Origin: Lachnospiraceae bacterium AC2029
GTDB lineage: Bacteria > Bacillota > Clostridia > Lachnospirales > Lachnospiraceae
DNA length: 64,000 nucleotides
Reading direction: 5' to 3'
Assembly (NCBI GenBank): GCA_000703065.1
Contig: JNLK01000001.1
Span: 3,494,001 to 3,558,000, forward strand
Within the stretch, counting starts at the first letter, position 1. The number at the start of each line of letters is the position of its first letter. Shown here one piece after another: positions 1 to 64,000 of this stretch. A program made the position numbers and the translations under genes. Below the pieces are notes generated by a model. It searched no databases and was not told the DNA's origin. It saw only the letters and a list, made by a program, of their open reading frames with translations.

Positions 1-126
1 CTCCTTGAGGAGCCCTATTTGCCTCATCCTCTTGCAGGTGTCATGGCGCAGAATAAGAGGAGCGATGCATCGAAGAAGCACGTATGGACCACAGGAGCGC
101 AGAAGATCATAGGAGGTGACAAATGA
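1..126 (+). CDS. C-terminal end of an unidentified protein (truncated by window edge)
   Basis: The first frame is open from base 1 to a TGA at 124-126, giving about 41 residues ending in QKIIGGDK. The stop overlaps the ATG of the following flavodoxin remnant (ATGA overlap), which supports a real coding frame and translational coupling. I do not recognise the family from so short a tail. Confidence 0.45.
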   Translation, partial: LLEEPYLPHPLAGVMAQNKRSDASKKHVWTTGAQKIIGGDK

Positions 127-266
127 GTAAAGCATTAGTAGCATATTTCAGCGCAAGCGGAGTGACAAAAAGAGCAGCCACGGGTTCTAAGGCAGCTGAT
201 TCCAAGGACGCAGTAAAAAAATGGTTTGCAGCAAACGGATTGATCCTAAAGGCCTCGGTTCGATGA
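123..266 (+). pseudogene. Flavodoxin with large internal deletion
   Basis: This 47-codon frame starts with a typical flavodoxin N-terminus (MSKALVAYFSASGVTKRAA, the FMN-binding beta1-loop) preceded by a good ribosome binding site (AGGAGGTGAC). After about 19 residues it jumps to a sequence (DSKDAVKKWFAANGL) that resembles the very C-terminal helix of flavodoxins. Usual members have about 150-180 residues, so the middle of the gene, with the rest of the FMN site, has been lost in frame. The start overlaps the upstream stop. The product is probably non-functional. Family assignment rests on the N-terminus. Confidence 0.65.
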
Positions 267-281
267 ACTGGGGCCTTTTTT
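248..281 (+). terminator. Rho-independent terminator after the flavodoxin remnant
   Basis: A stem AAAGGCC...GGCC with G-U-tolerant inner pairing is followed by a run of six T. It overlaps the 3' end of the shortened flavodoxin frame. Confidence 0.6.
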
Positions 282-290
282 GGTTTTACA

Positions 291-328
291 AAAAGGCTCC
301 CTGCATCAAAGGAAAATGCAGGGAGGCC
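291..328 (-). terminator. Rho-independent terminator of fucO
   Basis: On the minus strand, GGCCTCCCTGCAT pairs with ATGCAGGGAGCC around a 9-base loop and is followed by TTTTTG. It lies about 55 bases past the fucO stop, back to back with the plus-strand terminator. Confidence 0.75.
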
Positions 329-382
329 GGAGTTATGAGATGTTACGATTATATTAGTTCGTGTTTTTGGATGAGAACTGCT

Positions 383-1528
383 TTACATGAGTTTCTTAAA
401 CATGTCTCTGAATTGATCGAGGGTGGCCGGTTTGGGATTTCCCGGGGCGCATGCATCAGCAGCTGCGGATTCGCACAGGAAATCAAGATCTTCCTCTTTC
501 AGTTTATCAAGTTTGGTCGGGATTCCGACATCAACAGAAAGCTGGCGTACTGCATCGATGGCAGCCTTTCTGTAAGCGTTCTGATCCATACCGGTGGTAT
601 CAACGCCAAATGCTTCAGCGATGTACTTGAACTTCTCACCGGTTGCTTCGGCATTGAATTCCATTACGATCGGAAGCATCATAGCGCAGGCAACTCCGTG
701 AGGTGTATCATATACGGCACCTAAGGTATGGGCCATGGAGTGTGCGATTCCAAGACCGACATTCGAATATGCCATAGCTGTGACATACTGAGCGAGAGCC
801 ATTCCTTCACGTCCATCGGGATCGTTATCTACAGCTTTACGCAGGTTCTTTGCGATCAGTTGGATCGCTTCAAGGTTCAGGCAGTCGGACAGTTCCCAGG
901 CTGCTGCCGTGGTGTACCCTTCGATGGCATGAGTCAGTGCATCCATACCGGTTGAAGCGGTAAGTCCCTTCGGCATGGTTGACATCATATCCGGGTCAAC
1001 AACAGCCACATCTGGGATGTCGTTGGGATCTACACAGACGAATTTCCGTTTCTTTTCCACGTCAGTGATGACATAGTTGATGGTAGACTCAGCACCGGTT
1101 CCGCCGGTTGTCGGGACTGCGATGGTAAACACAGTGCGCTGTTTGGTGGGAGCTACGCCCTCCAGAGAGCGGACATCCGCGAATTCCGGATTGTTCACGA
1201 TGATTCCGATGCCTTTTCCGGTATCCATGGAAGAGCCGCCTCCGATGGTGATCATAAAATCTGCACCGGATGCCTTATAAGCGGCAACACCACTCTGAAC
1301 ATTTTCAATGGTAGGATTCGGTTTGATGTCGGAATAGACTTCAAAATCAATGCCGTTTTCCTTCAGAAGATCGGTTACTTTTGCGGTCACACCGAACTTG
1401 ACCAGATCCGGGTCGGAAGCGACAAATGCCTTTTTGAAACCTTTGGATTTCACAATCCCGGGAATCTCTTTGATAGCACCGTGTCCGTGATAGGAAACAC
1501 CATTCAGTACAAAACGATTAACAGCCAT
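383..1528 (-). CDS. fucO: Iron-containing alcohol dehydrogenase, lactaldehyde reductase type
   Basis: The 381-residue product matches group III Fe-dependent alcohol dehydrogenases at full length and is very close to E. coli FucO (lactaldehyde:1,2-propanediol oxidoreductase), with the shared stretch FADVRSLEG and the nucleotide-binding GGGSSMDTGKG. The metal ligands fall exactly at the FucO positions: Asp196, His200, His263 and His277. Family knowledge predicts NADH-dependent reduction of lactaldehyde in fucose/rhamnose fermentation, but this family also covers 1,2-propanediol and other alcohols, and no fucose genes are in view. The start has a GGAGG-like ribosome binding site (AGAGGAGGTATAG). 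A strong terminator follows. Confidence 0.88.
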   Translation of the reverse strand: MAVNRFVLNGVSYHGHGAIKEIPGIVKSKGFKKAFVASDPDLVKFGVTAKVTDLLKENGIDFEVYSDIKPNPTIENVQSGVAAYKASGADFMITIGGGSSMDTGKGIGIIVNNPEFADVRSLEGVAPTKQRTVFTIAVPTTGGTGAESTINYVITDVEKKRKFVCVDPNDIPDVAVVDPDMMSTMPKGLTASTGMDALTHAIEGYTTAAAWELSDCLNLEAIQLIAKNLRKAVDNDPDGREGMALAQYVTAMAYSNVGLGIAHSMAHTLGAVYDTPHGVACAMMLPIVMEFNAEATGEKFKYIAEAFGVDTTGMDQNAYRKAAIDAVRQLSVDVGIPTKLDKLKEEDLDFLCESAAADACAPGNPKPATLDQFRDMFKKLM

Positions 1529-1560
1529 TTAACTATACCTCCTCTTTTTGATTTGTAATC

Positions 1561-1638
1561 TTACTCCTGAACGATTTTTGCATCAGGAGCATTCTTCTTG
1601 ATGCTGGCAATGCCCTTCTTGCAGGACGGCTTTCTGTG
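1561..1638 (-). pseudogene. Short C-terminal coding remnant upstream of fucO
   Basis: On the minus strand a frame ending at 1561 reads KKGIASIKKNAPDAKIVQE and stop, 33 bases before the fucO start. It looks like a genuine protein tail; the pattern is flavodoxin-like (a helix plus the last strand), but too little remains to name it. No start or upstream part is present; the sequence past 1640 no longer reads as protein. It implies that fucO was once the second gene of an operon. Confidence 0.4.
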
Positions 1639-1837
1639 AAATAACCCCGCGCGCGGTTAGTCGCGCCTATACGATTTCATTGTAATGGATGTAATGGAGG
1701 AGTACAAGTAGATTTTAACCATATAGTTACTCAAGAAAAGATTATTAGGGTAAATGAGCAAAAACTTTAGATTACAAAAGAAAATAAAGAAAAGATAAGA
1801 ACTGAATAAAAACGAAATATGAAGTAGCCAGAAATAA

Positions 1838-1880
1838 TTAGCACTCACCTCTTGACAGTGCTAACAATTTGTGCTATAAC
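1838..1880 (+). promoter_or_regulatory. CIRCE operator overlapping a sigma-A promoter for hsp20
   Basis: TTAGCACTC-N9-CAGTGCTAA at 1838-1864 matches the CIRCE consensus (TTAGCACTC-N9-GAGTGCTAA) in 17 of 18 fixed positions. The promoter -35 TTGACA (1852-1857) lies inside it, with a 17-base spacer to -10 TATAAC (1875-1880). HrcA bound here would block the promoter, so the downstream small heat-shock gene is inferred to be HrcA-controlled. The rest of 1640-1837 shows no gene that I can support. Confidence 0.85.
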
Positions 1881-1989
1881 ATAGTCAGAACAAAGGAATA
1901 GAGAAGATTCCGGGTAAGAATCCAAACGCTCCTTCCATTGCTCATGAAACTTATTAAATAATATTTTTCTTGAGAAGGAGGAATGACTT

Positions 1990-2436
1990 ATGTTACTACC
2001 TAGTATTTTTGGAGAAAATTTGTTGGATGACTGGATGGATTTTCCAAGGATGGATTTCGGAGATATCGACCGAAAACTCTATGGAAAGAGAGCTGCACAG
2101 GTTATGAAGACTGATGTGCATGAGCATGATGACAAGTATGAGCTTGATATTGATCTTCCTGGATTTAAGAAGGACGAGATTAAGTTATCACTTGAAAATG
2201 GTTACTTGTCAGTAAGCGCTGCTAAGGGACTTGATAAGGAAGAAAAGGATAAGAAGGGTAAACTTATCCGTCAGGAACGTTATGCAGGTGCTATGCAGAG
2301 AAGTTTTTATGTAGGAGATGCAGTTAAGCAGGAAGATGTAAAGGCTAAGTTCGAAGATGGAGTTTTGAAATTATCAATTCCTAAGAATGAAGCAGAGAAA
2401 CTTCCGGAAAAACAGTATATAGCTATTGAAGGATAA
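1990..2436 (+). CDS. hsp20: Small heat-shock protein, Hsp20/alpha-crystallin family
   Basis: The 148-residue protein carries an alpha-crystallin domain at about residues 40-145, with the diagnostic DLPGFKKDEIKLSLENGYL segment and the C-terminal IPK region before a short tail. Such proteins form oligomers in the cytoplasm and hold unfolding proteins for DnaK/ClpB without using ATP. The start has an AGAAGGAGG ribosome binding site. A CIRCE-overlapped promoter lies 110 bases upstream and a terminator directly downstream, so the gene is monocistronic. HrcA control of an Hsp20 gene (rather than groESL/dnaK only) is known in some clostridia. Confidence 0.92.
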   Translation: MLLPSIFGENLLDDWMDFPRMDFGDIDRKLYGKRAAQVMKTDVHEHDDKYELDIDLPGFKKDEIKLSLENGYLSVSAAKGLDKEEKDKKGKLIRQERYAGAMQRSFYVGDAVKQEDVKAKFEDGVLKLSIPKNEAEKLPEKQYIAIEG

Positions 2437-2446
2437 TACATAATTT

Positions 2447-2498
2447 AAGGGATATCATAGCTGCACATTATGGTGTGGCTGTGGTATCCCTTATTATT
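2447..2498 (+). terminator. Terminator of hsp20
   Basis: A long stem (AAGGGATATCATAG... with ...CTGTGGTATCCCTT, a few mismatches) is followed by a T-rich run (ATTATTTT). It lies between hsp20 and the convergent lysR and may serve both. Confidence 0.7.
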
Positions 2499-2521
2499 TT
2501 CGATAGCAGTGGGTTTCTTTT

Positions 2522-3397
2522 TTATTTGAAAGATTTTTGTAGTTCTTTGATCAGAAGCTCTGCCACCGGGGTAAAGGTTTGGTATTTTCTCCAGATGATA
2601 AACATCTCAGCATTTGGAACATCCTTTAGGGGACGGAAGGTGATATCGCTTCCATCACCTGTGTGAACGAGCTTATCAAGCATTACAGCGTAGCCTATGC
2701 CGGCTTTTGCCATAACGGCGCCATTATACGGAAGGTTATACGTAGCGACTATATTTACGTCCTTAAGGTCATAACCGAACCAGTCAGGCAATTCCTGATC
2801 TACCCACTGTTTTGAACAGATCAGTGGCATATCTCTTAGATCGGAAATTGAAAGGGATTTCTTTTTTGAAAGAGCATCATCACTTCGGAAGATCACTCCC
2901 CATCTGTCCTCAGTGGACATGGGGAGATAGTTGTATTTATTCAGATCAACAAAGTTCATCACAATGGCAAAGTCAAGCAAGCCTTTGTCGAGCTTTTCAC
3001 ATACATCCTGCATATTGCCGCTGTATATATTGCATCGGATCTTTGGATAGCTTTTCTGTAAATTGCAGACAATATCTGCAAAAAGCCCCATTGCCTCTGA
3101 TTCCGGAGCTCCGACAGAGATATCGCCGCTGTTTATCTCTTCCAATGATTTAAATTCAGCCTCGGTTTTGTCAACCAGAGATAGAATATCTTCCGCACGC
3201 TCCCTGAGAAGCATCCCCGCCTCTGTCAGATGGATGCTGTAATTTGAGCGGACAAAAAGCTTGGTTCCAAGCTCTTTTTCCAGTTCCTTGAGCTGTTTTG
3301 ACATGGTGGGCTGTGAGACAAACAGACGCTCGGCGGCTCTTGTCATATTGCCCTCCCTGGCTGTCTCAAGGAAGTATCTGAGTACCCTTATTTCCAT
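2522..3397 (-). CDS. LysR-family transcriptional regulator
   Basis: The product (291 residues from the chosen start) has the LysR winged HTH at residues 1-60 (MEIRVLRYFLETAREGNMT, then RAAERLFVSQPTMSKQLK) and a periplasmic-binding-like effector domain from about 90 to the end. I chose the ATG at 3397 rather than one 15 bases upstream because GGAGG sits 8 bases before it. A perfect inverted repeat (TATTCT-N5-AGAATA) lies 19 bases upstream and is the likely autoregulatory site. The effector is unknown. The gene's natural divergent partner may be lost: only a merR tail and a lipoprotein gene lie on the other side. A related lysR remnant is split around the IS at 4259-8500. Confidence 0.9.
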   Translation of the reverse strand: MEIRVLRYFLETAREGNMTRAAERLFVSQPTMSKQLKELEKELGTKLFVRSNYSIHLTEAGMLLRERAEDILSLVDKTEAEFKSLEEINSGDISVGAPESEAMGLFADIVCNLQKSYPKIRCNIYSGNMQDVCEKLDKGLLDFAIVMNFVDLNKYNYLPMSTEDRWGVIFRSDDALSKKKSLSISDLRDMPLICSKQWVDQELPDWFGYDLKDVNIVATYNLPYNGAVMAKAGIGYAVMLDKLVHTGDGSDITFRPLKDVPNAEMFIIWRKYQTFTPVAELLIKELQKSFK

Positions 3398-3415
3398 AAT
3401 GAACACCTCCATAGA

Positions 3416-3432
3416 TATTCTAAAACAGAATA
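3416..3432. promoter_or_regulatory. Probable LysR operator
   Basis: TATTCT-AAAAC-AGAATA is a perfect inverted repeat containing the T-N11-A core expected for LysR-type regulators, located between lysR and the divergent remnant. Confidence 0.5.
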
Positions 3433-3463
3433 ACTAAAAATACAATGTAGATATTGGACATTT

Positions 3464-3634
3464 CTTGGTGTAGAACATATACTGTTCATAAAAGAAAGAT
3501 TTCACGTGCTACGGATTCTTGAAGAGCATAGAAAAGAACTGCTTACCGGGATACATGGCTATCAGAAAGCATTGGACTGTCTGGATTACCTTGTGTTTCA
3601 GATAAAAAAGCACAGAAAGCAGGAAGAACTATGA
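3464..3634 (+). pseudogene. C-terminal remnant of a MerR-family regulator
   Basis: An open frame without a start ends at 3634 and reads ERFHVLRILEEHRKELL, then continues through YQKALDCLDYLVFQIKK. This is the typical dimerisation coiled coil of small MerR regulators, where the C-terminal helix counts substrates. The HTH half is missing. The stop overlaps the ATG of the lipoprotein gene (ATGA), so the intact ancestor was probably a merR-lipoprotein operon. Confidence 0.6.
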
Positions 3635-4236
3635 AAACGAAAATGACAACGTTGTTTATTGTGGTTTCGATCATGGCGGTGGCCTTCAGCGCATGCGGTA
3701 AGACCGGCACACCGGAACCTGATGCTGTTTCAACTGAAGCAGTTAGCAGCAAAGGAAGTACACAGGAAGAGACAATCGGAATAACCGAGGTACCGGAAAA
3801 TGAATCGGAAAGTAATGTAAATGAAGATCAAATCCAAACAGAGGATTTGGAAACAGAAACGGAGGATACAGAAAAGATGCTGCAAATGAAGATTAACGGT
3901 ACTGTCGTGAATGTTTTGTGGGAAGAAAATGAATCCGTTGATGCGCTGATGGATATGTGCAAGGATGCGCCGCTTGAGATCCAAATGTCCATGTATGGCG
4001 GTTTTGAACAGGTAGGACCGCTCGGAAGAAATCTTCCGAGAAACGATTCGCAGACAACCACATCAGCGGGAGATATCGTCCTCTATTCAGGAGATCAGAT
4101 CGTGGTATTTTACGGCAGCAATTCATGGAGCTATACAAGGCTGGGACATATCACAGATCAGAATAATGAGGGAATGGCAGCGCTCCTTGGCAACGGAGAT
4201 GTGACAATTACGATAAGTATGGAGGCACAACGGTGA
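3631..4236 (+). CDS. Cyclophilin-fold lipoprotein
   Basis: The 201-residue protein starts with a lipoprotein signal peptide and lipobox (AFSACGK, Cys at about residue 21), then an acidic Ser/Thr/Glu-rich linker to about residue 85. It ends in a domain with the pattern of the bacterial cyclophilin-like fold (MKINGTVVNVLWEENESVD, then GFEQVGPLGRNLPRND and SGDQIVVFYGSNSWSYTRLG). The domain is often found next to flavodoxin, LysR/MerR and Fe-alcohol dehydrogenase genes, all of which occur here as genes or remnants. Its activity is unknown. The start overlaps the merR remnant's stop by ATGA. It should be anchored outside the membrane. Confidence 0.8.
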   Translation: MKTKMTTLFIVVSIMAVAFSACGKTGTPEPDAVSTEAVSSKGSTQEETIGITEVPENESESNVNEDQIQTEDLETETEDTEKMLQMKINGTVVNVLWEENESVDALMDMCKDAPLEIQMSMYGGFEQVGPLGRNLPRNDSQTTTSAGDIVLYSGDQIVVFYGSNSWSYTRLGHITDQNNEGMAALLGNGDVTITISMEAQR

Positions 4237-4258
4237 AAATACTGAGTTTGTTTGCAAT

Positions 4259-4290
4259 TTACGAGATAAAGGCCTCTTTAACCCTATAAG
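4259..4290 (-). pseudogene. 3' tail of the interrupted lysR (distal part of the gene at 8209-8500)
   Basis: Joining 8209 directly to 4290 on the minus strand gives a continuous frame: KFLVQ then TYRVKEAFIS and a TAA at 4259-4261. This recreates a normal LysR C-terminus and fixes the IS boundaries to the base. Confidence 0.7.
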
Positions 4291-4298
4291 CAAGAAGT

Positions 4299-4320
4299 CC
4301 CCCGCCTCCAAGGCGGTGGG
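4299..4320 (+). repeat. Left-end hairpin of the IS200/IS605 element
   Basis: CCCCCGCC-TCCAA-GGCGGTGGG forms a stable stem-loop 8 bases inside the left boundary, the site recognised as single strand by TnpA-type transposases in this family. Confidence 0.65.
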
Positions 4321-4339
4321 ATGAATTGCCAATCAGCGC

Positions 4340-4368
4340 TTGAAAGTCGAACGCGTGTTTGGTATAAT
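4340..4368 (+). promoter_or_regulatory. Promoter of tnpB giving a near-leaderless transcript
   Basis: TTGAAA (4340-4345), a 17-base spacer ending in TTTGG, and a perfect TATAAT (4363-4368) lie so that transcription should begin at or within a base or two of the tnpB ATG at 4375. No ribosome binding site precedes that ATG, consistent with leaderless translation. Confidence 0.65.
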
Positions 4369-4374
4369 GAATGT

Positions 4375-5571
4375 ATGAATAAAGCACTCAAATACAGATT
4401 ATACCCAACAAAATCACAGATGCAGATGTTTGCCCAGACCTTTGGCTGTTGTCGTAAGGTCTGGAATCTTATGCTGTCCGATAAGATTGAATCCTATAAG
4501 ACTACCGGTAAGTTTGTTTCTGTAACTCCAGCCCAATATAAGTCTGATTATCCATATTTGAAAGAGGTAGACAGTCTTGCATTAGCCAATACGCAGCTAA
4601 ATCTACAGAGTGCATTTCGTAACTGCTTCTGCAAAACGCGAAAGAAACGTAATGCTTTTCCAAAGTATAAGTCAGCAAAACGTAGTCACAAGTCGTACAC
4701 CACGAATAATCAGAAAGGAACTGTTGCTATCCTTGGGAACTTTATACGATTACCGAAGGTTGGTGCTGTAAAGGCGGTGATCCATCGTATGCCGGATCAA
4801 GATTGGAGACTGAAGTCGGCAACCATATCACAGGATAGCGATGGTAAGTATTTCGCGTCTGTGTTGTTTGAGTATGAATCTACATCGGTGGAACCAGTAC
4901 TATGCACGGAAAATGCCATAGGGTTGGATTATTCATCCAAATCTCTATATGTGGACAGTGATGGAAACAATGGCAGCCACCATAAGTATTACCGGGAAAG
5001 TCAAAAACGTCTCGCAAAAGAACAACGCAGATTATCTCGAAAGACTGGTTCAAGAAAAGGTGAATCCAAATCATCCAATTATCTGAAACAGTTGCATAAA
5101 ATAAACAAAATACACAAACATATATCCAACCAGCGGAAAGATCAGCTGCACAGACTGTCAACAGGGATAGCCAACCGGTATGACATCGTCTGTGTAGAAT
5201 CGTTGAACATGAAGTCTCTGGCCAATAGGAGCTTTGGCAACGGTAGATCTACGTTGGATAACGGTTATGGAATGTTTCTCGACATGTTGGAATACAAGCT
5301 GTCCGACCGCGGGAAATGTCTGGTTCGGGTGGACAAATGGTTTCCAAGTAGTCAGCTTTGTCATTGTTGTGGGGCCATCAATCCATTGACCAAAAAGCTT
5401 GATGTTCGGAAATGGACATGTCCTGTTTGTGGTGAAACGCATGATCGCGATATCAATGCAGCCAAAAATATCCTAACGGAAGGCATGCGAATCTATAAAC
5501 AACAATTGAACAAAATCGCTGCGCGATGGCCTGCCAGGGCTATGGCGCAGTTTTACTTTATTGAAAAATAA
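4375..5571 (+). CDS. tnpB: TnpB RNA-guided nuclease of IS200/IS605, C-terminus replaced by IS91-like insertion
   Basis: TnpB proteins are omega-RNA-guided DNA nucleases, ancestors of Cas12. This copy (398 residues) keeps the N-terminal WED/REC part, the RuvC residues Asp185 (GLDYS), Glu275 (VCVES) and Asp359 (HDRDINAAKNI), and the zinc ribbon Cys329/332/349/352. After about residue 381 the frame runs into the IS91-like element and picks up 17 foreign residues before a stop. Its native last 41 codons are found at 8078-8203. I start at ATG 4375 (MNKALKYRLYPT, the conserved family start) and not at an in-frame ATG at 4321 that lies in the end hairpin upstream of the promoter. The nuclease core looks intact. 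Confidence 0.88.
   Translation: MNKALKYRLYPTKSQMQMFAQTFGCCRKVWNLMLSDKIESYKTTGKFVSVTPAQYKSDYPYLKEVDSLALANTQLNLQSAFRNCFCKTRKKRNAFPKYKSAKRSHKSYTTNNQKGTVAILGNFIRLPKVGAVKAVIHRMPDQDWRLKSATISQDSDGKYFASVLFEYESTSVEPVLCTENAIGLDYSSKSLYVDSDGNNGSHHKYYRESQKRLAKEQRRLSRKTGSRKGESKSSNYLKQLHKINKIHKHISNQRKDQLHRLSTGIANRYDIVCVESLNMKSLANRSFGNGRSTLDNGYGMFLDMLEYKLSDRGKCLVRVDKWFPSSQLCHCCGAINPLTKKLDVRKWTCPVCGETHDRDINAAKNILTEGMRIYKQQLNKIAARWPARAMAQFYFIEK
5519..5550. repeat. Hairpin at left end of the IS91-like element
   Basis: CTGCGC...GCGCAG with further pairing inside (CCTG/CAGG) forms a compact stem-loop immediately inside the left junction, and is followed by TTTTAC. It may be the ter-type end or an outward terminator. 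Confidence 0.55.
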
Positions 5572-5759
5572 AAAGCAGTGGAAATTCTTTTCGTAATCCG
5601 ATATTGTTAAGTTACCACACAAAACAAATAAATACGGAAAGCCCCACTGCCTATGAAAAGAATAACATTTTCAGGCGTCTTCCGCAACCGGAATTATGAT
5701 GCCAATGCACCTCCTGATGGGTAGTTGTCTCTGTAAACACTACTTTCAAGGAGGTTTTT

Positions 5760-6608
5760 ATGTACGAAGATATTTTTGCTCAGATCCGCAATGAAGCACA
5801 GAAGCGGAACCTGAAGGAATCTACGATTGATGCTTACTGCAACTCTGTAGATTATTTCCTGCGCATTGTTAACAAAGACATTTCCTCTCTTACAACAGAC
5901 GACGTTGAAGCGTTCCTTACTGAAAAACGACTTAGCGGACTGGCTCCCCAGACTTATAACCATTATCATTCTTCGATCCGCTTCTTCTATAAACGGATCC
6001 TGAAGATGAACTGGGACGATGAGGATATCCCCAGAATGAAGCTGGATCATACCCTGCCCACGGTCCTGTCAAGGGAGGAGATACAGAGTATCATAGACCA
6101 TACGCCTAATCTTAAACACAAAGCGATCATCGCTACCATGTATTCTTCCGGCCTGAGAGTGTCGGAAGTTGTACATCTTCATTATGACAATATATCTCGC
6201 ACCAACAGGACTATCCATGTCCGCGAAAGCAAGAGCAGGAGGGATCGGTATACGATCCTCTCTGACCGTAACCTCGATCTCCTGACCGAATACTGGTTTA
6301 AGTGCGGAAAACCCAGAGGCATTCTCTTCCCCAGTTCATGGACCGGGACGTATCTGAATAAGAACAGTATCAACCAGTACTTTAAAAAAAGTGCAGCCAG
6401 AGCCGGCATTACCAGACATGTCTCCAGTCATTGTTGCCGACACAGTTTTGCCAGCCATCTGTTTGAAAACGGTGTTGACATTAAATATATTCAGGCACTG
6501 CTCGGACATGTGGACCCGAGATCTACAGAAGTATATATCCATGTCAGCAACAAGAGTCTGCTTGGAATTCGCAGTCCTTTTGATAATCCGAGGGGTGACG
6601 AAGCATGA
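5760..6608 (+). CDS. Tyrosine recombinase/integrase of the IS91-like element
   Basis: The 282-residue protein has an N-terminal SAM-like core-binding domain (residues 1-90) and a catalytic domain with the full tyrosine-recombinase set: Arg133 (SSGLRVSEV), His224 and Arg227 (SHCCRHSFASHL), His250 (LLGHVDP) and Tyr259 (STEVYIHV). Such integrases accompany a subgroup of IS91-family elements in Firmicutes and other phyla; their exact part in transposition is not settled. The AAGGAGG ribosome binding site is 8 bases before the ATG. The stop overlaps the transposase ATG (ATGA), so the two are co-translated. Confidence 0.9.
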   Translation: MYEDIFAQIRNEAQKRNLKESTIDAYCNSVDYFLRIVNKDISSLTTDDVEAFLTEKRLSGLAPQTYNHYHSSIRFFYKRILKMNWDDEDIPRMKLDHTLPTVLSREEIQSIIDHTPNLKHKAIIATMYSSGLRVSEVVHLHYDNISRTNRTIHVRESKSRRDRYTILSDRNLDLLTEYWFKCGKPRGILFPSSWTGTYLNKNSINQYFKKSAARAGITRHVSSHCCRHSFASHLFENGVDIKYIQALLGHVDPRSTEVYIHVSNKSLLGIRSPFDNPRGDEA

Positions 6609-7780
6609 GCGCCGACTGTACAATTCAGGATGTGTTCAATCGCTTTTATCCTTCTTATGAAAAAAGTCATGTACTTTCCGCAGTTCAGAGAAAAGCCGCT
6701 TATCACATCATGAATTGCAAGACAGGTGCCTTTGGCGTAAACATAAGCGTATGTGAAGACTGTGGCTGCGTTTCTATCCATTATAATTCCTGCCGGGATA
6801 GGTGTTGTCCCATGTGCCAGGAATTCCCGAAGGAAAAGTGGGTAGATGCCCGCAGAGAGGATGTCTTGGATGCACCATACTTTCATGTAGTCTTTACTGT
6901 TCCGGAAGAGCTGAATCCAGTCATATACAGCAACCAGAAGCTTCTTTACAACGCTCTGTACCACGCTGCATCCGATACCTTAAGTGAGCTGGCGTCAGAT
7001 AAAAAACATCTCGGATCCGACATAGGCTATATATGTATCCTTCATACCTGGGGGAGCGAGATGAATTTCCATCCGCATATACACTCCATAGTACTTGGCG
7101 GAGGACTTGATCCTAAGAATCATTGGAAGGATAACGGAGAAGATTTCTTTCTTCCCATCAAGGTTATCTCGAAAGTATTCCGCGGTAAGTATCTCGCGGA
7201 ATTAAAACAGCTTTGGTCAGATGGAAAGCTGGAATTCCATGGCACAGCGGAACCGCTTAAAAATCATTATGTTTTCAAGGAACTTTTGGATACTTGCTAT
7301 GCCAAAGAATGGATTCCTTATTGCAAAAAACCTTTTAAGGGTGCTGAATCCGTGATCAAATATCTTGGCAAGTACACCCACCGTATAGCCATAAGCAACT
7401 ATCGTATTAAATGCATGACTGATTCAACCGTTACATTTACGGTTAAAGATTACAAGAACCATGGTCAGTGGAAAGAACTTAGTCTTTCCGGAGAAGAATT
7501 CATTCGCAGGTTCTTGATGCATGTTCCTCCCAAACGTTTCGTCCGAATACGGCATTATGGATTGCTGTCATCACGCAACAAAAGCAGGAAGATAACCTTA
7601 TGCCGCAACCTATTGGGATGCAGGCAATACATATCACGGCTTAAGAATCTTGATGCACCGGATATTATCAAGTTGCTTTACAACAAAGATGTGTGTAAAT
7701 GCTCTTCCTGTGGTGGGAATATTATCCCATTGCCTGCGGAAAAGTATTTTACATCGCCGATTCCTCATATGCTATGTTGA
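6605..7780 (+). CDS. IS91-family HUH transposase
   Basis: The 391-residue protein has an N-terminal zinc-binding region (Cys-rich, residues 50-71, CEDCGC and CRDRCCPMC), the HUH metal motif His156-Pro-His-Ile-His160 (NFHPHIHSIV), and a candidate tyrosine pair Tyr253/Tyr257 in KYLGKYTHRIA. These enzymes nick and transfer single-stranded DNA in a rolling-circle manner and can mobilise flanking sequence. Length and all motifs look intact. It overlaps the recombinase gene by four bases. Confidence 0.92.
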   Translation: MSADCTIQDVFNRFYPSYEKSHVLSAVQRKAAYHIMNCKTGAFGVNISVCEDCGCVSIHYNSCRDRCCPMCQEFPKEKWVDARREDVLDAPYFHVVFTVPEELNPVIYSNQKLLYNALYHAASDTLSELASDKKHLGSDIGYICILHTWGSEMNFHPHIHSIVLGGGLDPKNHWKDNGEDFFLPIKVISKVFRGKYLAELKQLWSDGKLEFHGTAEPLKNHYVFKELLDTCYAKEWIPYCKKPFKGAESVIKYLGKYTHRIAISNYRIKCMTDSTVTFTVKDYKNHGQWKELSLSGEEFIRRFLMHVPPKRFVRIRHYGLLSSRNKSRKITLCRNLLGCRQYISRLKNLDAPDIIKLLYNKDVCKCSSCGGNIIPLPAEKYFTSPIPHMLC

Positions 7781-7959
7781 GAAGCGGAAACTGAATACTT
7801 CAAAAAAAGCTTCCTCGTGAGGCTTATTTGTGTTGCCTTAAAAAAGAATATCTGAGTATTTGATATTCATTTTTCTCAACATGTGATATATTGATTGACA
7901 AAGAGCGAAAAGATTGAAATCCCATATGTGGTGGTACCCCGGACGCGCTTTGTTCAACC

Positions 7960-8048
7960 AGGAAAAATCGAAATTGATGCAAACGAAGGGGCAGTTATCG
8001 AAAAATGTAAGACTGCTTTTTCGTTTGCATCATCTTCGATTCTTTCCT
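7960..8048. repeat. Long imperfect inverted repeat near right end of the IS91-like element
   Basis: Bases 7960-7995 (AGGAAAAATCG... to GGCAGT) pair with 8012-8048 (ACTGCT... to TTCTTTCCT) with few mismatches, giving a stem of about 35 bp around a 16-base loop. It sits about 30 bases from the right junction, the expected place for the origin-side end of an IS91 element. Bases 7781-7959 contain no gene I can support; a short hairpin (AAGCTTCCTCGTGAGGCTT) lies just after the transposase stop. Confidence 0.6.
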
Positions 8049-8077
8049 TAACGATTTGTCGCCTAATGCGATAAATA

Positions 8078-8203
8078 TACGGTAGGGATGGAATAGCCCG
8101 AACCTTACGCCTGTGGACATCGTGTAAGACTTCTATAACGAATATCGTTGACGAAGCTGTGGTGGTTGAAACAGGAAGCTCCGACCTCTATAGGTCGGGG
8201 TAG
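8078..8203 (+). pseudogene. Displaced 3' end of tnpB, overlapping the omega-RNA region
   Basis: An open frame without a start reads YGRDGIARTLRLWTS, and ends VVVETGSSDLYRSG at TAG 8201-8203. It restores the C-terminal tail of tnpB when joined to 5516. In this family the 3' end of tnpB and the right end also encode the guide (omega) RNA, so the scaffold of that RNA lies here, 2.6 kb from the nuclease core. Confidence 0.65.
8181..8198 (+). repeat. Right-end hairpin of the IS200/IS605 element (omega-RNA 3' hairpin)
   Basis: CCGACCT-CTAT-AGGTCGG is a perfect stem-loop 10 bases inside the right boundary, the typical end structure just before the guide portion of omega RNA, which here would start in the lysR remnant at 8209. 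Confidence 0.65.
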
Positions 8204-8208
8204 TTCAC

Positions 8209-8500
8209 TCTGTACCAGGAACTTTTCTGCTAAAGGTGTAAAGGTCTGATATTTATTCCAGATTAGATAGAGTTTGGTCTCCTTTTTCGGAGAGAGCGGG
8301 CGGAATAGATCACCTGCCCATTCCTGTATTTCAATATTCCAGCTTTGTTCAGAGCAGAAGAGTGGCTGGCCGATAAGGTCAGCTGCCTTTATGCTTTTTT
8401 TCTTTGCCAGTGGATGACTCTTCAACATAACGGTACCCCAGTGATCGGTTGCCCCATATAACTCATTCCAAATAGAAATAAGCCGATACCGCCGAATAGT
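8209..8500 (-). pseudogene. Truncated, internally deleted lysR interrupted by the IS200/IS605 element
   Basis: The minus strand encodes the effector half of a LysR regulator: DHWGTVMLKSHPLAKKKS, then QPLFCSEQSWNIEIQEWAGD, a jump to LFRPLSPKKETKLYLIWNKY, then QTFTPLAEKFLVQ. Alignment by eye with the intact LysR at 2522-3397 (DRWGVIF, IIWRKYQTFTPVAE) shows that about 40-50 residues are missing between EWAGD and LFRPLSP. The HTH half is absent; upstream the frame meets the start of a different gene. So the gene was already dead before the IS landed. Its tail is at 4259-4290. Confidence 0.7.
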
Positions 8501-8523
8501 TTCAGAAATGATATAACGTCCAT
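8422..8523 (-). pseudogene. N-terminal remnant of a Na/Pi cotransporter
   Basis: From an ATG with a good ribosome binding site (AGAGG) the minus strand reads MDVISFLKLFGGIGLFLFGM, the characteristic first membrane segment of bacterial Na/Pi cotransporter (NptA/PhoU-type) proteins. After about 24 residues it runs into the lysR remnant in another frame and stops at 33 residues. It marks a deletion junction that fused the transporter start to lysR. Confidence 0.6.
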
Positions 8524-8752
8524 AATACCTCTTTTTTTGAGGATACTATAGAATGCTAAAGTGTATTTCAGGTAATCTGTATGTAAAATCTATGTAAATT
8601 AATAGATTATCGGTTCAGTTTAAAGCTACCGCTGTTTTTGCAAAAAACGAGGAAAATGAAGAAACAATCTATCGCGCAGGCAGTCGGGACATGATATACT
8701 GAAGATGCATATCTCTGACGTTCCGGCTGCCTCACGGAAAGGAGTAATCAAG

Positions 8753-8821
8753 ATGGCAAAAAACCAAGTGAACGATTTATGGATAGCTTCCTGTATAATT
8801 CAAAGTGTAGACAATAGGTAA
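8753..8821 (+). pseudogene. 5' end of an unidentified gene cut by the IS110 insertion
   Basis: An ATG with a strong ribosome binding site (GGAAAGGAG, 8-base spacing) begins a frame MAKNQVNDLWIAS that ends after 22 residues in what appears to be IS110 sequence. A promoter-like TATACT (8694-8699) and a stem (AGGCAGTCGGGAC with GTTCCGGCTGCCT) lie upstream. The rest of the gene is not found downstream of the IS. Bases 8524-8678 show nothing I can name. Confidence 0.35.
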
Positions 8822-8912
8822 GCCAGACTTAACAAAAAGAGATACCTCAGCTAAACTGTCATTACTGACCCTGAGAAGTTGGTAATAAACAGAAAAGAGA
8901 GGTATCTACACA

Positions 8913-10205
8913 ATGAAGTCTACACAAAATAAGAAGATTGAGCAAGTAAAAGAAACAACAATGATTGTCGGCGTTGATGTCGGCAGCGAAAAGCACTATT
9001 TTAGGGCTTTTAACTGGAGGGGGATCGAACTCACCAGAAAGCCTATCCCATTCTCCAATTCTATGGCGGGATTTGATATGTTTCATTCGGCTGTGATAGA
9101 GCTGATGGAAAACAACCATCTAGAGGAGGCTCTCGTGGGTTTTGAGCCTACAGGGCATTACTGGTTTAATCTTGGTCAGTTTTTGAGCGGTAAGAACATC
9201 AAGTTCGTAATGGTAAATCCGCATCACGTGCACAAGACCAAGGAGCTGGATGACAACAGCCCGTCCAAGAATGACCGTAAGGATCCACATATCATAGCGA
9301 ACCTGGTTAAGGACGGAAGATATTTTTACACATATATGCCTACCGGCGTGTATGCAGAATTAAGAAATGCGTCCAATCGCAGGTTTGTACTTATGGAAGA
9401 GCATACGCGGGCAAAGAACCGCCTGCAGAAGTGGATAGCTGTATATTTCCCGGAATACAAGGGAGTTTACACACATATAGATGCCAAGGGTGGCCTGATG
9501 GTATTAAAGAAGGCTGCAACACCGGACGATATAGTAAAGCGCGGTGTAGATGGCATACAACAGATTTGGAAAGATGCGAAACTACGCGGTAGTGGTTTCA
9601 AAAAGGCAATGCAGATAGTGACTGCGGCCACCAATAGCATCGGACTGAAAGAAGGCCTTGAAGAGGCTAAAATGGAGCTTTTGGATCTGATTGAGGATTA
9701 CGAACTCCAAACAAAACGTATTGAACGGGTCAATGACCTGATCAAGAACCTCTGCTCACAGATCAGGTATGTAGATAAGCTACTTGAGATCAAGGGCATA
9801 GGAATAACAACAGTAGCTGGGTTTATTGCTGAGGTGGGCGATATCACGCGCTTTGGTAACGCCAAGGAGCTTCAGAAACTGGCTGGATTGGAGCTTGTGT
9901 CTGCTGATTCCGGCAAGCATAACGGCAGGACAAAAATAAGCAAGCGGGGACGCAAGAGGCTTAGATATTTGCTCGTGCAAGCTGCGGTATCAGTGATCGG
10001 TAAGAATGATGAGTTTAAGGAAATCCATCAGTATTACACCACAAGAGATAACAATCCGTTAAAGAAGATGCAGTCGCTCATAGCAGTCGCATGTAAGCTG
10101 ATAAGAGTATTCCATGTGATCCTTACAAAAGGCGTAGACTATGATGCATCAAAAATGCTCGGAGATATCCGGCATCCGGGAGCAGCTGACCGAAAGGTGG
10201 CATAG
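8913..10205 (+). CDS. IS110-family transposase (bridge-RNA-guided recombinase)
   Basis: The 430-residue protein has the N-terminal RuvC-like DEDD domain: Asp22 (GVDVGSEKH), Glu78 (GFEPTGHYW), Asp121 and Asp124 (KNDRKDPH). A coiled-coil linker follows, then the C-terminal Tnp domain with the helix-hairpin-helix LLEIKGIGITTVAGFIAEVG and the serine-containing SADSGKHNGRTKISKRG (Ser330/Ser333, one of which should be the catalytic serine). All expected residues are present, so it could be active. Recent work shows that IS110 recombinases use a bridge RNA from the element's non-coding end to pair target and donor DNA. Confidence 0.93.
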   Translation: MKSTQNKKIEQVKETTMIVGVDVGSEKHYFRAFNWRGIELTRKPIPFSNSMAGFDMFHSAVIELMENNHLEEALVGFEPTGHYWFNLGQFLSGKNIKFVMVNPHHVHKTKELDDNSPSKNDRKDPHIIANLVKDGRYFYTYMPTGVYAELRNASNRRFVLMEEHTRAKNRLQKWIAVYFPEYKGVYTHIDAKGGLMVLKKAATPDDIVKRGVDGIQQIWKDAKLRGSGFKKAMQIVTAATNSIGLKEGLEEAKMELLDLIEDYELQTKRIERVNDLIKNLCSQIRYVDKLLEIKGIGITTVAGFIAEVGDITRFGNAKELQKLAGLELVSADSGKHNGRTKISKRGRKRLRYLLVQAAVSVIGKNDEFKEIHQYYTTRDNNPLKKMQSLIAVACKLIRVFHVILTKGVDYDASKMLGDIRHPGAADRKVA

Positions 10206-10560
10206 GTTCCCATAAGATGAAACAACCATGACCATTACGGGAAGCGTCCGCCGAAAGGTGCTGTAATGCAAGTGTTTGGATCAGTAGTGTAGTTACAAAG
10301 AATGAGCTGGTAGCCGGCAGGAATTTTCTCCGGAGGGCATGACCCTGATGAATAGCTAAGCTGGCACCCTGGTTATGGACAGGCAGAACGAAGGAAGTGA
10401 GGACTCCCCTAGTTGGGATGATCCTGTTGGACATGAGAGGTGAGCTGCCATATAGGGATGGGTATTACATCGAGGCCATTTAAAATCGTTTAGTGATGAC
10501 GTTTTATTTGGTATACCCATTAACACTATATATCTGCCCTGTATGAGGTAAAGATCACTC
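10206..10560 (+). ncRNA. Structured 3' non-coding region of the IS110 element, candidate bridge RNA
   Basis: No protein frame is supported across about 350 bases after the transposase stop. The stretch is purine-rich and contains several possible stems (GCCGGCAGG with CTCCGGAGGGC; AGTGAGGACTCC; the GCTGGCACCCTGG region). In the IS1111-like branch of the family the bridge RNA is encoded in the right non-coding end, so this is the natural place to look. Function is inferred from position and length only. Confidence 0.4.
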
Positions 10561-10655
10561 CATAACCTTAGCATCATTCATTATGAGGACTCAAAAAGTA
10601 TTGAATTTACTGAAGAAAACACTTGACTATATGGAGAGTGGAGAGGGAAAAAACA

Positions 10656-13600
10656 ATGAAACGAATTCATATTAAACATCACAGGGTGCTGCTACATAGA
10701 TTTATTCTCTTCATCTTCACGATAGTGTTCTTTATTATTGGTTACCGGATTAATGCATATGCTGATCAAGAGCCGGAAGTAGTTCGAGTAGGTTATTACG
10801 AGAACGAAGTTTTTCAAGAGGGAGCTAAAGAAGGTGAGGTCAAGAACGGCTATGCCTATGAATACTATCGAAAGCTTTCGGAATATACTGGCTGGAAATA
10901 TGAATATGTCTATGGGGAGTTTGGTGATCTTTATCAAATGCTTCTCGATGGCGAGATTGATTTGCTTGCCGGTCTGGCGTGGAGAGAAGACCGTGCCGAA
11001 ATAATCGGCTATCCGAATGCTGTAATGGGTAAAGAATCCTATTACCTGGTTAAGCACGATGTAGATAGCGACATTTCCGCGGATCCCGCTACTTTGAATA
11101 AATGTAAAATCGGTGTGCTGGACAGCGCAATGGTCGGTACCCTGAACCAGTATTTGGAAGACAATCACATAAAGGCAGAAGTGGTTACGTATTCCGATTA
11201 CACGCAGTTATTTGAAGCATTCGATTCTCATGAGGTGGATATTCTTGCGGCGGAAAGTGACGGCGCTCATGGAAGAGAGCATTCGGAAGTGCTGACCGTT
11301 TTCGGCACATCCGATTATTACCTGTGCGTAAATAAGAAGCGCCCGGATCTTTTAGCAGAGCTAAACTCCGCACAATCATTGCTTGCAACGGAGGAGCCCA
11401 ATTATCTGAATTCACTACGGGCGAAATATTATTCGGTCAGTGTGACGGCAATGGCATTTTCGCAGGCCGAACGGGACTGGATGAATCATCATACCTCACT
11501 CCATGTCGGTTATCTGGATAATTATCTGCCGTACAGCGATACGGATAAACAGGGGAACGTGACGGGTATTGTCAAAGATATTATTCCTGCGATTCTGGAC
11601 GGACTTGGAATGCAGAACATAAATGTCACTTACAGTGGATATTCAAACTACGACGCTATGGTTGCCGACGTTAGTTCGGGACAAATCGATGTGGCATTCC
11701 CGGTGGGCGGTGGACTGTATTATTCAGAAGAGAGCGGAATCTATCTGTCAAATCCCGTATCCTCTTCCCATGCGGATTTAGTCTATAAGGGTGAGTTCAG
11801 CGAAAAGACAACAGAGCATTTTGCAGTTAATGAGAACAACCGAATGCAGTATTACTTTGTGCGGACGAATTATCCCGATGCTGAAATTACCTTCTATCCG
11901 TCGAGTGAAGACTGCCTTTCTGCTTTACTTTCCGGTAAGGCAGGCTGTGTGACATTAAATGGACTAAGAGCAAACGATATTCTGCGCAACAAAAAATATG
12001 AAGATTTGTCGCTCTACCAGACCAGTTATAATGATGCCAGATGTTTTGGAGTAGAAATCGGTAATGAAGGACTATTAAAACTTCTCAATCGTGGCATCAA
12101 TGTACTTGGAACCGATTACGCACAAAGTATCTCTTACCGGTATACCGGAGGCCTTTACTCTTACGGTTTTATCGATGCATTGAAAGATCATATGGCACTG
12201 GTCGGAACGATTATTCTGATTATTGTCGTTGTGATTGTATTTTTGCTTGTGCGGGATGTCCGGCGCACAAGGAAGGAAGTGGAAGAACAGGAAAAAGCCC
12301 GTCAGAATCTTGAGTTAAAGAATGCTGAGCTTGCGGAAAGTCAGAAAGCACTGTCTGATGCACTGATAGCTGCGGAGCATGCCAATCGAGCAAAGACTGT
12401 TTTCCTAAACAATATGTCCCATGATATTCGTACTCCAATGAATGCCATTGTGGGGTTTACTGCGTTGGCGGCTTCGCACATTGATAATAAAGAGCAGGTG
12501 CAGGATTATCTCGGAAAAATCTCTGTATCCAGTCAGCATCTTTTATCCCTGATTAATGATGTATTGGACATGAGCCGTATCGAAAGCGGAAAAGTTACCA
12601 TCGAAGAGACAGATGTGCATCTACCGGATGTCATTCATGGTTTAAGGACAATTATCCAGTCCAATATTACCGCCAAGCAGCTGGAACTGTTCATTGATAC
12701 GCAGAATGTAATGCATGAGGATATTATTACGGATAAACTCAGGCTGAATCAGGTGCTTTTAAATATTTTGTCCAATGCGATTAAATTTACACCTGCAGGA
12801 GGCACAATTAGCTTCCGGGTTATCGAGAAGCCGTCGTCTGTCGATAACATCGCTAATTTTGAATTTCGTATCAAAGATAACGGAATCGGTATGAGCGAAG
12901 AATTCCGGAAATCCATTTTTGAAGCATTCTCCCGTGAAAAGACAAGTACGGTCAGCGGCATCCAAGGGACAGGTCTTGGTATGGCAATCGCAAAGAAAAT
13001 TGTTGATATGATGGGCGGAGTGATTATGGTGAATTCCACGGAAGGCAAGGGTAGCGAATTCATTGTAGAACTTCCCTGTAAAATCAGCAATATATCCGCG
13101 AAGTTTGAGCCGATTCCGGAACTGCAGGGCGTACGTGTACTTGTGGCTGATGATGATACTGATACCTGCCTTTCCGTTTGTTCTATGCTGCGCGAGATTG
13201 GAGTGCGTCCCGACTGGACGAACTACGGAAAAGAAGCAGTGATACGTGCAAAGGATGCACTGGATTCAGCGGATGAATTCCGGGTTTATATTATTGACTG
13301 GCAGATGCCGGATTTAAACGGAATTGAAACCGTACGGAGAATCCGTAAAGTAATTGGAGGCAGCGCGCCGATTATTATTCTGACGGCGTATGACTGGTCG
13401 GATATCGAGGAAGAGGCAAGAGAGGCCGGCGTAACGGCTTTCTGTTCAAAGCCGCTTTTCATGTCCGAACTCAGAAATGTCATGGCCCGGCCGCTTATGA
13501 TATCTTTGGATAAACAGACAGAGGAAAAGAGTGACGCTGAGGCCAAACCGGATTTCTCCGGAAAACGTGTTTTGCTGGCGGAAGATAACGAACTGAATCA

Positions 13601-13940
13601 GATGCTTGCAGAGAATATGCTGACGGAAGTCGGTCTTGCAGTTGAGATTGCGAATGACGGTACGGAGGCGGTGGAAAAAATGAAATCCGCACCTGCGGGG
13701 TACTATGACATTATCCTGATGGATATTCAAATGCCCCAAATGGATGGTTATGAAGCAACCAGACAGATTCGCGCACTGGAGGATAATGAAAAGGCCGGTA
13801 TCCCCATTGTAGCGGTTACGGCAAATGCATTTGAGGAGGATCGTCAGATTGCAATGGAGGCAGGCATGAACGGTCATCTGGCAAAACCGTATGATGTTCC
13901 GGATATTATGAAGACACTAAAAGAATTGTTGGAATGTTGA
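10656..13940 (+). CDS. Hybrid sensor histidine kinase with two solute-binding sensor domains and two receiver domains
   Basis: From the ATG at 10656 (GAGAGGG ribosome binding site; an upstream TTG at 10623 is less likely) the protein has about 1094 residues. It has an N-terminal signal/anchor, two tandem bacterial SBP_bac_3-type domains outside the membrane (starting VVRVGYYENEVF and LHVGYLDNYLPYSD), a membrane helix at about 510-530, a coiled coil, HisKA (NNMSHDIRTPMNAIVGF), HATPase (NILSNAIKF, DNGIGM, GTGLGMAIAKKIV), and two receiver domains with phosphoacceptor Asp in IIDWQMPDLNG and ILMDIQMPQMDG. The layout is that of BvgS/EvgS-like phosphorelays, but no HPt domain is present, so it must pass phosphate to a separate protein. 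No output regulator adjoins it. Confidence 0.92.
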   Translation: MKRIHIKHHRVLLHRFILFIFTIVFFIIGYRINAYADQEPEVVRVGYYENEVFQEGAKEGEVKNGYAYEYYRKLSEYTGWKYEYVYGEFGDLYQMLLDGEIDLLAGLAWREDRAEIIGYPNAVMGKESYYLVKHDVDSDISADPATLNKCKIGVLDSAMVGTLNQYLEDNHIKAEVVTYSDYTQLFEAFDSHEVDILAAESDGAHGREHSEVLTVFGTSDYYLCVNKKRPDLLAELNSAQSLLATEEPNYLNSLRAKYYSVSVTAMAFSQAERDWMNHHTSLHVGYLDNYLPYSDTDKQGNVTGIVKDIIPAILDGLGMQNINVTYSGYSNYDAMVADVSSGQIDVAFPVGGGLYYSEESGIYLSNPVSSSHADLVYKGEFSEKTTEHFAVNENNRMQYYFVRTNYPDAEITFYPSSEDCLSALLSGKAGCVTLNGLRANDILRNKKYEDLSLYQTSYNDARCFGVEIGNEGLLKLLNRGINVLGTDYAQSISYRYTGGLYSYGFIDALKDHMALVGTIILIIVVVIVFLLVRDVRRTRKEVEEQEKARQNLELKNAELAESQKALSDALIAAEHANRAKTVFLNNMSHDIRTPMNAIVGFTALAASHIDNKEQVQDYLGKISVSSQHLLSLINDVLDMSRIESGKVTIEETDVHLPDVIHGLRTIIQSNITAKQLELFIDTQNVMHEDIITDKLRLNQVLLNILSNAIKFTPAGGTISFRVIEKPSSVDNIANFEFRIKDNGIGMSEEFRKSIFEAFSREKTSTVSGIQGTGLGMAIAKKIVDMMGGVIMVNSTEGKGSEFIVELPCKISNISAKFEPIPELQGVRVLVADDDTDTCLSVCSMLREIGVRPDWTNYGKEAVIRAKDALDSADEFRVYIIDWQMPDLNGIETVRRIRKVIGGSAPIIILTAYDWSDIEEEAREAGVTAFCSKPLFMSELRNVMARPLMISLDKQTEEKSDAEAKPDFSGKRVLLAEDNELNQMLAENMLTEVGLAVEIANDGTEAVEKMKSAPAGYYDIILMDIQMPQMDGYEATRQIRALEDNEKAGIPIVAVTANAFEEDRQIAMEAGMNGHLAKPYDVPDIMKTLKELLEC

Positions 13941-13963
13941 ATCGGGAGATTGGAGGGGAAACC

Positions 13964-14485
13964 ATGTTAGAAATATTAAAAGCGAGGTTTCAGGATAATA
14001 AGAATCTTCATATGGAACTGAGTTGGCTTGACGTGGAGAAACGTTTGCTTGAGCATCCGGGCTCCATGGACGTTTTGAGAAGGATGGAGGAGAGCGGCGG
14101 AGAACCGGATACCATCGGCTATGACGAAAAGACGGGAAAGCTAATTTTCTGCGACTGCGCAAAGGAGTCCCCTTCTGGGCGCAGAAGCCTGTGCTATGAC
14201 GAAAAGGCATTACAGGGGCGTGCTAAAAACCCGCCGTCAGGCAGCGCCGAATGGAAAGCAAAAGAAATCGGTGTTTTGATCATGACGGAGGAACTCTATC
14301 GCCGACTGCAAAGTCTCGGGGAATTTGATTTGAAAACGTCAAGTTGGATCACTACGCCGGATGATATTCGCGACAAGGGCGGTGCATTGTTCTGCGAACG
14401 ACGTTACGGAACGGTTTTCACATTTCATAACGGGGCGGATTCGTACTATTCCGTGCGCGGGTTCAGAGGTTATACTCTTATATAA
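13964..14485 (+). CDS. DUF4256 family protein
   Basis: From the ATG at 13964 (GGAGG 9 bases before) the 173-residue protein matches DUF4256 throughout: the N-terminal LEILKARF helix, EESGGEPDTIGYDEKTGK, the FCDCAKESPSGRRSLCYD block, LKTSSWITTPDDIR and the C-terminal GGALFCERRYGTVFTFHNGA. The function of the family is unknown. It begins 23 bases after the kinase stop on the same strand, so it may be co-transcribed. An 18-bp palindrome (AAATTCAAATTTGAATTT) overlaps the stop region. Confidence 0.88.
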   Translation: MLEILKARFQDNKNLHMELSWLDVEKRLLEHPGSMDVLRRMEESGGEPDTIGYDEKTGKLIFCDCAKESPSGRRSLCYDEKALQGRAKNPPSGSAEWKAKEIGVLIMTEELYRRLQSLGEFDLKTSSWITTPDDIRDKGGALFCERRYGTVFTFHNGADSYYSVRGFRGYTLI

Positions 14486-14556
14486 ATTCAAATTTGAATT
14501 TTTAGCAAGTTTCAGTCCTGCTTTCTGCCTGCTTCCCACACTTTCCCTGCAAATCC

Positions 14557-15330
14557 CTACATGGAAGTATAACCGCCATCCACCGGAAGGATTACACCGG
14601 TTACATAGGAGGATGCGGGGGAGGAAAGGAACAGGGTGGCTGTATCCAGTTCGCCTTCATTTCCGTAACGGGAAAGAGGGATCATGGTTTTGGCATTTGC
14701 CTGGAAGAAATCACTGTCCAGCGTCTCCTTGGTCAGCGGTGAATAGAAATATCCGGGGCAGATGCAATTGACGGTGATGTTGTATTTTCCCCATTCAGCT
14801 GCAAGGCCGCGGGTAAGATTGACCAGACCGCCTTTTGCTGCGTGGTAGGGCGAGCAGGGGGCAACCTTGTTGCCTACCATGCCGTACATGGATGCGATGT
14901 TGATGATACGTCCGTAATTTGCCGGGATCATGGCCTTCTTTGCTGCGGCTCTGGCAACCCGGAAAGAACCGAAGAGATCAATATTGAATTCGTTCTCGAA
15001 TTGATCATCCGTGATATCTTCAGCCGGAGCAACAGCGCCGGTTCCCGCATTGTTGATGACGATGTCAATGCGGCCCCATTTTTCAAGCACCAGATCGATG
15101 GTTTTATCGACCTTCTCTGTATCGGTGATGTCACAGGGAAGTGCCAGTGTTTCCACACCGAATTCTTCGGTGATACTGGCAGCAACCTCTTCAATCAGAT
15201 TCTGTCTGCGCGCGATCACGGCGATCTTTGCCCCCTGATTGGCCAGTGCCTTCGCCATCTGTACGCCAAGTCCGGTGGAAGCTCCGGTTACGATCGCAAC
15301 CTGTCCTGTCAAGTCAAAGTACTGTTTCAT
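14557..15330 (-). CDS. Short-chain dehydrogenase/reductase, gluconate 5-dehydrogenase-like
   Basis: The 257-residue classical SDR has the cofactor loop TGASTGLG (15-22), NNAG, the catalytic Ser in NIASMYG and YxxxK in SPYHAAKGG. ARR after the second strand (VIARRQ) suggests NADP(H) preference. Overall it resembles gluconate 5-dehydrogenase/3-oxoacyl reductase-like SDRs; the substrate cannot be fixed. GAGGAGG lies 8 bases before the start. It stands alone, convergent with the DUF4256 gene. Confidence 0.88.
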   Translation of the reverse strand: MKQYFDLTGQVAIVTGASTGLGVQMAKALANQGAKIAVIARRQNLIEEVAASITEEFGVETLALPCDITDTEKVDKTIDLVLEKWGRIDIVINNAGTGAVAPAEDITDDQFENEFNIDLFGSFRVARAAAKKAMIPANYGRIINIASMYGMVGNKVAPCSPYHAAKGGLVNLTRGLAAEWGKYNITVNCICPGYFYSPLTKETLDSDFFQANAKTMIPLSRYGNEGELDTATLFLSSPASSYVTGVILPVDGGYTSM

Positions 15331-15465
15331 AATACTGCCTCCTCGCTGTCTATATTATGTTTAATAATGAAATGGTTATAAATATATCTGTATGTTATGA
15401 TATCAGATGTCTTTGGGTTTCACAAGGTTGGAATCGTAAGGCATTTAATTTATTTATGGCGCACT

Positions 15466-16057
15466 GGAAGAGTTTGGATTAAGAGATGATCATTTTGAAG
15501 AAGACGGAGAGATCATTTCACGCGAGACTATAGAACAATCTATCGATGGCGGAGAAGCATACCGGATCATGAAGGACGGAGAAAAGGTCGGCGGTGTGAT
15601 CCTCAGGGTAAACGGAGACAAGGGAGATCTGGATATCCTTTTTGTGACACCAAAGGGGCATAGCAAGGGAATTTCAGATAGAGCAGATAAAGCAGTACAG
15701 CTTAAAATGTTTGGAGGTTACAACTGTTCTCAGGCTGTAACAGCAGCCCTTGCTGACCAGACCGGGGTTACTGAAGAACAGCTAAAGAGTGTTGCGGCTG
15801 GCTTCTGTGCCGGGATGGGGAATTTGGAAGCTACCTGTGGTGCGCTGATCGGGGCGGTGATGGTTGCCGGCCTTAAGTCAGAGGGAAAGGGGACCTTGCA
15901 GATGGCGAGGCGGATCCAGGAGGCCTTCCGTGATCGCTGCGGGGCAATTAAGTGCAGGGATCTTAAAACAATGACAGACGGAAAACCACTCTGTCCGTGT
16001 GAGGAGTGTGTTAGGAACGCTGTGATGATCTACGGCGAAATAATGGGGTTGGAATGA
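15466..16057 (+). pseudogene. In-frame chimera: GNAT fragment fused to a C_GCAxxG_C_C family protein
   Basis: The frame opens without a start in GNAT-like sequence (LEEFGLRDDHFEEDGEIISR, then EAYRIMKDGEKVGG and LDILFVTPKGHSKGI, reaching the acetyl-CoA loop). At about 15667 it continues, without a shift, into a C_GCAxxG_C_C protein (ADKAVQLKMFGGYNCSQAV, GNLEATCGALIGAVMVAGL, ending with a cysteine-rich CPCEEC motif). Translation could begin at the ATG 15569. The second part looks complete and may be functional as a possible redox protein; the first is a remnant. Its last 108 bases plus 17 after the stop are repeated at 17138-17262. Confidence 0.6.
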
Positions 16058-16074
16058 ACAAAATGAAGGGCGGC
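15950..16074 (+). repeat. Direct repeat A, copy 1 (C_GCAxxG gene tail)
   Basis: 125 bases nearly identical to 17138-17262 (offset 1188), starting AAGTGCAGGGATC and ending AAGGGCGGC; one G/A difference was noticed. It covers the gene's last 36 codons and the following 17 bases. Confidence 0.85.
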
Positions 16075-16080
16075 ATTCCT

Positions 16081-16196
16081 TATATGACGGTGACAGAATT
16101 GTTGCCATGCCGGATAAAATTCCGTTTTACGAGAAGTTTGGTTTCTCTGCAAATGAGGCTCAGAGGCTTAGAATCATGTATCAAGTTCACGGTTAA
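16081..16196 (+). pseudogene. Internally deleted copy of the GNAT gene at 17330-17749
   Basis: Bases 16081-16103 match 17466-17488 and bases 16104-16196 match 17657-17749. The join removes about 168 bases, including the acetyl-CoA-binding motif, at a shared GCCATG-like hexamer. It reads MPDKIPFYEKFGFSANEA to the normal stop. It is a dead copy of the neighbour. Confidence 0.75.
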
Positions 16197-16207
16197 GGAG
16201 GTCATGT

Positions 16208-16597
16208 ATGTTTGAAAGTGACTATGCCAGATGTGAATACATCGAAAAGGACAATGTGGTTTTTCATGTTTGGAAAAAGGAAGCGCATTTCGAAGATTAT
16301 CGAGATCCGGTAACTGCATCGTTGGAAATGCTGAGGGAACATGCAGGAAGTGTGTTCATTGTGGACGCGAGAAATGGTTTTGAAGATGTGAAGGAAGATG
16401 TGGATTGGGGCTTCACCTTCTTTCTGCCGGAACTTAAGAAGACCGGTTGTAAGATCTGGGGATTTATCCTGCCTGAGGTTTCAGAGATAGAGGGGGAGAT
16501 CGATCTGTGGACAAAAGAGATTGAGAAGAATTTCCGCGTGATCCGAGCAACCTCGTATGAAGAAATTCTTGAAAGGATAATTCGGATGTCAAAGTAG
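16208..16597 (+). CDS. Hypothetical protein, possible STAS-like fold
   Basis: The 129-residue soluble protein follows a good ribosome binding site (TAAGGAGG). Its alternating strand-helix pattern, with a central strand SVFIVDARN and a final SYEEILERI helix, recalls SpoIIAA/STAS-like single-domain proteins, but no diagnostic motif lets me name it. It sits between gene remnants in the accessory array and has its own ribosome binding site, so it is probably expressed. Confidence 0.6.
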   Translation: MFESDYARCEYIEKDNVVFHVWKKEAHFEDYRDPVTASLEMLREHAGSVFIVDARNGFEDVKEDVDWGFTFFLPELKKTGCKIWGFILPEVSEIEGEIDLWTKEIEKNFRVIRATSYEEILERIIRMSK

Positions 16598-16640
16598 AAC
16601 TTGTTCGTTTTGTTGCTGTAAATGATGGAGAGTGAATAAT
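16595..16640 (+). repeat. Detached tail of the GNAT gene at 17767-18222
   Basis: TAGAACTTGTTCGTTTTGTT and the following GCTGTAAATGATGGAG resemble 18191-18233 (the last codons, stop and downstream bases of that GNAT gene) with a few differences. The copy lies directly in front of the shikimate kinase and supplies its ribosome binding site. Confidence 0.6.
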
Positions 16641-17138
16641 ATGAGAAAAAATATAATACTGATCGGAATGCCTGCATCAGGGAAAAGTACCGTTGGTGTG
16701 ATCCTTGCTAAGGTATTGGGAAAGGATTTCATAGACACAGATATTGTCATTCAGCAGAGAGAAGGTTCCAGACTGAATGAGATCATTGCACATTACGGTA
16801 TTGATGAGTTCCTAAAGAAGGAAGAGCAGGCACTTCTAAGTATAGACGTAGAGAATACGGTTATAGCTACAGGTGGGAGTGCAGTTTATAGTGATGCCGC
16901 GATGAAACATCTTGCTGCAGGATCCACAGTAGTCTATCTGAGAATTCTTCTTGATGAGCTTAAAAATAGACTGAATGATGTAAAAGAGCGAGGTGTGGTT
17001 CTTCGTCCGGATGAAAGTATAGAAGATATGTACGAGAAACGATCAAAGCTTTACGAAAAGTATGCTGATATAACAGTTATCGAAGATGGGAATTCTATCG
17101 AGAGTACTGTACGGGCTGCGATGGAAGAAATAAAATAA
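16641..17138 (+). CDS. aroK: Shikimate kinase-like P-loop kinase
   Basis: The product (165 residues) has the shikimate kinase layout: Walker A GMPASGKST at residues 9-17, the DTD motif (FIDTDIVIQ) that contacts shikimate and magnesium, the GGSAVY loop equivalent to GGG, and a lid region with LRPDESIEDMYEKR. It would phosphorylate shikimate in aromatic amino acid synthesis. The location, alone in an array of small accessory genes, and the loss of the third G in the GGG loop leave room for a different small substrate. I prefer the ATG at 16641 (GGAG 10 bases before) over a GTG at 16632. Confidence 0.75.
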   Translation: MRKNIILIGMPASGKSTVGVILAKVLGKDFIDTDIVIQQREGSRLNEIIAHYGIDEFLKKEEQALLSIDVENTVIATGGSAVYSDAAMKHLAAGSTVVYLRILLDELKNRLNDVKERGVVLRPDESIEDMYEKRSKLYEKYADITVIEDGNSIESTVRAAMEEIK

Positions 17139-17262
17139 AGTGCAGGGATCTTAAAACGATGACAGACGGAAAACCACTCTGTCCGTGTGAGGAGTGTGTT
17201 AGGAACGCTGTGATGATCTACGGCGAAATAATGGGGTTGGAATGAACAAAATGAAGGGCGGC
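17138..17262 (+). repeat. Direct repeat A, copy 2 (detached C_GCAxxG tail)
   Basis: A 125-base near-identical copy of 15950-16074 abuts the shikimate kinase stop to the base. No upstream part of the C_GCAxxG gene is present here, so it is an orphan tail. Confidence 0.85.
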
Positions 17263-17329
17263 TTATCTGCCTTAGCGGAAACAAGTAAGATTCGAAAACT
17301 GGAATGGAATATACTATGAGGGATAGATA

Positions 17330-17749
17330 ATGAGCGATTTAGTTATAAAACATAATACGTTTTCGGCTGAAGAATTTGTATTTCTGTGGGAATCCGTTTG
17401 GGGACAGGGACCGTCTATCGAACAAACCAGGTTGGCGATGGAGAATACATTATTCCGAGTTTCCATATATGACGGCGAAAGAATTGTTGCAATGGCGAGA
17501 GCCATAGGCGATAAAGGTCTTTGCTATTATATCAAGGATGTTATTGTATTACCGGAATACCAGGGCAAGGGATTGGGGCGCATGCTAATCAACGAATTAC
17601 TATCCTTCATCAATGAAAATGGTGTACCGGAGACGAATATCTTTGTTGAACTTTGCGCCATGCCGGATAAAATTCCGTTTTACGAGAAGTTTGGATTCTC
17701 TGCAAATGAGGCTCATAGGCTTAGAATCATGTATCAAGTACATGGATAA
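17330..17749 (+). CDS. GNAT-family N-acetyltransferase
   Basis: The 139-residue protein has the GNAT fold with the acetyl-CoA motif VLPEYQGKGLGRMLINELL (about residues 75-93) and the C-terminal PFYEKFGFS. The substrate is unknown; members of this subgroup act on small amines or peptide N-termini. It follows a weak ribosome binding site (AGGGATAGATA) and precedes another GNAT gene by 17 bases, probably an operon. A deleted copy of it is at 16081-16196. Confidence 0.88.
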   Translation: MSDLVIKHNTFSAEEFVFLWESVWGQGPSIEQTRLAMENTLFRVSIYDGERIVAMARAIGDKGLCYYIKDVIVLPEYQGKGLGRMLINELLSFINENGVPETNIFVELCAMPDKIPFYEKFGFSANEAHRLRIMYQVHG

Positions 17750-17766
17750 GAAGAGGTTGATATATT

Positions 17767-18222
17767 ATGGAAATAGAGTATAGACAAGCGGTTATAGATG
17801 ATGCTGAGTTACTGGTAAATATCTATAATGCTTCATTTTATGACGATTATGTGCGATATGGTTCGTGTCCGGGATATGGACAAACAAAAGAAATGATGGA
17901 AGAGTCAATCATCAAATATCTGAAACACATCATACTATGCGATAATGAACCTGTTGGTTGTGTATCGTGCATTAAACTGGAAAATGGATTGTATGAGGTC
18001 GGTTGTTTGTGTGTTATACCTGAGTATCAAGGCAAAGGAATTGGGACACAGGCAATTCGATTTGTAAAGTCATTTTATGAAGATTGGGAGAGGCTCACTT
18101 TAGTAACACCGATAGACAAGAAAGAAAATGTGAAGTTTTATACTGAAAAATGCGGTTTTCGTATAGAATCAACCGAAAGAGACGGAAATGTAGAACTATT
18201 TCGGTTTGTTGCTGAAAGATGA
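17767..18222 (+). CDS. GNAT-family N-acetyltransferase
   Basis: The 151-residue protein shows the acetyl-CoA-binding CVIPEYQGKGIGTQAI at about residues 80-95 and the closing NVKFYTEKCGFRI. It is co-directional with the previous GNAT (17 bases, AAGAAGAGG ribosome binding site). Substrate unknown. Its 3' tail is repeated in front of the shikimate kinase at 16595-16640. Confidence 0.88.
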   Translation: MEIEYRQAVIDDAELLVNIYNASFYDDYVRYGSCPGYGQTKEMMEESIIKYLKHIILCDNEPVGCVSCIKLENGLYEVGCLCVIPEYQGKGIGTQAIRFVKSFYEDWERLTLVTPIDKKENVKFYTEKCGFRIESTERDGNVELFRFVAER

Positions 18223-18249
18223 TGGAGAATAATGTGGACAATATGTAAG

Positions 18250-18548
18250 ATAATTGGGGTATTATCTTCCGCAAGATGTTGAGGAATGGAGTCCTTCGGT
18301 TTCTTTTTTGGAGAGTTTACTATTCAGTGTTAATGACGATGATGAGCTATTTGGAAGGTTGCTGTTTTCTTGACTATTTGGACAAATGTGGAGCAATCTC
18401 CGAAGAAACTGCAGTTAATTTAAAGAACAGTGCGATAGATAATCCATATGCATTAATTCCTTTTCTTGAGTCCCAAAAGATATACAAGACGAATGACGGA
18501 AGATATTATCTTACGAATAGTTATTGTAGAAATTATTTTTCAGATTAA
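18250..18548 (+). pseudogene. Frameshifted remnant of an unidentified gene
   Basis: One frame reads as protein from about 18250 (YYLPQDVEEWSPSVSFLESL) and stops at TGA near 18372; another frame continues sensibly (FLDYLDKCGAISEETAV) to a stop at 18548. Together they look like one gene broken by a frameshift near 18350. No known domain is recognised. A 90-residue frame can be drawn from 18276, but its first part reads less convincingly than the overlapping frame. Confidence 0.4.
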
Positions 18549-18618
18549 TGAGTGAAAGAAATGATGAGCTGACTGATGCAGCAGTTCACGCTACTTATAC
18601 ATGTGAGAGGCCAATGGG

Positions 18619-19002
18619 ATGAAGATAGAACATGTAGCTATGTATGTAAATGATCTGGAGGCTGCTAGAGATTTCTTTGTGAAATACTTTGGCGGCACGG
18701 CAAATGATGGATATTATAATCAGAAAACCGGATTCAGCTCATTCTTTATCAGTTTTGATGATGGAGCACGACTTGAGATTATGAACAAGCCTCAAATTGG
18801 TGAGTTTAAAAGAGCAGAGAATCGGATGGGTTTTGCCCATATCGCGTTATCCGTTGGTAGCTCCGAAGAGGTTGACAGACTAACGAAATTACTGTGTGAG
18901 GATGGATACGAAGTGCAGAGCGGACCTAGAACTACAGGAGATGGTTACTATGAAAGTTGTATTGTCGGCATTGAGGGAAATCTGATAGAGATTACAATCT
19001 GA
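18619..19002 (+). CDS. VOC (glyoxalase/bleomycin-resistance fold) protein
   Basis: The 127-residue protein has the paired beta-alpha-beta-beta-beta units of the VOC superfamily, with His4 and Glu52-like (GARLEIMN) metal-ligand positions in the first half, GFAHIALSV in the second, and the terminal GNLIEITI. Related proteins are glyoxalase-type isomerases or fosfomycin/bleomycin-resistance proteins; the substrate cannot be assigned. The ribosome binding site is weak (GAGAGG 9 bases upstream). Confidence 0.85.
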   Translation: MKIEHVAMYVNDLEAARDFFVKYFGGTANDGYYNQKTGFSSFFISFDDGARLEIMNKPQIGEFKRAENRMGFAHIALSVGSSEEVDRLTKLLCEDGYEVQSGPRTTGDGYYESCIVGIEGNLIEITI

Positions 19003-19045
19003 TAAGAAGGTATATTGTCTTAAAGGATAAATACGAGGTGATCGA

Positions 19046-19102
19046 ATGGCAGCGGTAGCTGATGCAGTTGCACCTATCGCACTGATTTGCATTTTGCTCT
19101 GA
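19046..19102 (+). CDS. Possible 18-residue hydrophobic peptide
   Basis: An ATG with a usable ribosome binding site (CGAGGTGATCGA) encodes 18 mostly Ala/Val/Ile/Leu residues ending just before a terminator hairpin. It might be a small membrane peptide or the start of a deleted gene. No homology is claimed. Confidence 0.25.
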   Translation: MAAVADAVAPIALICILL

Positions 19103-19112
19103 TGAGAATTTG

Positions 19113-19148
19113 AGGCACTTTCCGATGAGGGGAAGGTGCTTCTTTTCT
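19113..19148 (+). terminator. Rho-independent terminator
   Basis: GGCACTTTCC-GATGAG-GGGAAGGTGC is followed by TTCTTTTC. It ends the VOC transcript before the tetR promoter. Confidence 0.75.
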
Positions 19149-19149
19149 A

Positions 19150-19193
19150 TTGACAAAAGAGTTAGATTGAAATAAAATGACACCAAGTCATTT
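19150..19193 (+). promoter_or_regulatory. tetR promoter with overlapping operator
   Basis: TTGACA (19150-19155), a 17-base spacer and TAAAAT (19173-19178) form a good promoter. A perfect inverted repeat AAATGAC-ACCAA-GTCATTT (19175-19193) covers the -10 and start site, as expected for autorepression by the adjacent TetR protein. Confidence 0.7.
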
Positions 19194-19211
19194 ATATTGC
19201 GGGGTGATGAA

Positions 19212-19877
19212 ATGCCTAAAGTGTCAGATGAATATTTTGAACAGAAGCGAAAAGAAATTGTTGATGCGGCCTATCGAGTGTGTATGAAGAAACCTATAAC
19301 CTCCGTTGAGATGAAGGATATCATAGCTGAAACTGGTTTTTCCCATGGAGTGATCTATCGCTATTACAGTGAATTGGATGAAGTCCTGCAGGATCTGGTG
19401 ATCCGGATTAACAGATCAAATCGGATCGATGAAAGACTTATGGAGATACTGGATCGCTATAAGATCGGAGAATGGAAACGGACAGTGAAAGAGGTTTGCG
19501 GTCTGCTTGCATCATACCTGGAGGAGACTGAAATTGATATTCTGAAGCTTTCGATATATTCCGATGTTCTTGCCATGAATGATCCGAAGCGTGTGATGCG
19601 GATCGCTTCCAGACTGGATAAAGATGACAGGAGTCCTCTTTTAATACTGGAAATGATGATGAGGAAGTTCCTTGAAAGGGTTGTGCATGAGGAAAAATTG
19701 CATCCGATAAGATCGACGGATGAGATTCTGCAGTTTATGATCGTGACGTTTCACGGAATCCAGACGGGATATGTGCTGTCCAATTGCTATCAGACGGAGC
19801 ACATCACTGAACGATACAAACCCGCACCGATGTTTGACTGTCTGGCGGATTCAGTGATTTACATGATGGGAGGTTGA
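19212..19877 (+). CDS. TetR-family transcriptional regulator
   Basis: From the ATG at 19212 (GGGGTGA ribosome binding site) the protein has 221 residues, with the TetR HTH at about 10-55 (RKEIVDAAYRVCMKK, SVEMKDIIAETGFSHGVIYRYY) and an all-helical ligand domain. It is followed after 5 bases by an alpha/beta hydrolase gene, so the pair forms an operon that the regulator likely represses through the palindrome at 19175-19193. The ligand may be the hydrolase's substrate; this is inference. Confidence 0.9.
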   Translation: MPKVSDEYFEQKRKEIVDAAYRVCMKKPITSVEMKDIIAETGFSHGVIYRYYSELDEVLQDLVIRINRSNRIDERLMEILDRYKIGEWKRTVKEVCGLLASYLEETEIDILKLSIYSDVLAMNDPKRVMRIASRLDKDDRSPLLILEMMMRKFLERVVHEEKLHPIRSTDEILQFMIVTFHGIQTGYVLSNCYQTEHITERYKPAPMFDCLADSVIYMMGG

Positions 19878-19882
19878 TCAGA

Positions 19883-20638
19883 ATGATATTTCATGCATTT
19901 GGTGATGTTTCTATGAAACCGGTGCTCCTGATTCACGGTATGCTGAATCCATGGCAGTTATGGGAAGAGGCGGTGGAGCATTTTTCTAAGGAATACTATG
20001 TGGTCGTTCCGGAGCTGGATGCTCATACGGAGGAAGAGACAAGCACTTTTGTCTCCGTGGATGAGGAGGCAAAGGCGATTCGTGAATATGTTATCCGCGA
20101 GTTTGGAGGAAACCTCTTCATGATCTGCGGCCTCTCCATGGGTGGGCGGATCGCAGCGACAATTGCAGGGCTGTCGGGCATTTCCACTGAACACCTGGTG
20201 CTGGATGGGGCTCCGCTGAAATCTATGCCGAAATTCCTGATCCGGTTCATGACCGGGAGTTATATAAAGATAATTGAGAAATCAAAGGCCAGAGATCCGA
20301 AGACTCTGGCCAGTTGCAGGAGAGATTTCCTTCCTGAAAGGTATATCGATGATTTTCTGAAGGTTGCAGATCATATAGAGGATACATCCATTCGGAATAT
20401 CCTGAGCAGTGTGTTCAGTGCGTTCGATTACAAAACTTATGATCCAAACTGTAGGATACTCTTCATGCACGGTACAAAAGGAAATGAGTCCGTGTCCAGA
20501 AAGGCAGCGCTTAAGATGAAGGAAGTGAATCCGCAGACAGAGATACGTGTATATGATGGGTATGCTCATGCGCAGCTTTTGAGTTTTGAGCAGTCCAAAT
20601 GGATCCGGGAGGTGCAGAGTTTTTTAAATAAGGGATAA
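19883..20638 (+). CDS. Alpha/beta hydrolase
   Basis: From ATG 19883 (GGAGG upstream) the protein has about 251 residues, with the fold's first strand and oxyanion region VLLIHGMLNPWQLW, nucleophile elbow GLSMGGR (Ser near residue 85) and catalytic His in YDGYAHAQLLS near the C-terminus. It belongs to the esterase/lipase-like hydrolases; substrate unknown. The operon partner is the TetR regulator just upstream. Confidence 0.85.
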   Translation: MIFHAFGDVSMKPVLLIHGMLNPWQLWEEAVEHFSKEYYVVVPELDAHTEEETSTFVSVDEEAKAIREYVIREFGGNLFMICGLSMGGRIAATIAGLSGISTEHLVLDGAPLKSMPKFLIRFMTGSYIKIIEKSKARDPKTLASCRRDFLPERYIDDFLKVADHIEDTSIRNILSSVFSAFDYKTYDPNCRILFMHGTKGNESVSRKAALKMKEVNPQTEIRVYDGYAHAQLLSFEQSKWIREVQSFLNKG

Positions 20639-20753
20639 TGGATGGTTTATGCCAAAGATTAATTGCCATATTAACTCTACTTTCCGTAGGTGGCATGTTT
20701 CTTTCTGGCGTGATATTTTACGGGGTTACGGTTTTTTTTTACGCAGAGAAAAC

Positions 20754-20801
20754 TTGACAGGCTAACATTTATTAGCTATAATATGGCTAATGTTTATTAG
20801 C
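20754..20801 (+). promoter_or_regulatory. Strong orphan promoter with two identical-type operators
   Basis: TTGACA (20754-20759) and TATAAT (20777-20782) are both consensus with a 17-base spacer. GCTAA-N6-TTAGC occurs twice, at 20761-20776 (filling the spacer) and 20786-20801 (over the start site), 25 bp apart. This is a tightly repressed promoter design, but the gene behind it has been replaced by a 65-residue remnant. Confidence 0.75.
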
Positions 20802-20987
20802 GGGATGGAGACCATATCTGGCAAAGAGAAAATACTGGAAGTATCCTCCTGGTGGCTGGCTGATGTTGCAGACGGAGAGCCTAACGCCATGTATGTGGAT
20901 ATCTACGGGGAGATCCATGAAGAAGGAAAGTCCTTCTATAAAACGAATATGGGCGTAAGACCCGCCATGTGGCTGAAGCTGGATTGA
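20790..20987 (+). pseudogene. C-terminal remnant of a DUF6273-type protein
   Basis: A 65-residue frame with no ribosome binding site ends in TNMGVRPAMWLKLD, the closing motif of DUF6273-like domains (GVRPA.W). Only the last part of the domain is present, fused directly to the orphan promoter. Confidence 0.45.
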
Positions 20988-21030
20988 CAGTCAGAGTGAT
21001 ATTTCTTATACGACAGTTGGGAGAAGTGGG

Positions 21031-21516
21031 ATGAATATTGTCAAAGCGGAGACAAATCAGGTAGAAAAAATCGTAGATATGTCTGTCAGAGCTTTTGAAA
21101 CAGATGTAAATGTTGGCGGAATAAAAGGAGATTGTCCGCCTGACTTTGATTCAGTAGAATGGCATAAACAAATGGCCATGGAGGGGCATTTGTATCAAGC
21201 AATGATAGGAAAAGATTTGGTAGGGGCAGCCATTATATTCCAGGATGAAACAAATAACAGCGTATACATTGGCAGAATATTTATTGATAGCATCTATCAT
21301 AGAAAAGGTTATGGAATTCGTTTGATGGAATGCATAGAAAAGGAATTCCCATGTGCTGCTGAGTTCACTCTGGATACCCCATGTTGGAATGAGCGGACTA
21401 ATGCTTTTTACAAAAGATTAGGCTATCATATCATAAAAATAGAGGATGGATTCGTCTTTTACCAGAAAAGAAAAAAAGTGTGCCAATATGGAACGTTATA
21501 TATTACAAATCTATGA
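21031..21516 (+). CDS. GNAT-family N-acetyltransferase
   Basis: The 161-residue protein shows IFIDSIYHRKGYGIRLMECI (acetyl-CoA loop, residues 86-105) and CWNERTNAFYKRLGYHI, both typical of GNAT enzymes. Substrate unknown. The ribosome binding site is GGGAG 9 bases before the ATG. It stands alone in the accessory array. Confidence 0.88.
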   Translation: MNIVKAETNQVEKIVDMSVRAFETDVNVGGIKGDCPPDFDSVEWHKQMAMEGHLYQAMIGKDLVGAAIIFQDETNNSVYIGRIFIDSIYHRKGYGIRLMECIEKEFPCAAEFTLDTPCWNERTNAFYKRLGYHIIKIEDGFVFYQKRKKVCQYGTLYITNL

Positions 21517-21578
21517 TATAATGCAAATGTCATCTGTAAACGCTAAGAAGAAGGAAGATATATTTTGGAGGGAAGAAT

Positions 21579-21980
21579 ATGAAAATCACAACCTTTAACC
21601 CGATGATTCTTACAAAAAAACCCGAGGAAACAATCTCTCTTTTCGAAGCTCTCGGGTTTGAACGTCACCATCACAAAAGCGATGAGACAGAAAATGAAGA
21701 GCAGAGTCTGACTTTTTCATCTGTTCGTATGAAAGATGCAAACGGATTTTATGTAGACGTATGTACAGCTAATACAGATCGAATCGAGCGTGACCTGACC
21801 ATGATCCGTATGAACGTAGATGATTTCGATGAAGCGGCTGAATTGCTTAAGAAGAATGGCTTCAGGGAGTCAAAGATTGCTCCCGTGAACTATACATCAA
21901 GCAGTAAGTATGCGTTCTTTATTTCACCGTCCGGGTTCATGATTGACCTCATCAAACACATAAAGAAAGAAGAAAAATGA
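21579..21980 (+). CDS. VOC-superfamily protein
   Basis: The 133-residue protein has two VOC half-domains (ITTFNPMILTKKPEETISLF; TMIRMNVDDFDEAAELLKKN; closing SPSGFMIDLIKHI). The usual first-strand His is replaced by Asn/Pro, so metal binding may be lost. A GGAGGG ribosome binding site precedes it and a strong terminator follows. Function unknown. Confidence 0.82.
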   Translation: MKITTFNPMILTKKPEETISLFEALGFERHHHKSDETENEEQSLTFSSVRMKDANGFYVDVCTANTDRIERDLTMIRMNVDDFDEAAELLKKNGFRESKIAPVNYTSSSKYAFFISPSGFMIDLIKHIKKEEK

Positions 21981-22004
21981 AAATCGGAATAACAACTTTC
22001 CCTT

Positions 22005-22050
22005 ATGAGCAGGCTCTGTAAAAATAGGAGCCTGCTCATAATTTTTTTAT
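22005..22050 (+). terminator. Rho-independent terminator
   Basis: GAGCAGGCTC pairs with GAGCCTGCTC around an 11-base loop and is followed by ATAATTTTTTT. Confidence 0.85.
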
Positions 22051-22075
22051 TTTTTCATTTTGTACAGCACTTTTT

Positions 22076-22165
22076 GCAGGAGGCGCAGCACTGGGAACAT
22101 GGATAATGACAGGATACAAAGGTTTAGAAGAAGGTAATATTAAGAGATCAATGGATGGTATGTGA
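22076..22165 (+). pseudogene. C-terminal remnant of a membrane or transport protein
   Basis: A frame without a start reads AGGAALGTWIMTGYKGLEEG and ends KRSMDGM at TGA 22163-22165. Its small-residue hydrophobic stretch suggests the last membrane helix of a transporter. The sequence from 22198 to 22239 is a separate remnant: the tail of the Nudix-methyltransferase gene (see 26474-26516). Confidence 0.35.
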
Positions 22166-22197
22166 ATTGCTACTGTGGTAGAATGGCTATGAGATTG

Positions 22198-22239
22198 GAA
22201 TGGGAAAGCGTTAGTGAGATTGGATTATAAAAAAGGGAA
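22198..22239 (+). repeat. Detached tail of the Nudix-methyltransferase gene
   Basis: GAATGGGAAAGCGTTAGTGA and the next 22 bases match 26474-26516 with single-base differences (encoding NGKALVRLDYKK in both). Here it abuts the racemase gene and forms its ribosome binding site region. Confidence 0.75.
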
Positions 22240-22247
22240 GGATAAGT

Positions 22248-22940
22248 ATGAAAAAAATAGGTTTGGTCGGTGGAACGGGGCCGGAATCCACACTGATGTA
22301 TTATAAAGAGCTTAATGCAAGAATTGACTGGATAACAAATGAAGCACAGATGCCGGATGTGGCCATTGAGAGTGTTGATTTTAGAAGAGCATGGAGATAT
22401 GTTTCGTCGGGAGCATATGATGATCTGGCAGATTATCTTGCTGAGAAGGTTAATAGCCTGAGGATAGGTGGGGCAGAAGTTATTTCTCTGACAGCTGCCA
22501 CGATGCATCTTGTTTTTCATGAGGTACAGGAGAAGACCGGGGTATCTCTGGTGAGCATCCCGAAAGCGGTATGTGAGGCGGCTTTAGCTGATGGTTACAA
22601 AACCGTTGGATTGCTGGGAACAATATTCACCATGGAACAGGATTACATGAAAAGAGATCTCCTTGATGCCGGAATAAATGTGATCATACCGGATAAAACA
22701 GACAGAGAACTTGTAGCTAAGCGAATATTTGAGGAACTTGAGGGCGGGATAGTAAAAGAATCTACATTGAAAGAATTTCAGGATATCATAACTAAGATGC
22801 GTGATAGTCATGGGATTGAGGCAGTTGTTCTCGGATGTACCGAACTGCCGTTGCTTCTGAATTCAGATAATTGTCCGCTACCATGTCTGGACAGTGTGGA
22901 TATCCATCTTGAAACAATAATCCGGATGGCGATGGGCTAG
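22248..22940 (+). CDS. Aspartate/glutamate racemase family protein
   Basis: The 230-residue protein matches Asp/Glu racemases (KKIGLVGGTGPESTLMYYKE; VVLGCTELPLLL). The second catalytic Cys is present in GCTE, while the first position is Thr in SLTAATMH. That Thr/Cys pair is known from the L-Asp/Glu racemase YgeA group, in which catalysis is one-sided. Racemase activity and preferred stereoisomer cannot be deduced. The ribosome binding site GGGAAGG is partly supplied by the repeated tail at 22198-22239. Confidence 0.85.
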   Translation: MKKIGLVGGTGPESTLMYYKELNARIDWITNEAQMPDVAIESVDFRRAWRYVSSGAYDDLADYLAEKVNSLRIGGAEVISLTAATMHLVFHEVQEKTGVSLVSIPKAVCEAALADGYKTVGLLGTIFTMEQDYMKRDLLDAGINVIIPDKTDRELVAKRIFEELEGGIVKESTLKEFQDIITKMRDSHGIEAVVLGCTELPLLLNSDNCPLPCLDSVDIHLETIIRMAMG

Positions 22941-23101
22941 GAGATCAGAACAAATGGTTAAGCATATAGGTACCAAAACACTTGTCAGCCGAGAAATGAG
23001 CAATTGCCTTCTTTTTTTGTTCCTCGAAATCCGATATAATGACATTCAGGAGGGGTTTGCGTGGGTGATGAGTGGAAAAGATTTTAGACAGGAGAGTATA
23101 G

Positions 23102-23569
23102 ATGCGTAGAGTTGATCGGGAAATAAAGGACGAGAGATTAATTGAGGCATTTATTGCAAAAGAACAGGTTATGAGAATTGCATTCTATGACAACGGTGAG
23201 ATTTATATCGTTCCAATAAACTACGGATATACAAATGAGTCGGGAAAGTATAGTTTTTATTTCCATGGTGCCAAAGCCGGACGCAAGTACGAACTCTGCA
23301 AGAATTCGCCCGAAATTGGATTTGAAATAGATGGGAACTATGAACTGTTGGGGGCTGATATTGCATGCGATTTTTCGGCAAAATTTCAGAGTGTCATCGG
23401 TACGGGAAAGATATGTATCGTAGAAGATAAGCAAGAAAAGATCAGAGGGCTTAATATTCTGATGAAGCAGGCAACCGGTAGCCCTGAATGGCAGTATTCT
23501 GAGGAAATGATAAATGCTGTTGCTGTTTACAGGGTAGATGTTGATAAGCTTTCATGCAAAGCAAAATAG
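23102..23569 (+). CDS. Pyridoxamine 5'-phosphate oxidase-fold flavoprotein, NimA-like
   Basis: The 155-residue protein has the split-barrel FMN-binding features of the NimA/PPOX group: RIAFYDNGEIYIVPINYGYT, then YFHGAKAGRKYEL, and a closing YRVDVDKLSCKAK. Relatives reduce nitroimidazoles or bind FMN or haem without a known substrate. TATAAT with a loose -35 lies about 65 bases upstream; the ribosome binding site is AGGAGAG. A single gene in the array. Confidence 0.85.
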   Translation: MRRVDREIKDERLIEAFIAKEQVMRIAFYDNGEIYIVPINYGYTNESGKYSFYFHGAKAGRKYELCKNSPEIGFEIDGNYELLGADIACDFSAKFQSVIGTGKICIVEDKQEKIRGLNILMKQATGSPEWQYSEEMINAVAVYRVDVDKLSCKAK

Positions 23570-23594
23570 TGTTCCGCAAAGTAGAGAGAAATAT

Positions 23595-23678
23595 ATGGGT
23601 AAAATAATAGGCTTAATGAACATAAGCAGACATGGAATTTGGTTAAAGATTTCGCTTATGTACATTATGGAAGAATAG
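23595..23678 (+). CDS. Possible 27-residue small protein
   Basis: ATG with a weak ribosome binding site (AGAGAGAA) encodes MGKIIGLMNISRHGIW and 11 further residues. It may be a gene remnant of the kind common in this array. Nothing else is visible between 23570 and 23740. Confidence 0.2.
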   Translation: MGKIIGLMNISRHGIWLKISLMYIMEE

Positions 23679-23740
23679 TGATGAATAGAAACCTGATGAT
23701 CCGGTGGAGATAGTTACAGCGAAAAAAGGAGGCGCATGAT

Positions 23741-25199
23741 ATGTTTGATTGGCTAGAATTTGACAAAAATGTAAAAAAAGAATATGAAGAACAAACCGAA
23801 AGGCTGAATGCTTACATTACTGAGTTTTTGAGGAAGAATTCACAGATCAGGGAACTTCCGATCTTTGATGAACCAAGCCAGGAAACGCTGGACCGTATTT
23901 TGTCAATGGAGATTCCGGCCAAAGGAAGGAATTCCGTGGATGTCGGTAACGAACTGGTCAAAGATGTTTTTGAACAATCAATGCTTATACAACACCCCAG
24001 ATTCTTCTCTTTCGTTGCATCTGCGGTTTCGCCTTATTCATTGGCGGGAAGCATATTGACGGATATTTATAACGTGTTTGGCGGAGCATGGGAATTGTCA
24101 CCGGGGGCAGGCGCAATAGAACAAAGATTGGTTCAGTGGATGGGAAGCTGTGCCGGTTACAGCGGTCCGGATGTTGGCGGAGTATTTTTGTCCGGCGCTT
24201 CGATGTCAAACATGAGCGCTATGGTCGCCGCCAGGGATTCCAGACTGGCGCCGGAAGATTTTGGTTTGGGAGTTGCCTATTTGTCAGATCAGGCACACAG
24301 TTCAAATGAAAAAGGACTGAGGATTATCGGTTTTCGTAATGATCAGATCGTAAAAATCCCAACGGATGAGAATTTTAAGATTCGCACAGATCTTTTGGAA
24401 GAAGCGATCAGCCGTGATATTAAAGCCGGTAAAAAAACCGTTTGCCGTCATCGGCAGCCTCGGGACGACCAACACGGGCAGTATTGATCCATTTGAAGAG
24501 CTTGGGCGTATTGCGCAAAAATACAATCTCTGGTTCCATATTGACGGCGCATTCGGCGCGTCTATCCTGCTTTCGCCTATCTATCGCTGCCTTGCAAAGG
24601 GAATCGAGTTATCTGACTCTTTTTCCTGGGATACACACAAATGGCTGATGCAGGTATACAGTTGCAGCACACTTGTCGTGAAAGATAAAAAGAATTTACT
24701 GGCTTCATTCACAGAACATCCGGAATATCTTGCGGATGTCTGTTCCAGCGAACATAACGACAGTTGGGATCTCGGGCCGGAAATGTCGCGTCCCGTGCGC
24801 GCAATCAAACTCTGGTATACACTTCAGGCTACGGGAACAGATCTGCTTGCCGAGTTGATCGAGTACTCTTTCTATAATGCCAACCTTGCAAAGAAGGAAT
24901 TGACCAGGCGTCCGAATTGGAGAATAATATCAAACCCAAGCTGTGGTGCGATTAATTTCCGTTATGAGCCTGAGGGCTTGACCAACGAGGAATTGGATGA
25001 ATTGACGTCAAGGATATCTAAAGAACTCATAGGCAGTGGATTTGCTTACATTGTGACAACCGTGCTGAGAGGAATGAAAACTCTCCGTATGTGCATCATT
25101 AACGCAAATACTACCGAAGAAGATGTTATCCAGACGATAGAACTGCTCGATGAGATTGCTGTTAAAGAAACTGCGAGTTTGCTGGAACAACGAATATAA
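23741..25199 (+). pseudogene. PLP-dependent decarboxylase (group II), frameshifted in a poly-A run
   Basis: Two overlapping frames make one group II (aromatic/glutamate-type) amino acid decarboxylase of about 485 residues. The first half (MFDWLEFDKNVKKEYEEQ to RDIKAGKK) has the N-terminal domain, AWELSPGAGAIEQ and DQAHSSNEKG. The second resumes with PFAVIGSLGTTNTGSIDP, the PLP-contacting FHIDGAFG and the Schiff-base Lys in SWDTHKWLMQ, and runs to the end. The break is seven A at 24431-24437, where six would keep frame (GGT AAA AAA CCG). All active-site parts survive. This may be a recent mutation, a reading error, or a site of slippage. The substrate is probably an aromatic amino acid, not determinable. 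AAGGAGG precedes the start. Confidence 0.85.
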
Positions 25200-25336
25200 T
25201 GGGGCGGCAAGGAAGCCTATGGCAGGTCGATAATACCAGCGATTACCTTGCAGAGGCGTTGATGAAATCCGTGATCTATTCCTCATTGATCGCGATAGAG
25301 AATCCTGAAGATTACGAGGCAAAAGGCATTCTTTGA
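25199..25336 (+). CDS. Possible 45-residue protein coupled to the decarboxylase
   Basis: The ATG overlaps the decarboxylase stop (TAATG). The frame reads GRQGSLWQVDNTSDYLAEAL and continues with a helical SVIYSSLIAIENPEDYEAKG to TGA at 25334-25336. Composition is protein-like. It could be a genuine small partner or the tail of a deleted gene; I do not recognise it. Confidence 0.35.
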   Translation: MGRQGSLWQVDNTSDYLAEALMKSVIYSSLIAIENPEDYEAKGIL

Positions 25337-25365
25337 AAAGGAAAAGAACCTGGGTGGGGATTGAG

Positions 25366-25401
25366 GGTTTTGACAAGAAAGCAATTTGGTGAAAGAAATG
25401 G
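25366..25401 (+). repeat. Detached tail of the GNAT gene at 27194-27649
   Basis: GGTTTTGACAAGAAAGCAAT and the next 16 bases match 27631-27666 (the VLTRK codons, stop and downstream bases of the GNAT gene) with few changes. Here it abuts the start of the Nudix fusion gene. Confidence 0.7.
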
Positions 25402-26534
25402 AAATTTGGGATGCCTATAATTCAAGTTTTGAAAAGATCGATGGGATGACTTTGATCCGTGGTAAGGAGGAAAGCATTCCGGAGGGTGTATATCATCTGG
25501 TATGTGATGTTTTAGTTCGGCATACGGACGGAACCATTCTTATCATGCAGCGAGATTCCTCTAAATCTCATCCGGGTATGTGGGAGGCTACTGCAGGTGG
25601 CTCTGCACTTAGAGGAGAGGATCCGCTTGAGTGTGCCATCCGCGAATTACAGGAGGAAACTGGTATCATCGCATCAGAATTACAGGAAATACGACGATTT
25701 GTATGGGATCCGACACATAGTTTTTATGTGGAATTTTTATGTGAAACAGACTATGATAAGAACAGTGTAGTTCTGCAGGAGGGTGAAACCTCCGCATTCA
25801 AATGGGTTACCGCAGACGAAGTTCTGAAAATGTCTCCGGAAGAAATGCTCAGCTGGAGAATGCGCCGATATATCTCGGAAGAAATTGTCGGACAGAAGAA
25901 TCCCTGGGAAGAGATCAGCCTGGATGATTATGAAAAGCATATGAGTCTTGATTCTGTGAATCAGCTCCAGACGATGAATAAAATCATGAAGGAACAGTTT
26001 GAGGCTTATCCGGTAGATACAGCCATGGTTTTGGGTATAGCCGGAGGAAACGGACTGGAACATGTAGACATTGGCAAATACCATACTGTTTACGGTGTTG
26101 ATATCAATGCGGAATACCTGACAGCTGTTACAGACCGTTATACGGATTTGGCTGATGTTCTGCGATGCCTGCATGTGGATATCGTAACTGAAGCTGCAAA
26201 GCTGCCTAAGGTAAAGCTACTCATAGCCAACCTGCTGATCGAGTATATCGGTTATGAGGCTTTTCAGCAGGCGATTCGACAGGTTGATCCGGAATATGTG
26301 TCCTGCGTGATACAGATCAATACAGATGAAAAACAGTGGGTTTCAGATTCTCCATACATTCATGCATTTGATCGGCTGGATGAGGTGCATCATCAGATGG
26401 AGCAGGAAGCCCTTTCTTCATCGATGCAGGCTGTTGGATATTCATTGATTTTGCAAAAAACAGAGGAACTCCCGAATGGGAAAGCATTAGTGAGATTGGA
26501 TTATAAAAAAAGGAAGGGTGGAATTCCGTCATGA
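25398..26534 (+). CDS. Nudix hydrolase fused to a methyltransferase-like domain
   Basis: The protein (378 residues from ATG 25398; GTG 25386 is an alternative) has an N-terminal Nudix domain, about residues 1-165, with a complete Nudix box (Gx5Ex7RELxEExGI) and an IPP-isomerase-like start (WDAYNSSFEKIDGMTL). A linker leads to a class I SAM-methyltransferase-like domain from about 190: the glycine-rich AMVLGIAGGNGLEHVDIGK, VYGVDINAEYL, and LLIANLLIEYIGYEAF. The GxGxG loop is non-standard (GIAGGNG). The two domains are normally separate proteins. The joint role is unknown; nucleotide housecleaning plus methylation is only a guess. Confidence 0.85.
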   Translation: MEIWDAYNSSFEKIDGMTLIRGKEESIPEGVYHLVCDVLVRHTDGTILIMQRDSSKSHPGMWEATAGGSALRGEDPLECAIRELQEETGIIASELQEIRRFVWDPTHSFYVEFLCETDYDKNSVVLQEGETSAFKWVTADEVLKMSPEEMLSWRMRRYISEEIVGQKNPWEEISLDDYEKHMSLDSVNQLQTMNKIMKEQFEAYPVDTAMVLGIAGGNGLEHVDIGKYHTVYGVDINAEYLTAVTDRYTDLADVLRCLHVDIVTEAAKLPKVKLLIANLLIEYIGYEAFQQAIRQVDPEYVSCVIQINTDEKQWVSDSPYIHAFDRLDEVHHQMEQEALSSSMQAVGYSLILQKTEELPNGKALVRLDYKKRKGGIPS

Positions 26535-27005
26535 TTTGAGAGAATTGATAAAGCCTTCAATTTTGGCATCGTTATCTCTTGAATCCTCATGTTTTCGATC
26601 CAGTAGAGAAACCGTATACTTCAGGTTTGGAAGAAGTTTTGTGATGGCATTCAATCCTTTCTGAACCTTACCGCCACCACTTGAAAAGAACATGGATGTA
26701 ACCTTCGTTGCTGCGGTTTTATCTGTTAAAAAAGCATTTACGGCCGGAACTCCCTTGCTGTTCCAGATTGGTGATCCAAGAACAATTTCGTCATAGGAAT
26801 TAATATCCACATCTATGGGTTTAAGCTTGGGTATATGCTTAAAAGCCACCTGTCCTCCACCTACGATCATCCGAGCTGCGAAGCTCTTTGGCATATCTTT
26901 GATGGTTTCAAGTCTCAGAAGATCTGCGTCCAAAGCTTTTGCTATCTTCTTTGCCGCTTCTTCCGTATTCCCTGTTAATGAATAATAAGCTACCAGTCTC
27001 TTCAT
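26529..27005 (-). CDS. Flavodoxin
   Basis: The 158-residue protein has the FMN phosphate loop YYSLTGNTEEAA (residues 8-19), the central PIWNSKGVPAVNAFL and a SSGGGKVQKG loop for the isoalloxazine ring. It is a soluble electron carrier or FMN-linked quinone/oxygen-stress protein of the flavodoxin family. GGAGG lies 8 bases before the start. It is convergent with the Nudix fusion and overlaps its 3' end by 6 bases. Confidence 0.9.
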   Translation of the reverse strand: MKRLVAYYSLTGNTEEAAKKIAKALDADLLRLETIKDMPKSFAARMIVGGGQVAFKHIPKLKPIDVDINSYDEIVLGSPIWNSKGVPAVNAFLTDKTAATKVTSMFFSSGGGKVQKGLNAITKLLPNLKYTVSLLDRKHEDSRDNDAKIEGFINSLKS

Positions 27006-27193
27006 TCTTCTTTGTCCTCCTGATTAAGGTCCATCATCTATTTAAATATTATGGCACGATTTTATTAAACAATCATTAAACTTCGGAGAATTAGCTGAAA
27101 TGTCAGTTCACAGGTGGGATGGTGGATGGTATACTCATAGAGTACTATATGGTTTACGAAAAAGGATGAGTTACACCTTGTGGGGACGAAGAA

Positions 27194-27649
27194 ATGGTAA
27201 CAATAAGGTTTTCGACAATAGATGATATTGAGGCATTAATGAGCAGTCGCATTGAGATGCTCAAGGTTGTGAATGATCTGCCGGATGAATACAAGTTCTC
27301 TGACGAAATGATTAAAGAAAGCAGAGATTATTTCATAAATGGTGATCATCTTACAGTTCTTGCGATTGATGCTGATATGGTTGTTGGCTGTGCTTCAATG
27401 AGTTTCATACGTATGATGCCAACGTTTTCGCATCCAACAGGAATACGTGCACATCTTATGAATGTTTACACCAGAAAGGAGTGTCGCCGTCAGGGAATTG
27501 CACGCAAGATGGTTGAATTGTTGATTAAGGAAACGTGGGAAAAAGGTGCTACGGAGATAAGCCTTGATGCAACAGAATCAGGAAGACCGCTCTATGAAAG
27601 TCTGGGCTTTACTGACTCAGAGGAATGTATGGTTTTGACAAGAAAGTGA
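27194..27649 (+). CDS. GNAT-family N-acetyltransferase
   Basis: The 151-residue protein has MNVYTRKECRRQGIARKMVE (acetyl-CoA loop, about residues 92-111), DATESGRPLYESLGF and a short tail VLTRK. Substrate unknown; the subgroup includes putative ribosomal-protein or small-amine acetylases. Its tail is duplicated at 25366-25401. Confidence 0.88.
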   Translation: MVTIRFSTIDDIEALMSSRIEMLKVVNDLPDEYKFSDEMIKESRDYFINGDHLTVLAIDADMVVGCASMSFIRMMPTFSHPTGIRAHLMNVYTRKECRRQGIARKMVELLIKETWEKGATEISLDATESGRPLYESLGFTDSEECMVLTRK

Positions 27650-27678
27650 TTTGGTGAAAATAATGGAGAAGGAATGCC

Positions 27679-28206
27679 ATGCAGGATAACGAGATTTTTT
27701 TCCGGGAAGCGGAGGAGCAGGAGAAGAAATGGATCGCTGCGAATGAGGCGGTGTTTTATAAAAGACAGTGTAAAAGCTTTATTATGCTTATGATCCTGTT
27801 CGCATTTTGTCTGACGATGGGAATCCTCGGTTTATTCTTTCCCATCGGTCTGGGCCGACTCTTTTGTATAGTTATGATCCCGATCAGTATCATCCTGTTG
27901 GTCATTTTGACTATCGGCATATGGACGACGAAACGACAGCTTGCGAAGGTCAGGAACGGTGACTATGGTGTTCAGAATGTCATTATTACAGATGTTCATA
28001 ACGAGGTTCATGGACTTAAGTCCGATCAGCATGTTACCTTTACGGCAGAGAACGGTGAGTCATATGAAATGAACACTCATACCACCGGAGATGCAGGCCT
28101 GATCCTGGGGGCTGCAGGACTTCTTGTGATCCTTCACGGAGAATCCAATATACTGCTCACATGTAAATATCGTTTTTTCCCGGAATACGGAGCGGATAAC
28201 TCCTGA
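27679..28206 (+). CDS. Two-helix membrane protein of unknown function
   Basis: The 175-residue protein has a charged N-terminal coil (EAEEQEKKWIAANEAVFYKR), two close membrane helices (about residues 35-58 and 62-82) and a C-terminal soluble domain with a beta-rich pattern (NVIITDVHNEV, VTFTAENGESYEM). The layout resembles small membrane proteins with a DUF-type cytoplasmic domain; no name can be given. The ribosome binding site is GGAGAAGG. Confidence 0.7.
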   Translation: MQDNEIFFREAEEQEKKWIAANEAVFYKRQCKSFIMLMILFAFCLTMGILGLFFPIGLGRLFCIVMIPISIILLVILTIGIWTTKRQLAKVRNGDYGVQNVIITDVHNEVHGLKSDQHVTFTAENGESYEMNTHTTGDAGLILGAAGLLVILHGESNILLTCKYRFFPEYGADNS

Positions 28207-28543
28207 TGAGACCGGCCGTAAAGAAGTACTGGGAGATTGCGAAGGGGATCGGAAGATCGCGGTGCGCATGTACTATCCGGTTCCAAAGATCGTGAGGGAT
28301 TTCGTAGTTGCCAACAGGAAACTGTGGAGGGGTAAGAAAGTCTTTGTTATTGCAACTATGGGGCTTTTCAGTGGGGATGGATCCGGTATGCTGGGTCGTC
28401 TTTTAAAAAGCTATGGTGCAGAAGTGACGGGCGGACTTCATCTGAAGATGCCGGACAGTATCGCAGATGAGAAGGCATTGAAGCGTCCGCTGGATAAGAA
28501 TAAAGAACTTGTAAGGCAGGCAGGGCAGAATAATGTTCCCTAA
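28204..28543 (+). pseudogene. Chimera: alpha/beta-hydrolase N-terminal fragment fused to an EFR1-type flavodoxin-ferredoxin fragment
   Basis: A single frame begins without a start in sequence typical of secreted hydrolase N-termini (DETGRKEVLGDCEGDRKIAV), then continues with PKIVRDFVVANRKLWRGKKV, FVIATMGLFSGDGSGMLGRL and GGLHLKMPDSIADE. The latter is the middle of an EFR1-family (flavodoxin plus two 4Fe-4S) protein. Neither half is complete. A start at ATG 28262 would give 93 residues. Confidence 0.5.
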
Positions 28544-28600
28544 TGCTAAATGTATTGAATCCGGTCTTATTGACGAGGTCCCTCTCAGATCGAGTTTTGA

Positions 28601-28684
28601 TACGCAAAAGAAGATGCCATTATGGTTCTGGAATACGTCGGGACGGCTTCAGTGGTTTTTGAACAGCTCGAGATTGTTATATAG
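28601..28684 (+). pseudogene. C-terminal remnant, possibly of a TetR regulator
   Basis: A frame following a stop reads YAKEDAIMVLEYVGTASVVF and ends EQLEIVI at TAG 28682-28684, overlapping the end of the convergent flavodoxin gene. The helical hydrophobic pattern resembles the last helix of TetR ligand domains; identification is weak. Confidence 0.25.
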
Positions 28685-29198
28685 CCTCCAGCAATGGGCG
28701 AATATAGGATGGATCGGTCCAGTCGCCGGCCTCGTCCTCGCCTACGGACATGATGGCTTCCTCCCATACCTCGTAGGTGGAAGGATCTTTTTTGGCCACC
28801 ATCTTTCGCAGCATCTTACACAGGGTACGATCCTTGAAGGTCATATTCTTCATATCGAATGCACCACGGCAGTAGAAGCAGGGGATTTCTGCCAGTTTGT
28901 CGGTGAATATCTTACGACGCAGTTCGTCGAAGAACTTCTGATCGAAGGGAGATGCCCCGCAGCAGAAGGTGAGGATCTTTTTCCCTGCCAACTGGTCGAT
29001 ATGCTTCTTCAGGAAGGAGAAGGCAGGTACGCCGGAGGCATAAACTCCGCCGCCGATGATGATCGTATCATAGTCCTGCAGGACCTTGACGCTGACCTTG
29101 TCAATATCGATGCACCGGAAACCTGTCTCCTTTGCAATCCAGTGCGCATATTTCTTTGCTGCTCCGTATTTTGATTTATATATCACGATTCCATTCAT
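28677..29198 (-). CDS. Flavodoxin-domain protein
   Basis: The 173-residue protein has the N-terminal FMN loop GIVIYKSKYGAAKKYAHWIA, TIIIGGGVYASGVPAFSFLK and FCCGASPFDQK, the pattern of the HemG-like/flavodoxin_5 branch. It lies 80 bases downstream of a MarR gene on the same strand and would share its double-operator promoter. Expected role: FMN-dependent electron transfer or quinone/porphyrinogen oxidation; not provable here. Confidence 0.85.
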   Translation of the reverse strand: MNGIVIYKSKYGAAKKYAHWIAKETGFRCIDIDKVSVKVLQDYDTIIIGGGVYASGVPAFSFLKKHIDQLAGKKILTFCCGASPFDQKFFDELRRKIFTDKLAEIPCFYCRGAFDMKNMTFKDRTLCKMLRKMVAKKDPSTYEVWEEAIMSVGEDEAGDWTDPSYIRPLLEAI

Positions 29199-29278
29199 TT
29201 TCCTGCTCCTTTCATCTGTAAACAGGGCCTTCGTCTTTCATGTGTATGATGCTTCTTCAAATCATTCGGGTTTCATGC

Positions 29279-29749
29279 TTATCCGCTCTGACCCCTTAGA
29301 TTCTTTTCGATCTGCATGATGGTCCGGATCGTGGTCTTTATGTCCTTCTCCGGAATTCCTTCAAACATGTTATTCATGATGGAAATGCTCATCTCATCAT
29401 TTTTCTCACAGAATTTCCGGCAGTGCTCCGTCAGGCGGATGCGCTGCTTTCTTTTGTCATTTTCATCCGGTTGGAAGGAGATGAAGTCCTTCTTCTCCAG
29501 CTTCAGCAGAAGCTGCTTCACATTCTGATGGGAACTTCCGACGATCTCGGAAAGTTCGCCGATGGTCGGAGGTTCCTTGCACAGGTTGATACAGATGATC
29601 AGGAAGAACTGCTTCCAGCTGACCTCCTGCATGGCGTTGTCGGCCATAGCCTGAAATCGGTTTTCAAATGCGCTGATCAGACCGAGCAGATAGTAGCTCG
29701 GGGGGATCTCGGAAAAGTCCAGCTGCTGTGCGGCGTCTTCCAGCTTCAT
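29279..29749 (-). CDS. MarR-family transcriptional regulator
   Basis: From ATG 29749 (AGGAAGGAG upstream) the protein has 156 residues with the MarR winged HTH (PPTIGELSEIVGSSHQNVKQ, then LLLKLEKKDFI and wing ENDKRKQRIRLTEH). A longer frame from 29812 would start inside the operator and lacks a ribosome binding site. The regulator most likely represses itself and the flavodoxin gene through the twin palindromes at 29781-29820. Confidence 0.9.
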   Translation of the reverse strand: MKLEDAAQQLDFSEIPPSYYLLGLISAFENRFQAMADNAMQEVSWKQFFLIICINLCKEPPTIGELSEIVGSSHQNVKQLLLKLEKKDFISFQPDENDKRKQRIRLTEHCRKFCEKNDEMSISIMNNMFEGIPEKDIKTTIRTIMQIEKNLRGQSG

Positions 29750-29780
29750 ATCGTTGATTCTCCTTCCTGAAAATGGTTCG

Positions 29781-29820
29781 ATATGTAACATGTTACATAT
29801 ACAAGGTAACATGTTACATT
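29781..29820. promoter_or_regulatory. Twin palindromic operator upstream of marR-flavodoxin
   Basis: ATATGTAACATGTTACATAT (29781-29800) is a perfect 20-bp palindrome, and GTAACATGTTAC (29806-29817) repeats its core 22 bp further on, two helical turns apart. This is the spacing expected for two MarR dimers on one DNA face. A TTGACA-like element on the minus strand (29827-29832, read TTGACA) could be the -35. Confidence 0.8.
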
Positions 29821-30020
29821 AAAATTGTCAACTGGTTTTTTCGGAAATGTTGCTCGTTGTTTTGTGTGTATAACCCCCAAATTGTTCTATAAATCGATAC
29901 TGATCAGTTCGATTTTAGGCACAATTGTGGTATACTGAACGTATGAGATAAGGTGAGCGATGCTCTTTCCACATGGAAGAATTTAAGTCCGCTCAACTTA
30001 TAAATGGAGAGGTGGAAGGT

Positions 30021-32222
30021 ATGAGGAAAAACCTGATATGCTGGATTCTGGTGGTAGTATTTCTGATTTCGGGCATTGCCATAAATGTACCCGACACTGC
30101 GGATGCTGCAAGCGGGACGTGGAAGAGTGATTCCAAGGGATGGTGGTATAGCTATACCGACGGAACCTACGCTAAGAACCAGTGGCTGCAGTATGGAGGA
30201 AAGTGGTATCATTTCGGCTCAGATGGATATATGCAGACCGGGTGGAAGCAGATCTCCGGGAAATGGTATTATTTTGCGTCCTCCGGTATCATGCAGACCG
30301 GGTGGAAGCAAATCTCCGGGAAATGGTATTACTTTGCGTCCTCCGGTATCATGCAGACCGGGTGGAAGCAGATCTCCGGGAAGTGGTACTTCTTTGCGTC
30401 CGGAGTAATGCAGACGGACTGGAAGAAGCTCTCCGGCGTATGGTACTATTTCGGATCCGATGGAGCCATGCAGACCGGCTGGAAGAAGATCTCTGGGAAG
30501 TGGTATTATTTCTCCGCGGCAGGAGAGATGCAGACCGGCGTTATCACGATCAAAGGAAAGAGCTATTACTTCGGGAAAGACGGGGCATGGGTTGACCGTG
30601 AGCCGCCGATTAAGATCGACAAGGCGCATTTCCCGGATGATAACTTCAGGGCTTATGTTAAAAAGGCCTTTGACGAGAACAAGGACGGGTCTCTCAGTGC
30701 AAATGAGATCATGCTGATCTGGAATGTTCACTGCGAGAACATGAACATTTATTCCGTGAAGGGGATCGAGTACTTCCCGTATCTGAAGGGTCTCTGGTGC
30801 AAGGGAAATCATATCTCCGAGCTGGATCTTTCGGGAAATCCCGGGCTTAAGGGGATCTGGTGCTCCTTTAATGACTTCACAGCCCTTGACTTTTCTGATT
30901 GTCCGGAGCTGGAATGGGTATACTGCTTCAACTGTAAGCTGAAATCTCTGAATATTCGGAATAATCCGGAGCTGGCTTATCTGGAGTGCAATTCCAATCC
31001 GAATCTGAAAACCCTGGATCTCACGAAGAACAGCAAGCTGGAGAATCTGTTCTGCAGTAAATGCGGCCTGACCAAGCTGGACGTTTCGAAGAATCCGTTG
31101 CTTTGCGAGCTGGCGGCCTTCTATAACGATCTGAAAACCATCGATGTATCCAACAACCCGAACCTGAAGCGGCTGGATATCTGGCATAATCCGAAGCTCG
31201 GAAATGTGGATGTCAGCAATCTGCCGGGACTTCAGTACTACAACTGTGCATGGACCTCACTGACCAAGATCGATGTGACCCATAATCCGGAACTGTTGGA
31301 GCTGGTCTGCGGATATAATGACGGATTGAAATCCCTGAATCTTTCCAAGAACCCCAAGCTGGCGTATCTGGCAGTGGAGTGCGATGTGAATCTGAAGGCT
31401 CTGGATATCTCCAACAATCCGAGACTGTATTACCTGCTGGCATTTGGTCTCAGCAGCATTGATAAGATCGACATCAGCCAGAACAGCAGACTCTGCAAGG
31501 CGTATAATGAAGGCGAGTATGTACATGAAACCGAGAATCTCGGAAATGTCTACTCCATGACAATTGATTACGGCGGAAGCAGTGATCCTTTCGATGAACT
31601 GCGGCACTGCGTATGCTTTGATGACAGGACCACCATCATCGGTACCTATAAGGGGAAGAATGATGTGAAGGACAGTGTGATCAATACGAAGGATGGCCAT
31701 AAGAGCACGGAGAACTTTGTCACCAGAGCCCAGGCTATGCAGGCGCTGTATGAAGCAGCAGGAAGTCCGGAGGTAACGGGTGAATCCCGGTTTACGGATG
31801 TATCCGCCTCAGCATCCTATGCAAAGGCGGTGAAGTGGGGTGAGGATAAGAAGATCTGTTTCGGTTATCCCAATATCAGTTCGGATAAGTTCTGTCCGGA
31901 TGAGCTGATCAGCAGACAGGATTTTGCGCTCATGGCGCATAGATATGCGGGTGTCATGGGCTTCGGAACGGCACTGGACTACGGCAGAACAGACTGGTTT
32001 AGTGACTACTTCGAAATCGATTTTTATGCATGGTGTCCCTTCACCTGGGCTATCCAGTGGCGGGTACTAACCTACGATAAGGATAGGAACCTATGCTATC
32101 CTCGCGGCAGGATGACGCAGGCTGAGCTTAAGGCGGGGGTTGCGGAGATATTCGACCTGGATGAAGGCGCTGCATATTCCGGTATCGTAGGAGGAAATGA
32201 AGGAGATCCCAACGGAAACTAA
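30021..32222 (+). CDS. Secreted surface protein: cell-wall-binding repeats, EF-hand-like segment, leucine-rich repeats, SLH-like end
   Basis: From ATG 30021 (GGAGAGGTGGAAGG upstream) the protein has about 733 residues. In order it has: a signal peptide to about residue 30 (ATADAAS-type end), seven to eight choline-binding-like repeats of 19-20 residues (MQTGWKQISGKWYYFASSGI) to about 195, an EF-hand/dockerin-like DENKDGSLSANE at about 220, ten or so leucine-rich repeats spaced 20-24 residues (LDVSKNPLL, IDVSNNPNL) to about 500, and a C-terminal part with SLH-like segments (RFTDVSASASYAKAVKWGED, then RQDFALMAHRYA). It should sit on the cell wall and bind a ligand through the repeats. It stands alone, ended by a strong terminator. 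Confidence 0.88.
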   Translation: MRKNLICWILVVVFLISGIAINVPDTADAASGTWKSDSKGWWYSYTDGTYAKNQWLQYGGKWYHFGSDGYMQTGWKQISGKWYYFASSGIMQTGWKQISGKWYYFASSGIMQTGWKQISGKWYFFASGVMQTDWKKLSGVWYYFGSDGAMQTGWKKISGKWYYFSAAGEMQTGVITIKGKSYYFGKDGAWVDREPPIKIDKAHFPDDNFRAYVKKAFDENKDGSLSANEIMLIWNVHCENMNIYSVKGIEYFPYLKGLWCKGNHISELDLSGNPGLKGIWCSFNDFTALDFSDCPELEWVYCFNCKLKSLNIRNNPELAYLECNSNPNLKTLDLTKNSKLENLFCSKCGLTKLDVSKNPLLCELAAFYNDLKTIDVSNNPNLKRLDIWHNPKLGNVDVSNLPGLQYYNCAWTSLTKIDVTHNPELLELVCGYNDGLKSLNLSKNPKLAYLAVECDVNLKALDISNNPRLYYLLAFGLSSIDKIDISQNSRLCKAYNEGEYVHETENLGNVYSMTIDYGGSSDPFDELRHCVCFDDRTTIIGTYKGKNDVKDSVINTKDGHKSTENFVTRAQAMQALYEAAGSPEVTGESRFTDVSASASYAKAVKWGEDKKICFGYPNISSDKFCPDELISRQDFALMAHRYAGVMGFGTALDYGRTDWFSDYFEIDFYAWCPFTWAIQWRVLTYDKDRNLCYPRGRMTQAELKAGVAEIFDLDEGAAYSGIVGGNEGDPNGN
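30231..30407 (+). repeat. Near-perfect 60-bp tandem repeat inside the surface protein gene
   Basis: Three units begin at 30231, 30291 and 30351, each starting ATGCAGACCGGGTGGAAGCA. Units one and two differ at very few bases; unit three is 57 bases. They encode MQTGWKQISGKWYYFASSGI. Repeat number could change by slippage. Confidence 0.9.
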
Positions 32223-32284
32223 GGATAGTGCAACATTTTTGTATCACGTATATCTGCAATTCTCTTTAATAGCCGGATTGTTCT

Positions 32285-32321
32285 CCCGACAGGGCATAAT
32301 GCCCTGTCGGGGGATTTTTTC
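32285..32321 (+). terminator. Rho-independent terminator of the surface protein gene
   Basis: CCCGACAGGGC-ATAAT-GCCCTGTCGGG followed by GGATTTTTT. Very stable stem. Confidence 0.9.
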
Positions 32322-32499
32322 CGGTACGAATCAGATTTTTGAGGCATTGTTGGAAAGAATCACGCAAAATGATGCGATGGATTTTCAGGTGGAGATAAAC
32401 AAAGAAACTTCGGCGGTTAAGATTCTGGAAATAGCAATTTCTCAGATGGAAGAGGAAATGAAGCATTCCATAAATGTGGAGCGTTTAAAGGAGCAATGA
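32322..32499 (+). pseudogene. C-terminal coding remnant, unidentified
   Basis: Downstream of the terminator a frame reads QIFEALLERITQNDAMDFQV, EINKETSAVKILEIAISQME and ends RLKEQ at TGA. The charged helical composition is protein-like but there is no start or ribosome binding site. Family not recognised. Confidence 0.35.
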
Positions 32500-32535
32500 C
32501 ATTTTTTATATTTCAATAACGGGGAGAAGAGGATT

Positions 32536-33165
32536 ATGATAAATGAATTTGAGTGGAATAGAATGATAGCCGGTGAACTGTACTCACCTTTTAAGGTCGG
32601 TTCGGATGCGTGGGGCAAGGTGCATAAGGCACAGAAGGAGTTCAATGATTCTGAGTTTTGGCACGACAGAGAACCTTTGAAAAGACTTATGGCGTGCTTT
32701 GGAAGTGCACCTGAGGATATGGTTCTCACGCCTCCGGTATATTTTGATCATGGAGATAAGGTGTTTTTTGGAAAACACTTTTATGCAAATACAGACCTGA
32801 CGATACTTGATGAGAATTACGTGCGTTTTGGAGACAATGTTTTTCTTGCGCCACATGTGAGTATATACACAGCCGGACATCCGATAGATGCTGAGATAAG
32901 AAATACAGAGGTTGAGTATGCCAGGCCTGTTTCCATCGGATCAAATGTTTGGATTGGAGGAAATGTTGTTATCAATCCGGGCGTGACGATAGGAGATGAC
33001 GTTGTTATAGGATCAGGATCGGTAGTTACCAAAGATATTCCCAGTCATTCGGTGGCGGCCGGTAATCCGTGTAAGGTGATACGATCGATCACTGAGACGG
33101 ATTATGAACGATGGAAAAGAGAATATGAAGAGTATATTCGACTGGGTGAAGACCAGAATCGATAA
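32536..33165 (+). CDS. Sugar O-acetyltransferase (maltose/galactoside acetyltransferase family)
   Basis: The 209-residue protein has the Maa/LacA N-terminal helical region (NEFEWNRMIAGELYSPFK), a left-handed beta-helix of hexapeptide repeats, the catalytic His in YTAGHPID, and the closing SVAAGNPCKVIR. These trimeric enzymes acetylate the 6-OH of free sugars with acetyl-CoA, perhaps for detoxification. The ribosome binding site is GGGGAGAAGAGG. Single gene. Confidence 0.9.
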   Translation: MINEFEWNRMIAGELYSPFKVGSDAWGKVHKAQKEFNDSEFWHDREPLKRLMACFGSAPEDMVLTPPVYFDHGDKVFFGKHFYANTDLTILDENYVRFGDNVFLAPHVSIYTAGHPIDAEIRNTEVEYARPVSIGSNVWIGGNVVINPGVTIGDDVVIGSGSVVTKDIPSHSVAAGNPCKVIRSITETDYERWKREYEEYIRLGEDQNR

Positions 33166-33259
33166 ATCCCTGATCGGCAATGTCCGTACTTAATGTCTAA
33201 AACATAAACAGATATAATTGGGAGTATGGAGAAAAACTGACCATAGAGGAGCATTAACT

Positions 33260-33829
33260 GTGGGATCATTATTACAATCAACACGAAATACAAGAGCTTT
33301 GCCCACCGGGAATTTGCGGTTCATCCGAAGTGATTTTCCCGGAAAACTTACTGATGCTGAAATCATGTGGCTGCATGAGAATGACATTACAACGGTGATA
33401 GACCTCAGAGATGAACGCGAATACAAAGAGCGCCCCTGCAGGCTTGAAGAAGAGGAGGGCTTCGTATATCTTCATATGCCTGTCACGGGTGGCGGAGGCG
33501 TTCCGGAGTCACCGGATGCAGTCGCGGCATCCTATCTTGCCATGCTTGATGATCAGATGGACCGGATCGTTGATGCAATAATGAATGTGGATAGCAATGT
33601 ATTGTACTTCTGCCACGCAGGAAAGGACAGGACAGGTGTGGTGTCTGCGGTTATTCTGAAGAGATTGGGATTTGAAGACCGGACGATCATTGACGACTAT
33701 ATGGAAACAAAGGATAACCTTATGGATGTTCTCGCGAAATATGCTGAGGATCATCCGGAAGTGGACATCAATACCATTATTCCAAGGGAAGAGAATATCA
33801 TACAAGTGTTACGAAAGGTTAGATTATGA
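33260..33829 (+). CDS. Tyrosine-protein phosphatase (Tyr_phosphatase3-like)
   Basis: I start at GTG 33260, which has AGAGGAG 8 bases upstream, rather than a TTG at 33218; the product has 189 residues. It carries the P-loop CHAGKDRTG with nucleophile Cys118 and the N-terminal NLRFIRSDFPGKLT with a TTVIDLRDERE block typical of this phosphatase family. Relatives dephosphorylate phosphotyrosine or phosphoinositides. The stop overlaps the start of the double-GNAT gene (ATGA), so both are one operon. Confidence 0.87.
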   Translation: MGSLLQSTRNTRALPTGNLRFIRSDFPGKLTDAEIMWLHENDITTVIDLRDEREYKERPCRLEEEEGFVYLHMPVTGGGGVPESPDAVAASYLAMLDDQMDRIVDAIMNVDSNVLYFCHAGKDRTGVVSAVILKRLGFEDRTIIDDYMETKDNLMDVLAKYAEDHPEVDINTIIPREENIIQVLRKVRL

Positions 33830-34725
33830 AACTTGCATATGAGATGAAATATACGCATCCGACAGATGAGATGACATCCGTCCAAATGATTCCGTATTCT
33901 TCCACATTTCAGGAAGCTTACAGGGAAATGTATAACGAATGTTATCATGAGATGAGAGAGGCTTTGGAGATCCAACCCTACGACTTTATACAGGATGATT
34001 CATTCTTTGAATCCGGGATGGACGGGGTCGTACTTCTGGTGGAGGATGGTAATCTGATCGGAAGTGTGGCACTGAAAGAGGATGAAATCGATGATCTGAT
34101 CGTAAAGAAAGAGTATCAGGGGCAGGGCTATGGTCGACAGATTCTGCTTTGGGCATTGAACCATATTAAGACGGAGAGGTTCCTTCTGCATGTTGCGGGA
34201 TGGAACAGAAAAGCAATCAGTTTATATCGGAAAACGGGATTTGAGATTACAAATGCGACTGCAATTGGAGAAAACAACATGATAAGAGAAGCGAGAAAAG
34301 AGGATCTGTCGCAGCTTTTGGAATTATATCTGTTCCTGCATGAGGACAGAATTCCCGAGCAGAGTGAGCATCTTGGAGAAACATGGAACCGGATCATCGA
34401 AGATCCGAATCATCATCTGATCGTGAATGAGATAGATGGAAAGATCATTTCTTCCTGTGTCTGTGTGATCATTCCGAATCTGACAAGAAATGTCCGGCCG
34501 TATGCCTTTGTGGAGAATGTGGTGACACATGCGGATTACAGGGGGAAAGGTTATGCCGGTGAATGCCTTGATTATGCAAGGGAGCTCGCTGAGCAGGAAA
34601 ACTGTTATAAGATGATGCTGCTTACCGGATCAAAGAAACCGGAAACACTGCATTTCTATGAGAAGGCTGGATATAACAGCAGTGACAAGACTGCATTTAT
34701 CCAGTGGTTGGAGATGGATAAATAA
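33826..34725 (+). CDS. Tandem double GNAT acetyltransferase
   Basis: The 299-residue protein consists of two GNAT domains: residues 1-145 (VKKEYQGQGYGRQILLWAL, then NRKAISLYRKTGFEI) and 150-299 (NMIREARKEDLSQLLEL, NVVTHADYRGKGYAGECLDY, HFYEKAGYNSSD). Both acetyl-CoA loops look intact. Two-domain GNATs are known (for example mycothiol synthase), but this one is not specifically like those. It overlaps the phosphatase gene by four bases. Confidence 0.88.
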   Translation: MKLAYEMKYTHPTDEMTSVQMIPYSSTFQEAYREMYNECYHEMREALEIQPYDFIQDDSFFESGMDGVVLLVEDGNLIGSVALKEDEIDDLIVKKEYQGQGYGRQILLWALNHIKTERFLLHVAGWNRKAISLYRKTGFEITNATAIGENNMIREARKEDLSQLLELYLFLHEDRIPEQSEHLGETWNRIIEDPNHHLIVNEIDGKIISSCVCVIIPNLTRNVRPYAFVENVVTHADYRGKGYAGECLDYARELAEQENCYKMMLLTGSKKPETLHFYEKAGYNSSDKTAFIQWLEMDK

Positions 34726-34808
34726 TAATGGAGAAAAACTCGGTGGGCCTATTACGAGTCGGATACTCCTGTTATATGCAGTTACAAGAGGGTGATAGGG
34801 GTAGTCTT

Positions 34809-35738
34809 ATGAATGGCATTTTGGAAACTGAACGCCTTTTCCTGCGGGAAATGGACATGAATGATTACGATGCGCTGTATTCTGTTCTGGCTGATCATGA
34901 AAATATGCGGTATTACCCATATACTTTTGATGGAGCGCGTGTCAGGGATTGGATCGAACGAAACATGAACCGCTATCGGAAGGATGGCTTTGGGCTGTGG
35001 GCTGTCTGCCTAAAGGAAACCGGTGAAATGATAGGTGATTGTGGGGTGACGCTTCAGAATATCAACGGAGAATTACTGCCGGAAATCGGCTATCATATCC
35101 GCCATGACTGCCAGAGGAAAGGTTATGCCAAAGAGGCTGCAAAGAGCGTCCGTGATTGGGCGTTTCGGAATATTGATGTTTCGGACCTGTATTCCTACTG
35201 CAAATATACGAATGAGCCTTCCGTCCGAACAGCAGAATCCATTGGTATGCATTTTGACTGCGAATATCCGGATGATATCAACGGAAAAACGCATGTATCG
35301 GTAATTACGAGGGAGGACTGGTTGAACGAACTAACAGAAAATATGATTCGCTACGCAAAAGATAAACTTGGAAATAGCAATTACGCCGGATGGTGCCTCT
35401 CGTTCATAGAAGATGCGCTGGAGAAAAGCAACGGAATCGAGATCTTCGGCGGGGATTCTGCGAAGGAGTCTGCTTTGCTCTATGCTGACGGAATGCGTCA
35501 GGGCAAACCGGAAAAAGGTGCGTTTGTCTTCTACGATTGTATCTGTCTGGGGCCGGACGGTCCTGTCAACTGGGGGCACTGCGGCATCAGCCTTGGGGAT
35601 GGCAGGATCATCCATGCCTGGGATATGGTACGGATCGATGATTATCAGGAAATCGAAGCTATGACAGCGCCTTCCGGGGATCGTCCGAAGTACATCGGCT
35701 GGGTGCCGGTGGAGCGGGTAGTGAAACAGAAGAATTAG
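34809..35738 (+). CDS. RimJ/RimL-type GNAT fused to an NlpC/P60-like domain
   Basis: From ATG 34809 the protein has 309 residues (an ATG at 34728 gives 27 more, poorly conserved in appearance). Residues 1-175 are a RimJ/RimL-like GNAT (ILETERLFLREMDMNDYDAL; YHIRHDCQRKGYAKEAAKSV; NEPSVRTAESIGM). Residues 180-309 resemble an NlpC/P60 peptidase with catalytic Cys in NYAGWCLSFIEDAL, His in NWGHCGISLGDG and a third residue His in IIHAWD. Without a signal peptide it should act in the cytoplasm. The combination is unusual; acetylation and hydrolysis of a peptide or small wall fragment is an inference. Confidence 0.8.
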   Translation: MNGILETERLFLREMDMNDYDALYSVLADHENMRYYPYTFDGARVRDWIERNMNRYRKDGFGLWAVCLKETGEMIGDCGVTLQNINGELLPEIGYHIRHDCQRKGYAKEAAKSVRDWAFRNIDVSDLYSYCKYTNEPSVRTAESIGMHFDCEYPDDINGKTHVSVITREDWLNELTENMIRYAKDKLGNSNYAGWCLSFIEDALEKSNGIEIFGGDSAKESALLYADGMRQGKPEKGAFVFYDCICLGPDGPVNWGHCGISLGDGRIIHAWDMVRIDDYQEIEAMTAPSGDRPKYIGWVPVERVVKQKN

Positions 35739-35748
35739 CAATTAGGAG

Positions 35749-35787
35749 ACCGCTGATGGGACATTTTAGTCTGTCGGCGGTTTTCTG
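35749..35787 (+). terminator. Probable terminator
   Basis: ACCGCTGAtggGACA pairs with TGTCGGCGGT around a short loop, followed by TTTTC. Moderately strong. Confidence 0.55.
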
Positions 35788-35801
35788 GTTTTCTGTTTCT
35801 G

Positions 35802-35830
35802 TTGGCGAAATAAAGTTTCAATGCTATAAT
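35802..35830 (+). promoter_or_regulatory. Promoter of the WYL regulator
   Basis: TTGGCG (35802-35807), 17-base spacer, perfect TATAAT (35825-35830), 60 bases before the start codon. Confidence 0.6.
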
Positions 35831-35889
35831 AAACATGTCATACAGTTGTCGTGTTTGATTTGGTATGATACATACGGAGCGTGAGAGAA

Positions 35890-36807
35890 ATGAAGATAGA
35901 CAGGCTGATCGGGATACTTTCCGTGCTGTTGCAGGAAGAGAAAACTACGGCACCGGAGCTGGCGGAACGGTTTGAGGTGTCGAGAAGGACAATTAATAGG
36001 GATATTGAGGAGCTATGCAAGGCGGGGATTCCTATACAGACGGTGCAGGGAACCGGCGGCGGTATCAGCATTATGGATGGGTACCGGATGGACAGGACGA
36101 TCCTGACGTCAAAGGATATGCAGATGATCCTTGCAGGGCTACGGAGTTTGGACAGCGTGAGCGGAAACAGTTATTACGGTCAGCTAATGGAGAAAATCCA
36201 GGCGGGGTCCTCTGAGTTCATTACCGGTAGGGATTCCATTCTGATCGATCTGTCATCATGGTATCGGGATTCGCTTGCTCCGAAGATAGAAACCATACAG
36301 GATGCAATCGGGCTGAAGAAGACCATCAGGTTTATGTATTATTCGCCGGGCGGGGATACGGAAAGAGAGATTGAGCCATATTATCTGATCTTCAAATGGA
36401 CAAGTTGGTATGTCTACGGCTACTGTCTCCTGAGAAACGAATTCAGACTATTTAAGCTGAATCGTATGGACAACATCACGCATACAGCATCCTTTGATGG
36501 GAAGCGTGAGGTTCCAATGCCGGATCTTTCGAATGAGACGGTATTCCCCGCGAAGGATCGGGTGAAGGCGCTGTTTGATGCTTCGATGAAATGGCAGCTC
36601 GTGGAAGAGTATGGTGTGGATTCCTTTACGGAACAAGATGATGGAAGCCTGCTGTTTGAACATGAATATGCGGATGATGAGGGATTGCTTTCCTGGATGC
36701 TTTCATGCAGAGACAAGGTGACTGTTCTGGAACCGAAGCAGATTAGGGAAAAACTCTATCAGATCACCTCTGAAATAGCTAAAAGATATGAAGGAGAATG
36801 TAAATGA
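35890..36807 (+). CDS. WYL-domain transcriptional regulator (YafY-like)
   Basis: The protein (305 residues from ATG 35890; GTG 35881 possible) has a DeoR-like HTH_11 at residues 1-60 (DRLIGILSVLLQEEKTTAPE, then LAERFEVSRRTINRDIE), a WYL domain at about 135-220 (IRFMYYSPGGDTEREIEPYY; SWYVYGYCLLRNEFRLFKL) and a WCX-type C-terminal extension. WYL domains sense small ligands or nucleic acids. The gene overlaps the isochorismatase remnant by ATGA, so it heads an operon whose second gene is broken. Confidence 0.9.
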   Translation: MKIDRLIGILSVLLQEEKTTAPELAERFEVSRRTINRDIEELCKAGIPIQTVQGTGGGISIMDGYRMDRTILTSKDMQMILAGLRSLDSVSGNSYYGQLMEKIQAGSSEFITGRDSILIDLSSWYRDSLAPKIETIQDAIGLKKTIRFMYYSPGGDTEREIEPYYLIFKWTSWYVYGYCLLRNEFRLFKLNRMDNITHTASFDGKREVPMPDLSNETVFPAKDRVKALFDASMKWQLVEEYGVDSFTEQDDGSLLFEHEYADDEGLLSWMLSCRDKVTVLEPKQIREKLYQITSEIAKRYEGECK

Positions 36808-36989
36808 AAGACAAAGCGTTGGTCGTGATAGACCTTCAGAATGACATTACGAAGAATTACAAAAAGATCATAGGGCAGGTAAACACAGCAATTGATTGGG
36901 CGGTGATGGGTGAGATGCTTAAGTACTATGCGGATAAGGGCTGCGAAGTATTGTCGCTTAAAGAGTGCATGAGGGAAAAGGAGGCTTGA
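36804..36989 (+). pseudogene. Isochorismatase-like cysteine hydrolase with in-frame internal deletion
   Basis: The 61-codon frame begins as an isochorismatase-family hydrolase (KDKALVVIDLQNDITKNYKK, with the catalytic Asp in DLQND) and after about 34 residues jumps to the family's C-terminal helix (MGEMLKYYADKGCEVLS). About 100-110 residues with the catalytic Lys and Cys are absent. The frame is kept, so a short product may be made but cannot be catalytic. Confidence 0.65.
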
Positions 36990-36993
36990 TGTT

Positions 36994-37410
36994 ATGAGGT
37001 TGGACGGTTTTGGACTATTGGTCGAGGATATGGCGAAGATGATTCGCTTCTACAGGGACGTTCTTGGATTTGAGATCAAGGAAGCGGAGGATACATCCAA
37101 TGTATATCTTGTGAAAGATGGAACGCTGTTTCTTCTGTATGGCAGGAAAGATTTTGAAAAGATGACAAGCCGCCGGTATGAGTATGCTAAGGGATTGAAT
37201 GGCCATTCGGAAATTGCTCTATATGTTGATACCTTTGATGAGGTCGATGCTGCGTTCAAGAATGCGATAGAGAATGGTGCTACATCGGTATTAGAGCCTG
37301 AGTTGGAGCCGTGGGGACAGAGAACCTGCTATATTGCAGATCCGGAAGGAAATCTGATTGAGATCGGTTCATGGAATAAACCTTTTGAGGAGAAGGATGA
37401 GGAAAGGTAG
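36994..37410 (+). CDS. VOC (glyoxalase-like) protein
   Basis: The 138-residue protein has paired VOC modules (MRLDGFGLLVEDMAKMIRFY; HSEIALYVDTFDEVDAAFKN) and the closing CYIADPEGNLIEIGSW with a conserved Glu metal ligand. It is 5 bases after the isochorismatase remnant and 3 bases before the YoaP gene, in one transcription unit from the WYL promoter. Substrate unknown. Confidence 0.85.
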   Translation: MRLDGFGLLVEDMAKMIRFYRDVLGFEIKEAEDTSNVYLVKDGTLFLLYGRKDFEKMTSRRYEYAKGLNGHSEIALYVDTFDEVDAAFKNAIENGATSVLEPELEPWGQRTCYIADPEGNLIEIGSWNKPFEEKDEER

Positions 37411-37413
37411 AAC

Positions 37414-38160
37414 ATGGAATACATCAGAGTTACAAAGGATAATCTGGAAAAAGAACATATATGCTGTGCGATTTCCAATAATAAGGATGTACAGGTGTCT
37501 TCAAAGAAGGCATGGCTGGCTGACAGGTTTGATGAAGGACTTGTTTTTCTGAAGAGTGTGGAACGCGGCAAGTGCTTTATCGAGTATGTTCCGGCAGAAA
37601 ATGCCTGGGTTCCGATTGAGGCTGACGGGTATATGTACATTGACTGCCTGTGGGTGTCCGGGTCCTTCAAAGGGCATGGGTATTCCACTGATCTGCTTAC
37701 TGCCTGCATCGAGGACAGTAAGCAGAAGGGAAAGAGAGGGCTCTGCGTATTGTGCGCTGTAAAGAAAAAGCCGTTTCTTGCTGATCCGAAGTTCCTGAAG
37801 TACAAGGGCTTTGTCGTGGGGGATGAGGCGGATAACGGGATTCAGCTTTGGTATCTGCCGTTTGAGGATAGTGCTGGCGCTCCGGTATTCAAAGATTGCG
37901 CCAAACATCCGCATACAGATGTGAAGGGATATGTTTTGTACTATACAAGCCAGTGCCCGTTCAATGCGAAGTATGTGCCTGTCTTGGAGCAGACTGCTAA
38001 AGAAAATGATATTCCTTTCCGGGCAATTCATATAAAGAGCAAGGATGAAGCACAGAATGCCCCGACTCCGATCACGAATTATGCTCTTTTTTATGATGGG
38101 GAGTATGTCACAAATGAGCAGATGAATGATAAGAAGTTCTTAAAACTTGTCAATAGATAG
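37414..38160 (+). CDS. yoaP: YoaP-like N-acetyltransferase
   Basis: The 248-residue protein matches Bacillus YoaP: an N-terminal GNAT domain (CLWVSGSFKGHGYSTDLLTA is the acetyl-CoA loop) to about residue 145, then a thioredoxin-like YoaP-type domain (VKGYVLYYTSQCPFNAKYVP) and the closing NEQMNDKKFLKLVNR. The Cys-Pro at CPF recalls redox domains, with only one Cys. Substrate unknown. It follows the VOC gene by 3 bases, suggesting translational coupling. Confidence 0.85.
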   Translation: MEYIRVTKDNLEKEHICCAISNNKDVQVSSKKAWLADRFDEGLVFLKSVERGKCFIEYVPAENAWVPIEADGYMYIDCLWVSGSFKGHGYSTDLLTACIEDSKQKGKRGLCVLCAVKKKPFLADPKFLKYKGFVVGDEADNGIQLWYLPFEDSAGAPVFKDCAKHPHTDVKGYVLYYTSQCPFNAKYVPVLEQTAKENDIPFRAIHIKSKDEAQNAPTPITNYALFYDGEYVTNEQMNDKKFLKLVNR

Positions 38161-38206
38161 GAGTAAATGTGAGTTTGTTGGAATATGTGATTGGAAGAAG
38201 AAAAAG

Positions 38207-38390
38207 ATGGATATTGTTCACTATTTTATAGAAAAAGGGAATGGAGAGCCGATCATAATGCTCCATGGAAATGGAGAGAATTGCGAGTATTCCCGATTCA
38301 GAGCTTGTTATTCTCAAGGGCAATCACTTTATTGCAAACAAACACCCGGAAGAGTTTAATCGGGTTGTTGTTCGGTTTTTACGTGGCTAA
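38207..38390 (+). pseudogene. Alpha/beta hydrolase with internal deletion and frameshift
   Basis: The start reads MDIVHYFIEKGNGEPIIMLH then GNGENCEY, the usual hydrolase first strand and oxyanion loop. After 38290 another frame reads IPDSELVILKGNHFIANKHP and ends VVVRFLRG at TAA 38388-38390, the normal C-terminus with the catalytic His (GNHF). About 150 residues with the nucleophile are gone and the join is out of frame. Confidence 0.65.
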
Positions 38391-38408
38391 GTATGACTTA
38401 AGTCATAC
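38391..38408. repeat. Perfect 18-bp palindrome
   Basis: GTATGACTTAAGTCATAC directly follows the hydrolase remnant. It could be a regulator site for the following membrane protein/two-component unit or the stem of a weak terminator; there is no clear T run. Confidence 0.5.
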
Positions 38409-38515
38409 CGATTTTCGTTACCTATCTCACTATGAATGAATCTGAATATGTTTTATAGTATACCCAAGTAAAACCTTAGGATTCTGAATGTACAATGTTA
38501 CGCAGGAGGTATACT

Positions 38516-39121
38516 ATGAATAGAAAGATAGGCATGGCGGGATCTCTGATAAATGCATTAACAGTATTTCTGTTTGCTGTACTTATGTTATTTGATTTTA
38601 CCGACGGAAGTTTTTTCGTATGTATCATTCTCTCGATCAGCTTTGTATGTATGGTAGCTGCATTGGAGGCTGAATGCACCGATGAAAGACGCGCAGCAGG
38701 CAAAGCGGCGCTGGCTTTCGCTGCGATTTATGCAGTGCTTATAATGATCGTCTATTATACACAGTGCACGACCGTACTTAATGAGAAGCTGGGGGAAGAA
38801 GCCGACAGGATCCTAAACTACAGGAATCTGGGCCTCATGTTTAATCTGGATATTTTAGGCTACGGAATCATGGCTCTTTCTACTTTCTTTATCGGATTAA
38901 CGGTGCAGGTTAAGAACAAGATAGATAAAGCGCTGAAGATATTATTAATAGGTCATGGGGTATTCTTTCCGGGTTGCCTTATCATGCCAATGACCGGTAT
39001 GTTCCTTGGCAGCCACGGATCGACTTCAAAGGGTGGCGTGATCGCGCTGGAGATATGGTGCCTGTACTTTTTACCGGTGGGGATTCTGGCATTCCTGCAT
39101 TTCAAAAACCGCGAGAAGTAA
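38516..39121 (+). CDS. Multi-pass membrane protein of unknown function
   Basis: From ATG 38516 (AGGAGG 8 bases before) the 201-residue protein has about six membrane helices (for example SLINALTVFLFAVLMLFDF; IILSISFVCMVAALEA; AALAFAAIYAVLIMIVYY; the last ends at a cytoplasmic FKNREK). No transport motif is seen. It lies 28 bases before the response regulator and probably belongs to the same operon, so it may be a sensing or accessory membrane partner. Confidence 0.75.
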   Translation: MNRKIGMAGSLINALTVFLFAVLMLFDFTDGSFFVCIILSISFVCMVAALEAECTDERRAAGKAALAFAAIYAVLIMIVYYTQCTTVLNEKLGEEADRILNYRNLGLMFNLDILGYGIMALSTFFIGLTVQVKNKIDKALKILLIGHGVFFPGCLIMPMTGMFLGSHGSTSKGGVIALEIWCLYFLPVGILAFLHFKNREK

Positions 39122-39149
39122 TGGAGAGAAAATGAAGGAAGGACTCGTT

Positions 39150-39836
39150 ATGAAAAGGGAAATTCTGATAATAGATGATGATGTAGATATTGCTATGATC
39201 ATTATGGATATGCTTACGGATAAAGGGTTCGGAGTGACTCATGCCGCAAGCAACGAAGAAGCATTTGAAATTCTGACAAATAAAAGCTTTCATCTGATAA
39301 TTCTGGATATTAATCTTCCGGATGCGATCGGCTTTGAAGTTTGCCGTGAGCTGAGAAAAGTATCAGAGGTCCCTGTTATTTTCGCCAGTGCCAGAACCAG
39401 TGAGTCAGACCGGATCACAGGTTTTGAGATTGGCGGTGATGACTATATTCCAAAACCGTTTTCGATGAAGGAGCTTCTGGCACATATAAATGCACTGCTA
39501 CGCAGAACCTACGGATTCACCGATGATGAAAAAACGATTTCCTTCGGCGATATCACTGTTGATACAGGTTCACGTACTGTGATAAAAAACGGGAATATCA
39601 TAAATCTGTCGCTGCGTGAATTTGATCTGCTGGCATTTCTATGTTCACATCCAAACATAGCCCTGACGAAAGATAAGCTGCTCTGCGAAGTGTGGGGCGC
39701 ATTCTCGGAGGTTGAACCGAAAACACTTGCTGTTCATATAAGGTGGCTACGGGAAAAACTGGAGGATGATCCTGCAGATCCTAAATATATTAAGACGGTT
39801 TATAAGGTTGGATATATCCTGGAGGCAGAAATATGA
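39150..39836 (+). CDS. OmpR-family response regulator
   Basis: The 228-residue protein (an ATG at 39132 would add 6) has a receiver domain with the acidic pocket IIDDD, phosphoacceptor in LIILDINLPDAIGF and Lys in GGDDYIPKPFSM, and a winged-helix DNA-binding domain (INLSLREFDLLAFLCSHPNI; LAVHIRWLREKLEDDP). Its last codon overlaps the kinase start (ATGA). With the downstream ABC genes it forms a BceR-like module that usually answers to cell-wall-active antimicrobial peptides. Confidence 0.92.
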   Translation: MKREILIIDDDVDIAMIIMDMLTDKGFGVTHAASNEEAFEILTNKSFHLIILDINLPDAIGFEVCRELRKVSEVPVIFASARTSESDRITGFEIGGDDYIPKPFSMKELLAHINALLRRTYGFTDDEKTISFGDITVDTGSRTVIKNGNIINLSLREFDLLAFLCSHPNIALTKDKLLCEVWGAFSEVEPKTLAVHIRWLREKLEDDPADPKYIKTVYKVGYILEAEI

Positions 39837-40981
39837 AAGGACGGGTAATAAAGATTACTGTGATTTTTTCACTGCTTCTCGTAGCAGTGACCGGCATCCT
39901 GGCTTTAGATTCCCGAAAATCGGTTTTACAGGATGACAGGTCCGGGCAGCTGCTTGATCTAAATGAGATATCGCAGCTGATTGATCGGGGAGATTATGAT
40001 ACAGCAAAACAGAAGACGGATGAATATGCGGAAATGCTCCGTTCAAAACCTTTAGAGGATTCCGTCGGAATAAACGGTATTGTTATGTGCACCCTCACCA
40101 TTCTTTTTATGGCGATGGTCTTTTTATATGTATATCTGAATATTCTCCGGCCGTTTGATAAGATGAAGGATTATGCATCTGAATTGGCAAAGGGGAATTT
40201 TGATCTGCCTCTTAATTATGAAAGGTCCAATTATTTTGGTGCATTTACCTGGGCTTTTGACAGTATGAGGAAAGAAATAACGCGTTCGAGAATGGCCGAG
40301 CGTGAGGCCATCGAAAATAACAAGACAGTGATCGCAACACTTTCGCATGACATCAAAACACCGATCACTTCCATACGTGCATATGCGGAAGGTCTGGAAG
40401 CAAATCTTGATACATCTCCGGAACGACGCTCCAGATATCTGGAGGTTCTTATGAGAAAATGTGACGAGGTTACGGCGCTTACAAACGATCTTTTCCTTCA
40501 TTCCCTTTCAGATCTCAATATGTTACAGATGCAGTCGGAAGAGTTTGAGCTTGTTCCGTTTCTTAAGCAGTCCATAAGTGAAATCTCAGCTGAACAGGAG
40601 GACGTGGTATTCAGGAAGCCGGATATTTCACCGATTATTTATGCAGACAGGAAGAGGATCAATCAGATCGTAGAGAATCTGATAAACAACGCGCGAAAAT
40701 ATGCGAAAACAAATGTTACCGTTTCACTTACTCAGTCAGAGAATATGGTTTCAATTCACTTCAGAGATAAGGGACCGGGAATTCCTGATGAAGATATGCC
40801 GTTTATAACGGATAAGTTTTATCGCGGGAAAAATACGGGGGACGAAAACGGCTCAGGCCTGGGACTCTATATCGTAAAGTATATAGCCGAACAATCCGGC
40901 GGAACTCTGGAACTTATAGATCATACCTCCGGAGAAGAGGGACTTGAAGCGGTTGTGAGCCTCCCAATAAAAAAACAGTAA
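39833..40981 (+). CDS. Sensor histidine kinase
   Basis: The 382-residue protein has two membrane helices (about 5-25 and 85-105) around a short extracellular segment, a HAMP-like linker, HisKA with the phosphoacceptor His in VIATLSHDIKTPITSIRAYA, and HATPase boxes (IVENLINNARKY, FRDKGPGI, GSGLGLYIVKYI). It overlaps the regulator gene by four bases and phosphorylates it by family knowledge. The short extracellular part resembles kinases that sense through a partner transporter. Confidence 0.92.
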   Translation: MKGRVIKITVIFSLLLVAVTGILALDSRKSVLQDDRSGQLLDLNEISQLIDRGDYDTAKQKTDEYAEMLRSKPLEDSVGINGIVMCTLTILFMAMVFLYVYLNILRPFDKMKDYASELAKGNFDLPLNYERSNYFGAFTWAFDSMRKEITRSRMAEREAIENNKTVIATLSHDIKTPITSIRAYAEGLEANLDTSPERRSRYLEVLMRKCDEVTALTNDLFLHSLSDLNMLQMQSEEFELVPFLKQSISEISAEQEDVVFRKPDISPIIYADRKRINQIVENLINNARKYAKTNVTVSLTQSENMVSIHFRDKGPGIPDEDMPFITDKFYRGKNTGDENGSGLGLYIVKYIAEQSGGTLELIDHTSGEEGLEAVVSLPIKKQ

Positions 40982-41084
40982 AAGCTTTTCTCTAAAATAC
41001 TTCTCTTAAATACTTCTTAATAAGAATTCATCTAAACTGTGATCATGAACCACGGATCATGACAGAAGAGGAGAAAAAATCAAA

Positions 41085-41846
41085 GTGAAAAAAACAATTC
41101 TTTCGGCAAGAGGACTCTGCAAAAGCTTTGCTCATAACGGCGGGCAGATACATGTTATAACAGATGCAGATCTTGATATCTATGAAGGTGATTTTACGGT
41201 GATCATGGGATCTTCAGGTTCCGGTAAATCAACCATGCTTTACGCGCTTAGCGGAATGGACAGAGCAACCGCAGGAGAGGTTATCTATAACGATGAAAAT
41301 ATCACGGAAATGAGCGAACGCAAGCTGGCAAGACTTCGCTGCACCGCTTTCGGCTTTGTATTCCAGCAGATCCATCTGGTAAGTAATCTTACTTTATTTG
41401 AAAATGTAGCAGTACCGGGATACCTGGATAAAAGTCGTTCGGTAGAAGAGGTTAATTCTTTTGCTGACAGTCTTCTTGAAAAGATGAATATTGCCGATAT
41501 CAAAACCCATCTTCCGGCTCAGTGCTCGGGTGGAGAGCAGCAGAGATGCGCTATAGCAAGAGCACTCATAAACCGTCCGGCGCTGGTATTTGCGGATGAA
41601 CCTACAGGGGCGCTCAATCGAAGGAACACCGTGGAGGTCCTGGATCTCCTGACGGAGTGTAACCGGGAAGGACAGAGCATCCTGATGGTCACTCATGATA
41701 TGCGGGCGGCTCTCAGAGCAACAAGAATTCTTTATATCGAAGACGGAAAGATCATCGGTGATATGACGCTGCCGCCCTATAAAGCAGAGGATGAGAAGAG
41801 CCGTGAAGCTCAGGTGAACGCATGGCTTTCTTCCATGTCATGGTAG
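41085..41846 (+). CDS. ABC transporter ATP-binding protein (BceA/LolD type)
   Basis: The 253-residue ATPase starts with GTG (AAGAGGAG ribosome binding site). It has Walker A GSSGSGKST, the Q-loop in VFQQIHLV, signature CSGGEQQRCAIARAL, Walker B ALVFADEPTGAL and H-loop MVTHDM. It belongs to the MacB/BceA group that partners FtsX-type permeases; the permease follows after 10 bases. The 103-base gap after the kinase holds no terminator, so it may be read through from the two-component genes or have its own regulated start. Confidence 0.92.
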   Translation: MKKTILSARGLCKSFAHNGGQIHVITDADLDIYEGDFTVIMGSSGSGKSTMLYALSGMDRATAGEVIYNDENITEMSERKLARLRCTAFGFVFQQIHLVSNLTLFENVAVPGYLDKSRSVEEVNSFADSLLEKMNIADIKTHLPAQCSGGEQQRCAIARALINRPALVFADEPTGALNRRNTVEVLDLLTECNREGQSILMVTHDMRAALRATRILYIEDGKIIGDMTLPPYKAEDEKSREAQVNAWLSSMSW

Positions 41847-41856
41847 GAGGCGCGCT

Positions 41857-44241
41857 ATGGATATCATCAAGCTTATCAGATCAAATATTCGTTATAAGAA
41901 GGGTTCCTTCAAGGGCATTATGATACTTATGATGATCATATCCCTTTCTGTATCGGTTATTGTAAGTCTTAAAAGAAATCTTCCTGACTCCATAGAAAGC
42001 ACTTATGACCGTAAATATGATGCAAATATAACTCTGAATATCCGAAGCGAGTTTCTGACGGATGAAATGGTAGAGGATCTGAGGAATGATCCTTTGGTAG
42101 GAGAAGTAAGTGTAGTTGATGCATTGTGTCCTGAAAAATGTACTTATTCTAACGGGAAAAAGGCAACATTCGGAATAAGACTTGTGGCTCAGAACGACAC
42201 GGTGGATGCTGTCTGGAAAGAAGACATGACAGATATCGTTACAGAAGTACCGAAGCTGTCCAGGGGCGAGATTTATCTTCCGAGAACGCTAAGGGATTAT
42301 GATGATCTGAACATCGGCGATACCATGACAGCTGCTTTTGAAGGTGCTTCCTTTGAATTTACCATAAAGGGATTTGTTGAAGAGCCGGTATGCGGAAGCT
42401 CCTTTATGCCACTGAAGGTGCCTTTTATCAGTCAGGAGGATTTTGATGAGATTTGGGAAAACAGAAGAAAGGCTATAGCTGAAAATCCCAAACTCAGTCC
42501 TGATCTATATAAAATAGTCTATATCACAAAAGCGGATGACTGTGATCTTACCGATAATCGCTTTGCTCAGGAAATAAATAAAACATCGGATATAGAAAGC
42601 TATGCATCGGGGATCGTGACCAGATCCGACAGCCTGTATTATCACGGACTTATGCCGGATATAATTCTGAACATTTTCCTGTCGTTTGTAATTATCTTAT
42701 CGGTCATAGTCTTTGTTGTAATGTCAAACAGCATTTCCTCAAGTATAGAAATGAATTACACGGATCTTGGGATCCTGAAGGCTCAGGGCTTTGACAACCG
42801 CAGACTGAAGCTGGTATTTCTCGGACAGTATATGCTGGCGGAGATCATCGGAACAGTTTTGGGATTAATATTATCTGTTCCGGTTGTAATATTTCTCCCG
42901 AGAGTATTTGAACCGGTCGTGGGTATCAAGATAGTCGGAGGCGTTGCCATAGGAGTGAGTCTGTTGATCCTTATGGGGATACTTATCGTTTCGGCGTTAT
43001 TTATCATGCTCATGTCCCAAAAGGTAGGAACCATATCACCCATAAGAGCCGTATCCGGCGGAAGGTGCGAAGTGTTCTTTGACAGCAGACTGACGATTCC
43101 TATAAAGGGAAGAATGCTTTCTCCGAGCCTTGCCTTCAGGCAGTTTACCTCAGGAGGAAAGCGTTATGTGGCTTCGATACTGATCGCATCACTTCTGGTG
43201 TTTTTCCTCATGACCATGACGGGAATGACCGATGCGGTATCATCGGAAAGCGCACAGAGAGCTATGGGTGCTACATCTGAGAATATTACCGTATATGTGG
43301 GTACGGATGGAGACAACCCGGATAATAAAGAGTATGTGAGAAAGCAGTTTGGGAGTATCGAAACCATTATCAGACAGTATACCGATATAGAAGAGCGTTA
43401 TGGCTTTGAGAGCACCAATATGGTATTAAACGGGGAAAAACTGTCCTGCCGTATGGCGGAGGATGAAGCGGTATTTACAGTTACAAAAGGACGTGCTCCG
43501 CTTTATGAAAATGAAGTTGTAGTGAGTCATATCTATGCGGAGGATATGGGCTATAATATCGGTGATGTGGTGGAAGTATCCTATAGAGGAAGGAAGAAGG
43601 ACTGTGTTATTTCCGGATACATTACAGATGCTACAGATGCCGGACGATTCTTTGGAATGAACAGCGACGCCGCAGCATTCTTTATAGATGATTTCACCGT
43701 CCAATATGTGGGCTATAAGCTTTCGGATCCGGCAAAGGCAGAAGAGATCAAAGAGACGATCAACTCCGAGCTGACAGGAGAAATAACAATATCTGTTTAT
43801 TCGGGAGAAGGTTCCACAGAGAAGATGATAACAGTGATAGCATATTCGATCAGGGCTGTCATATATGTGATCTCAGTGATCTTTGCACTGGTAGTTGTAT
43901 CCATGATATGTTCTAAGACATTTGTCAGGGAGAAGATCGATATAGGAATATATAAGGCTCTGGGATTTACTTCAAGGAATCTCAGACTGCAGTTTGCGGT
44001 AAGATTTCTCATAGTAGCCTTCTTCGGGATCATAATCGGAACTGTGCTAAGTCTGACATTATCCGAGAAAATCCTGTCATATATGTTGAGAAGCATGGGG
44101 ATAGTTAATTTCGTTATCGACTACAGATTTATCACAGTATTTCTTCCGATAGCGGCTGTAGCACTTTGTTATTTCCTGTTTGCATATATCGCAGCGGGCA
44201 AAACCAGGAGAGTTGAGGTGAGAAGTCTTATAACTGAATAA
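41857..44241 (+). CDS. FtsX-family ABC permease (BceB/MacB-like)
   Basis: The 794-residue protein has an N-terminal helix, a large extracellular domain, three helices with an FtsX core (FVIILSVIVFVVMSNSISSS to LIVSALFIMLMSQKVG), then a second helix-loop-three helix set (VIAYSIRAVIYVISVIFALV; VRFLIVAFFGIIIGTVLSL). The two FtsX repeats with extracellular domains of about 200 residues are closer to the two-repeat FtsX permeases than to typical 10-helix BceB with one large loop. Likely role: a mechanotransmission ABC system for antimicrobial peptide removal or sensing, regulated by the upstream two-component pair. Confidence 0.9.
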   Translation: MDIIKLIRSNIRYKKGSFKGIMILMMIISLSVSVIVSLKRNLPDSIESTYDRKYDANITLNIRSEFLTDEMVEDLRNDPLVGEVSVVDALCPEKCTYSNGKKATFGIRLVAQNDTVDAVWKEDMTDIVTEVPKLSRGEIYLPRTLRDYDDLNIGDTMTAAFEGASFEFTIKGFVEEPVCGSSFMPLKVPFISQEDFDEIWENRRKAIAENPKLSPDLYKIVYITKADDCDLTDNRFAQEINKTSDIESYASGIVTRSDSLYYHGLMPDIILNIFLSFVIILSVIVFVVMSNSISSSIEMNYTDLGILKAQGFDNRRLKLVFLGQYMLAEIIGTVLGLILSVPVVIFLPRVFEPVVGIKIVGGVAIGVSLLILMGILIVSALFIMLMSQKVGTISPIRAVSGGRCEVFFDSRLTIPIKGRMLSPSLAFRQFTSGGKRYVASILIASLLVFFLMTMTGMTDAVSSESAQRAMGATSENITVYVGTDGDNPDNKEYVRKQFGSIETIIRQYTDIEERYGFESTNMVLNGEKLSCRMAEDEAVFTVTKGRAPLYENEVVVSHIYAEDMGYNIGDVVEVSYRGRKKDCVISGYITDATDAGRFFGMNSDAAAFFIDDFTVQYVGYKLSDPAKAEEIKETINSELTGEITISVYSGEGSTEKMITVIAYSIRAVIYVISVIFALVVVSMICSKTFVREKIDIGIYKALGFTSRNLRLQFAVRFLIVAFFGIIIGTVLSLTLSEKILSYMLRSMGIVNFVIDYRFITVFLPIAAVALCYFLFAYIAAGKTRRVEVRSLITE

Positions 44242-44397
44242 ACTGACAGTCGTTTTTGTTTATTGCGTTTTGGTTATTCCTGTGCTGCCTGATGCTGCCT
44301 GATGATTTTATCGCGAAATCAATTGGACAGTATGGAGTGTATGTAGTATAGTAGGGTAGATAATGCTATTTTTGATTAGAAAAGAGAGGATGATGAA

Positions 44398-45111
44398 ATG
44401 GTAGTTGCATTATTAACGGCAGCAGGAACCGGAACAAGAATGGGTCAGGATATTCCCAAACAGTTTATTCATGTTGATAACAAACCCTTAATTATTCACA
44501 CAATGGAAGCTTTTCAGAATCATCCAAATGTTGATGCCATTATGGTTGTTACACTTCCTGCATGGGTTGCTGTTTTAAAAGCTTATGCCAGTCAATTCAA
44601 TATCTCCAAACTCAAATGGGTTGTAGAAGGCGGTAAGAGCGGACAGGAATCAATTCGTAACGGAGTGCTTGAACTGAAAAAAGAATTAGATCAAGATGAT
44701 ATTGTGATAATACATGATGGGAATAGATGTCTGGTTTCGAGCGAGATTATTTCAAATTCATTAGCTGTTTATCACAACCATGGATCGGCTGTGGCTGCTA
44801 TTCCCTGTGTTGAGGCTGTTTTTCGCAGTGAAGATGAAGGAGTTTCTTCTGTTATCTCAATCCCACGTGAACAACTCTTCAGAACTCAGACACCACATAC
44901 TTATTCTTTGGGCAAGCTGGTTTGGGCTCATGAACAAGCTGATGAAAAACAGATATATAATACGGCTGCGACCTGTACTTTGATGCAAAAGTTAGGTGAA
45001 AGGGTTTATTTTTCAAAAGGGTCTGAAACAAATCTTAAAATAACTACGATTGATGATATGATGATTTTTGAGGCTTTATTACATACTCAAAAAGAAAGCT
45101 GGTTGAAGTGA
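44398..45111 (+). CDS. IspD/TarI-like cytidylyltransferase
   Basis: The 237-residue protein has the CTP-binding LLTAAGTGTRMGQDIPKQF (residues 5-23), DIVIIHDGNR and the closing TNLKITTIDDM, shared by IspD (MEP cytidylyltransferase) and TarI/Bcs1 (ribitol-5-phosphate cytidylyltransferase). The replacement of the usual HDA(A/V)RP by HDGNR, and pairing with an SDR epimerase 9 bases downstream, favour a polyol-phosphate CDP-sugar role over isoprenoid synthesis. The upstream region contains a repeat shared with 46231-46290. Confidence 0.8.
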   Translation: MVVALLTAAGTGTRMGQDIPKQFIHVDNKPLIIHTMEAFQNHPNVDAIMVVTLPAWVAVLKAYASQFNISKLKWVVEGGKSGQESIRNGVLELKKELDQDDIVIIHDGNRCLVSSEIISNSLAVYHNHGSAVAAIPCVEAVFRSEDEGVSSVISIPREQLFRTQTPHTYSLGKLVWAHEQADEKQIYNTAATCTLMQKLGERVYFSKGSETNLKITTIDDMMIFEALLHTQKESWLK

Positions 45112-45120
45112 GGGGTTGAA

Positions 45121-46161
45121 TTGAAGTATACGAGTGAATACTGGAATGATGTAAATTGTGTCTTGACTAATATTCCCAATTTACAGAGTATATTCGGGAA
45201 AAAAGTACTTATCACCGGGGCCACCGGGATGGTGTGTTCGTCGGTTGTTGAGTTGATAGCGTATTTAAATGATCATTACGATGCCGGGATTCAATTATTG
45301 CTTGCAGGCAGGAGCATAGAACGGATTGAAGAAAGGTTTGGCATATTTTTAAAACAAACAGATTATAGATTTATAGAGTTTGATGCGACTCGTCCTCAAC
45401 AGGTAGATGTTGATGTTGATTATATTATCCACGGTGCCGGAAATGCAGATCCAACGATCTACTCGACTCACCCGGTTGAAACTATGATGGGAAACATTAA
45501 TGGTCTGACATGTATGTTGGACCTGGCAAAAAGCCGTCCAAACAGTCGCCTGTTATTTGTCTCATCGAGTGAAGTGTACGGAAAAAGATACTCCGGTTCC
45601 AGTAAACCATACATGGAGGATGAGTATGGTTACGTAGACCTTCTTAATCCGCGAGCGTGTTACCCGAACGGGAAAAGGGCTTCGGAAACATTGTGTGCAT
45701 GTTATTCTCAGGAGTTTGATGTTGATGTAGTGATTGTCAGATTAGGTCATATTTATGGCCCGACAATAAGGAGAACGGATACCAGGGCGTCGGCAGCATT
45801 TACGTGGAATGTTGTTGATGGTCAAAACATTGTTATGAAAAGTGCCGGCTCACAATTGAGGTCGTATTGCTATTCTTTGGATTGTGCATCTGCAATTCTT
45901 GCTGTTTTGATAAATGGTGAGAGAAATGAAGCGTATAATATTTCGAATAGAAACTCTATTGTGTCAATAAGAGATATGGCTGAAGCTCTTGCTGAGGCGG
46001 GGGGATGTAAGGTGGTTTTTGAAAATCCATCCGATCAGGAAAAAAGAGGCTATAATCTGATGGAGAATTCGGCATTGGATTCAGATAAAATCGAAGGTTT
46101 AGGATGGAAGGCTGTTTTTGATATACGTTCCGGAGCTGCAAAAACACTAAAGTTTATTTGA
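45121..46161 (+). CDS. NAD-dependent epimerase/dehydratase (extended SDR)
   Basis: The 346-residue protein starts with TTG after GAGGGG. It has the Rossmann KVLITGATGMVCSSVVELIA (the last Gly of GxxGxxG is Cys-Ser here), a VSSSEVYGK catalytic Ser block and YPNGKRASE with the YxxxK pair. Resembles UDP-sugar epimerases/dehydratases. Paired with the cytidylyltransferase, it may modify a CDP-activated polyol or sugar for surface polymer synthesis; no glycosyltransferases are nearby. Confidence 0.85.
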   Translation: MKYTSEYWNDVNCVLTNIPNLQSIFGKKVLITGATGMVCSSVVELIAYLNDHYDAGIQLLLAGRSIERIEERFGIFLKQTDYRFIEFDATRPQQVDVDVDYIIHGAGNADPTIYSTHPVETMMGNINGLTCMLDLAKSRPNSRLLFVSSSEVYGKRYSGSSKPYMEDEYGYVDLLNPRACYPNGKRASETLCACYSQEFDVDVVIVRLGHIYGPTIRRTDTRASAAFTWNVVDGQNIVMKSAGSQLRSYCYSLDCASAILAVLINGERNEAYNISNRNSIVSIRDMAEALAEAGGCKVVFENPSDQEKRGYNLMENSALDSDKIEGLGWKAVFDIRSGAAKTLKFI

Positions 46162-46197
46162 TGGGAACAGGATCCCAATAGTTTATATACTGTCGTT

Positions 46198-46231
46198 GAG
46201 GCGTTTTCCAAATGGAAGGCGCCTTTTTCCG
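46198..46231 (+). terminator. Rho-independent terminator
   Basis: GGCGTTTTCC-AAAT-GGAAGGCGCC followed by TTTTTCC, 37 bases after the epimerase stop. Confidence 0.8.
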
Positions 46232-46365
46232 TGCTGCCTGATAATTATATTGCAAGAAAAAAGTATTGACAGTTCATGTATTTTCTGCATGATAATTATA
46301 TAAGCAGGTTCAGAAAATACTGACGATTGATACTTGAATTGACCATTAGAAAAAGGAGAGTTGTT

Positions 46366-46836
46366 ATGATCGTAAGAAAAGCCGGGAAAGAGGATATTCC
46401 ACGGATTCTTGAACTGTTGATTCAGGTGGATATGGTCCATCATCTTGGTCGTCCGGACATCTTCAAGGGGCCGGCAACGAAGTACAGTGCCGCTCAGCTG
46501 GAGGAGATACTGGAGAACGATCAGTCGCCGGTCTTTGTATGTGTTGATGATTCCGGAAAAGTCTCCGGTCATGCATTCTGCATTCACAGGCAGATTTTGG
46601 ATGATTCGGTCCTGACGGATGTGAAGACTCTATATGTTGATGATATCTGCGTGGATGAAAAAGCCAGAGGCTTCGGGATAGGAAGAGCACTGTATGATCA
46701 TGTAAGGGAATATGCCAGGTCTTGTGGGTGTCATAATATTACACTAAATGTCTGGGAGTGTAATCCCGGAGCCAAGGCATTCTATGAGGCTCTGGGTTTA
46801 AAACCGCAGAAGATCGGAATGGAGGAGATACTATAG
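46366..46836 (+). CDS. GNAT-family N-acetyltransferase
   Basis: From ATG 46366 (AAAGGAG 9 bases upstream) the protein has 156 residues, with DDICVDEKARGFGIGRALYD (acetyl-CoA loop) and WECNPGAKAFYEALGLKPQ. Substrate unknown. TTGACA at 46265-46270 is a likely -35. The next gene starts 2 bases after the stop, so they form an operon. Confidence 0.88.
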   Translation: MIVRKAGKEDIPRILELLIQVDMVHHLGRPDIFKGPATKYSAAQLEEILENDQSPVFVCVDDSGKVSGHAFCIHRQILDDSVLTDVKTLYVDDICVDEKARGFGIGRALYDHVREYARSCGCHNITLNVWECNPGAKAFYEALGLKPQKIGMEEIL

Positions 46837-46838
46837 AG

Positions 46839-47822
46839 ATGTTTATGAAGATCACCGCGAAGAAAATCTTCCTGATCAGCATGATTCTGGGATTATTATT
46901 TTTGAGCGGCTGTGTTAAGGCTGCGGATGATCCGGCGACGGAAGCGATAGTAGAGGAGGTAACTCAATACAGTGCCCGTGCATATCCGTTGGAGAGAAAT
47001 GGAATCAGTCTTCATCTGGATCGGGTAGTTGTAGAAGGGATGGAGCCGGAGAAGAACATTTTGCTCATCCATGGAGTCACGTATTCATCCCACGAATTTG
47101 ATATAGATTATCTGGACTACAGTCTTGTTCGCAGGCTTGCCCGCGAGGGATATGCCGTATGGCGTCTGGATATCGCAGGCTTCGGACAATCGGGAGAGGT
47201 GGAAGACGGTTTCCTGCCGGATTCGGATTATGCAGCTGAGGATATCAATGCTGCTGTGGAGAAGATCGTATCGGAGTCCGGACAGGATCGGATCGATGTT
47301 CTTGGCTGGAGCTGGGGAACTGTCACCGTCAGCCGATTTGTCATATCCCATCCGGAGCATGTGCGTAAACTTGTGCTTTATGCACCGATTCTGAACGGTG
47401 TCGGTGAATATGAAGTTAAGGAGGCCTTTCACCATAATACATGGGAGCATGCTGCAGATGATTTTCAGAAAGATGACAACGGACAGTTCGATCTGGAGGT
47501 TACAGATCCTGTGATCCTTGAACTGTTCTGCTCGAGCTGCTGGCATTATGACGGGGAACAGAGCTCAAACGGCGGAAGGCGTGATATCTTCGTATCAGAT
47601 TCTGAGAAACTGATAGATCTTTCGAAGATTCCTGTACCAACTCTCGTAATATGCGGTGATAAGGATCCGTATCTGAATTATGAGCTGGTAAACACATCCT
47701 TGGAATCGCTCCCCGAAGGCTCTTCCCTGGAGATCATCGAAGGCGGATCACATGTTGTATATATTGAGAAACCCTATTATCAGGATTTTCAAAATCGATT
47801 GATAACCTACCTGAAGAGGTAA
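46839..47822 (+). CDS. Lipoprotein alpha/beta hydrolase
   Basis: The 327-residue protein has a lipoprotein signal peptide (IFLISMILGLLFLSGC, lipidated Cys at about 25) followed by an alpha/beta hydrolase: oxyanion HGVTYSSHEF, nucleophile GWSWGTVTVSRF, acid in VICGDKDPYL and His in EGGSHVVYIEKP. It should act at the outer face of the membrane. Co-transcribed with the GNAT gene (GGAGGAG within its end serves as ribosome binding site). Confidence 0.87.
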   Translation: MFMKITAKKIFLISMILGLLFLSGCVKAADDPATEAIVEEVTQYSARAYPLERNGISLHLDRVVVEGMEPEKNILLIHGVTYSSHEFDIDYLDYSLVRRLAREGYAVWRLDIAGFGQSGEVEDGFLPDSDYAAEDINAAVEKIVSESGQDRIDVLGWSWGTVTVSRFVISHPEHVRKLVLYAPILNGVGEYEVKEAFHHNTWEHAADDFQKDDNGQFDLEVTDPVILELFCSSCWHYDGEQSSNGGRRDIFVSDSEKLIDLSKIPVPTLVICGDKDPYLNYELVNTSLESLPEGSSLEIIEGGSHVVYIEKPYYQDFQNRLITYLKR

Positions 47823-47928
47823 GAACCTGTGCCAAAATGGAACGTTTCTTGAAAAATAGACATGGTATAATGATTGCATAGAAAATACACATACATAAGA
47901 ATACATGGAGGAAATGGGAGGATAACAA

Positions 47929-48558
47929 ATGAATGTGTATGATTTTGACGGGACGATTTTTCCTTCGGATTGTTCGATCAAGTTTCTCTTCTGGTGCATG
48001 AATCATCATCCCCATCTGTGGATCACTTTTTTTCCGAAAGCTCTCCGGAATCTGATTCGCGTTCATAGAGGGAAGATGCCCAGAGCTATTATGATGCGTG
48101 AGTATTATAAGATTAATCGGATCAAAGATTTTGATAAGCAGATCGAGCGCTTCTGGGATAAGAATGAAAAGAAGATCGCTCCCTGGTATCTGGCGCAGAA
48201 GAGACCGGATGATTTGATCATCAGTGCATCTGCCAGTTGTGTGATCGGACCTATTGCAAGAAGACTGGGCGTGAACTTTGCTGCTACGGAGTATGACCGG
48301 GAAAACGGCGTGCTGGTCGGAGATGTGATGATGGCCAGAAGCAAAGCACGGTACATATTCGATCAGGGCTTTCCGGTAATTGAGAATTTTTATTCGGACT
48401 CACTGGCGGATACGCCACTTGCACTTTGTGCGGAAAAAGCACATTTTGTTTCGGATAAGGCCAGAAAAGTAGAGGACTGGCCGCACCTGAATCCGGAGAC
48501 CATGAAAACGGTAAAAAAGAAGATCGATATCGGCTGGAATATCCATCTGGAAGAGTGA
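47929..48558 (+). CDS. HAD-superfamily phosphatase (HAD-IB, SerB-like)
   Basis: The 209-residue protein has motif I DFDGTIFPSD (Asp5, Asp7), motif II ISASASC and motif III/IV region FYSDSLADTPLALCAE, with a helical cap between residues 15 and 100. It resembles phosphoserine-phosphatase-like HAD-IB enzymes; the substrate may be a phosphorylated metabolite or lipid headgroup. The ribosome binding site is GGGAGG. It is 30 bases before the cyclase gene. Confidence 0.87.
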   Translation: MNVYDFDGTIFPSDCSIKFLFWCMNHHPHLWITFFPKALRNLIRVHRGKMPRAIMMREYYKINRIKDFDKQIERFWDKNEKKIAPWYLAQKRPDDLIISASASCVIGPIARRLGVNFAATEYDRENGVLVGDVMMARSKARYIFDQGFPVIENFYSDSLADTPLALCAEKAHFVSDKARKVEDWPHLNPETMKTVKKKIDIGWNIHLEE

Positions 48559-48588
48559 TCGCATAACTAAAGATTGGAGGTTATCTAT

Positions 48589-49923
48589 ATGAACATTGAT
48601 CAGGTAGCATTTGGACAAGTGGCAACCACGCTTGCAAAGCATTTTGACAGTATGTATTACGTTGATATCGAATCTGACGGTTTTATAGAGTTTTTCCATT
48701 CAAAGATGTTAGATGAATTAAACCTTCCGGAACAGGGAACGAACTTTTTTACATTTCTCAGAGAACAGGCAAAAAGAGTCGTTCATCCGGATGACCTCGA
48801 CTATGTACTGAAGCTGATCAATAAGGAAGCTATCGTTAAAAAGATTACAGATAGCAATTCCAGTCTGATGGTATGCCGGTTTGTGCTGGGGGGAAAGATC
48901 ATACATATATGCCATATCAGCATTATGTGTGAGGATCACAGACATATCCTGGGCTGTATCAAAAATATTGAGGCTGGATATCGCGCTCAGGAGGAACAGG
49001 AAATGCTCCTGAGATCCGCCGAACGCCTGGCGAGAATTGATGAACTGACGGGAACCAGGAATAAAAATGCTTATACGGAGCATATTCAGAGGATCGATGA
49101 CATGATCCAATCCGGGGAGGAAGTTGCTCCCTTTGCAGTTGTTATGTGTGACATCAATGATCTGAAGATGCTCAATGATTCAAGAGGACACAGCTTCGGG
49201 GATGAGGCCATTCAGAGATCCGGTCGGTTGATCAGTAACATTTTCGAGAACAGTTCTGTATACAGGGTCGGAGGAGATGAATTTGTTGCTATTCTTTCGG
49301 GTGATGATTACGAACAGCGCGAGGATCTGCTGAACCTGCTCCGTATAGAATCCAGGACAAACGGACGGTGGCGTTCCGGACCGGTGGTTGCCAGCGGTAT
49401 GTCTGTCTATTCTCCTGAATTGGACACCTGTTTTAACGATGTATTTGAACGTGCAGATGCTGAAATGTACGAGAATAAAAAGGAACTGAAGAGTGAAGAC
49501 ACAACAGAAAAAACAAATAAGACGGAAACCATTGGTCAGGATATTCCCGATGAACGAAAGCGGCGTCTGGACAGTTTCTTTGGTGCTTTATACACCACGG
49601 CCGGGGACGGATATGTCTTCCTGACAGATATGAAATACAACTATTCCCGGTGGTCGCTTACTCTGGTCAATGATTTCGGCCTTCCTTCTGAATATATGTA
49701 CCATGTGGAAAAAATCTGGGAGAAAAATATCCATCCGGAGGATCTGAACCGGTATCTGGAAGTAGTAGAGGCCGTTCTGAAGGGGAATTCGGTATTGTAC
49801 TCCATCAGTTATCGTGCACGGAAGGCGGACGGAGCCTATGTATTCCTTAAACCGAGAGGCTTCGTAATATGCGACAGCAACGGCGAACCTGAGTATTTCG
49901 GAGGGATCATCATTCCTCAGTAA
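48589..49923 (+). CDS. Diguanylate cyclase with PAS-like domains on both sides
   Basis: From ATG 48589 (GGAGG 8 bases before) the protein has 444 residues: an N-terminal PAS-like domain (residues 1-140), a GGDEF domain (LARIDELTGTRNKNAY; intact active motif YRVGGDEFVAIL), a charged linker and a second PAS-like domain from about 320 (FLTDMKYNYSRWSLTLVNDF). There are no membrane helices. A RxxD I-site before GGDEF is not obvious. It would make c-di-GMP in response to a cytosolic signal. A sensory domain after the GGDEF domain is less common than one before it. Confidence 0.9.
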   Translation: MNIDQVAFGQVATTLAKHFDSMYYVDIESDGFIEFFHSKMLDELNLPEQGTNFFTFLREQAKRVVHPDDLDYVLKLINKEAIVKKITDSNSSLMVCRFVLGGKIIHICHISIMCEDHRHILGCIKNIEAGYRAQEEQEMLLRSAERLARIDELTGTRNKNAYTEHIQRIDDMIQSGEEVAPFAVVMCDINDLKMLNDSRGHSFGDEAIQRSGRLISNIFENSSVYRVGGDEFVAILSGDDYEQREDLLNLLRIESRTNGRWRSGPVVASGMSVYSPELDTCFNDVFERADAEMYENKKELKSEDTTEKTNKTETIGQDIPDERKRRLDSFFGALYTTAGDGYVFLTDMKYNYSRWSLTLVNDFGLPSEYMYHVEKIWEKNIHPEDLNRYLEVVEAVLKGNSVLYSISYRARKADGAYVFLKPRGFVICDSNGEPEYFGGIIIPQ

Positions 49924-50021
49924 TTATCATAGTCCTGATGTTTTTTCCATAAGGACCTATATAATTGACAATTGATCATCCCGGCTGGTAGGCTTATACG
50001 ATAGGAGGTATTATCTTTCCT

Positions 50022-51008
50022 ATGGATCCGATACTGATATATCAATTAATCTATTTATCTATGACGGCTGAGGGACGGGAGGAGAGACTGTTCGGCTCAG
50101 GCAGAGAGAAGGCCTTTGATGCCTTCCTCCAAAGTACACCGGGGGACCGCTTTCCGGAGTTGTGGTTTGAAATCCCGCTTCTGGGGGACCCCTGGTTTGA
50201 TCTGCATGTTCTCACTGCGGCGAAGGATCTGCCGAAAGACAGGATCCTTCCGCAGGAACGGTGTGCCGGGTATGCGGATACATTCCAATGGTTCAGTAAG
50301 CAGGCGCATGTAAGGCAGTTGGCGCTCAGCTGGGATCTGAATACCGGAAGGGAACCGGAAGCGGCAATTCAGCTCCTTCTCTCGGGGCCTGATCCGGAAG
50401 TGGCCTGCGGTTTTCTTGAAGCGGCAGGCCGACCACAGACCAGCCCGTCTTACCGTGCGTTTCTGGAGCGCCTTCCGAAGGAGTGGTTTGCCTGTTACCT
50501 GGGTGTCTTTCCCTCCCGCCCCGGTCATCATCTCCGTGTGGAGTGTATACCGGAAGCAGAACAGCAGAAGCGTTATGTGAAGGACATTTCTGTTCTGGGG
50601 AAACAGTTGTCCGGTTTGGGCCTCGGACAGACAGAGGAGTCCATTCTGCCGGTATGTCAAATGCTGGCTGATACGCCGTTTCAACTGGAGTATCAGTTTG
50701 ACCTGAATGAAAATGGAGAAGCGGGAAGAACCTTCGGCGCCAGTCTTCGTTTTTCTGTAGGCAGGGATACCGAGGGATGGCAGGCATACGGTGATCAACC
50801 TGCGACAGAAGAACTGATGACTAAACTTGAACAGATGGGCCTTGTCGATGACCGATGGAAGGAACTTGCGAAGGTTACTTTTGCCAGGAAGCTGAAACTG
50901 TCTGAAATGGAGTGCAGGTTCTTTGCTGCGCCTGCTTTTGTCAAGCTGCGTTGGAGAGATGGGAGGCTGCTGGATGCAAAAGCCTATATCATTGCGGGAA
51001 CACTGTGA
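50022..51008 (+). CDS. Uncharacterised protein A next to the RiPP locus (paralogue of the next gene)
   Basis: The 328-residue soluble protein is not recognised. Features visible: ELWFEIPLLGDPWFDLHVL at about 46-64, SWDLNTGRE at about 102, LPKEWFACYLGVFPSR near 150, a FQLEYQFDLNENGEAG strand pair near 225 and a closing FVKLRWRDGRLLDAKAYI. The same order of motifs occurs in the next gene, so they are an old tandem duplication. AGGAGG lies 14 bases before the ATG. It precedes gene B by 35 bases and converges on the first radical SAM gene. No signal peptide, membrane helix or metal motif is seen. Confidence 0.75.
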   Translation: MDPILIYQLIYLSMTAEGREERLFGSGREKAFDAFLQSTPGDRFPELWFEIPLLGDPWFDLHVLTAAKDLPKDRILPQERCAGYADTFQWFSKQAHVRQLALSWDLNTGREPEAAIQLLLSGPDPEVACGFLEAAGRPQTSPSYRAFLERLPKEWFACYLGVFPSRPGHHLRVECIPEAEQQKRYVKDISVLGKQLSGLGLGQTEESILPVCQMLADTPFQLEYQFDLNENGEAGRTFGASLRFSVGRDTEGWQAYGDQPATEELMTKLEQMGLVDDRWKELAKVTFARKLKLSEMECRFFAAPAFVKLRWRDGRLLDAKAYIIAGTL

Positions 51009-51043
51009 ACAGGGTTTTAAAGGGAAAGGAGCAGATCAGACGA

Positions 51044-52057
51044 ATGGTCATGTTGTCATGGGAGGGAGCGATGCAGCTCCTTCTTCTGCATTCATCTGCG
51101 GACGGAAGGGAGAAGGTACTGTTTGGAGAAGATTTCCCAGGTGTAAGTGATGTATTTCCCTCAATTTGCGTGGGAGATGTCTGTCCGGATGTGTATCTGG
51201 AGTTTCCTCTGATCGGAAAGCCTTTTCTGGATCTGACGGTCCTTTACAGCGAAAATTCCGGAAAGTTCCGGCTCGATGTGCCGGAGGCTGCGGGAACGGA
51301 AGGGATAAGGGACTGGTTTGCAGGTATTTCAAAGGATTATCATAAAATTAATTTCGGATATGAGCTGGATACGGGGCGAAGGGGTGCCCCGGCAGCGGTG
51401 CATTTCCAGCCGAGAGGTTATCTCGAATTGGTAGAACCATTTTGTAAGGTTATAGGGGAGGAAGAAAAGGGAAGGCTTTATCTTTCCACGGCTGCGAAAA
51501 TGCCTCCCGGTTGGAAACTGTCCTTCTTCGGGATGTTCAGGGGAAGGAGCGGATCGCCCCTTCGCGTCTGTGGATATCTGGCTGAAGGAGAAAGAGTGGC
51601 CATAGCTGCGGACATCGAAAGGGTCCGGAGTGTATTTCAAAAGATCGGCTTCCGGGCTTTTGATGAAAAGATGCTGCATCAGATTGCTCACATCCTTTCG
51701 GAAGCCGTGGAGGGAGCGGATTTTCAGTTTGATGTCCGGCCTGACGGATCCTTTGGGGAGACCTTCGCCATCGATCTCAAACTCCGAAACAGAAGACCCG
51801 GGGAAATGAAGGAATCCTTTAACAGCGGTGATCGGGCGCCGCTTCGACAGTTGCTTGAGGACTGGAAGATCATAGACGGACGTCTGGATGCTGCGCTGGG
51901 GATGACCTTTGCCAGAAACTATCCTGTGGAGAAGCCAGATGGGAGCAAGGGCAATCTCAGCATGCTCCTGATGCCGCAGTGGATCAAGGTTCGCTGGACC
52001 AGGGGCGAACTGCAGCCGGCGAAGCTGTACTGCCTGACGCGAGCGGATCTGCTTTAG
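51044..52057 (+). CDS. Uncharacterised protein B next to the RiPP locus (paralogue of the previous gene)
   Basis: From ATG 51044 (AAAGGAG 12 bases before) the protein has 337 residues. It shares with protein A: DGREKVLFGE near the start, DVYLEFPLIGKPFLDLTVL, a YELDTGRRG segment, MPPGWKLSFFGMFRGRSG with following LRV, DFQFDVRPDGSFGETFAI, and the end WIKVRWTRGELQPAKLY. Overall similarity is low, but motif order and spacing agree over the full length. Alternating strands and Arg/Lys-rich strand ends suggest a ligand- or peptide-binding barrel; this is only an impression. It ends at a strong bidirectional terminator. Confidence 0.75.
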   Translation: MVMLSWEGAMQLLLLHSSADGREKVLFGEDFPGVSDVFPSICVGDVCPDVYLEFPLIGKPFLDLTVLYSENSGKFRLDVPEAAGTEGIRDWFAGISKDYHKINFGYELDTGRRGAPAAVHFQPRGYLELVEPFCKVIGEEEKGRLYLSTAAKMPPGWKLSFFGMFRGRSGSPLRVCGYLAEGERVAIAADIERVRSVFQKIGFRAFDEKMLHQIAHILSEAVEGADFQFDVRPDGSFGETFAIDLKLRNRRPGEMKESFNSGDRAPLRQLLEDWKIIDGRLDAALGMTFARNYPVEKPDGSKGNLSMLLMPQWIKVRWTRGELQPAKLYCLTRADLL

Positions 52058-52114
52058 ATGCAGGCCTGCACATTGGGGAAAGAACGGGCTGAAACAGTAG
52101 AAGATAAAGAGAAG

Positions 52115-52146
52115 AGGGATGGTTCCGGTCATTCGGAACCATCCCT
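52115..52146. terminator. Bidirectional terminator between protein B and radical SAM 1
   Basis: AGGGATGGTTCCG-GTCATT-CGGAACCATCCCT is a perfect 13-bp stem. The stop codon of the radical SAM gene (52129-52131) lies in its loop. Confidence 0.7.
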
Positions 52147-53481
52147 TTGCTGTTGTTTATAGAGTTCTCTGATCTTCATTACATATTTTTCAGGGCTGTC
52201 CTTATAGGGGAGACACCGTTTCTTTCCGGAAAGCCGTGCCTGCGGGCATCCGCCTGCACATAAGGGAAGCCATACACAGTTCCTGCATTCTTCGTCATGG
52301 TTACGATCGGCAGTATTCATATACCCGGTAAGGAGGTCCGGTTTAGCGGCGGTACAGATGGGATTTTCCGGGAGCCAGGTTTTGACGTTCCCGAAGGCCA
52401 GTTGTTTTTTGTCGAGACATTCCCAGCATTTATAAAGATTCCCCTCCTCATCGATCCCCATGAACCATAGCCTTTGGGCACCGCAGTATAAGCCACTGGG
52501 AAATCGAAGGGAGACGAGTTCCAGGGAGAGCTCCACATCTGCGGCATCTTCCGAACAGAGAAGCTCCACCGGATCGGATCTTTCCCCGGATACGGGATTC
52601 CCGAGTACGATGGCCGGGGACAGGTGGATGTGATTTCCTGAGTCCTGCGCCAGAGTCCGGATGTATTCCCGGAGCGGTTCGGTTTCCTGTTTGTTTCCTT
52701 CATGAACATTATGGCGAAGGATGACATTGAAGGGAAATGAGCAGTGTCGGAGATTGTCCGTGATGCGGTCGAATGTGGCTCCGCCCCCCGCAAGACGCCT
52801 TGTTGCATCGTGGGTGGCTCCGAGCCCGTCCAGAGTGATCTGACAGGTATCCACATGACACCGTTCCAGCAGGTCCACCATGTCCTGATCCAGCAGGTAT
52901 CCGTTGGTGATGATCATGGAAGTATAGGTGACATTTAACTTCTCACAAAGGGATATGATCCGTTCTGACAGGACTTCGATCACATCCGGAGCCAGCAGCG
53001 GTTCGCCGCCGAACCAGGTGATCTTCAGGAACTCTGTGTGGGCTGTAGTAAGGAGGTGCTCGATGAAGCGGATCACATTTTCCTGGACTTCCGGAGTCAT
53101 TTTCCCGGAGTTGTGTTTTTCAAAACAATACGGACAGTCAAAATTGCAGGCCATAGTGGGGCATATAGTGATATAGGCATTTTGGTGATAAGCGGAGCCA
53201 AGCCTTCCCAGTGTTTCCAGAGCGGCGTATTCATCGAAATCTGCGATGACTCCTTTTTCGGCGAATCTCCCGATCATCGGATGTGTTTCGCTTAGTTCCT
53301 CCAGGACGCTGAGAAGATACATTTCCATGGGATTGAAGGCGTTATAGGTGCCTTTGAAAAGATTCACCACCGCAGTGTTCGGACTGTCGGGGATAGAAGC
53401 GTAGAGATTGTAGCGTGACAGATGCCAGCCGGCTTCGCCGGCCGTTTTACTTTGCTCGTTCTTCCTGTCTTCTTGATTCAT
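52129..53481 (-). CDS. Radical SAM/SPASM peptide maturase 1
   Basis: From ATG 53481 (AAAGGAG upstream; the longer frame from 53565 lacks one) the enzyme has 450 residues. An N-terminal peptide-binding-type region opens with WHLSRYNLYASIPDSPNTAV, the radical SAM cluster is Cys112-x3-Cys116-x2-Cys119, GGEPLLAP follows, and the C-terminal SPASM domain has GNLYKCWECLD, then CRNCVWLPLCAGGC and a final KKRC, enough cysteines for auxiliary 4Fe-4S clusters. Such enzymes cross-link or otherwise modify RiPP precursors (thioethers, C-C bonds, epimerisation). It is transcribed away from the precursor gene 250 bases off. It is clearly paralogous to maturase 2. Confidence 0.9.
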   Translation of the reverse strand: MNQEDRKNEQSKTAGEAGWHLSRYNLYASIPDSPNTAVVNLFKGTYNAFNPMEMYLLSVLEELSETHPMIGRFAEKGVIADFDEYAALETLGRLGSAYHQNAYITICPTMACNFDCPYCFEKHNSGKMTPEVQENVIRFIEHLLTTAHTEFLKITWFGGEPLLAPDVIEVLSERIISLCEKLNVTYTSMIITNGYLLDQDMVDLLERCHVDTCQITLDGLGATHDATRRLAGGGATFDRITDNLRHCSFPFNVILRHNVHEGNKQETEPLREYIRTLAQDSGNHIHLSPAIVLGNPVSGERSDPVELLCSEDAADVELSLELVSLRFPSGLYCGAQRLWFMGIDEEGNLYKCWECLDKKQLAFGNVKTWLPENPICTAAKPDLLTGYMNTADRNHDEECRNCVWLPLCAGGCPQARLSGKKRCLPYKDSPEKYVMKIRELYKQQQRDGSE

Positions 53482-53608
53482 GATGACTCCTTTCCTGGTC
53501 AGGATCATTTCTATGATACCCTTATTATGGGCACAAAGCAAGTGAGGATTTGTGACCGACATCAACAGACGGTTAAAAGAGGGAGGGATGATCAGGGCAG
53601 GTTTTGGA

Positions 53609-53676
53609 TTGACAATTGAACAGGTTGAATGGTAGGATAGGGGGGACAGGATCGTGTTCGGACAGACAGTTGTCTG
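53609..53676 (+). promoter_or_regulatory. Candidate promoter/operator for the RiPP precursor operon
   Basis: TTGACA (53609-53614) precedes a poor -10-like TAGGAT (53633-53638). A palindrome CAGACA-GT-TGTCTG (53663-53676) lies about 57 bases before the precursor ATG. It is the only clear dyad in the divergent gap and may bind the locus regulator, which is not encoded nearby. Confidence 0.4.
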
Positions 53677-53732
53677 AATGAAAAACGATACGAAAAACTA
53701 CATTGACAAACGACATTGATGGAGGAAAGAAA

Positions 53733-53951
53733 ATGGTAGATCCCAAGTACCTTAAAAACCTGACTGACGAGCAGAAAGAGAAACTGAAGAATTGCAGAGA
53801 CGTCAATGAAGTGATGGCACTGGTTGACGAGGAAGGCTATGAAATGGATGAAGAGCAGATGGCTGCTGTCAGCGGAGGCGGTTGGAGCTGCGAAATGCCC
53901 GAGTACTGCTGCGAGGAAGGCAGAGACATTAACGGCAGGGTTAAGAAGTAA
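53733..53951 (+). CDS. RiPP precursor peptide with Nif11-like leader
   Basis: From ATG 53733 (GGAGGAAAG 5 bases before) the peptide has 72 residues. The leader (1-48/50) has the Nif11-like pattern EKLKNCRDVNEVMALVDEEG, then DEEQMAAVSGGG, ending in the double-glycine site used by C39 peptidases. The core, about 22 residues, begins GWSCEMPEYCCEEGRD and contains Cys53, Cys59 and Cys60 with several acidic residues close behind each, and a lysine-rich end. Two radical SAM/SPASM genes and an NHLP exporter flank it. Cys-to-acidic-carbon thioethers (ranthipeptide style) are a plausible but unproved modification. Confidence 0.85.
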   Translation: MVDPKYLKNLTDEQKEKLKNCRDVNEVMALVDEEGYEMDEEQMAAVSGGGWSCEMPEYCCEEGRDINGRVKK

Positions 53952-53971
53952 GACTCCGTACAGTGTGTATT

Positions 53972-55297
53972 ATGGACAGAGAGAAAAATGACCGCACGGG
54001 ATGGCGCCCATCCCGGTACAATATGTTTGCCCAAATCCCAGGTTCGAACCGCGTGGCATGTACAAATGTGTTTAACGGGAGTTTTGCGGTGTATTCAAAA
54101 GAGGAACTCTACCTGCTTTCGGAGGTAGAGTCTCTTTGTATGGATCATCCGATCATAGAGCACTTTCGAAAAAGGGGGCTCATCGTAAATTTTGATGAAT
54201 TAAAAGCCCTTGATGCTATGGGACGCCTTTCTTCTGCATCCATTCCTTTTGTCAATCTGACGATCTGTCCTACGATGGAGTGTAATTTCCGCTGTCCGTA
54301 TTGTTATGTGAGCGAAGGGAAAGTGGAAGGGATCATGAGCTCCGGGGTACAGGATGATATTCTTGCTCTTGCGGAACGAATGGTAGATGCGTCACGTGCT
54401 AAGACTCTGGCGGTCCGCTGGTATGGCGGAGAGCCGCTGCTGGCTCCTTCGGTGATCGAGAATCTTTCAACACGTCTGATGAAGCTGGCGGAATCAAGAG
54501 GGATTGGGTATAAGGCGTGGATGTTTACCAATGGCTACCTTCTGACACAGGATATCGCCGATATGCTGGGCCGCTGCAAGGTTGAAAAGGTATATATCAC
54601 ACTGGATGGGATCGGATCCGTACATGACAGGACCAGGCCCCTGGCTGGAGGGGGATCCTCATTTGACAGGATCCTGAGGAACCTTCGTGAGCAAAGACTC
54701 CCCTTTCATGTCAATGTCAGACATAATCTGCATGACGGAAACAAGGATCAGGCAGAGAAATTGAAAAAACTGATCAGACAGATTGCAGAGGAAAGCAAAA
54801 ACGATCTTCAGTACTATGGAGCCGATGTCAGAGATTATTTCAGTGAGGTGAAAGACGTTCAGATGCTTTCGGCTGAGGACTACAGTGATCTGGTGAAGGA
54901 GCGCTATGGTGGACATATCAGTCGTTCCCATGGGATTCACTGTGATGCGAATACCATGTGGTCCGTCGGCGTAAATCCAAAAGGAAGACTCTTTAAGTGT
55001 TGGGAATTTCCAAATGATGAGCAGATGAGTTTTGGTTCGGCAGCAACATGGAAACCGGAGGATCCCATCGGAACCGCGGATCAGCCGGACGAATTTACAA
55101 AGTATTTTACGGATTTTCTGCCGCTTCAGGATCCCGAGTGCCGAGAGTGTAAATGGCTGCCTGTATGTCTGGGGCAGTGTGCGGTGCTTCGTTTTCGACA
55201 TGAGGGACACTGCCTCTTTTGGAAAGGAAAAGAAGAAGAGTATGTGATTGCCATATACAGGAGGATGCTCCGTGAAAGCAAGTTGAAGAATATTTGA
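53972..55297 (+). CDS. Radical SAM/SPASM peptide maturase 2
   Basis: The 441-residue enzyme begins 20 bases after the precursor stop, so it is its operon partner; no strong ribosome binding site is seen and coupling is likely (GTG 53963 is an alternative start). Order: N-terminal region WRPSRYNMFAQIPGSNRVAC, radical SAM cluster Cys104-x3-Cys108-x2-Cys111, WYGGEPLLAPS, LDGIGSVHDRTRPL, then SPASM with GRLFKCWEFPND and CRECKWLPVCLGQC and a final HEGHC. It shares the whole layout with maturase 1 but differs in the SPASM cysteines (KCWEF versus KCWECL), so the two may catalyse different steps. Confidence 0.9.
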   Translation: MDREKNDRTGWRPSRYNMFAQIPGSNRVACTNVFNGSFAVYSKEELYLLSEVESLCMDHPIIEHFRKRGLIVNFDELKALDAMGRLSSASIPFVNLTICPTMECNFRCPYCYVSEGKVEGIMSSGVQDDILALAERMVDASRAKTLAVRWYGGEPLLAPSVIENLSTRLMKLAESRGIGYKAWMFTNGYLLTQDIADMLGRCKVEKVYITLDGIGSVHDRTRPLAGGGSSFDRILRNLREQRLPFHVNVRHNLHDGNKDQAEKLKKLIRQIAEESKNDLQYYGADVRDYFSEVKDVQMLSAEDYSDLVKERYGGHISRSHGIHCDANTMWSVGVNPKGRLFKCWEFPNDEQMSFGSAATWKPEDPIGTADQPDEFTKYFTDFLPLQDPECRECKWLPVCLGQCAVLRFRHEGHCLFWKGKEEEYVIAIYRRMLRESKLKNI

Positions 55298-55313
55298 TAC
55301 AGTCTGCTTCGGA

Positions 55314-55377
55314 TATGACAGAGGGACAGGTACAGCGTCGCATGAAAATGTAACACTGTACCTGTCCCTCTGTCATA
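55314..55377. repeat. Perfect 22-bp inverted repeat between convergent genes
   Basis: Bases 55314-55335 (TATGACAGAGGGACAGGTAC and two more) pair perfectly with 55356-55377 around a 20-base loop. There is no T run. It may act as a transcription barrier between maturase 2 and the exporter, or it is a small mobile repeat. Confidence 0.7.
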
Positions 55378-55391
55378 ACTATGTTTTGTAA

Positions 55392-57581
55392 TCAGGCTTC
55401 TTCCGTCATCTGTCGTTTAACCAGCTCAGTGAAAAGGCCGCCCTTTGCATATAATTCGTCATAGGTGCCGTCTTCTGCAACCACACCGCGATCCAGAACG
55501 ATGATCCGGGAACAGTTCCGGATGGTGGAAAGGCGGTGGGCGATCACGATCCTGGTGCAGCTCATGGCATCGAGAGAGTCGGTAACAATCTTCTGGGTGA
55601 TATTATCCAGTGCACTGGTTGCCTCGTCAAACATGATGATCTTCGGCTTCGGAGCCAGGGCTCTCGCAATCAGAATACGCTGTTTCTGACCGCCGGAGAC
55701 GCCGCCGCTTCCCTCTGAGATCAGCGTGTGCATTCCCATGGGCATCTTCTGGATATCCGCGGCCATGCCTGCTCTTTCGGCAGCGTCCCAGGCTTCATCC
55801 ACGCTGAGCCAGGGGGCGGAAATGGTGATATTGTGGTAGAGATCTCCGGTAAAGAGCTTTCCGTCCTGAAGCACGGTACCGATATGCTGCCGGAGAGACT
55901 GCAGGTCCAGACTTCCAAGATCCATGCTGTCATAGTAGACCGCACCCTGCTGCGGCGTCTGGAAGCCAAGAAGAAGCTTCAGGAGCGTGGACTTCCCGCA
56001 TCCGGATTTCCCGACTATGGCCACATACTCGCCGGAATCGATATGGAGACTGATATTGTTTATGACCGAAGGACTGTCCGGTTCATACTGAAACAGAACG
56101 TTATCCAGATCGATCCTGCCGGTGAGTGAGGAGACGGTCTTCTTTCCGATGCTTTCTTCGGGCACCTCTTTCAGGATCGGTGCACCAAGCTTCAGAGTTG
56201 GTCTGATCATGGCGATGCTCGTTCCGGAAGCGCCAAGGGCGCTGATCCCGGCCATGGCCATGGCAAAGGCGCTGGAAAATGCTGCAAACTGCGCTACGCT
56301 GACGCCGTTATTATAGGCAATGATATAGATCCACAGGGTTCCCAGAAGATGGATCGCCGTGATGAGGGGGACACGCATCGTAAAGGGAAATCGGATCGCA
56401 TAGGTCGGAGCGGTTTTTTCCGTATAGCTTTCCAGCCATTTTGCATAGGCGCGTTTTTCGCTTCCGCTGATCTTGATCTTTTGGATACCGGAGATCAGAG
56501 CATAAACCAGACCGCTGTTATTTGCATTTCCGATCATCTGTGCAGTCAGATATTTCTTCTCCTGTATGATGGTGTAAGCGAAGAGGAGAAGCTCAGCGAT
56601 GTAAATGACCAAAACAGGTAATGCCAGACAATCTGCGATGGTGAGGATCTGGACGATGTAGATCAGCGAGATAAAGACCGTCAGAAATGTTCCGAAGATC
56701 AGTTCCACCAGATTGGGGGCGATGGAATAAAGCGCCATGGTGTTCTGCGCCAACTCGCCGGCGCTTTTGTTTGCAAAGAAGGTGGCCGGAAGCCGGAGCA
56801 GTCTTGCATAGACGGCGTTCTCGCAGAGGACATCCAGTCGGTTGCTGATCCGGGACAGGGCCGAGGATTTTACGATATTCAGAAGCCATGTCCCCACTGC
56901 CATTACGACCAGGAGATTTCCCAGTGGGATCAGAAGCATCTCATCTCCTGAGGGGATCAGATTCGAGAAAGCGTAACTCGTGGCAAAGGGTGTGATCATG
57001 CCGAACAGAGTGATGAACAGGATCGAACCGCAGAGGATCAGGATGTCGCTTGGCGAAAGCTGCTTAAAAACGAACCGGATGTAATCCCCACCGGTCATGG
57101 ATCGGTTGGGAAGAGGCTTATAGAAGCAGTAGGCCAGATGCTCGAACTGATCCTTATTCTTCTTTGTGACAGGTACTTTCTCGCCGGTTTCCCGGTCGAT
57201 ATAATAGTATCCGTGGAATTTACCCGGCAGAAGAGCGATCACATCCGTTGTGTCCTTGATCTGTGCAAGAAGCGGTCCGTCCCCGTCCTTCCACCAGCGG
57301 TCGGACAGCTCCACCAGACGTTTTGTGGCGCCGGAGGCCCGGAGAGCCAGCTCGATCTGCTCATTCATGGTCCGGCATTTCCGCATTTTCTCCGGTACCG
57401 GCACTTTCAGACAGAGACAGATTTCTTCAATCTGCCGGATATTCTCCATCTCGGCAGAATCCTCTGCATAGTACTGGCCGGTTTTTCCCCTTACCGCATC
57501 AGCAAGCTTTTTCTGATTTTTAACGGCGGCGTGTTCATCACCCGCCATTCTGTTTCGGATTTGTTCTTCAAATAAATTCAT
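55392..57581 (-). CDS. NHLP bacteriocin export ABC transporter, permease/ATPase subunit
   Basis: The 729-residue protein has an N-terminal domain of about 150 residues without a C39 peptidase, six membrane helices (about 170-440) and a nucleotide-binding domain: Walker A GKSGCGKST, signature SEGSGGVSGGQKQR, Walker B IIMFDEATSAL, H-loop IVIAHRL. It fits the second ABC subunit of the NHLM/NHLP peptide export system. It begins 4 bases after the C39-ABC gene, so the two subunits are made together and probably form a heterodimer. Confidence 0.9.
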   Translation of the reverse strand: MNLFEEQIRNRMAGDEHAAVKNQKKLADAVRGKTGQYYAEDSAEMENIRQIEEICLCLKVPVPEKMRKCRTMNEQIELALRASGATKRLVELSDRWWKDGDGPLLAQIKDTTDVIALLPGKFHGYYYIDRETGEKVPVTKKNKDQFEHLAYCFYKPLPNRSMTGGDYIRFVFKQLSPSDILILCGSILFITLFGMITPFATSYAFSNLIPSGDEMLLIPLGNLLVVMAVGTWLLNIVKSSALSRISNRLDVLCENAVYARLLRLPATFFANKSAGELAQNTMALYSIAPNLVELIFGTFLTVFISLIYIVQILTIADCLALPVLVIYIAELLLFAYTIIQEKKYLTAQMIGNANNSGLVYALISGIQKIKISGSEKRAYAKWLESYTEKTAPTYAIRFPFTMRVPLITAIHLLGTLWIYIIAYNNGVSVAQFAAFSSAFAMAMAGISALGASGTSIAMIRPTLKLGAPILKEVPEESIGKKTVSSLTGRIDLDNVLFQYEPDSPSVINNISLHIDSGEYVAIVGKSGCGKSTLLKLLLGFQTPQQGAVYYDSMDLGSLDLQSLRQHIGTVLQDGKLFTGDLYHNITISAPWLSVDEAWDAAERAGMAADIQKMPMGMHTLISEGSGGVSGGQKQRILIARALAPKPKIIMFDEATSALDNITQKIVTDSLDAMSCTRIVIAHRLSTIRNCSRIIVLDRGVVAEDGTYDELYAKGGLFTELVKRQMTEEA

Positions 57582-57585
57582 AGCT

Positions 57586-59748
57586 TTACTGTACTGTAAC
57601 CAGCTGCCGGTACAGTCCTTCCTCCTTCAGAAGTTCCTCATGGGTGCCGCGCTGGGCGATCACGCCCTTGTCAAGAACGATGATCTCATCGCATTCCCGG
57701 ATCGTGGAGAGCCGGTGGGCGATGATGATACTGGTGATCCCGCGGTCGTGAAGATAATTGGAAATTTCATATTCCGTCCGTGCATCCAGCGCTGAAGTGG
57801 CCTCATCCATAATGATGATGGAGGGATCATTTGCGAGGACACGGGCGATCTCCAAACGCTGCCGTTGACCGCCGGACAGATTCTTCCCGTTTTCGGAAAG
57901 AAGGAAGTCGTAACCGCCTTTTTTGGCCAGTATATCCTTATGGATGGAAGCATCCCGGGCTGCCAGTACCACATCGAAATCTTCGATGGTCTTGTCCCAC
58001 ATCCGGATATTGTTTGCTATGGTGTCTTTAAATAAAGTCACATCCTGGTCCACCATGGCAACGGAGCCGTTGAAGATGGGTTTCGGGATCTCGGAGATCG
58101 GCTTTCCGTCGAACAGGATCTCACCCTTCCAGGGCTTGTAAAGTCCGGTCAGAAGCTTGGCAAAGGAGGATTTTCCGCAGCCGGATCCTCCGACGATGGC
58201 AATGCGCTTTCCCGGTGTGATGGTCAGATTAAAGTCATTGATGATCGGTGCGACCAGTGGATTATATCCGAAGGTGACATTTTTGATCTCAATCTTTCCG
58301 GAAAGCTTTTCGGCGTTCTCAAGTTCTTCGGAAGTAAAATCCTCTTTCGCGCTTATGTCTTCCGGATAGATCATGACATCGTGGATGCGTTCGATGGATG
58401 ATTTCATCTCCTGGAAGGTCTGACCTGCATTGATCAGGCTGTTTACCGGAGAGACAAATGCAGCCATACAGCCCTGGAAGGCCAGAAACATACCGGCAGT
58501 AAAATGATTGTTCATGATGCTCCAGTAAGCAGTGAGCATGATGGCCACGGATGAAAGCTGCTGCAGGAGTGTCGGGAGTGTACCCAGAAAACGGTTGGTT
58601 TTGCCGAATTTAACTTTTGACTTGGCTACTGCAGCATGATAGCCGGACCACATTTCCAGGAATCCGCTTTCCGCACCGGATGCCTTGATGGTTTCCACCA
58701 TATTGATACCGGATACGGTGGCTACCGCCAGCATGGCCTGATCGCGCATCTGGGTCCTGGATATCTCCGTTCTTTTGTTGGAGATCAGGCGGGCAAGGAA
58801 CAGATTGATGATGACGGTAGCGATTCCGATCAGCGTCAGCGGTACACTCAGCTGGAACATGACTACAAGATAGAAGACCAGCAGAACCGAGTTGACGATC
58901 ACCGGGGCCATCTTACCTACAAGAGCACTGGCAACGGAGTCATTGGAGGTGGCGCGGTTTGCCAGATCCCCGGCGCTTCTCTGGGAGAAGAAGGCCATGG
59001 GCATACGGAATACGTGCTTCATGAAAGCCGCATTTGCCGTAACGGCCAGCTTTCCCGTGGCCCTTCGGGTATAGATCAGATTGATGATACCGGCTGTAAG
59101 CTGGAACAGGATCACTGCCAGGAAAATCCATAGCAGACCCTGATACCAGGAAGGTGTCTTTCTGGATAGGATATTATCGGTAAATACACGGGAGATCACG
59201 GGAATGAGCGTGCCTGCGATCATGGACAGGGCGCTTGTGATCATGATCAGAAACAGAGTGGCTCCGTTTCCATGTATGCGTTCCTTCAGAAAGGCAAAGG
59301 TACTGGCCGGCTTTCCGCCTGGCTCAAAGCCCTCGTCCTTTTCAAGACAAAGGCACACATTGGAATAGGAACGCTTGAAGTCTTCCATCGGCAGGCGGAC
59401 ACGTCCCATAGCCGGATCGTTCAGGTAGGCATAGCCGTTTTTAAATCCGTCCAATACCACAAAGTGGCATCTGTTCCAGAAAATGATGCAGGGAAAGGAG
59501 GCTTTCTCCTGAAGTTTTTCTGATTTAACCATGTACGCCTTATATTTCAGGCCATATCCCTTAGCCGCTTTTGCGATACTGAGAACATTGCTTCCGTCAC
59601 GGGATACTCCGCAGGCGATACGCACCTGTTCCAGCGGAACCCATTTTTTGTAATAGGCCAGGATCATGGAGAGAGAGGCTGCTCCGCATTCGAGTGCCTC
59701 CATCTGGAGGATGACCGGCACCCTTACCGGTTTCGTATTTGAAGCCAT
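57586..59748 (-). CDS. NHLP bacteriocin export ABC transporter with C39 peptidase
   Basis: The 720-residue protein begins with a C39 peptidase domain: Cys21 in EALECGAASLSMIL, His95 in RCHFVVLDG and Asp111 in LNDPA. Six membrane helices follow (about 165-440), then the ATPase with Walker A GGSGCGKSS, signature NLSGGQRQRLEIARVL and Walker B IIIMDEATSAL. It should cut the precursor after its double glycine while exporting the core. It lies 13 bases downstream of the HlyD-like gene. It is close in type to NHLM family peptidase-permease-ATPases. Confidence 0.92.
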   Translation of the reverse strand: MASNTKPVRVPVILQMEALECGAASLSMILAYYKKWVPLEQVRIACGVSRDGSNVLSIAKAAKGYGLKYKAYMVKSEKLQEKASFPCIIFWNRCHFVVLDGFKNGYAYLNDPAMGRVRLPMEDFKRSYSNVCLCLEKDEGFEPGGKPASTFAFLKERIHGNGATLFLIMITSALSMIAGTLIPVISRVFTDNILSRKTPSWYQGLLWIFLAVILFQLTAGIINLIYTRRATGKLAVTANAAFMKHVFRMPMAFFSQRSAGDLANRATSNDSVASALVGKMAPVIVNSVLLVFYLVVMFQLSVPLTLIGIATVIINLFLARLISNKRTEISRTQMRDQAMLAVATVSGINMVETIKASGAESGFLEMWSGYHAAVAKSKVKFGKTNRFLGTLPTLLQQLSSVAIMLTAYWSIMNNHFTAGMFLAFQGCMAAFVSPVNSLINAGQTFQEMKSSIERIHDVMIYPEDISAKEDFTSEELENAEKLSGKIEIKNVTFGYNPLVAPIINDFNLTITPGKRIAIVGGSGCGKSSFAKLLTGLYKPWKGEILFDGKPISEIPKPIFNGSVAMVDQDVTLFKDTIANNIRMWDKTIEDFDVVLAARDASIHKDILAKKGGYDFLLSENGKNLSGGQRQRLEIARVLANDPSIIIMDEATSALDARTEYEISNYLHDRGITSIIIAHRLSTIRECDEIIVLDKGVIAQRGTHEELLKEEGLYRQLVTVQ

Positions 59749-59761
59749 AGTCGTTCCTCCG

Positions 59762-60340
59762 TTATTTCATAAGAAGTGAGATGGGGCGGACTTCACCGGT
59801 GGTGATGGTGGCTTCCGCGATCTGGTTCTGGTATTTGGACAGATCCTCGCCGGTTTCGATAAACAGGGCATAGCTGTAGGTCTTATCTGCCAGAAGATAA
59901 TCAAATGCCCAGTCACTGTAGGAATAATCCTGGATTTCCTTTTCTGCTTCCTTCAGCAGTTCCTTGGCTTCTTCTACGGAAACCGGCATCTCCGTTGCAG
60001 CGATCACTTCGCCGGAGAAGGTTTCTCCGTCAGGCATTTTAAGGCTTACTACAGTCCCTTTCGGGAGGGCACCGGTATTTTTCTTGACATCCACGAAGCA
60101 GAGTGTGAGATCCGCATTCCTGCTTCCTACTGTTACGACGCTGTATTCGGTGATATTTACCGGGATCCTTCCGACGAATCCCCAAATGAAAAGAGCAACA
60201 ACGACCATGATCAGTGCGGCGATCAGGAAATAACCTCCCGCGCTTCCTGTCCTGATATACTCATTCAGGTTTTCCGCTGTCTGCTCTTCGCCGGCATTTC
60301 CCTGGCGAAATATGCTTTTGTTTTTGCTTTCGTCCGACAT
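59762..60340 (-). CDS. NHLM system secretion protein, short HlyD-like
   Basis: The 192-residue protein has an N-terminal cytosolic part, a single membrane helix (about 34-56, GYFLIAALIMVVVALFIWGF) and an extracytoplasmic part with lipoyl/barrel-like strands (GTVVSLKMPDGETFSGEVIA) ending GEVRPISLLMK. Usual NHLM HlyD proteins are longer and carry a coiled coil; this one lacks it, which fits a Gram-positive cell with no outer membrane. It heads the three-gene export operon; the region upstream (60341-60553) is AT-rich with TATAAT-like elements but no clear single promoter. Confidence 0.8.
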   Translation of the reverse strand: MSDESKNKSIFRQGNAGEEQTAENLNEYIRTGSAGGYFLIAALIMVVVALFIWGFVGRIPVNITEYSVVTVGSRNADLTLCFVDVKKNTGALPKGTVVSLKMPDGETFSGEVIAATEMPVSVEEAKELLKEAEKEIQDYSYSDWAFDYLLADKTYSYALFIETGEDLSKYQNQIAEATITTGEVRPISLLMK

Positions 60341-60553
60341 ATGTATCCCCCGTGAATGTTAACTGTTATTGTGAATTAACGTTGTTTTCTATTGCTGATT
60401 CATGGTAAAATTGTATAAATTGTATAATTAGATAACATAATAATTGTAACATGTTTACATTTGAATGGTCAAGGAATAGCGCGTTAACGACGTGGTGGTT
60501 TTTGCGGCATATGGACGATGTGTTCGCCTATTTTCGGAGAGGAGGAAAGACAC

Positions 60554-60649
60554 GTGGACAGCAAATGGCATCGTTCCCGCTACAATCTTTTTGCCAAGGT
60601 TCCCGGCACCGATCGGATCGCAGAAGTTAGGGTGACTGAAAGGCAGTGA
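60554..60649 (+). pseudogene. N-terminal remnant of a third radical SAM peptide maturase
   Basis: After GGAGAGGAGG a GTG starts the frame MDSKWHRSRYNLFAKVPGTD, clearly the same N-terminus as maturase 1 (WHLSRYNLYASIPDS) and 2 (WRPSRYNMFAQIPGS). It ends after 31 residues, where the sequence becomes the 3' end of the AEC transporter gene. A deletion has removed the rest. So the locus once had at least three such enzymes, the third divergent from the export operon. Confidence 0.75.
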
Positions 60650-61556
60650 ATAGAATCATGAGCAGTGTGATGGTGACCATGGATACGATCGTCGTTACGG
60701 CGATGCCCTTTGAAAGAGCACCGGTATCTTCCCCCATTTTTTCTGCCTGGATCAGCGGAAGATTCCCGACAGGCATCATGGCCATCAGGGAAAAACCGAG
60801 AACCATGATATCATCGCAGCCTACTGCACGAAGCAGGAAGAATACAGCGATCGGGATCAGGATCATTCTCAGTGCGATAAACCCCCACAACCGGAGATTT
60901 TTGAAGCCTTCGAGTACCTTGGACCTGGCGATGGAGACTCCGAGAAGGGTCATGGACAGAAATACGGTTGCATTTCCTATGTAGGATACACTGCTGCTGA
61001 TAATGACCGGAGGTTTATAATCAAACCAGATGATGATCAGGCTGACGATAGCCAGGATCGTTCCGGGGCTGATGATCTTTTTCAGATTCATCTTTTCCCG
61101 TCCTTCCGAGAGAACTGTGATCCCGTGTGTATAGAATAAAAGGGCATATAAAACGTTGCAGATCACAACATACAGCATGGCCTTCTCCGGAAGAAGAGCC
61201 TTCGTCACCGGAATGCCGATAAATCCGATATTGGTATAAACCGTCATCATGGTGTAATATCTGCGTTCTTTTTTATCTGCACGAACAAGATGGGGAAGAA
61301 GAGCGCCTAGAAGCACCAGTCCCACATAGAACAGGAATCCGACAAGGATCGCGATCAAAAGCTCCTTGTGACTTGCCGTCACATTTCCTGACAATGCAGA
61401 TGACAGGATCATTGCGGGATTACAGATATCAATGATGATCGTGGATATCCGCTGCGATACCGTCTGATCGATCACCTTTTTTCTGTAAAGGTAGATTCCT
61501 ACTGAGACCAGTATCATAATTACACACATTTGTTGGATTACAACTAAACTACTCAT
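60627..61556 (-). CDS. AEC-family transporter (auxin efflux carrier fold)
   Basis: The 309-residue protein has about ten membrane helices in two halves (IIIDICNPAMILSSALSGNV; GFIGIPVTKALL; SLMAMMPVGNLPLIQAEKMG), with the broken helices typical of AEC/BART-type carriers. Bacterial members carry malate, malonate or other acids. Its start overlaps the glucuronidase stop by four bases, so it may import the sugar acid or its glucuronide conjugate or export an aglycone; inference. Confidence 0.87.
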   Translation of the reverse strand: MSSLVVIQQMCVIMILVSVGIYLYRKKVIDQTVSQRISTIIIDICNPAMILSSALSGNVTASHKELLIAILVGFLFYVGLVLLGALLPHLVRADKKERRYYTMMTVYTNIGFIGIPVTKALLPEKAMLYVVICNVLYALLFYTHGITVLSEGREKMNLKKIISPGTILAIVSLIIIWFDYKPPVIISSSVSYIGNATVFLSMTLLGVSIARSKVLEGFKNLRLWGFIALRMILIPIAVFFLLRAVGCDDIMVLGFSLMAMMPVGNLPLIQAEKMGEDTGALSKGIAVTTIVSMVTITLLMILFTAFQSP

Positions 61557-63322
61557 TTCGTATCCTTTTCCATATCCTGATAGAACTCCCGGAGCACATA
61601 AAATGCAGGCTTTACGATCTTTCGATCAGAGCTTACAAGCCCCTTTCGATTATAGAATCCCTGAATCTTCGCGGTCCTTCTCGGGCAACGAAAATCGAAC
61701 AGGATCCAGGGGGTCATTCCCCTGATGTAGGGGATTGTGCGGAGGATCTCAATCTGGCGTCTGTATACCTCTGCCTGACATTCCTCCGTTCCCTTGTCAT
61801 CGATGGAACCATGCAGACCAATGGTGGCGTCTGCTCCAAACTCCGTAATGATCACAGGCTTCTTAGGATCGCTGTTTTTGAATAGCAGCGGTAGTTCTTC
61901 ATAGTTCGGGGAGTACCAGCCGACGTATTCATTGATCCCGATGATGTCCAGCCTGTCCGCCATCCGGTCCTTGATGCTGATGGAAACATTGTCCACCAGA
62001 CAGGCTGCGGATACCATGCGGGTTTTGTCATTGTTATGGGCAAAGTCCGCAAGACGGCTCATGAAGCTATATCGTTCATCGGAGTCCGGATTTTCATTTC
62101 CGACAGACCAAATGATCACCGAAGCACGATTATAATCGCGTGAGATCATTTCCGCAAGTTGATTTTCCGCAGACGCGTAGGTGGCCGGGTTGTCAAAGGC
62201 GATGGCCCAGTAAACAGGAATCTCTTCCCAAAGCAGGAGGCCTTCCCGGTCACAGAGCTTCGCCATGTTCTCATGGTGGGGATAATGTGCCAGTCTGAGA
62301 TAGTTGGCTCCCAGCTGCTTCGCAGTCCTGATGATCTCCATTCGTTCTTCTTCGGTCAGAGCCTTTCCGGTGAATTCTGAGTCTTCATGAACGCTGATCC
62401 CGTGCAGGAACAGCTTCCTTCCGTTCAGAAGGATGTCTCTGCCCTGAACGGAGATCTCACGAAAACCTACCAGATCGGAAACGGTATCCTCTTCGAGGGA
62501 TGCCCGGACGTCATAGAGCTTCGGAGACTCGGGAAACCACAGCTCGGGAGAGGCATCTATGACAGTTTCGCCCTTATGTCCTGTAAGAGAGATGCTTTCC
62601 TTTATTTCAAGTTCAGGAACCGTGACAGTTACATTTCCTGTTTCGGAAGAAGCTTCCACGGCGATCCGGATCTTTCGGAAGTCGGATCCGGGTACCAGGT
62701 TGATCTGCAGATTTCTGATATATGTCTCGGGCAGAGTGACCAGCTCGATATCGCGGTACACGCCGCTGTAGTTGAACCAGTCCGTATTCTCAGTCGGGAC
62801 GTTGGTGTGAACTCTGGTGTTGTCCGATACCAGAATGATGCGGTTCTCCGTCCGGATATGATCGGTTACATCCCACATAAATGGCGTGGAACCTCCGTTA
62901 TGTGTGCAGATATAGCTTCCGTTCAGGAATATCCGGCAAGTGTAATTGGCTGCACCGATCCGGAGGAATACCTTCTGATGACTGAGATCCCCGTTATAGC
63001 TGAATCTCCGGGTGAAGACCAGCGGGCCTTCATACCAGAAAAGCTCGGGTTTTGCCAGGCTGGCAGAACAAGGAAGAGTAATGGTTTCCCATTCATCGAA
63101 GGAATAGTCCACAGGGAGTGTACGGCCGTCTGAATCGGTATATACCTCATTGAACCATTTCTGACGCAGACAGGTGTCATACTGATCAATGGTATAATTC
63201 CATGTGCCGTTCAGGCTCATGGTCCTGCGTCCGCCCATAAAGATCAGGTTCTTTGCTGTGGCTTCGTTGGAGAGATAGTCCTTTTTGTAATCGGCGGTTA
63301 AGATATCTGTTATTTCCTGCAT
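61553..63322 (-). CDS. Glycoside hydrolase family 2, beta-glucuronidase type
   Basis: The 589-residue protein has the GH2 sugar-binding domain (1-185), an Ig-like domain and a TIM barrel from about 300. The acid/base is Glu410 in WSVGNENPDS and the nucleophile Glu494 in ITEFGADATIGLHG. An N-x-K motif (Asn558-Lys560, FYNRKGL) matches the pair that binds the glucuronate carboxylate in gut beta-glucuronidases. Length and barrel loops fit the no-loop class. No signal peptide, so it acts on imported glucuronides. It shares an operon with the AEC transporter. A galactosidase specificity is less likely because of N-x-K. Confidence 0.87.
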   Translation of the reverse strand: MQEITDILTADYKKDYLSNEATAKNLIFMGGRRTMSLNGTWNYTIDQYDTCLRQKWFNEVYTDSDGRTLPVDYSFDEWETITLPCSASLAKPELFWYEGPLVFTRRFSYNGDLSHQKVFLRIGAANYTCRIFLNGSYICTHNGGSTPFMWDVTDHIRTENRIILVSDNTRVHTNVPTENTDWFNYSGVYRDIELVTLPETYIRNLQINLVPGSDFRKIRIAVEASSETGNVTVTVPELEIKESISLTGHKGETVIDASPELWFPESPKLYDVRASLEEDTVSDLVGFREISVQGRDILLNGRKLFLHGISVHEDSEFTGKALTEEERMEIIRTAKQLGANYLRLAHYPHHENMAKLCDREGLLLWEEIPVYWAIAFDNPATYASAENQLAEMISRDYNRASVIIWSVGNENPDSDERYSFMSRLADFAHNNDKTRMVSAACLVDNVSISIKDRMADRLDIIGINEYVGWYSPNYEELPLLFKNSDPKKPVIITEFGADATIGLHGSIDDKGTEECQAEVYRRQIEILRTIPYIRGMTPWILFDFRCPRRTAKIQGFYNRKGLVSSDRKIVKPAFYVLREFYQDMEKDTK

Positions 63323-63459
63323 ATTCTTATCCTTTCTATAATAAAACTGAAAGAAGACCGGTAAATACTGTCGGAATATTTGACTGTGAGAAATATTGTT
63401 ATTGTTATTATTATGACAGAAATAGAAGATAAATAAAGTGGCTATCCGGAAAATTTGAT

Positions 63460-63621
63460 ATGCTGTTTTTGCGCAACTTTACACTGAAGAGCAGACAGGT
63501 TCTCATTTCCCTTATTTCGATGGCAAAATCACTTGGTATCCATACTCTTACAGAGGGGAAGGCGGCAGGGAATATCAGTCTGAAATCTACCAGCGGATCG
63601 ATCAAAATACAGTTTATATAG
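63460..63621 (+). pseudogene. EAL-domain (c-di-GMP phosphodiesterase) remnant
   Basis: A frame reads KFDMLFLRNFTLKSRQVLIS and LISMAKSLGIHTLTEGKAAG, the segment of EAL domains that normally reads FLR..KS..V..SII.MAK.LGI.T.AEGVET. It then loses homology and stops. The catalytic EAL, DDFG loop and surrounding helices are missing. A terminator follows. Bases 63323-63459 show only AT-rich sequence. Confidence 0.6.
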
Positions 63622-63629
63622 AAGAAAGA

Positions 63630-63662
63630 AGTGCTTGCAAAATGCAGGCACTTTTTTTATAA
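63630..63662 (+). terminator. Rho-independent terminator
   Basis: AGTGCTTGC-AAAA-TGCAGGCACT followed by TTTTTTTA. Confidence 0.75.
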
Positions 63663-63667
63663 TGGCA

Positions 63668-63683
63668 TTGTAAACGTTTACAA
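63668..63683. promoter_or_regulatory. cre-like palindrome upstream of ptsI
   Basis: TTGTAAACGTTTACAA is a perfect palindrome that contains a full match to the CcpA cre consensus TGWAARCGYTWNCW. It lies about 90 bases before the enzyme I start, with a second half-similar ACGGTTTACAAT directly after it. A LacI-type regulator is the alternative. Confidence 0.6.
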
Positions 63684-63769
63684 ACGGTTTACAATAAATT
63701 GCAAAATGGGGTTAATCAGTAATCTAAGGCAGGACACAGACGGATCAAGGATCATAAGGAGGAGCGTAC

Positions 63770-64000
63770 ATGATAGTTTATGAGGGAAAAGCTGTATTTG
63801 AGGGAATAGCCATTGGTAAGTTGTCCGTCTATAAGAAGAATGAAGAGACGGTAAAGCGTGAGAAGGTAGAAGATGTGGAAGCCGAGGTGGCAAGGTATGC
63901 CTCCGCCCGGGAGGAAGCAGTTGATCAGCTTCAGGCACTGTATGAGAAGGCCGTGAAGGAGGTCGGTGAGGCTTCGGCAGAGATCTTCGAGGCCCATCAG
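63770..64000 (+). CDS. ptsI: PTS enzyme I, N-terminal part (runs off the window)
   Basis: From ATG 63770 (AAGGAGGAGCGTAC) the first 77 codons read KAVFEGIAIGKLSVYKK followed by a long charged helix (EVARYASAREEAVDQLQALY) and EIFEAHQ. This is the HPr-binding helical domain start of phosphoenolpyruvate-protein phosphotransferase. The active-site His domain lies beyond the window. No ptsH precedes it here. Confidence 0.85.
   Translation, partial: MIVYEGKAVFEGIAIGKLSVYKKNEETVKREKVEDVEAEVARYASAREEAVDQLQALYEKAVKEVGEASAEIFEAHQ

Follow-up and report, generated by a model that had tools for sequence, protein, structure and literature searches.

Prenylation of peptides is described in PMC12715784 for cyanobactins, lasso peptides and lanthipeptides. 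The prenylated lanthipeptide system of Moorena producens PAL (MppE/MppM/MppC) combines a Nif11-type leader, an ABBA-type prenyltransferase and a Trp-bearing core, and its ABBA enzyme MppC geranylates one tryptophan of the Nif11-type-leader peptide and requires the leader, as reported in the same paper. The cyanobactin prenyltransferases KgpF, LimF and PagF are ABBA-fold enzymes that prenylate peptides (PMC11002830, PMC12715784) and that, by the account in PMC12715784, act after leader removal. Prenyltransferases of the DMATS/NphB type (IptA, PriB, CymD, 5-DMATS and NphB) belong to small-molecule pathways. Some YcaO-TfuA thioamidated RiPP clusters are annotated with an indole prenyltransferase, and a figure legend in PMC8120280 notes Nif11-related precursors. 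Titles and abstracts of the literature, which take in neither preprints nor most subscription papers, yielded no case of prenylation joined with radical SAM crosslinking, which is weak evidence of absence; among publications on rumen Nif11/radical SAM RiPPs, none was on the present clusters by title and TIGR04463 appeared in none.

We analyzed a window of 64,000 nucleotides (the whole stretch of DNA) from Lachnospiraceae bacterium AC2029. It contains a RiPP locus that comes with a dedicated exporter of the NHLP type, as the preliminary description of this DNA had proposed and as the precursor, the maturases, the C39-ABC, the second ABC and the HlyD subunit bear out (Table 1). Like the Moorena system, the locus presents a Nif11-type leader, an ABBA-type enzyme (here by prediction) and a Trp-bearing core, and the leader motif L(X)4L reported there (PMC12715784) resembles MDEEQM (M-x4-M) here. 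The ring former of that system is a lanthionine synthetase, whereas here there are two radical SAM/SPASM enzymes. Neither TfuA nor YcaO was found among the eight window proteins scanned, in contrast to the chemistry of the YcaO-TfuA clusters. The idea of two enzymes for one core holds as regards the two maturases and stops short of the full set: four candidates for modifying the peptide are encoded in the interval, since PT-a and PT-b, which lay within the interval first described and went undescribed there, are predicted aromatic or peptide prenyltransferases. Their genes are convergent with that of maturase 1, which stands between the pair and the precursor, and form no single obvious operon with the precursor. 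The exported peptide is probably modified by two radical enzymes and, going by their predicted structure, by two prenyl (lipid-attaching) enzymes.

Table 1. Features of the RiPP locus, in window positions
Feature	Position	Strand	Basis
PT-a, predicted ABBA-barrel prenyltransferase, 328 aa	50022..51008	+	AlphaFold2 + Foldseek; without Pfam/NCBIfam name
PT-b, predicted ABBA-barrel prenyltransferase, 337 aa, PT-a paralogue (27% identity)	51044..52057	+	AlphaFold2 + Foldseek
Maturase 1, radical SAM/SPASM, about 450 aa (start codon inferred)	52129..53481	-	PF04055, TIGR04085, cysteines
RiPP precursor, 72 aa; leader 1-49, core 50-72 GWSCEMPEYCCEEGRDINGRVKK	53733..53951	+	
Maturase 2, radical SAM/SPASM, about 441 aa (start codon inferred)	53972..55297	+	PF04055, tree
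ABC2, NHLP-type export ABC permease/ATPase	55392..57581	-	TIGR03797
ABC1, NHLP-type export ABC, N-terminal C39 peptidase	57586..59748	-	TIGR03796, PF03412
Short HlyD-like exporter subunit, 192 aa	59762..60340	-	TIGR03794
Remnant, N-terminal 31 codons of a third W-x2-SRYN maturase	60554..60649	+	clade HMM

The single 72-residue double-glycine precursor agrees with its first description. The leader ends AAVSGG, and the core is 23 residues long when cut after GG and the 22 residues originally given when cut after GGG; it holds Trp51 and Tyr58 besides Cys53, Cys59 and Cys60. Its designation as Nif11-like fits the double-glycine leader beside genes for maturation and C39 export and is borderline by profile, both models staying below cut-off (PF07862, 22.7 bits against 23.8; TIGR03798, 16.0 bits against 32.3). 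The three cysteines are common to the window core and the cores of two related clusters, L015 and L026; across 36 cores, Cys makes up 15% of residues, against 2.7% in the enzymes. Facing the precursor is the dedicated C39-ABC/ABC/short-HlyD exporter described at the outset, with all three genes present. ABC1 matches TIGR03796 above the cut-off (893 against 853.3 bits) and also PF03412, and ABC2 falls slightly below that of TIGR03797 (695.3 against 709.4 bits), and in this the locus resembles NHLP-type export systems; the difference lies in the short HlyD form, which reaches 32.9 bits against a cut-off of 156.2 for TIGR03794 and covers the N-terminal third of that model.

PT-a and PT-b are predicted to adopt the ABBA fold. 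The AlphaFold2 models (pLDDT 92.3 and pTM 0.90 for PT-a; 93.9 and 0.92 for PT-b) are ten-stranded barrels of five alpha-beta-beta-alpha units, and the Foldseek PDB matches listed, 50 per protein, comprise only aromatic prenyltransferases of the ABBA/DMATS type, with best E values of 2.2e-5 and 1.7e-7, respectively. The likeness to the DMATS/NphB-type enzymes is one of predicted fold, at TM-scores of about 0.4-0.6, rmsd of 6-11 A and 6-16% identity among the matches listed; the setting differs, PT-a and PT-b standing beside RiPP genes. By sequence, neither protein receives a Pfam or NCBIfam family name; in this they also differ from the cyanobactin prenyltransferases. In an alignment of 39 of the 42 barrel-family frames (a partial frame, a C-terminal domain within a fusion and a chimeric fragment were set aside), none of the members matched a Pfam or NCBIfam model better than E 0.04, and the best match of PT-a among PDB sequences had an E value of 0.16, the matches not being prenyltransferases by name. 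Assignment of the barrel family to DMATS by sequence is not supported, the hhalign profile comparison with PF11991 proteins being weak (4.3% probability). R166, R172, K308, K320, Y322, E50 and D60 (PT-a numbering) are invariant in the 39 members, the basic and Tyr residues being candidates for diphosphate binding in the barrel, and several conserved basic and Tyr residues sit on barrel strands of the PT-a model. The same E, D, R, R, K, K and Y stay invariant when three cyanobacterial proteins are aligned with 32 of the 39. A search of five genomes with the profile of the 39-member alignment found nothing.

Two full-length paralogous SPASM enzymes do flank the precursor divergently; they are 41-43% identical, and both are radical SAM/SPASM proteins. 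They match PF04055 at 62.9 and 61.8 bits (cut-off 29.5), and maturase 1 matches the TIGR04085 SPASM model at 49.6 bits (cut-off 27), which is absent among the matches listed for maturase 2. CxxxCxxC is present in both, as Cys 113/117/120 in maturase 1 and 105/109/112 in maturase 2. The proposal that they differ in their auxiliary-cluster cysteines proved wrong: the seven SPASM cysteines are shared and identically spaced (334/353/400/403/409/413/424 in maturase 1; 325/344/391/394/400/404/415 in maturase 2), and so the argument for two chemistries from different auxiliary cysteines fails. Maturase 1 carries extra cysteines, two of which (356 and 377) fall between SPASM cysteines. The W-x2-SRYN motif, offered as a signature of the pair, occurs in both and marks a wider clade rather than these two enzymes in particular; many maturases further removed also carry S-x-YN at the N-terminus.

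Within NCBIfam, the two enzymes do lie outside any named RiPP class, no named maturase family among those listed reaching its cut-off. Among the families listed (the best 25 of 78 for maturase 1 and of 73 for maturase 2), the best for both is TIGR04463, at 181.9 and 204.8 bits against a cut-off of 525; the PapB model NF047865 gives 119.6 and 104 bits against 340. The likeness to ranthipeptide and sactipeptide maturases (PapB, SCIFF TIGR03974, TIGR04463 and Clo7bot TIGR04334) consists of a radical SAM domain with a seven-Cys SPASM domain and Cys-rich cores, whereas the window pair falls far below the cut-offs of the families listed and export here is of the NHLP type. The solved structure nearest by sequence is 5wgg, which we take to be the thioether-forming CteB. 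In a quick tree, maturase 2 clusters with the maturases of L015 and L026 (SH-aLRT 99); the same tree gave no settled position for maturase 1.

The arrangement of the cluster is not a matter of chance. The same-genus locus L012/L015 encodes a contig-edge partial maturase, a precursor, a maturase, HlyD, ABC1 and ABC2 in the divergent arrangement of the window, and L026 has the exporter, the precursor and two clade maturases together. Maturase relatives were taken as the best 80 of 561 by an alignment scan, a single-protein scan of genome contigs having found none, and clade membership was set at more than 380 bits to a three-sequence HMM, which excludes the contig-edge partial maturase of L015. 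The fetched loci hold at least 50 clade maturase genes. Among these best 80 of 561 relatives, a barrel gene lies within 300 bases of 12 of the 31 well-flanked clade maturases (one being a fragment) and is not nearby in the other 19. Barrel genes are often paired, clade-a with clade-b. From the other direction, 43 barrel stretches were examined (36 fetched from barrel matches), 6 of which overlap maturase-found loci; a set of 39 picked by the barrel family alone is the fairer one, because the two genomes behind L162-L165 were already known to encode the maturase. Of the 39, 21 show at least one partner (clade maturase, Nif11-type precursor, NHLP exporter) and 18 show none, with a Nif11-type precursor within 1.5 kb in 12 and a clade maturase in 7. 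Many loci (for example L023, L028, L032, L034 and L160) show no precursor in the vicinity of their maturase or barrel genes, and one may lie elsewhere in the genome. Weak barrel homologues occur in three cyanobacterial genomes; two adjoin Nif11 peptides, and one is accompanied by a radical SAM enzyme, a Trp halogenase and TfuA. The cyanobacterial homologues suggest, with chances about even, that the barrel family may act broadly on aromatic residues of RiPPs of the Nif11 type.

Core composition was compared with the presence of barrel genes. Each of the 30 non-redundant cores that lie no more than 1.5 kb from a barrel gene contains Trp or Tyr, in a comparison with 18 others that excludes repeated cores, cores of more than 36 or fewer than 4 residues and frames without GG. 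Trp by itself gives no separation (23/30 near a barrel gene vs 13/18 elsewhere, p 0.74); a rule by which the barrel enzymes call for Trp alone is not supported, Trp being about as common away from barrel genes, and only Trp-or-Tyr separates the groups, in small numbers. Counted by genome in 36 cores from clade loci and the window (cores of other loci excluded), Trp or Tyr is present in 31 of 32 cores with a barrel gene vs 1 of 4 without, the latter 4 cores stemming from 3 draft genomes, which makes incompleteness and relatedness a concern. The two exceptions are the L042 core, which has Trp and Tyr though its genome lacks a barrel gene, and the L077 core, which has neither though its genome has one. 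The two closest clusters, L015 and L026, have cores without Trp and Tyr and no barrel gene detectable genome-wide.

On this evidence we favor, with some confidence, a model in which the cluster makes a prenylated (lipidated) radical SAM RiPP. The leader of the 72-residue precursor would recruit the enzymes; the two SPASM enzymes would form oxidative crosslinks at Cys53, Cys59 and Cys60, the likeliest kind being a thioether to a carbon close by; PT-a and PT-b would attach an isoprenyl group at Trp51 and/or Tyr58; and ABC1, through its C39 domain, would cut after Gly48-Gly49 during secretion by the NHLP-type exporter. The genes present, the GG site, the type of exporter, the radical SAM and SPASM cysteines, the predicted ABBA fold of PT-a and PT-b and the recurrent linkage of barrel genes to the maturase clade and to Nif11-type precursors are results of computation. 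We infer the prenyltransferase activity of PT-a and PT-b on the precursor, and with it the acceptor, the donor, the thioether chemistry and the order of the steps.

The chemistry of the maturases is the part of this model most open to another reading, in which they form carbon-carbon or other crosslinks (cyclophane-type, or epimerisation) and not Cys thioethers. Among the matches listed, their NCBIfam hits scatter, all named maturase families below cut-off, over thioether, cyclophane and other maturases, and in 18 of 26 Trp-bearing cores a Cys lies within two residues of Trp, so that Trp could be the crosslink partner. Set against this are the enrichment of Cys in the cores, the three cysteines shared with L015 and L026 and the resemblance to 5wgg, and we hold such crosslinks to be possible and on balance doubtful. 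It is rather unlikely that the two radical SAM enzymes alone account for the product, a thioether-type (ranthipeptide- or sactipeptide-like) peptide, with PT-a and PT-b serving another substrate or pathway. L015 and L026 share the precursor type, maturases and exporter without a detectable barrel gene, most of the 31 well-flanked clade maturases among the best 80 of 561 relatives have none nearby, and PT-a/PT-b share no obvious operon with the precursor; yet the linkage of barrel genes to clade maturases and Nif11-type precursors is tight and recurrent, and the one Nif11-type precursor that PF07862 finds in the whole genome bears both Trp and Tyr.

Barrel genes also adjoin Trp-bearing Nif11-type precursors in stretches without a clade maturase (for example L147, L150-L153 and L180). 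This, together with the conserved basic and Tyr residues, several of which sit on barrel strands, makes it improbable that PT-a and PT-b keep the ABBA fold and are not prenyltransferases, binding the peptide or carrying another group, for example as partners of the maturases, as the lack of demonstrable sequence homology to known prenyltransferases and the clade-a/clade-b pairing, which could mean a non-catalytic partner, would allow. A decaying cluster from which no product is made is very improbable. The truncated third maturase (E 8.6e-6 with the clade HMM against 780 window ORFs), which stops against a gene at 60627-61556, and the presence of the maturase in few same-genus genomes (3/61, own included) could be read as signs of decay, but every other gene runs its full length uninterrupted by stops, and L015 and L026 conserve the precursor, maturases and exporter.

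The chances seem about even that the window belongs to an undescribed lipidated-RiPP class, in which one Nif11-type precursor is acted on both by an unnamed ABBA family and by radical SAM/SPASM enzymes to give a Cys-crosslinked, Trp/Tyr-prenylated exported peptide. The proposed class would span rumen and gut Coriobacteria, Lachnospiraceae, Selenomonads and others. The pairing of prenylation with radical SAM chemistry would be new for RiPPs. If the model is true, tens of unannotated gut-bacterial genes would make up a new group of peptide prenyltransferases, probably guided by the leader, with short and readily expressed Trp/Cys cores, and gut anaerobes could be counted as candidate exporters of lipidated peptides.

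The RiPP locus of Lachnospiraceae bacterium AC2029, whose genome is a single contig of 3.86 Mb, begins with two genes that the preliminary description overlooked. Their products, the paralogues PT-a and PT-b (27% identity, E 2e-29), belong to a family, here called the barrel family, of which 39 members gave nothing stronger than E 0.04 against Pfam and NCBIfam or E 0.16 against PDB sequences. AlphaFold2 modeled both proteins as five beta-beta units flanked by helices (PT-a from 39 sequences, pLDDT 92.3, pTM 0.90; PT-b from 35 sequences, pLDDT 93.9, pTM 0.92). Among the 50 Foldseek matches listed for each model, out of 393 for PT-a and 603 for PT-b at E 10, the PDB entries are exclusively aromatic prenyltransferases of the ABBA/DMATS type, with best E values among those listed of 2.2e-5 and 1.7e-7, respectively, TM of about 0.4-0.6 and rmsd of about 6-11 Å. 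The match of the barrel profile to PF11991 proteins is too weak for a claim of sequence homology. E50, P52, D60, R166, R172, D276, R278, K308, K320 and Y322 are invariant in the 39-row alignment. A barrel-family domain also forms the C-terminal end of a 750-residue frame in another genome (L030, 7552-9804), the N-terminal part of which contains a histidine/aspartate-rich stretch, presumably an HD-like motif.

Features of the RiPP locus
Feature	Position	Strand
PT-a	50022-51008	+
PT-b	51044-52057	+
Maturase 1	52129-53481	-
Precursor	53733-53951	+
Maturase 2	53972-55297	+
ABC2	55392-57581	-
C39-ABC1	57586-59748	-
Short HlyD	59762-60340	-
Remnant of third maturase	60554-60649	+

The precursor has 72 residues, with a leader ending in AAVSGG followed by the core GWSCEMPEYCCEEGRDINGRVKK. 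It scores 22.7 bits against PF07862, slightly below the cut-off of 23.8, and is the only match to that model in the genome at E 0.001. A leader HMM built from this precursor and its relative in the same-genus locus L012 retrieved 76 small frames in related loci, with E <1e-5 for 68. Behind close leaders, the same-genus locus L015 and locus L026 encode the cores CGKENCCNQDS and GCGKDKCCDQNAINAQKNGG, both of which, like the window core, follow a C-x(4,5)-CC pattern. Three Coriobacterial records (L016 9600-9809, L017 5753-5962, L025 2163-2372) have near-identical cores MMWGDVCVGVACKVCRGYKGCK(V/C)Y behind differing leaders. Other Coriobacterial small frames (L028 3773-3973 and L020 4589-4831, both minus strand) end in EL(A/S)DD(D/E)LE(M/L)LAAA and are possibly another precursor-like family.

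The two radical SAM/SPASM maturases are 41-43% identical and share all seven SPASM cysteines, maturase 1 having extra cysteines. Their top NCBIfam match among those listed, TIGR04463, reaches 182 bits (maturase 1) and 205 bits (maturase 2) against a cut-off of 525, and the closest solved structure by sequence is 5wgg, which we take to be CteB. A W-x2-S-x-YN start marks the clade, represented by 50 genes in loci fetched for the best 80 of 561 relatives, from Bacillota, Actinomycetota and Chloroflexota, many of them, according to the records, in rumen or gut metagenome assemblies. Matches at E 1e-40 occur in 3 of 61 same-genus genomes and in 2 of 397 genomes of the family sample, the window's own included in both. 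A quick tree groups maturase 2 with maturases of L015 and L026 (SH-aLRT 99) and leaves maturase 1 unplaced, so the second maturases of these three loci are not to be called orthologues. The two clusters closest to that of the window also encode, after the maturase and exporter genes, a third radical SAM/SPASM protein of another type, 463 aa long (L026 7801-9189, L012 7450-8841), which reaches no NCBIfam cut-off among the matches listed and was not found in the window locus.

In loci chosen by maturase, the window not counted, a barrel gene lies within 3 kb of 19 of the 50 clade maturase genes. When only the 31 genes flanked by 3 kb or more in each direction are considered, 12 have such a neighbour, in every case no more than 300 bases away. 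One of these 12 (L040) is a C-terminal piece only, fused to ABC1: in a single open frame (1037-3529), most of an NHLP ABC1 is continuous with the C-terminal end of a barrel protein, the result of a deletion or an assembly error. The barrel gene is present in 4 of 61 same-genus genomes (the window's own included) and in 24 of 297 genomes from the order of an Olsenella isolate. Among 39 stretches chosen by barrel gene from these two samples, a clade maturase occurs in 7, a Nif11-type precursor within 1.5 kb in 12 and NHLP ABC1 in 5; 21 have one or more of the maturase, precursor and exporter, and 18 have none. As in the window, barrel genes of both types, clade-a and clade-b, occur together in 19 of the 65 other stretches (L032 and L144 being one contig), often adjacent. 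In five Selenomonas and Lachnospiraceae loci (L063, L064, L066, L067, L070), a related [LM]-x2-SRYN maturase is accompanied by between one and four barrel genes and by several precursors of the Nif11 type, whose cores include SCAWFYP, RDCGWYYD and ELCWEVCHSPSTY. Short precursors with cores (S/A)WY(N/D)CMNETW adjoin barrel genes in L150-L153 and L180; in four of these five stretches the neighbours include an a+b pair, and none of the five contains a clade maturase.

All 30 non-redundant cores encoded no more than 1.5 kb from a barrel gene contain Trp or Tyr (Trp in 23), compared with 14 of 18 cores in stretches without one (Trp in 13; p 0.016 for Trp or Tyr, p 0.74 for Trp alone). A whole-genome search located a barrel gene elsewhere in 15 of the 20 genomes behind maturase loci with none nearby. 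Scored by genome, Trp or Tyr is found in 31 of 32 cores from genomes with the gene and in 1 of 4 from genomes lacking it (one-sided p 0.0022; for Trp alone 25 of 32 and 1 of 4, p 0.057), statistics that ignore kinship and in which the gene-absent group is four cores from three draft genomes. The exceptions are L042, with no barrel gene and one core containing both Trp and Tyr, and L077, with the gene and a core lacking both. The most telling substrate comparison is the closest one: L015 and L026 match the window in exporter, in maturases and in type of core, have no barrel gene that could be detected, and encode cores without Trp or Tyr, whereas the window has PT-a and PT-b and a core with Trp51 and Tyr58.

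In 243 genomes from the order of the cyanobacterium Okeania, the barrel profile weakly matched three proteins of about 350 aa (E 2e-4 to 5e-3). None of them has a Pfam or NCBIfam name, and they share R-P-x-x-P-x-R and AKxYL-like stretches with the family. One adjoins a Nif11 peptide (L194, 8505-10006); another lies in a stretch (L195, 8471-17788) with a Trp halogenase, a 2OG oxygenase, a radical SAM/SPASM protein, TfuA and a Nif11 precursor with the core FYYGNSRGSSCSQW. An "indole prenyltransferase" annotation beside thioamidated RiPP clusters has already been published (PMC8120280). The pairing of the barrel family with a radical SAM maturase was not found in the literature searched, preprints and most subscription papers being outside its scope. 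The parts of the locus belong to known kinds, and the barrel family is without a name in the libraries searched.

The precedent for a function is MppC, the ABBA prenyltransferase of a Moorena lanthipeptide system, described as geranylating one Trp on the Nif11-type-leader peptide MppE and requiring the leader (PMC12715784). The same paper describes an L(X)4L motif as a docking site for the prenyltransferase and C39 domains, and MDEEQM, ahead of GG in the window leader, is similar to it. From this precedent we infer that PT-a and/or PT-b would prenylate Trp51 and/or Tyr58 with the leader still on the precursor. The SPASM enzymes would crosslink Cys53, Cys59 and Cys60, and the C39 exporter would release the core. 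The two barrel enzymes may correspond to two acceptors, or may form one heteromer.
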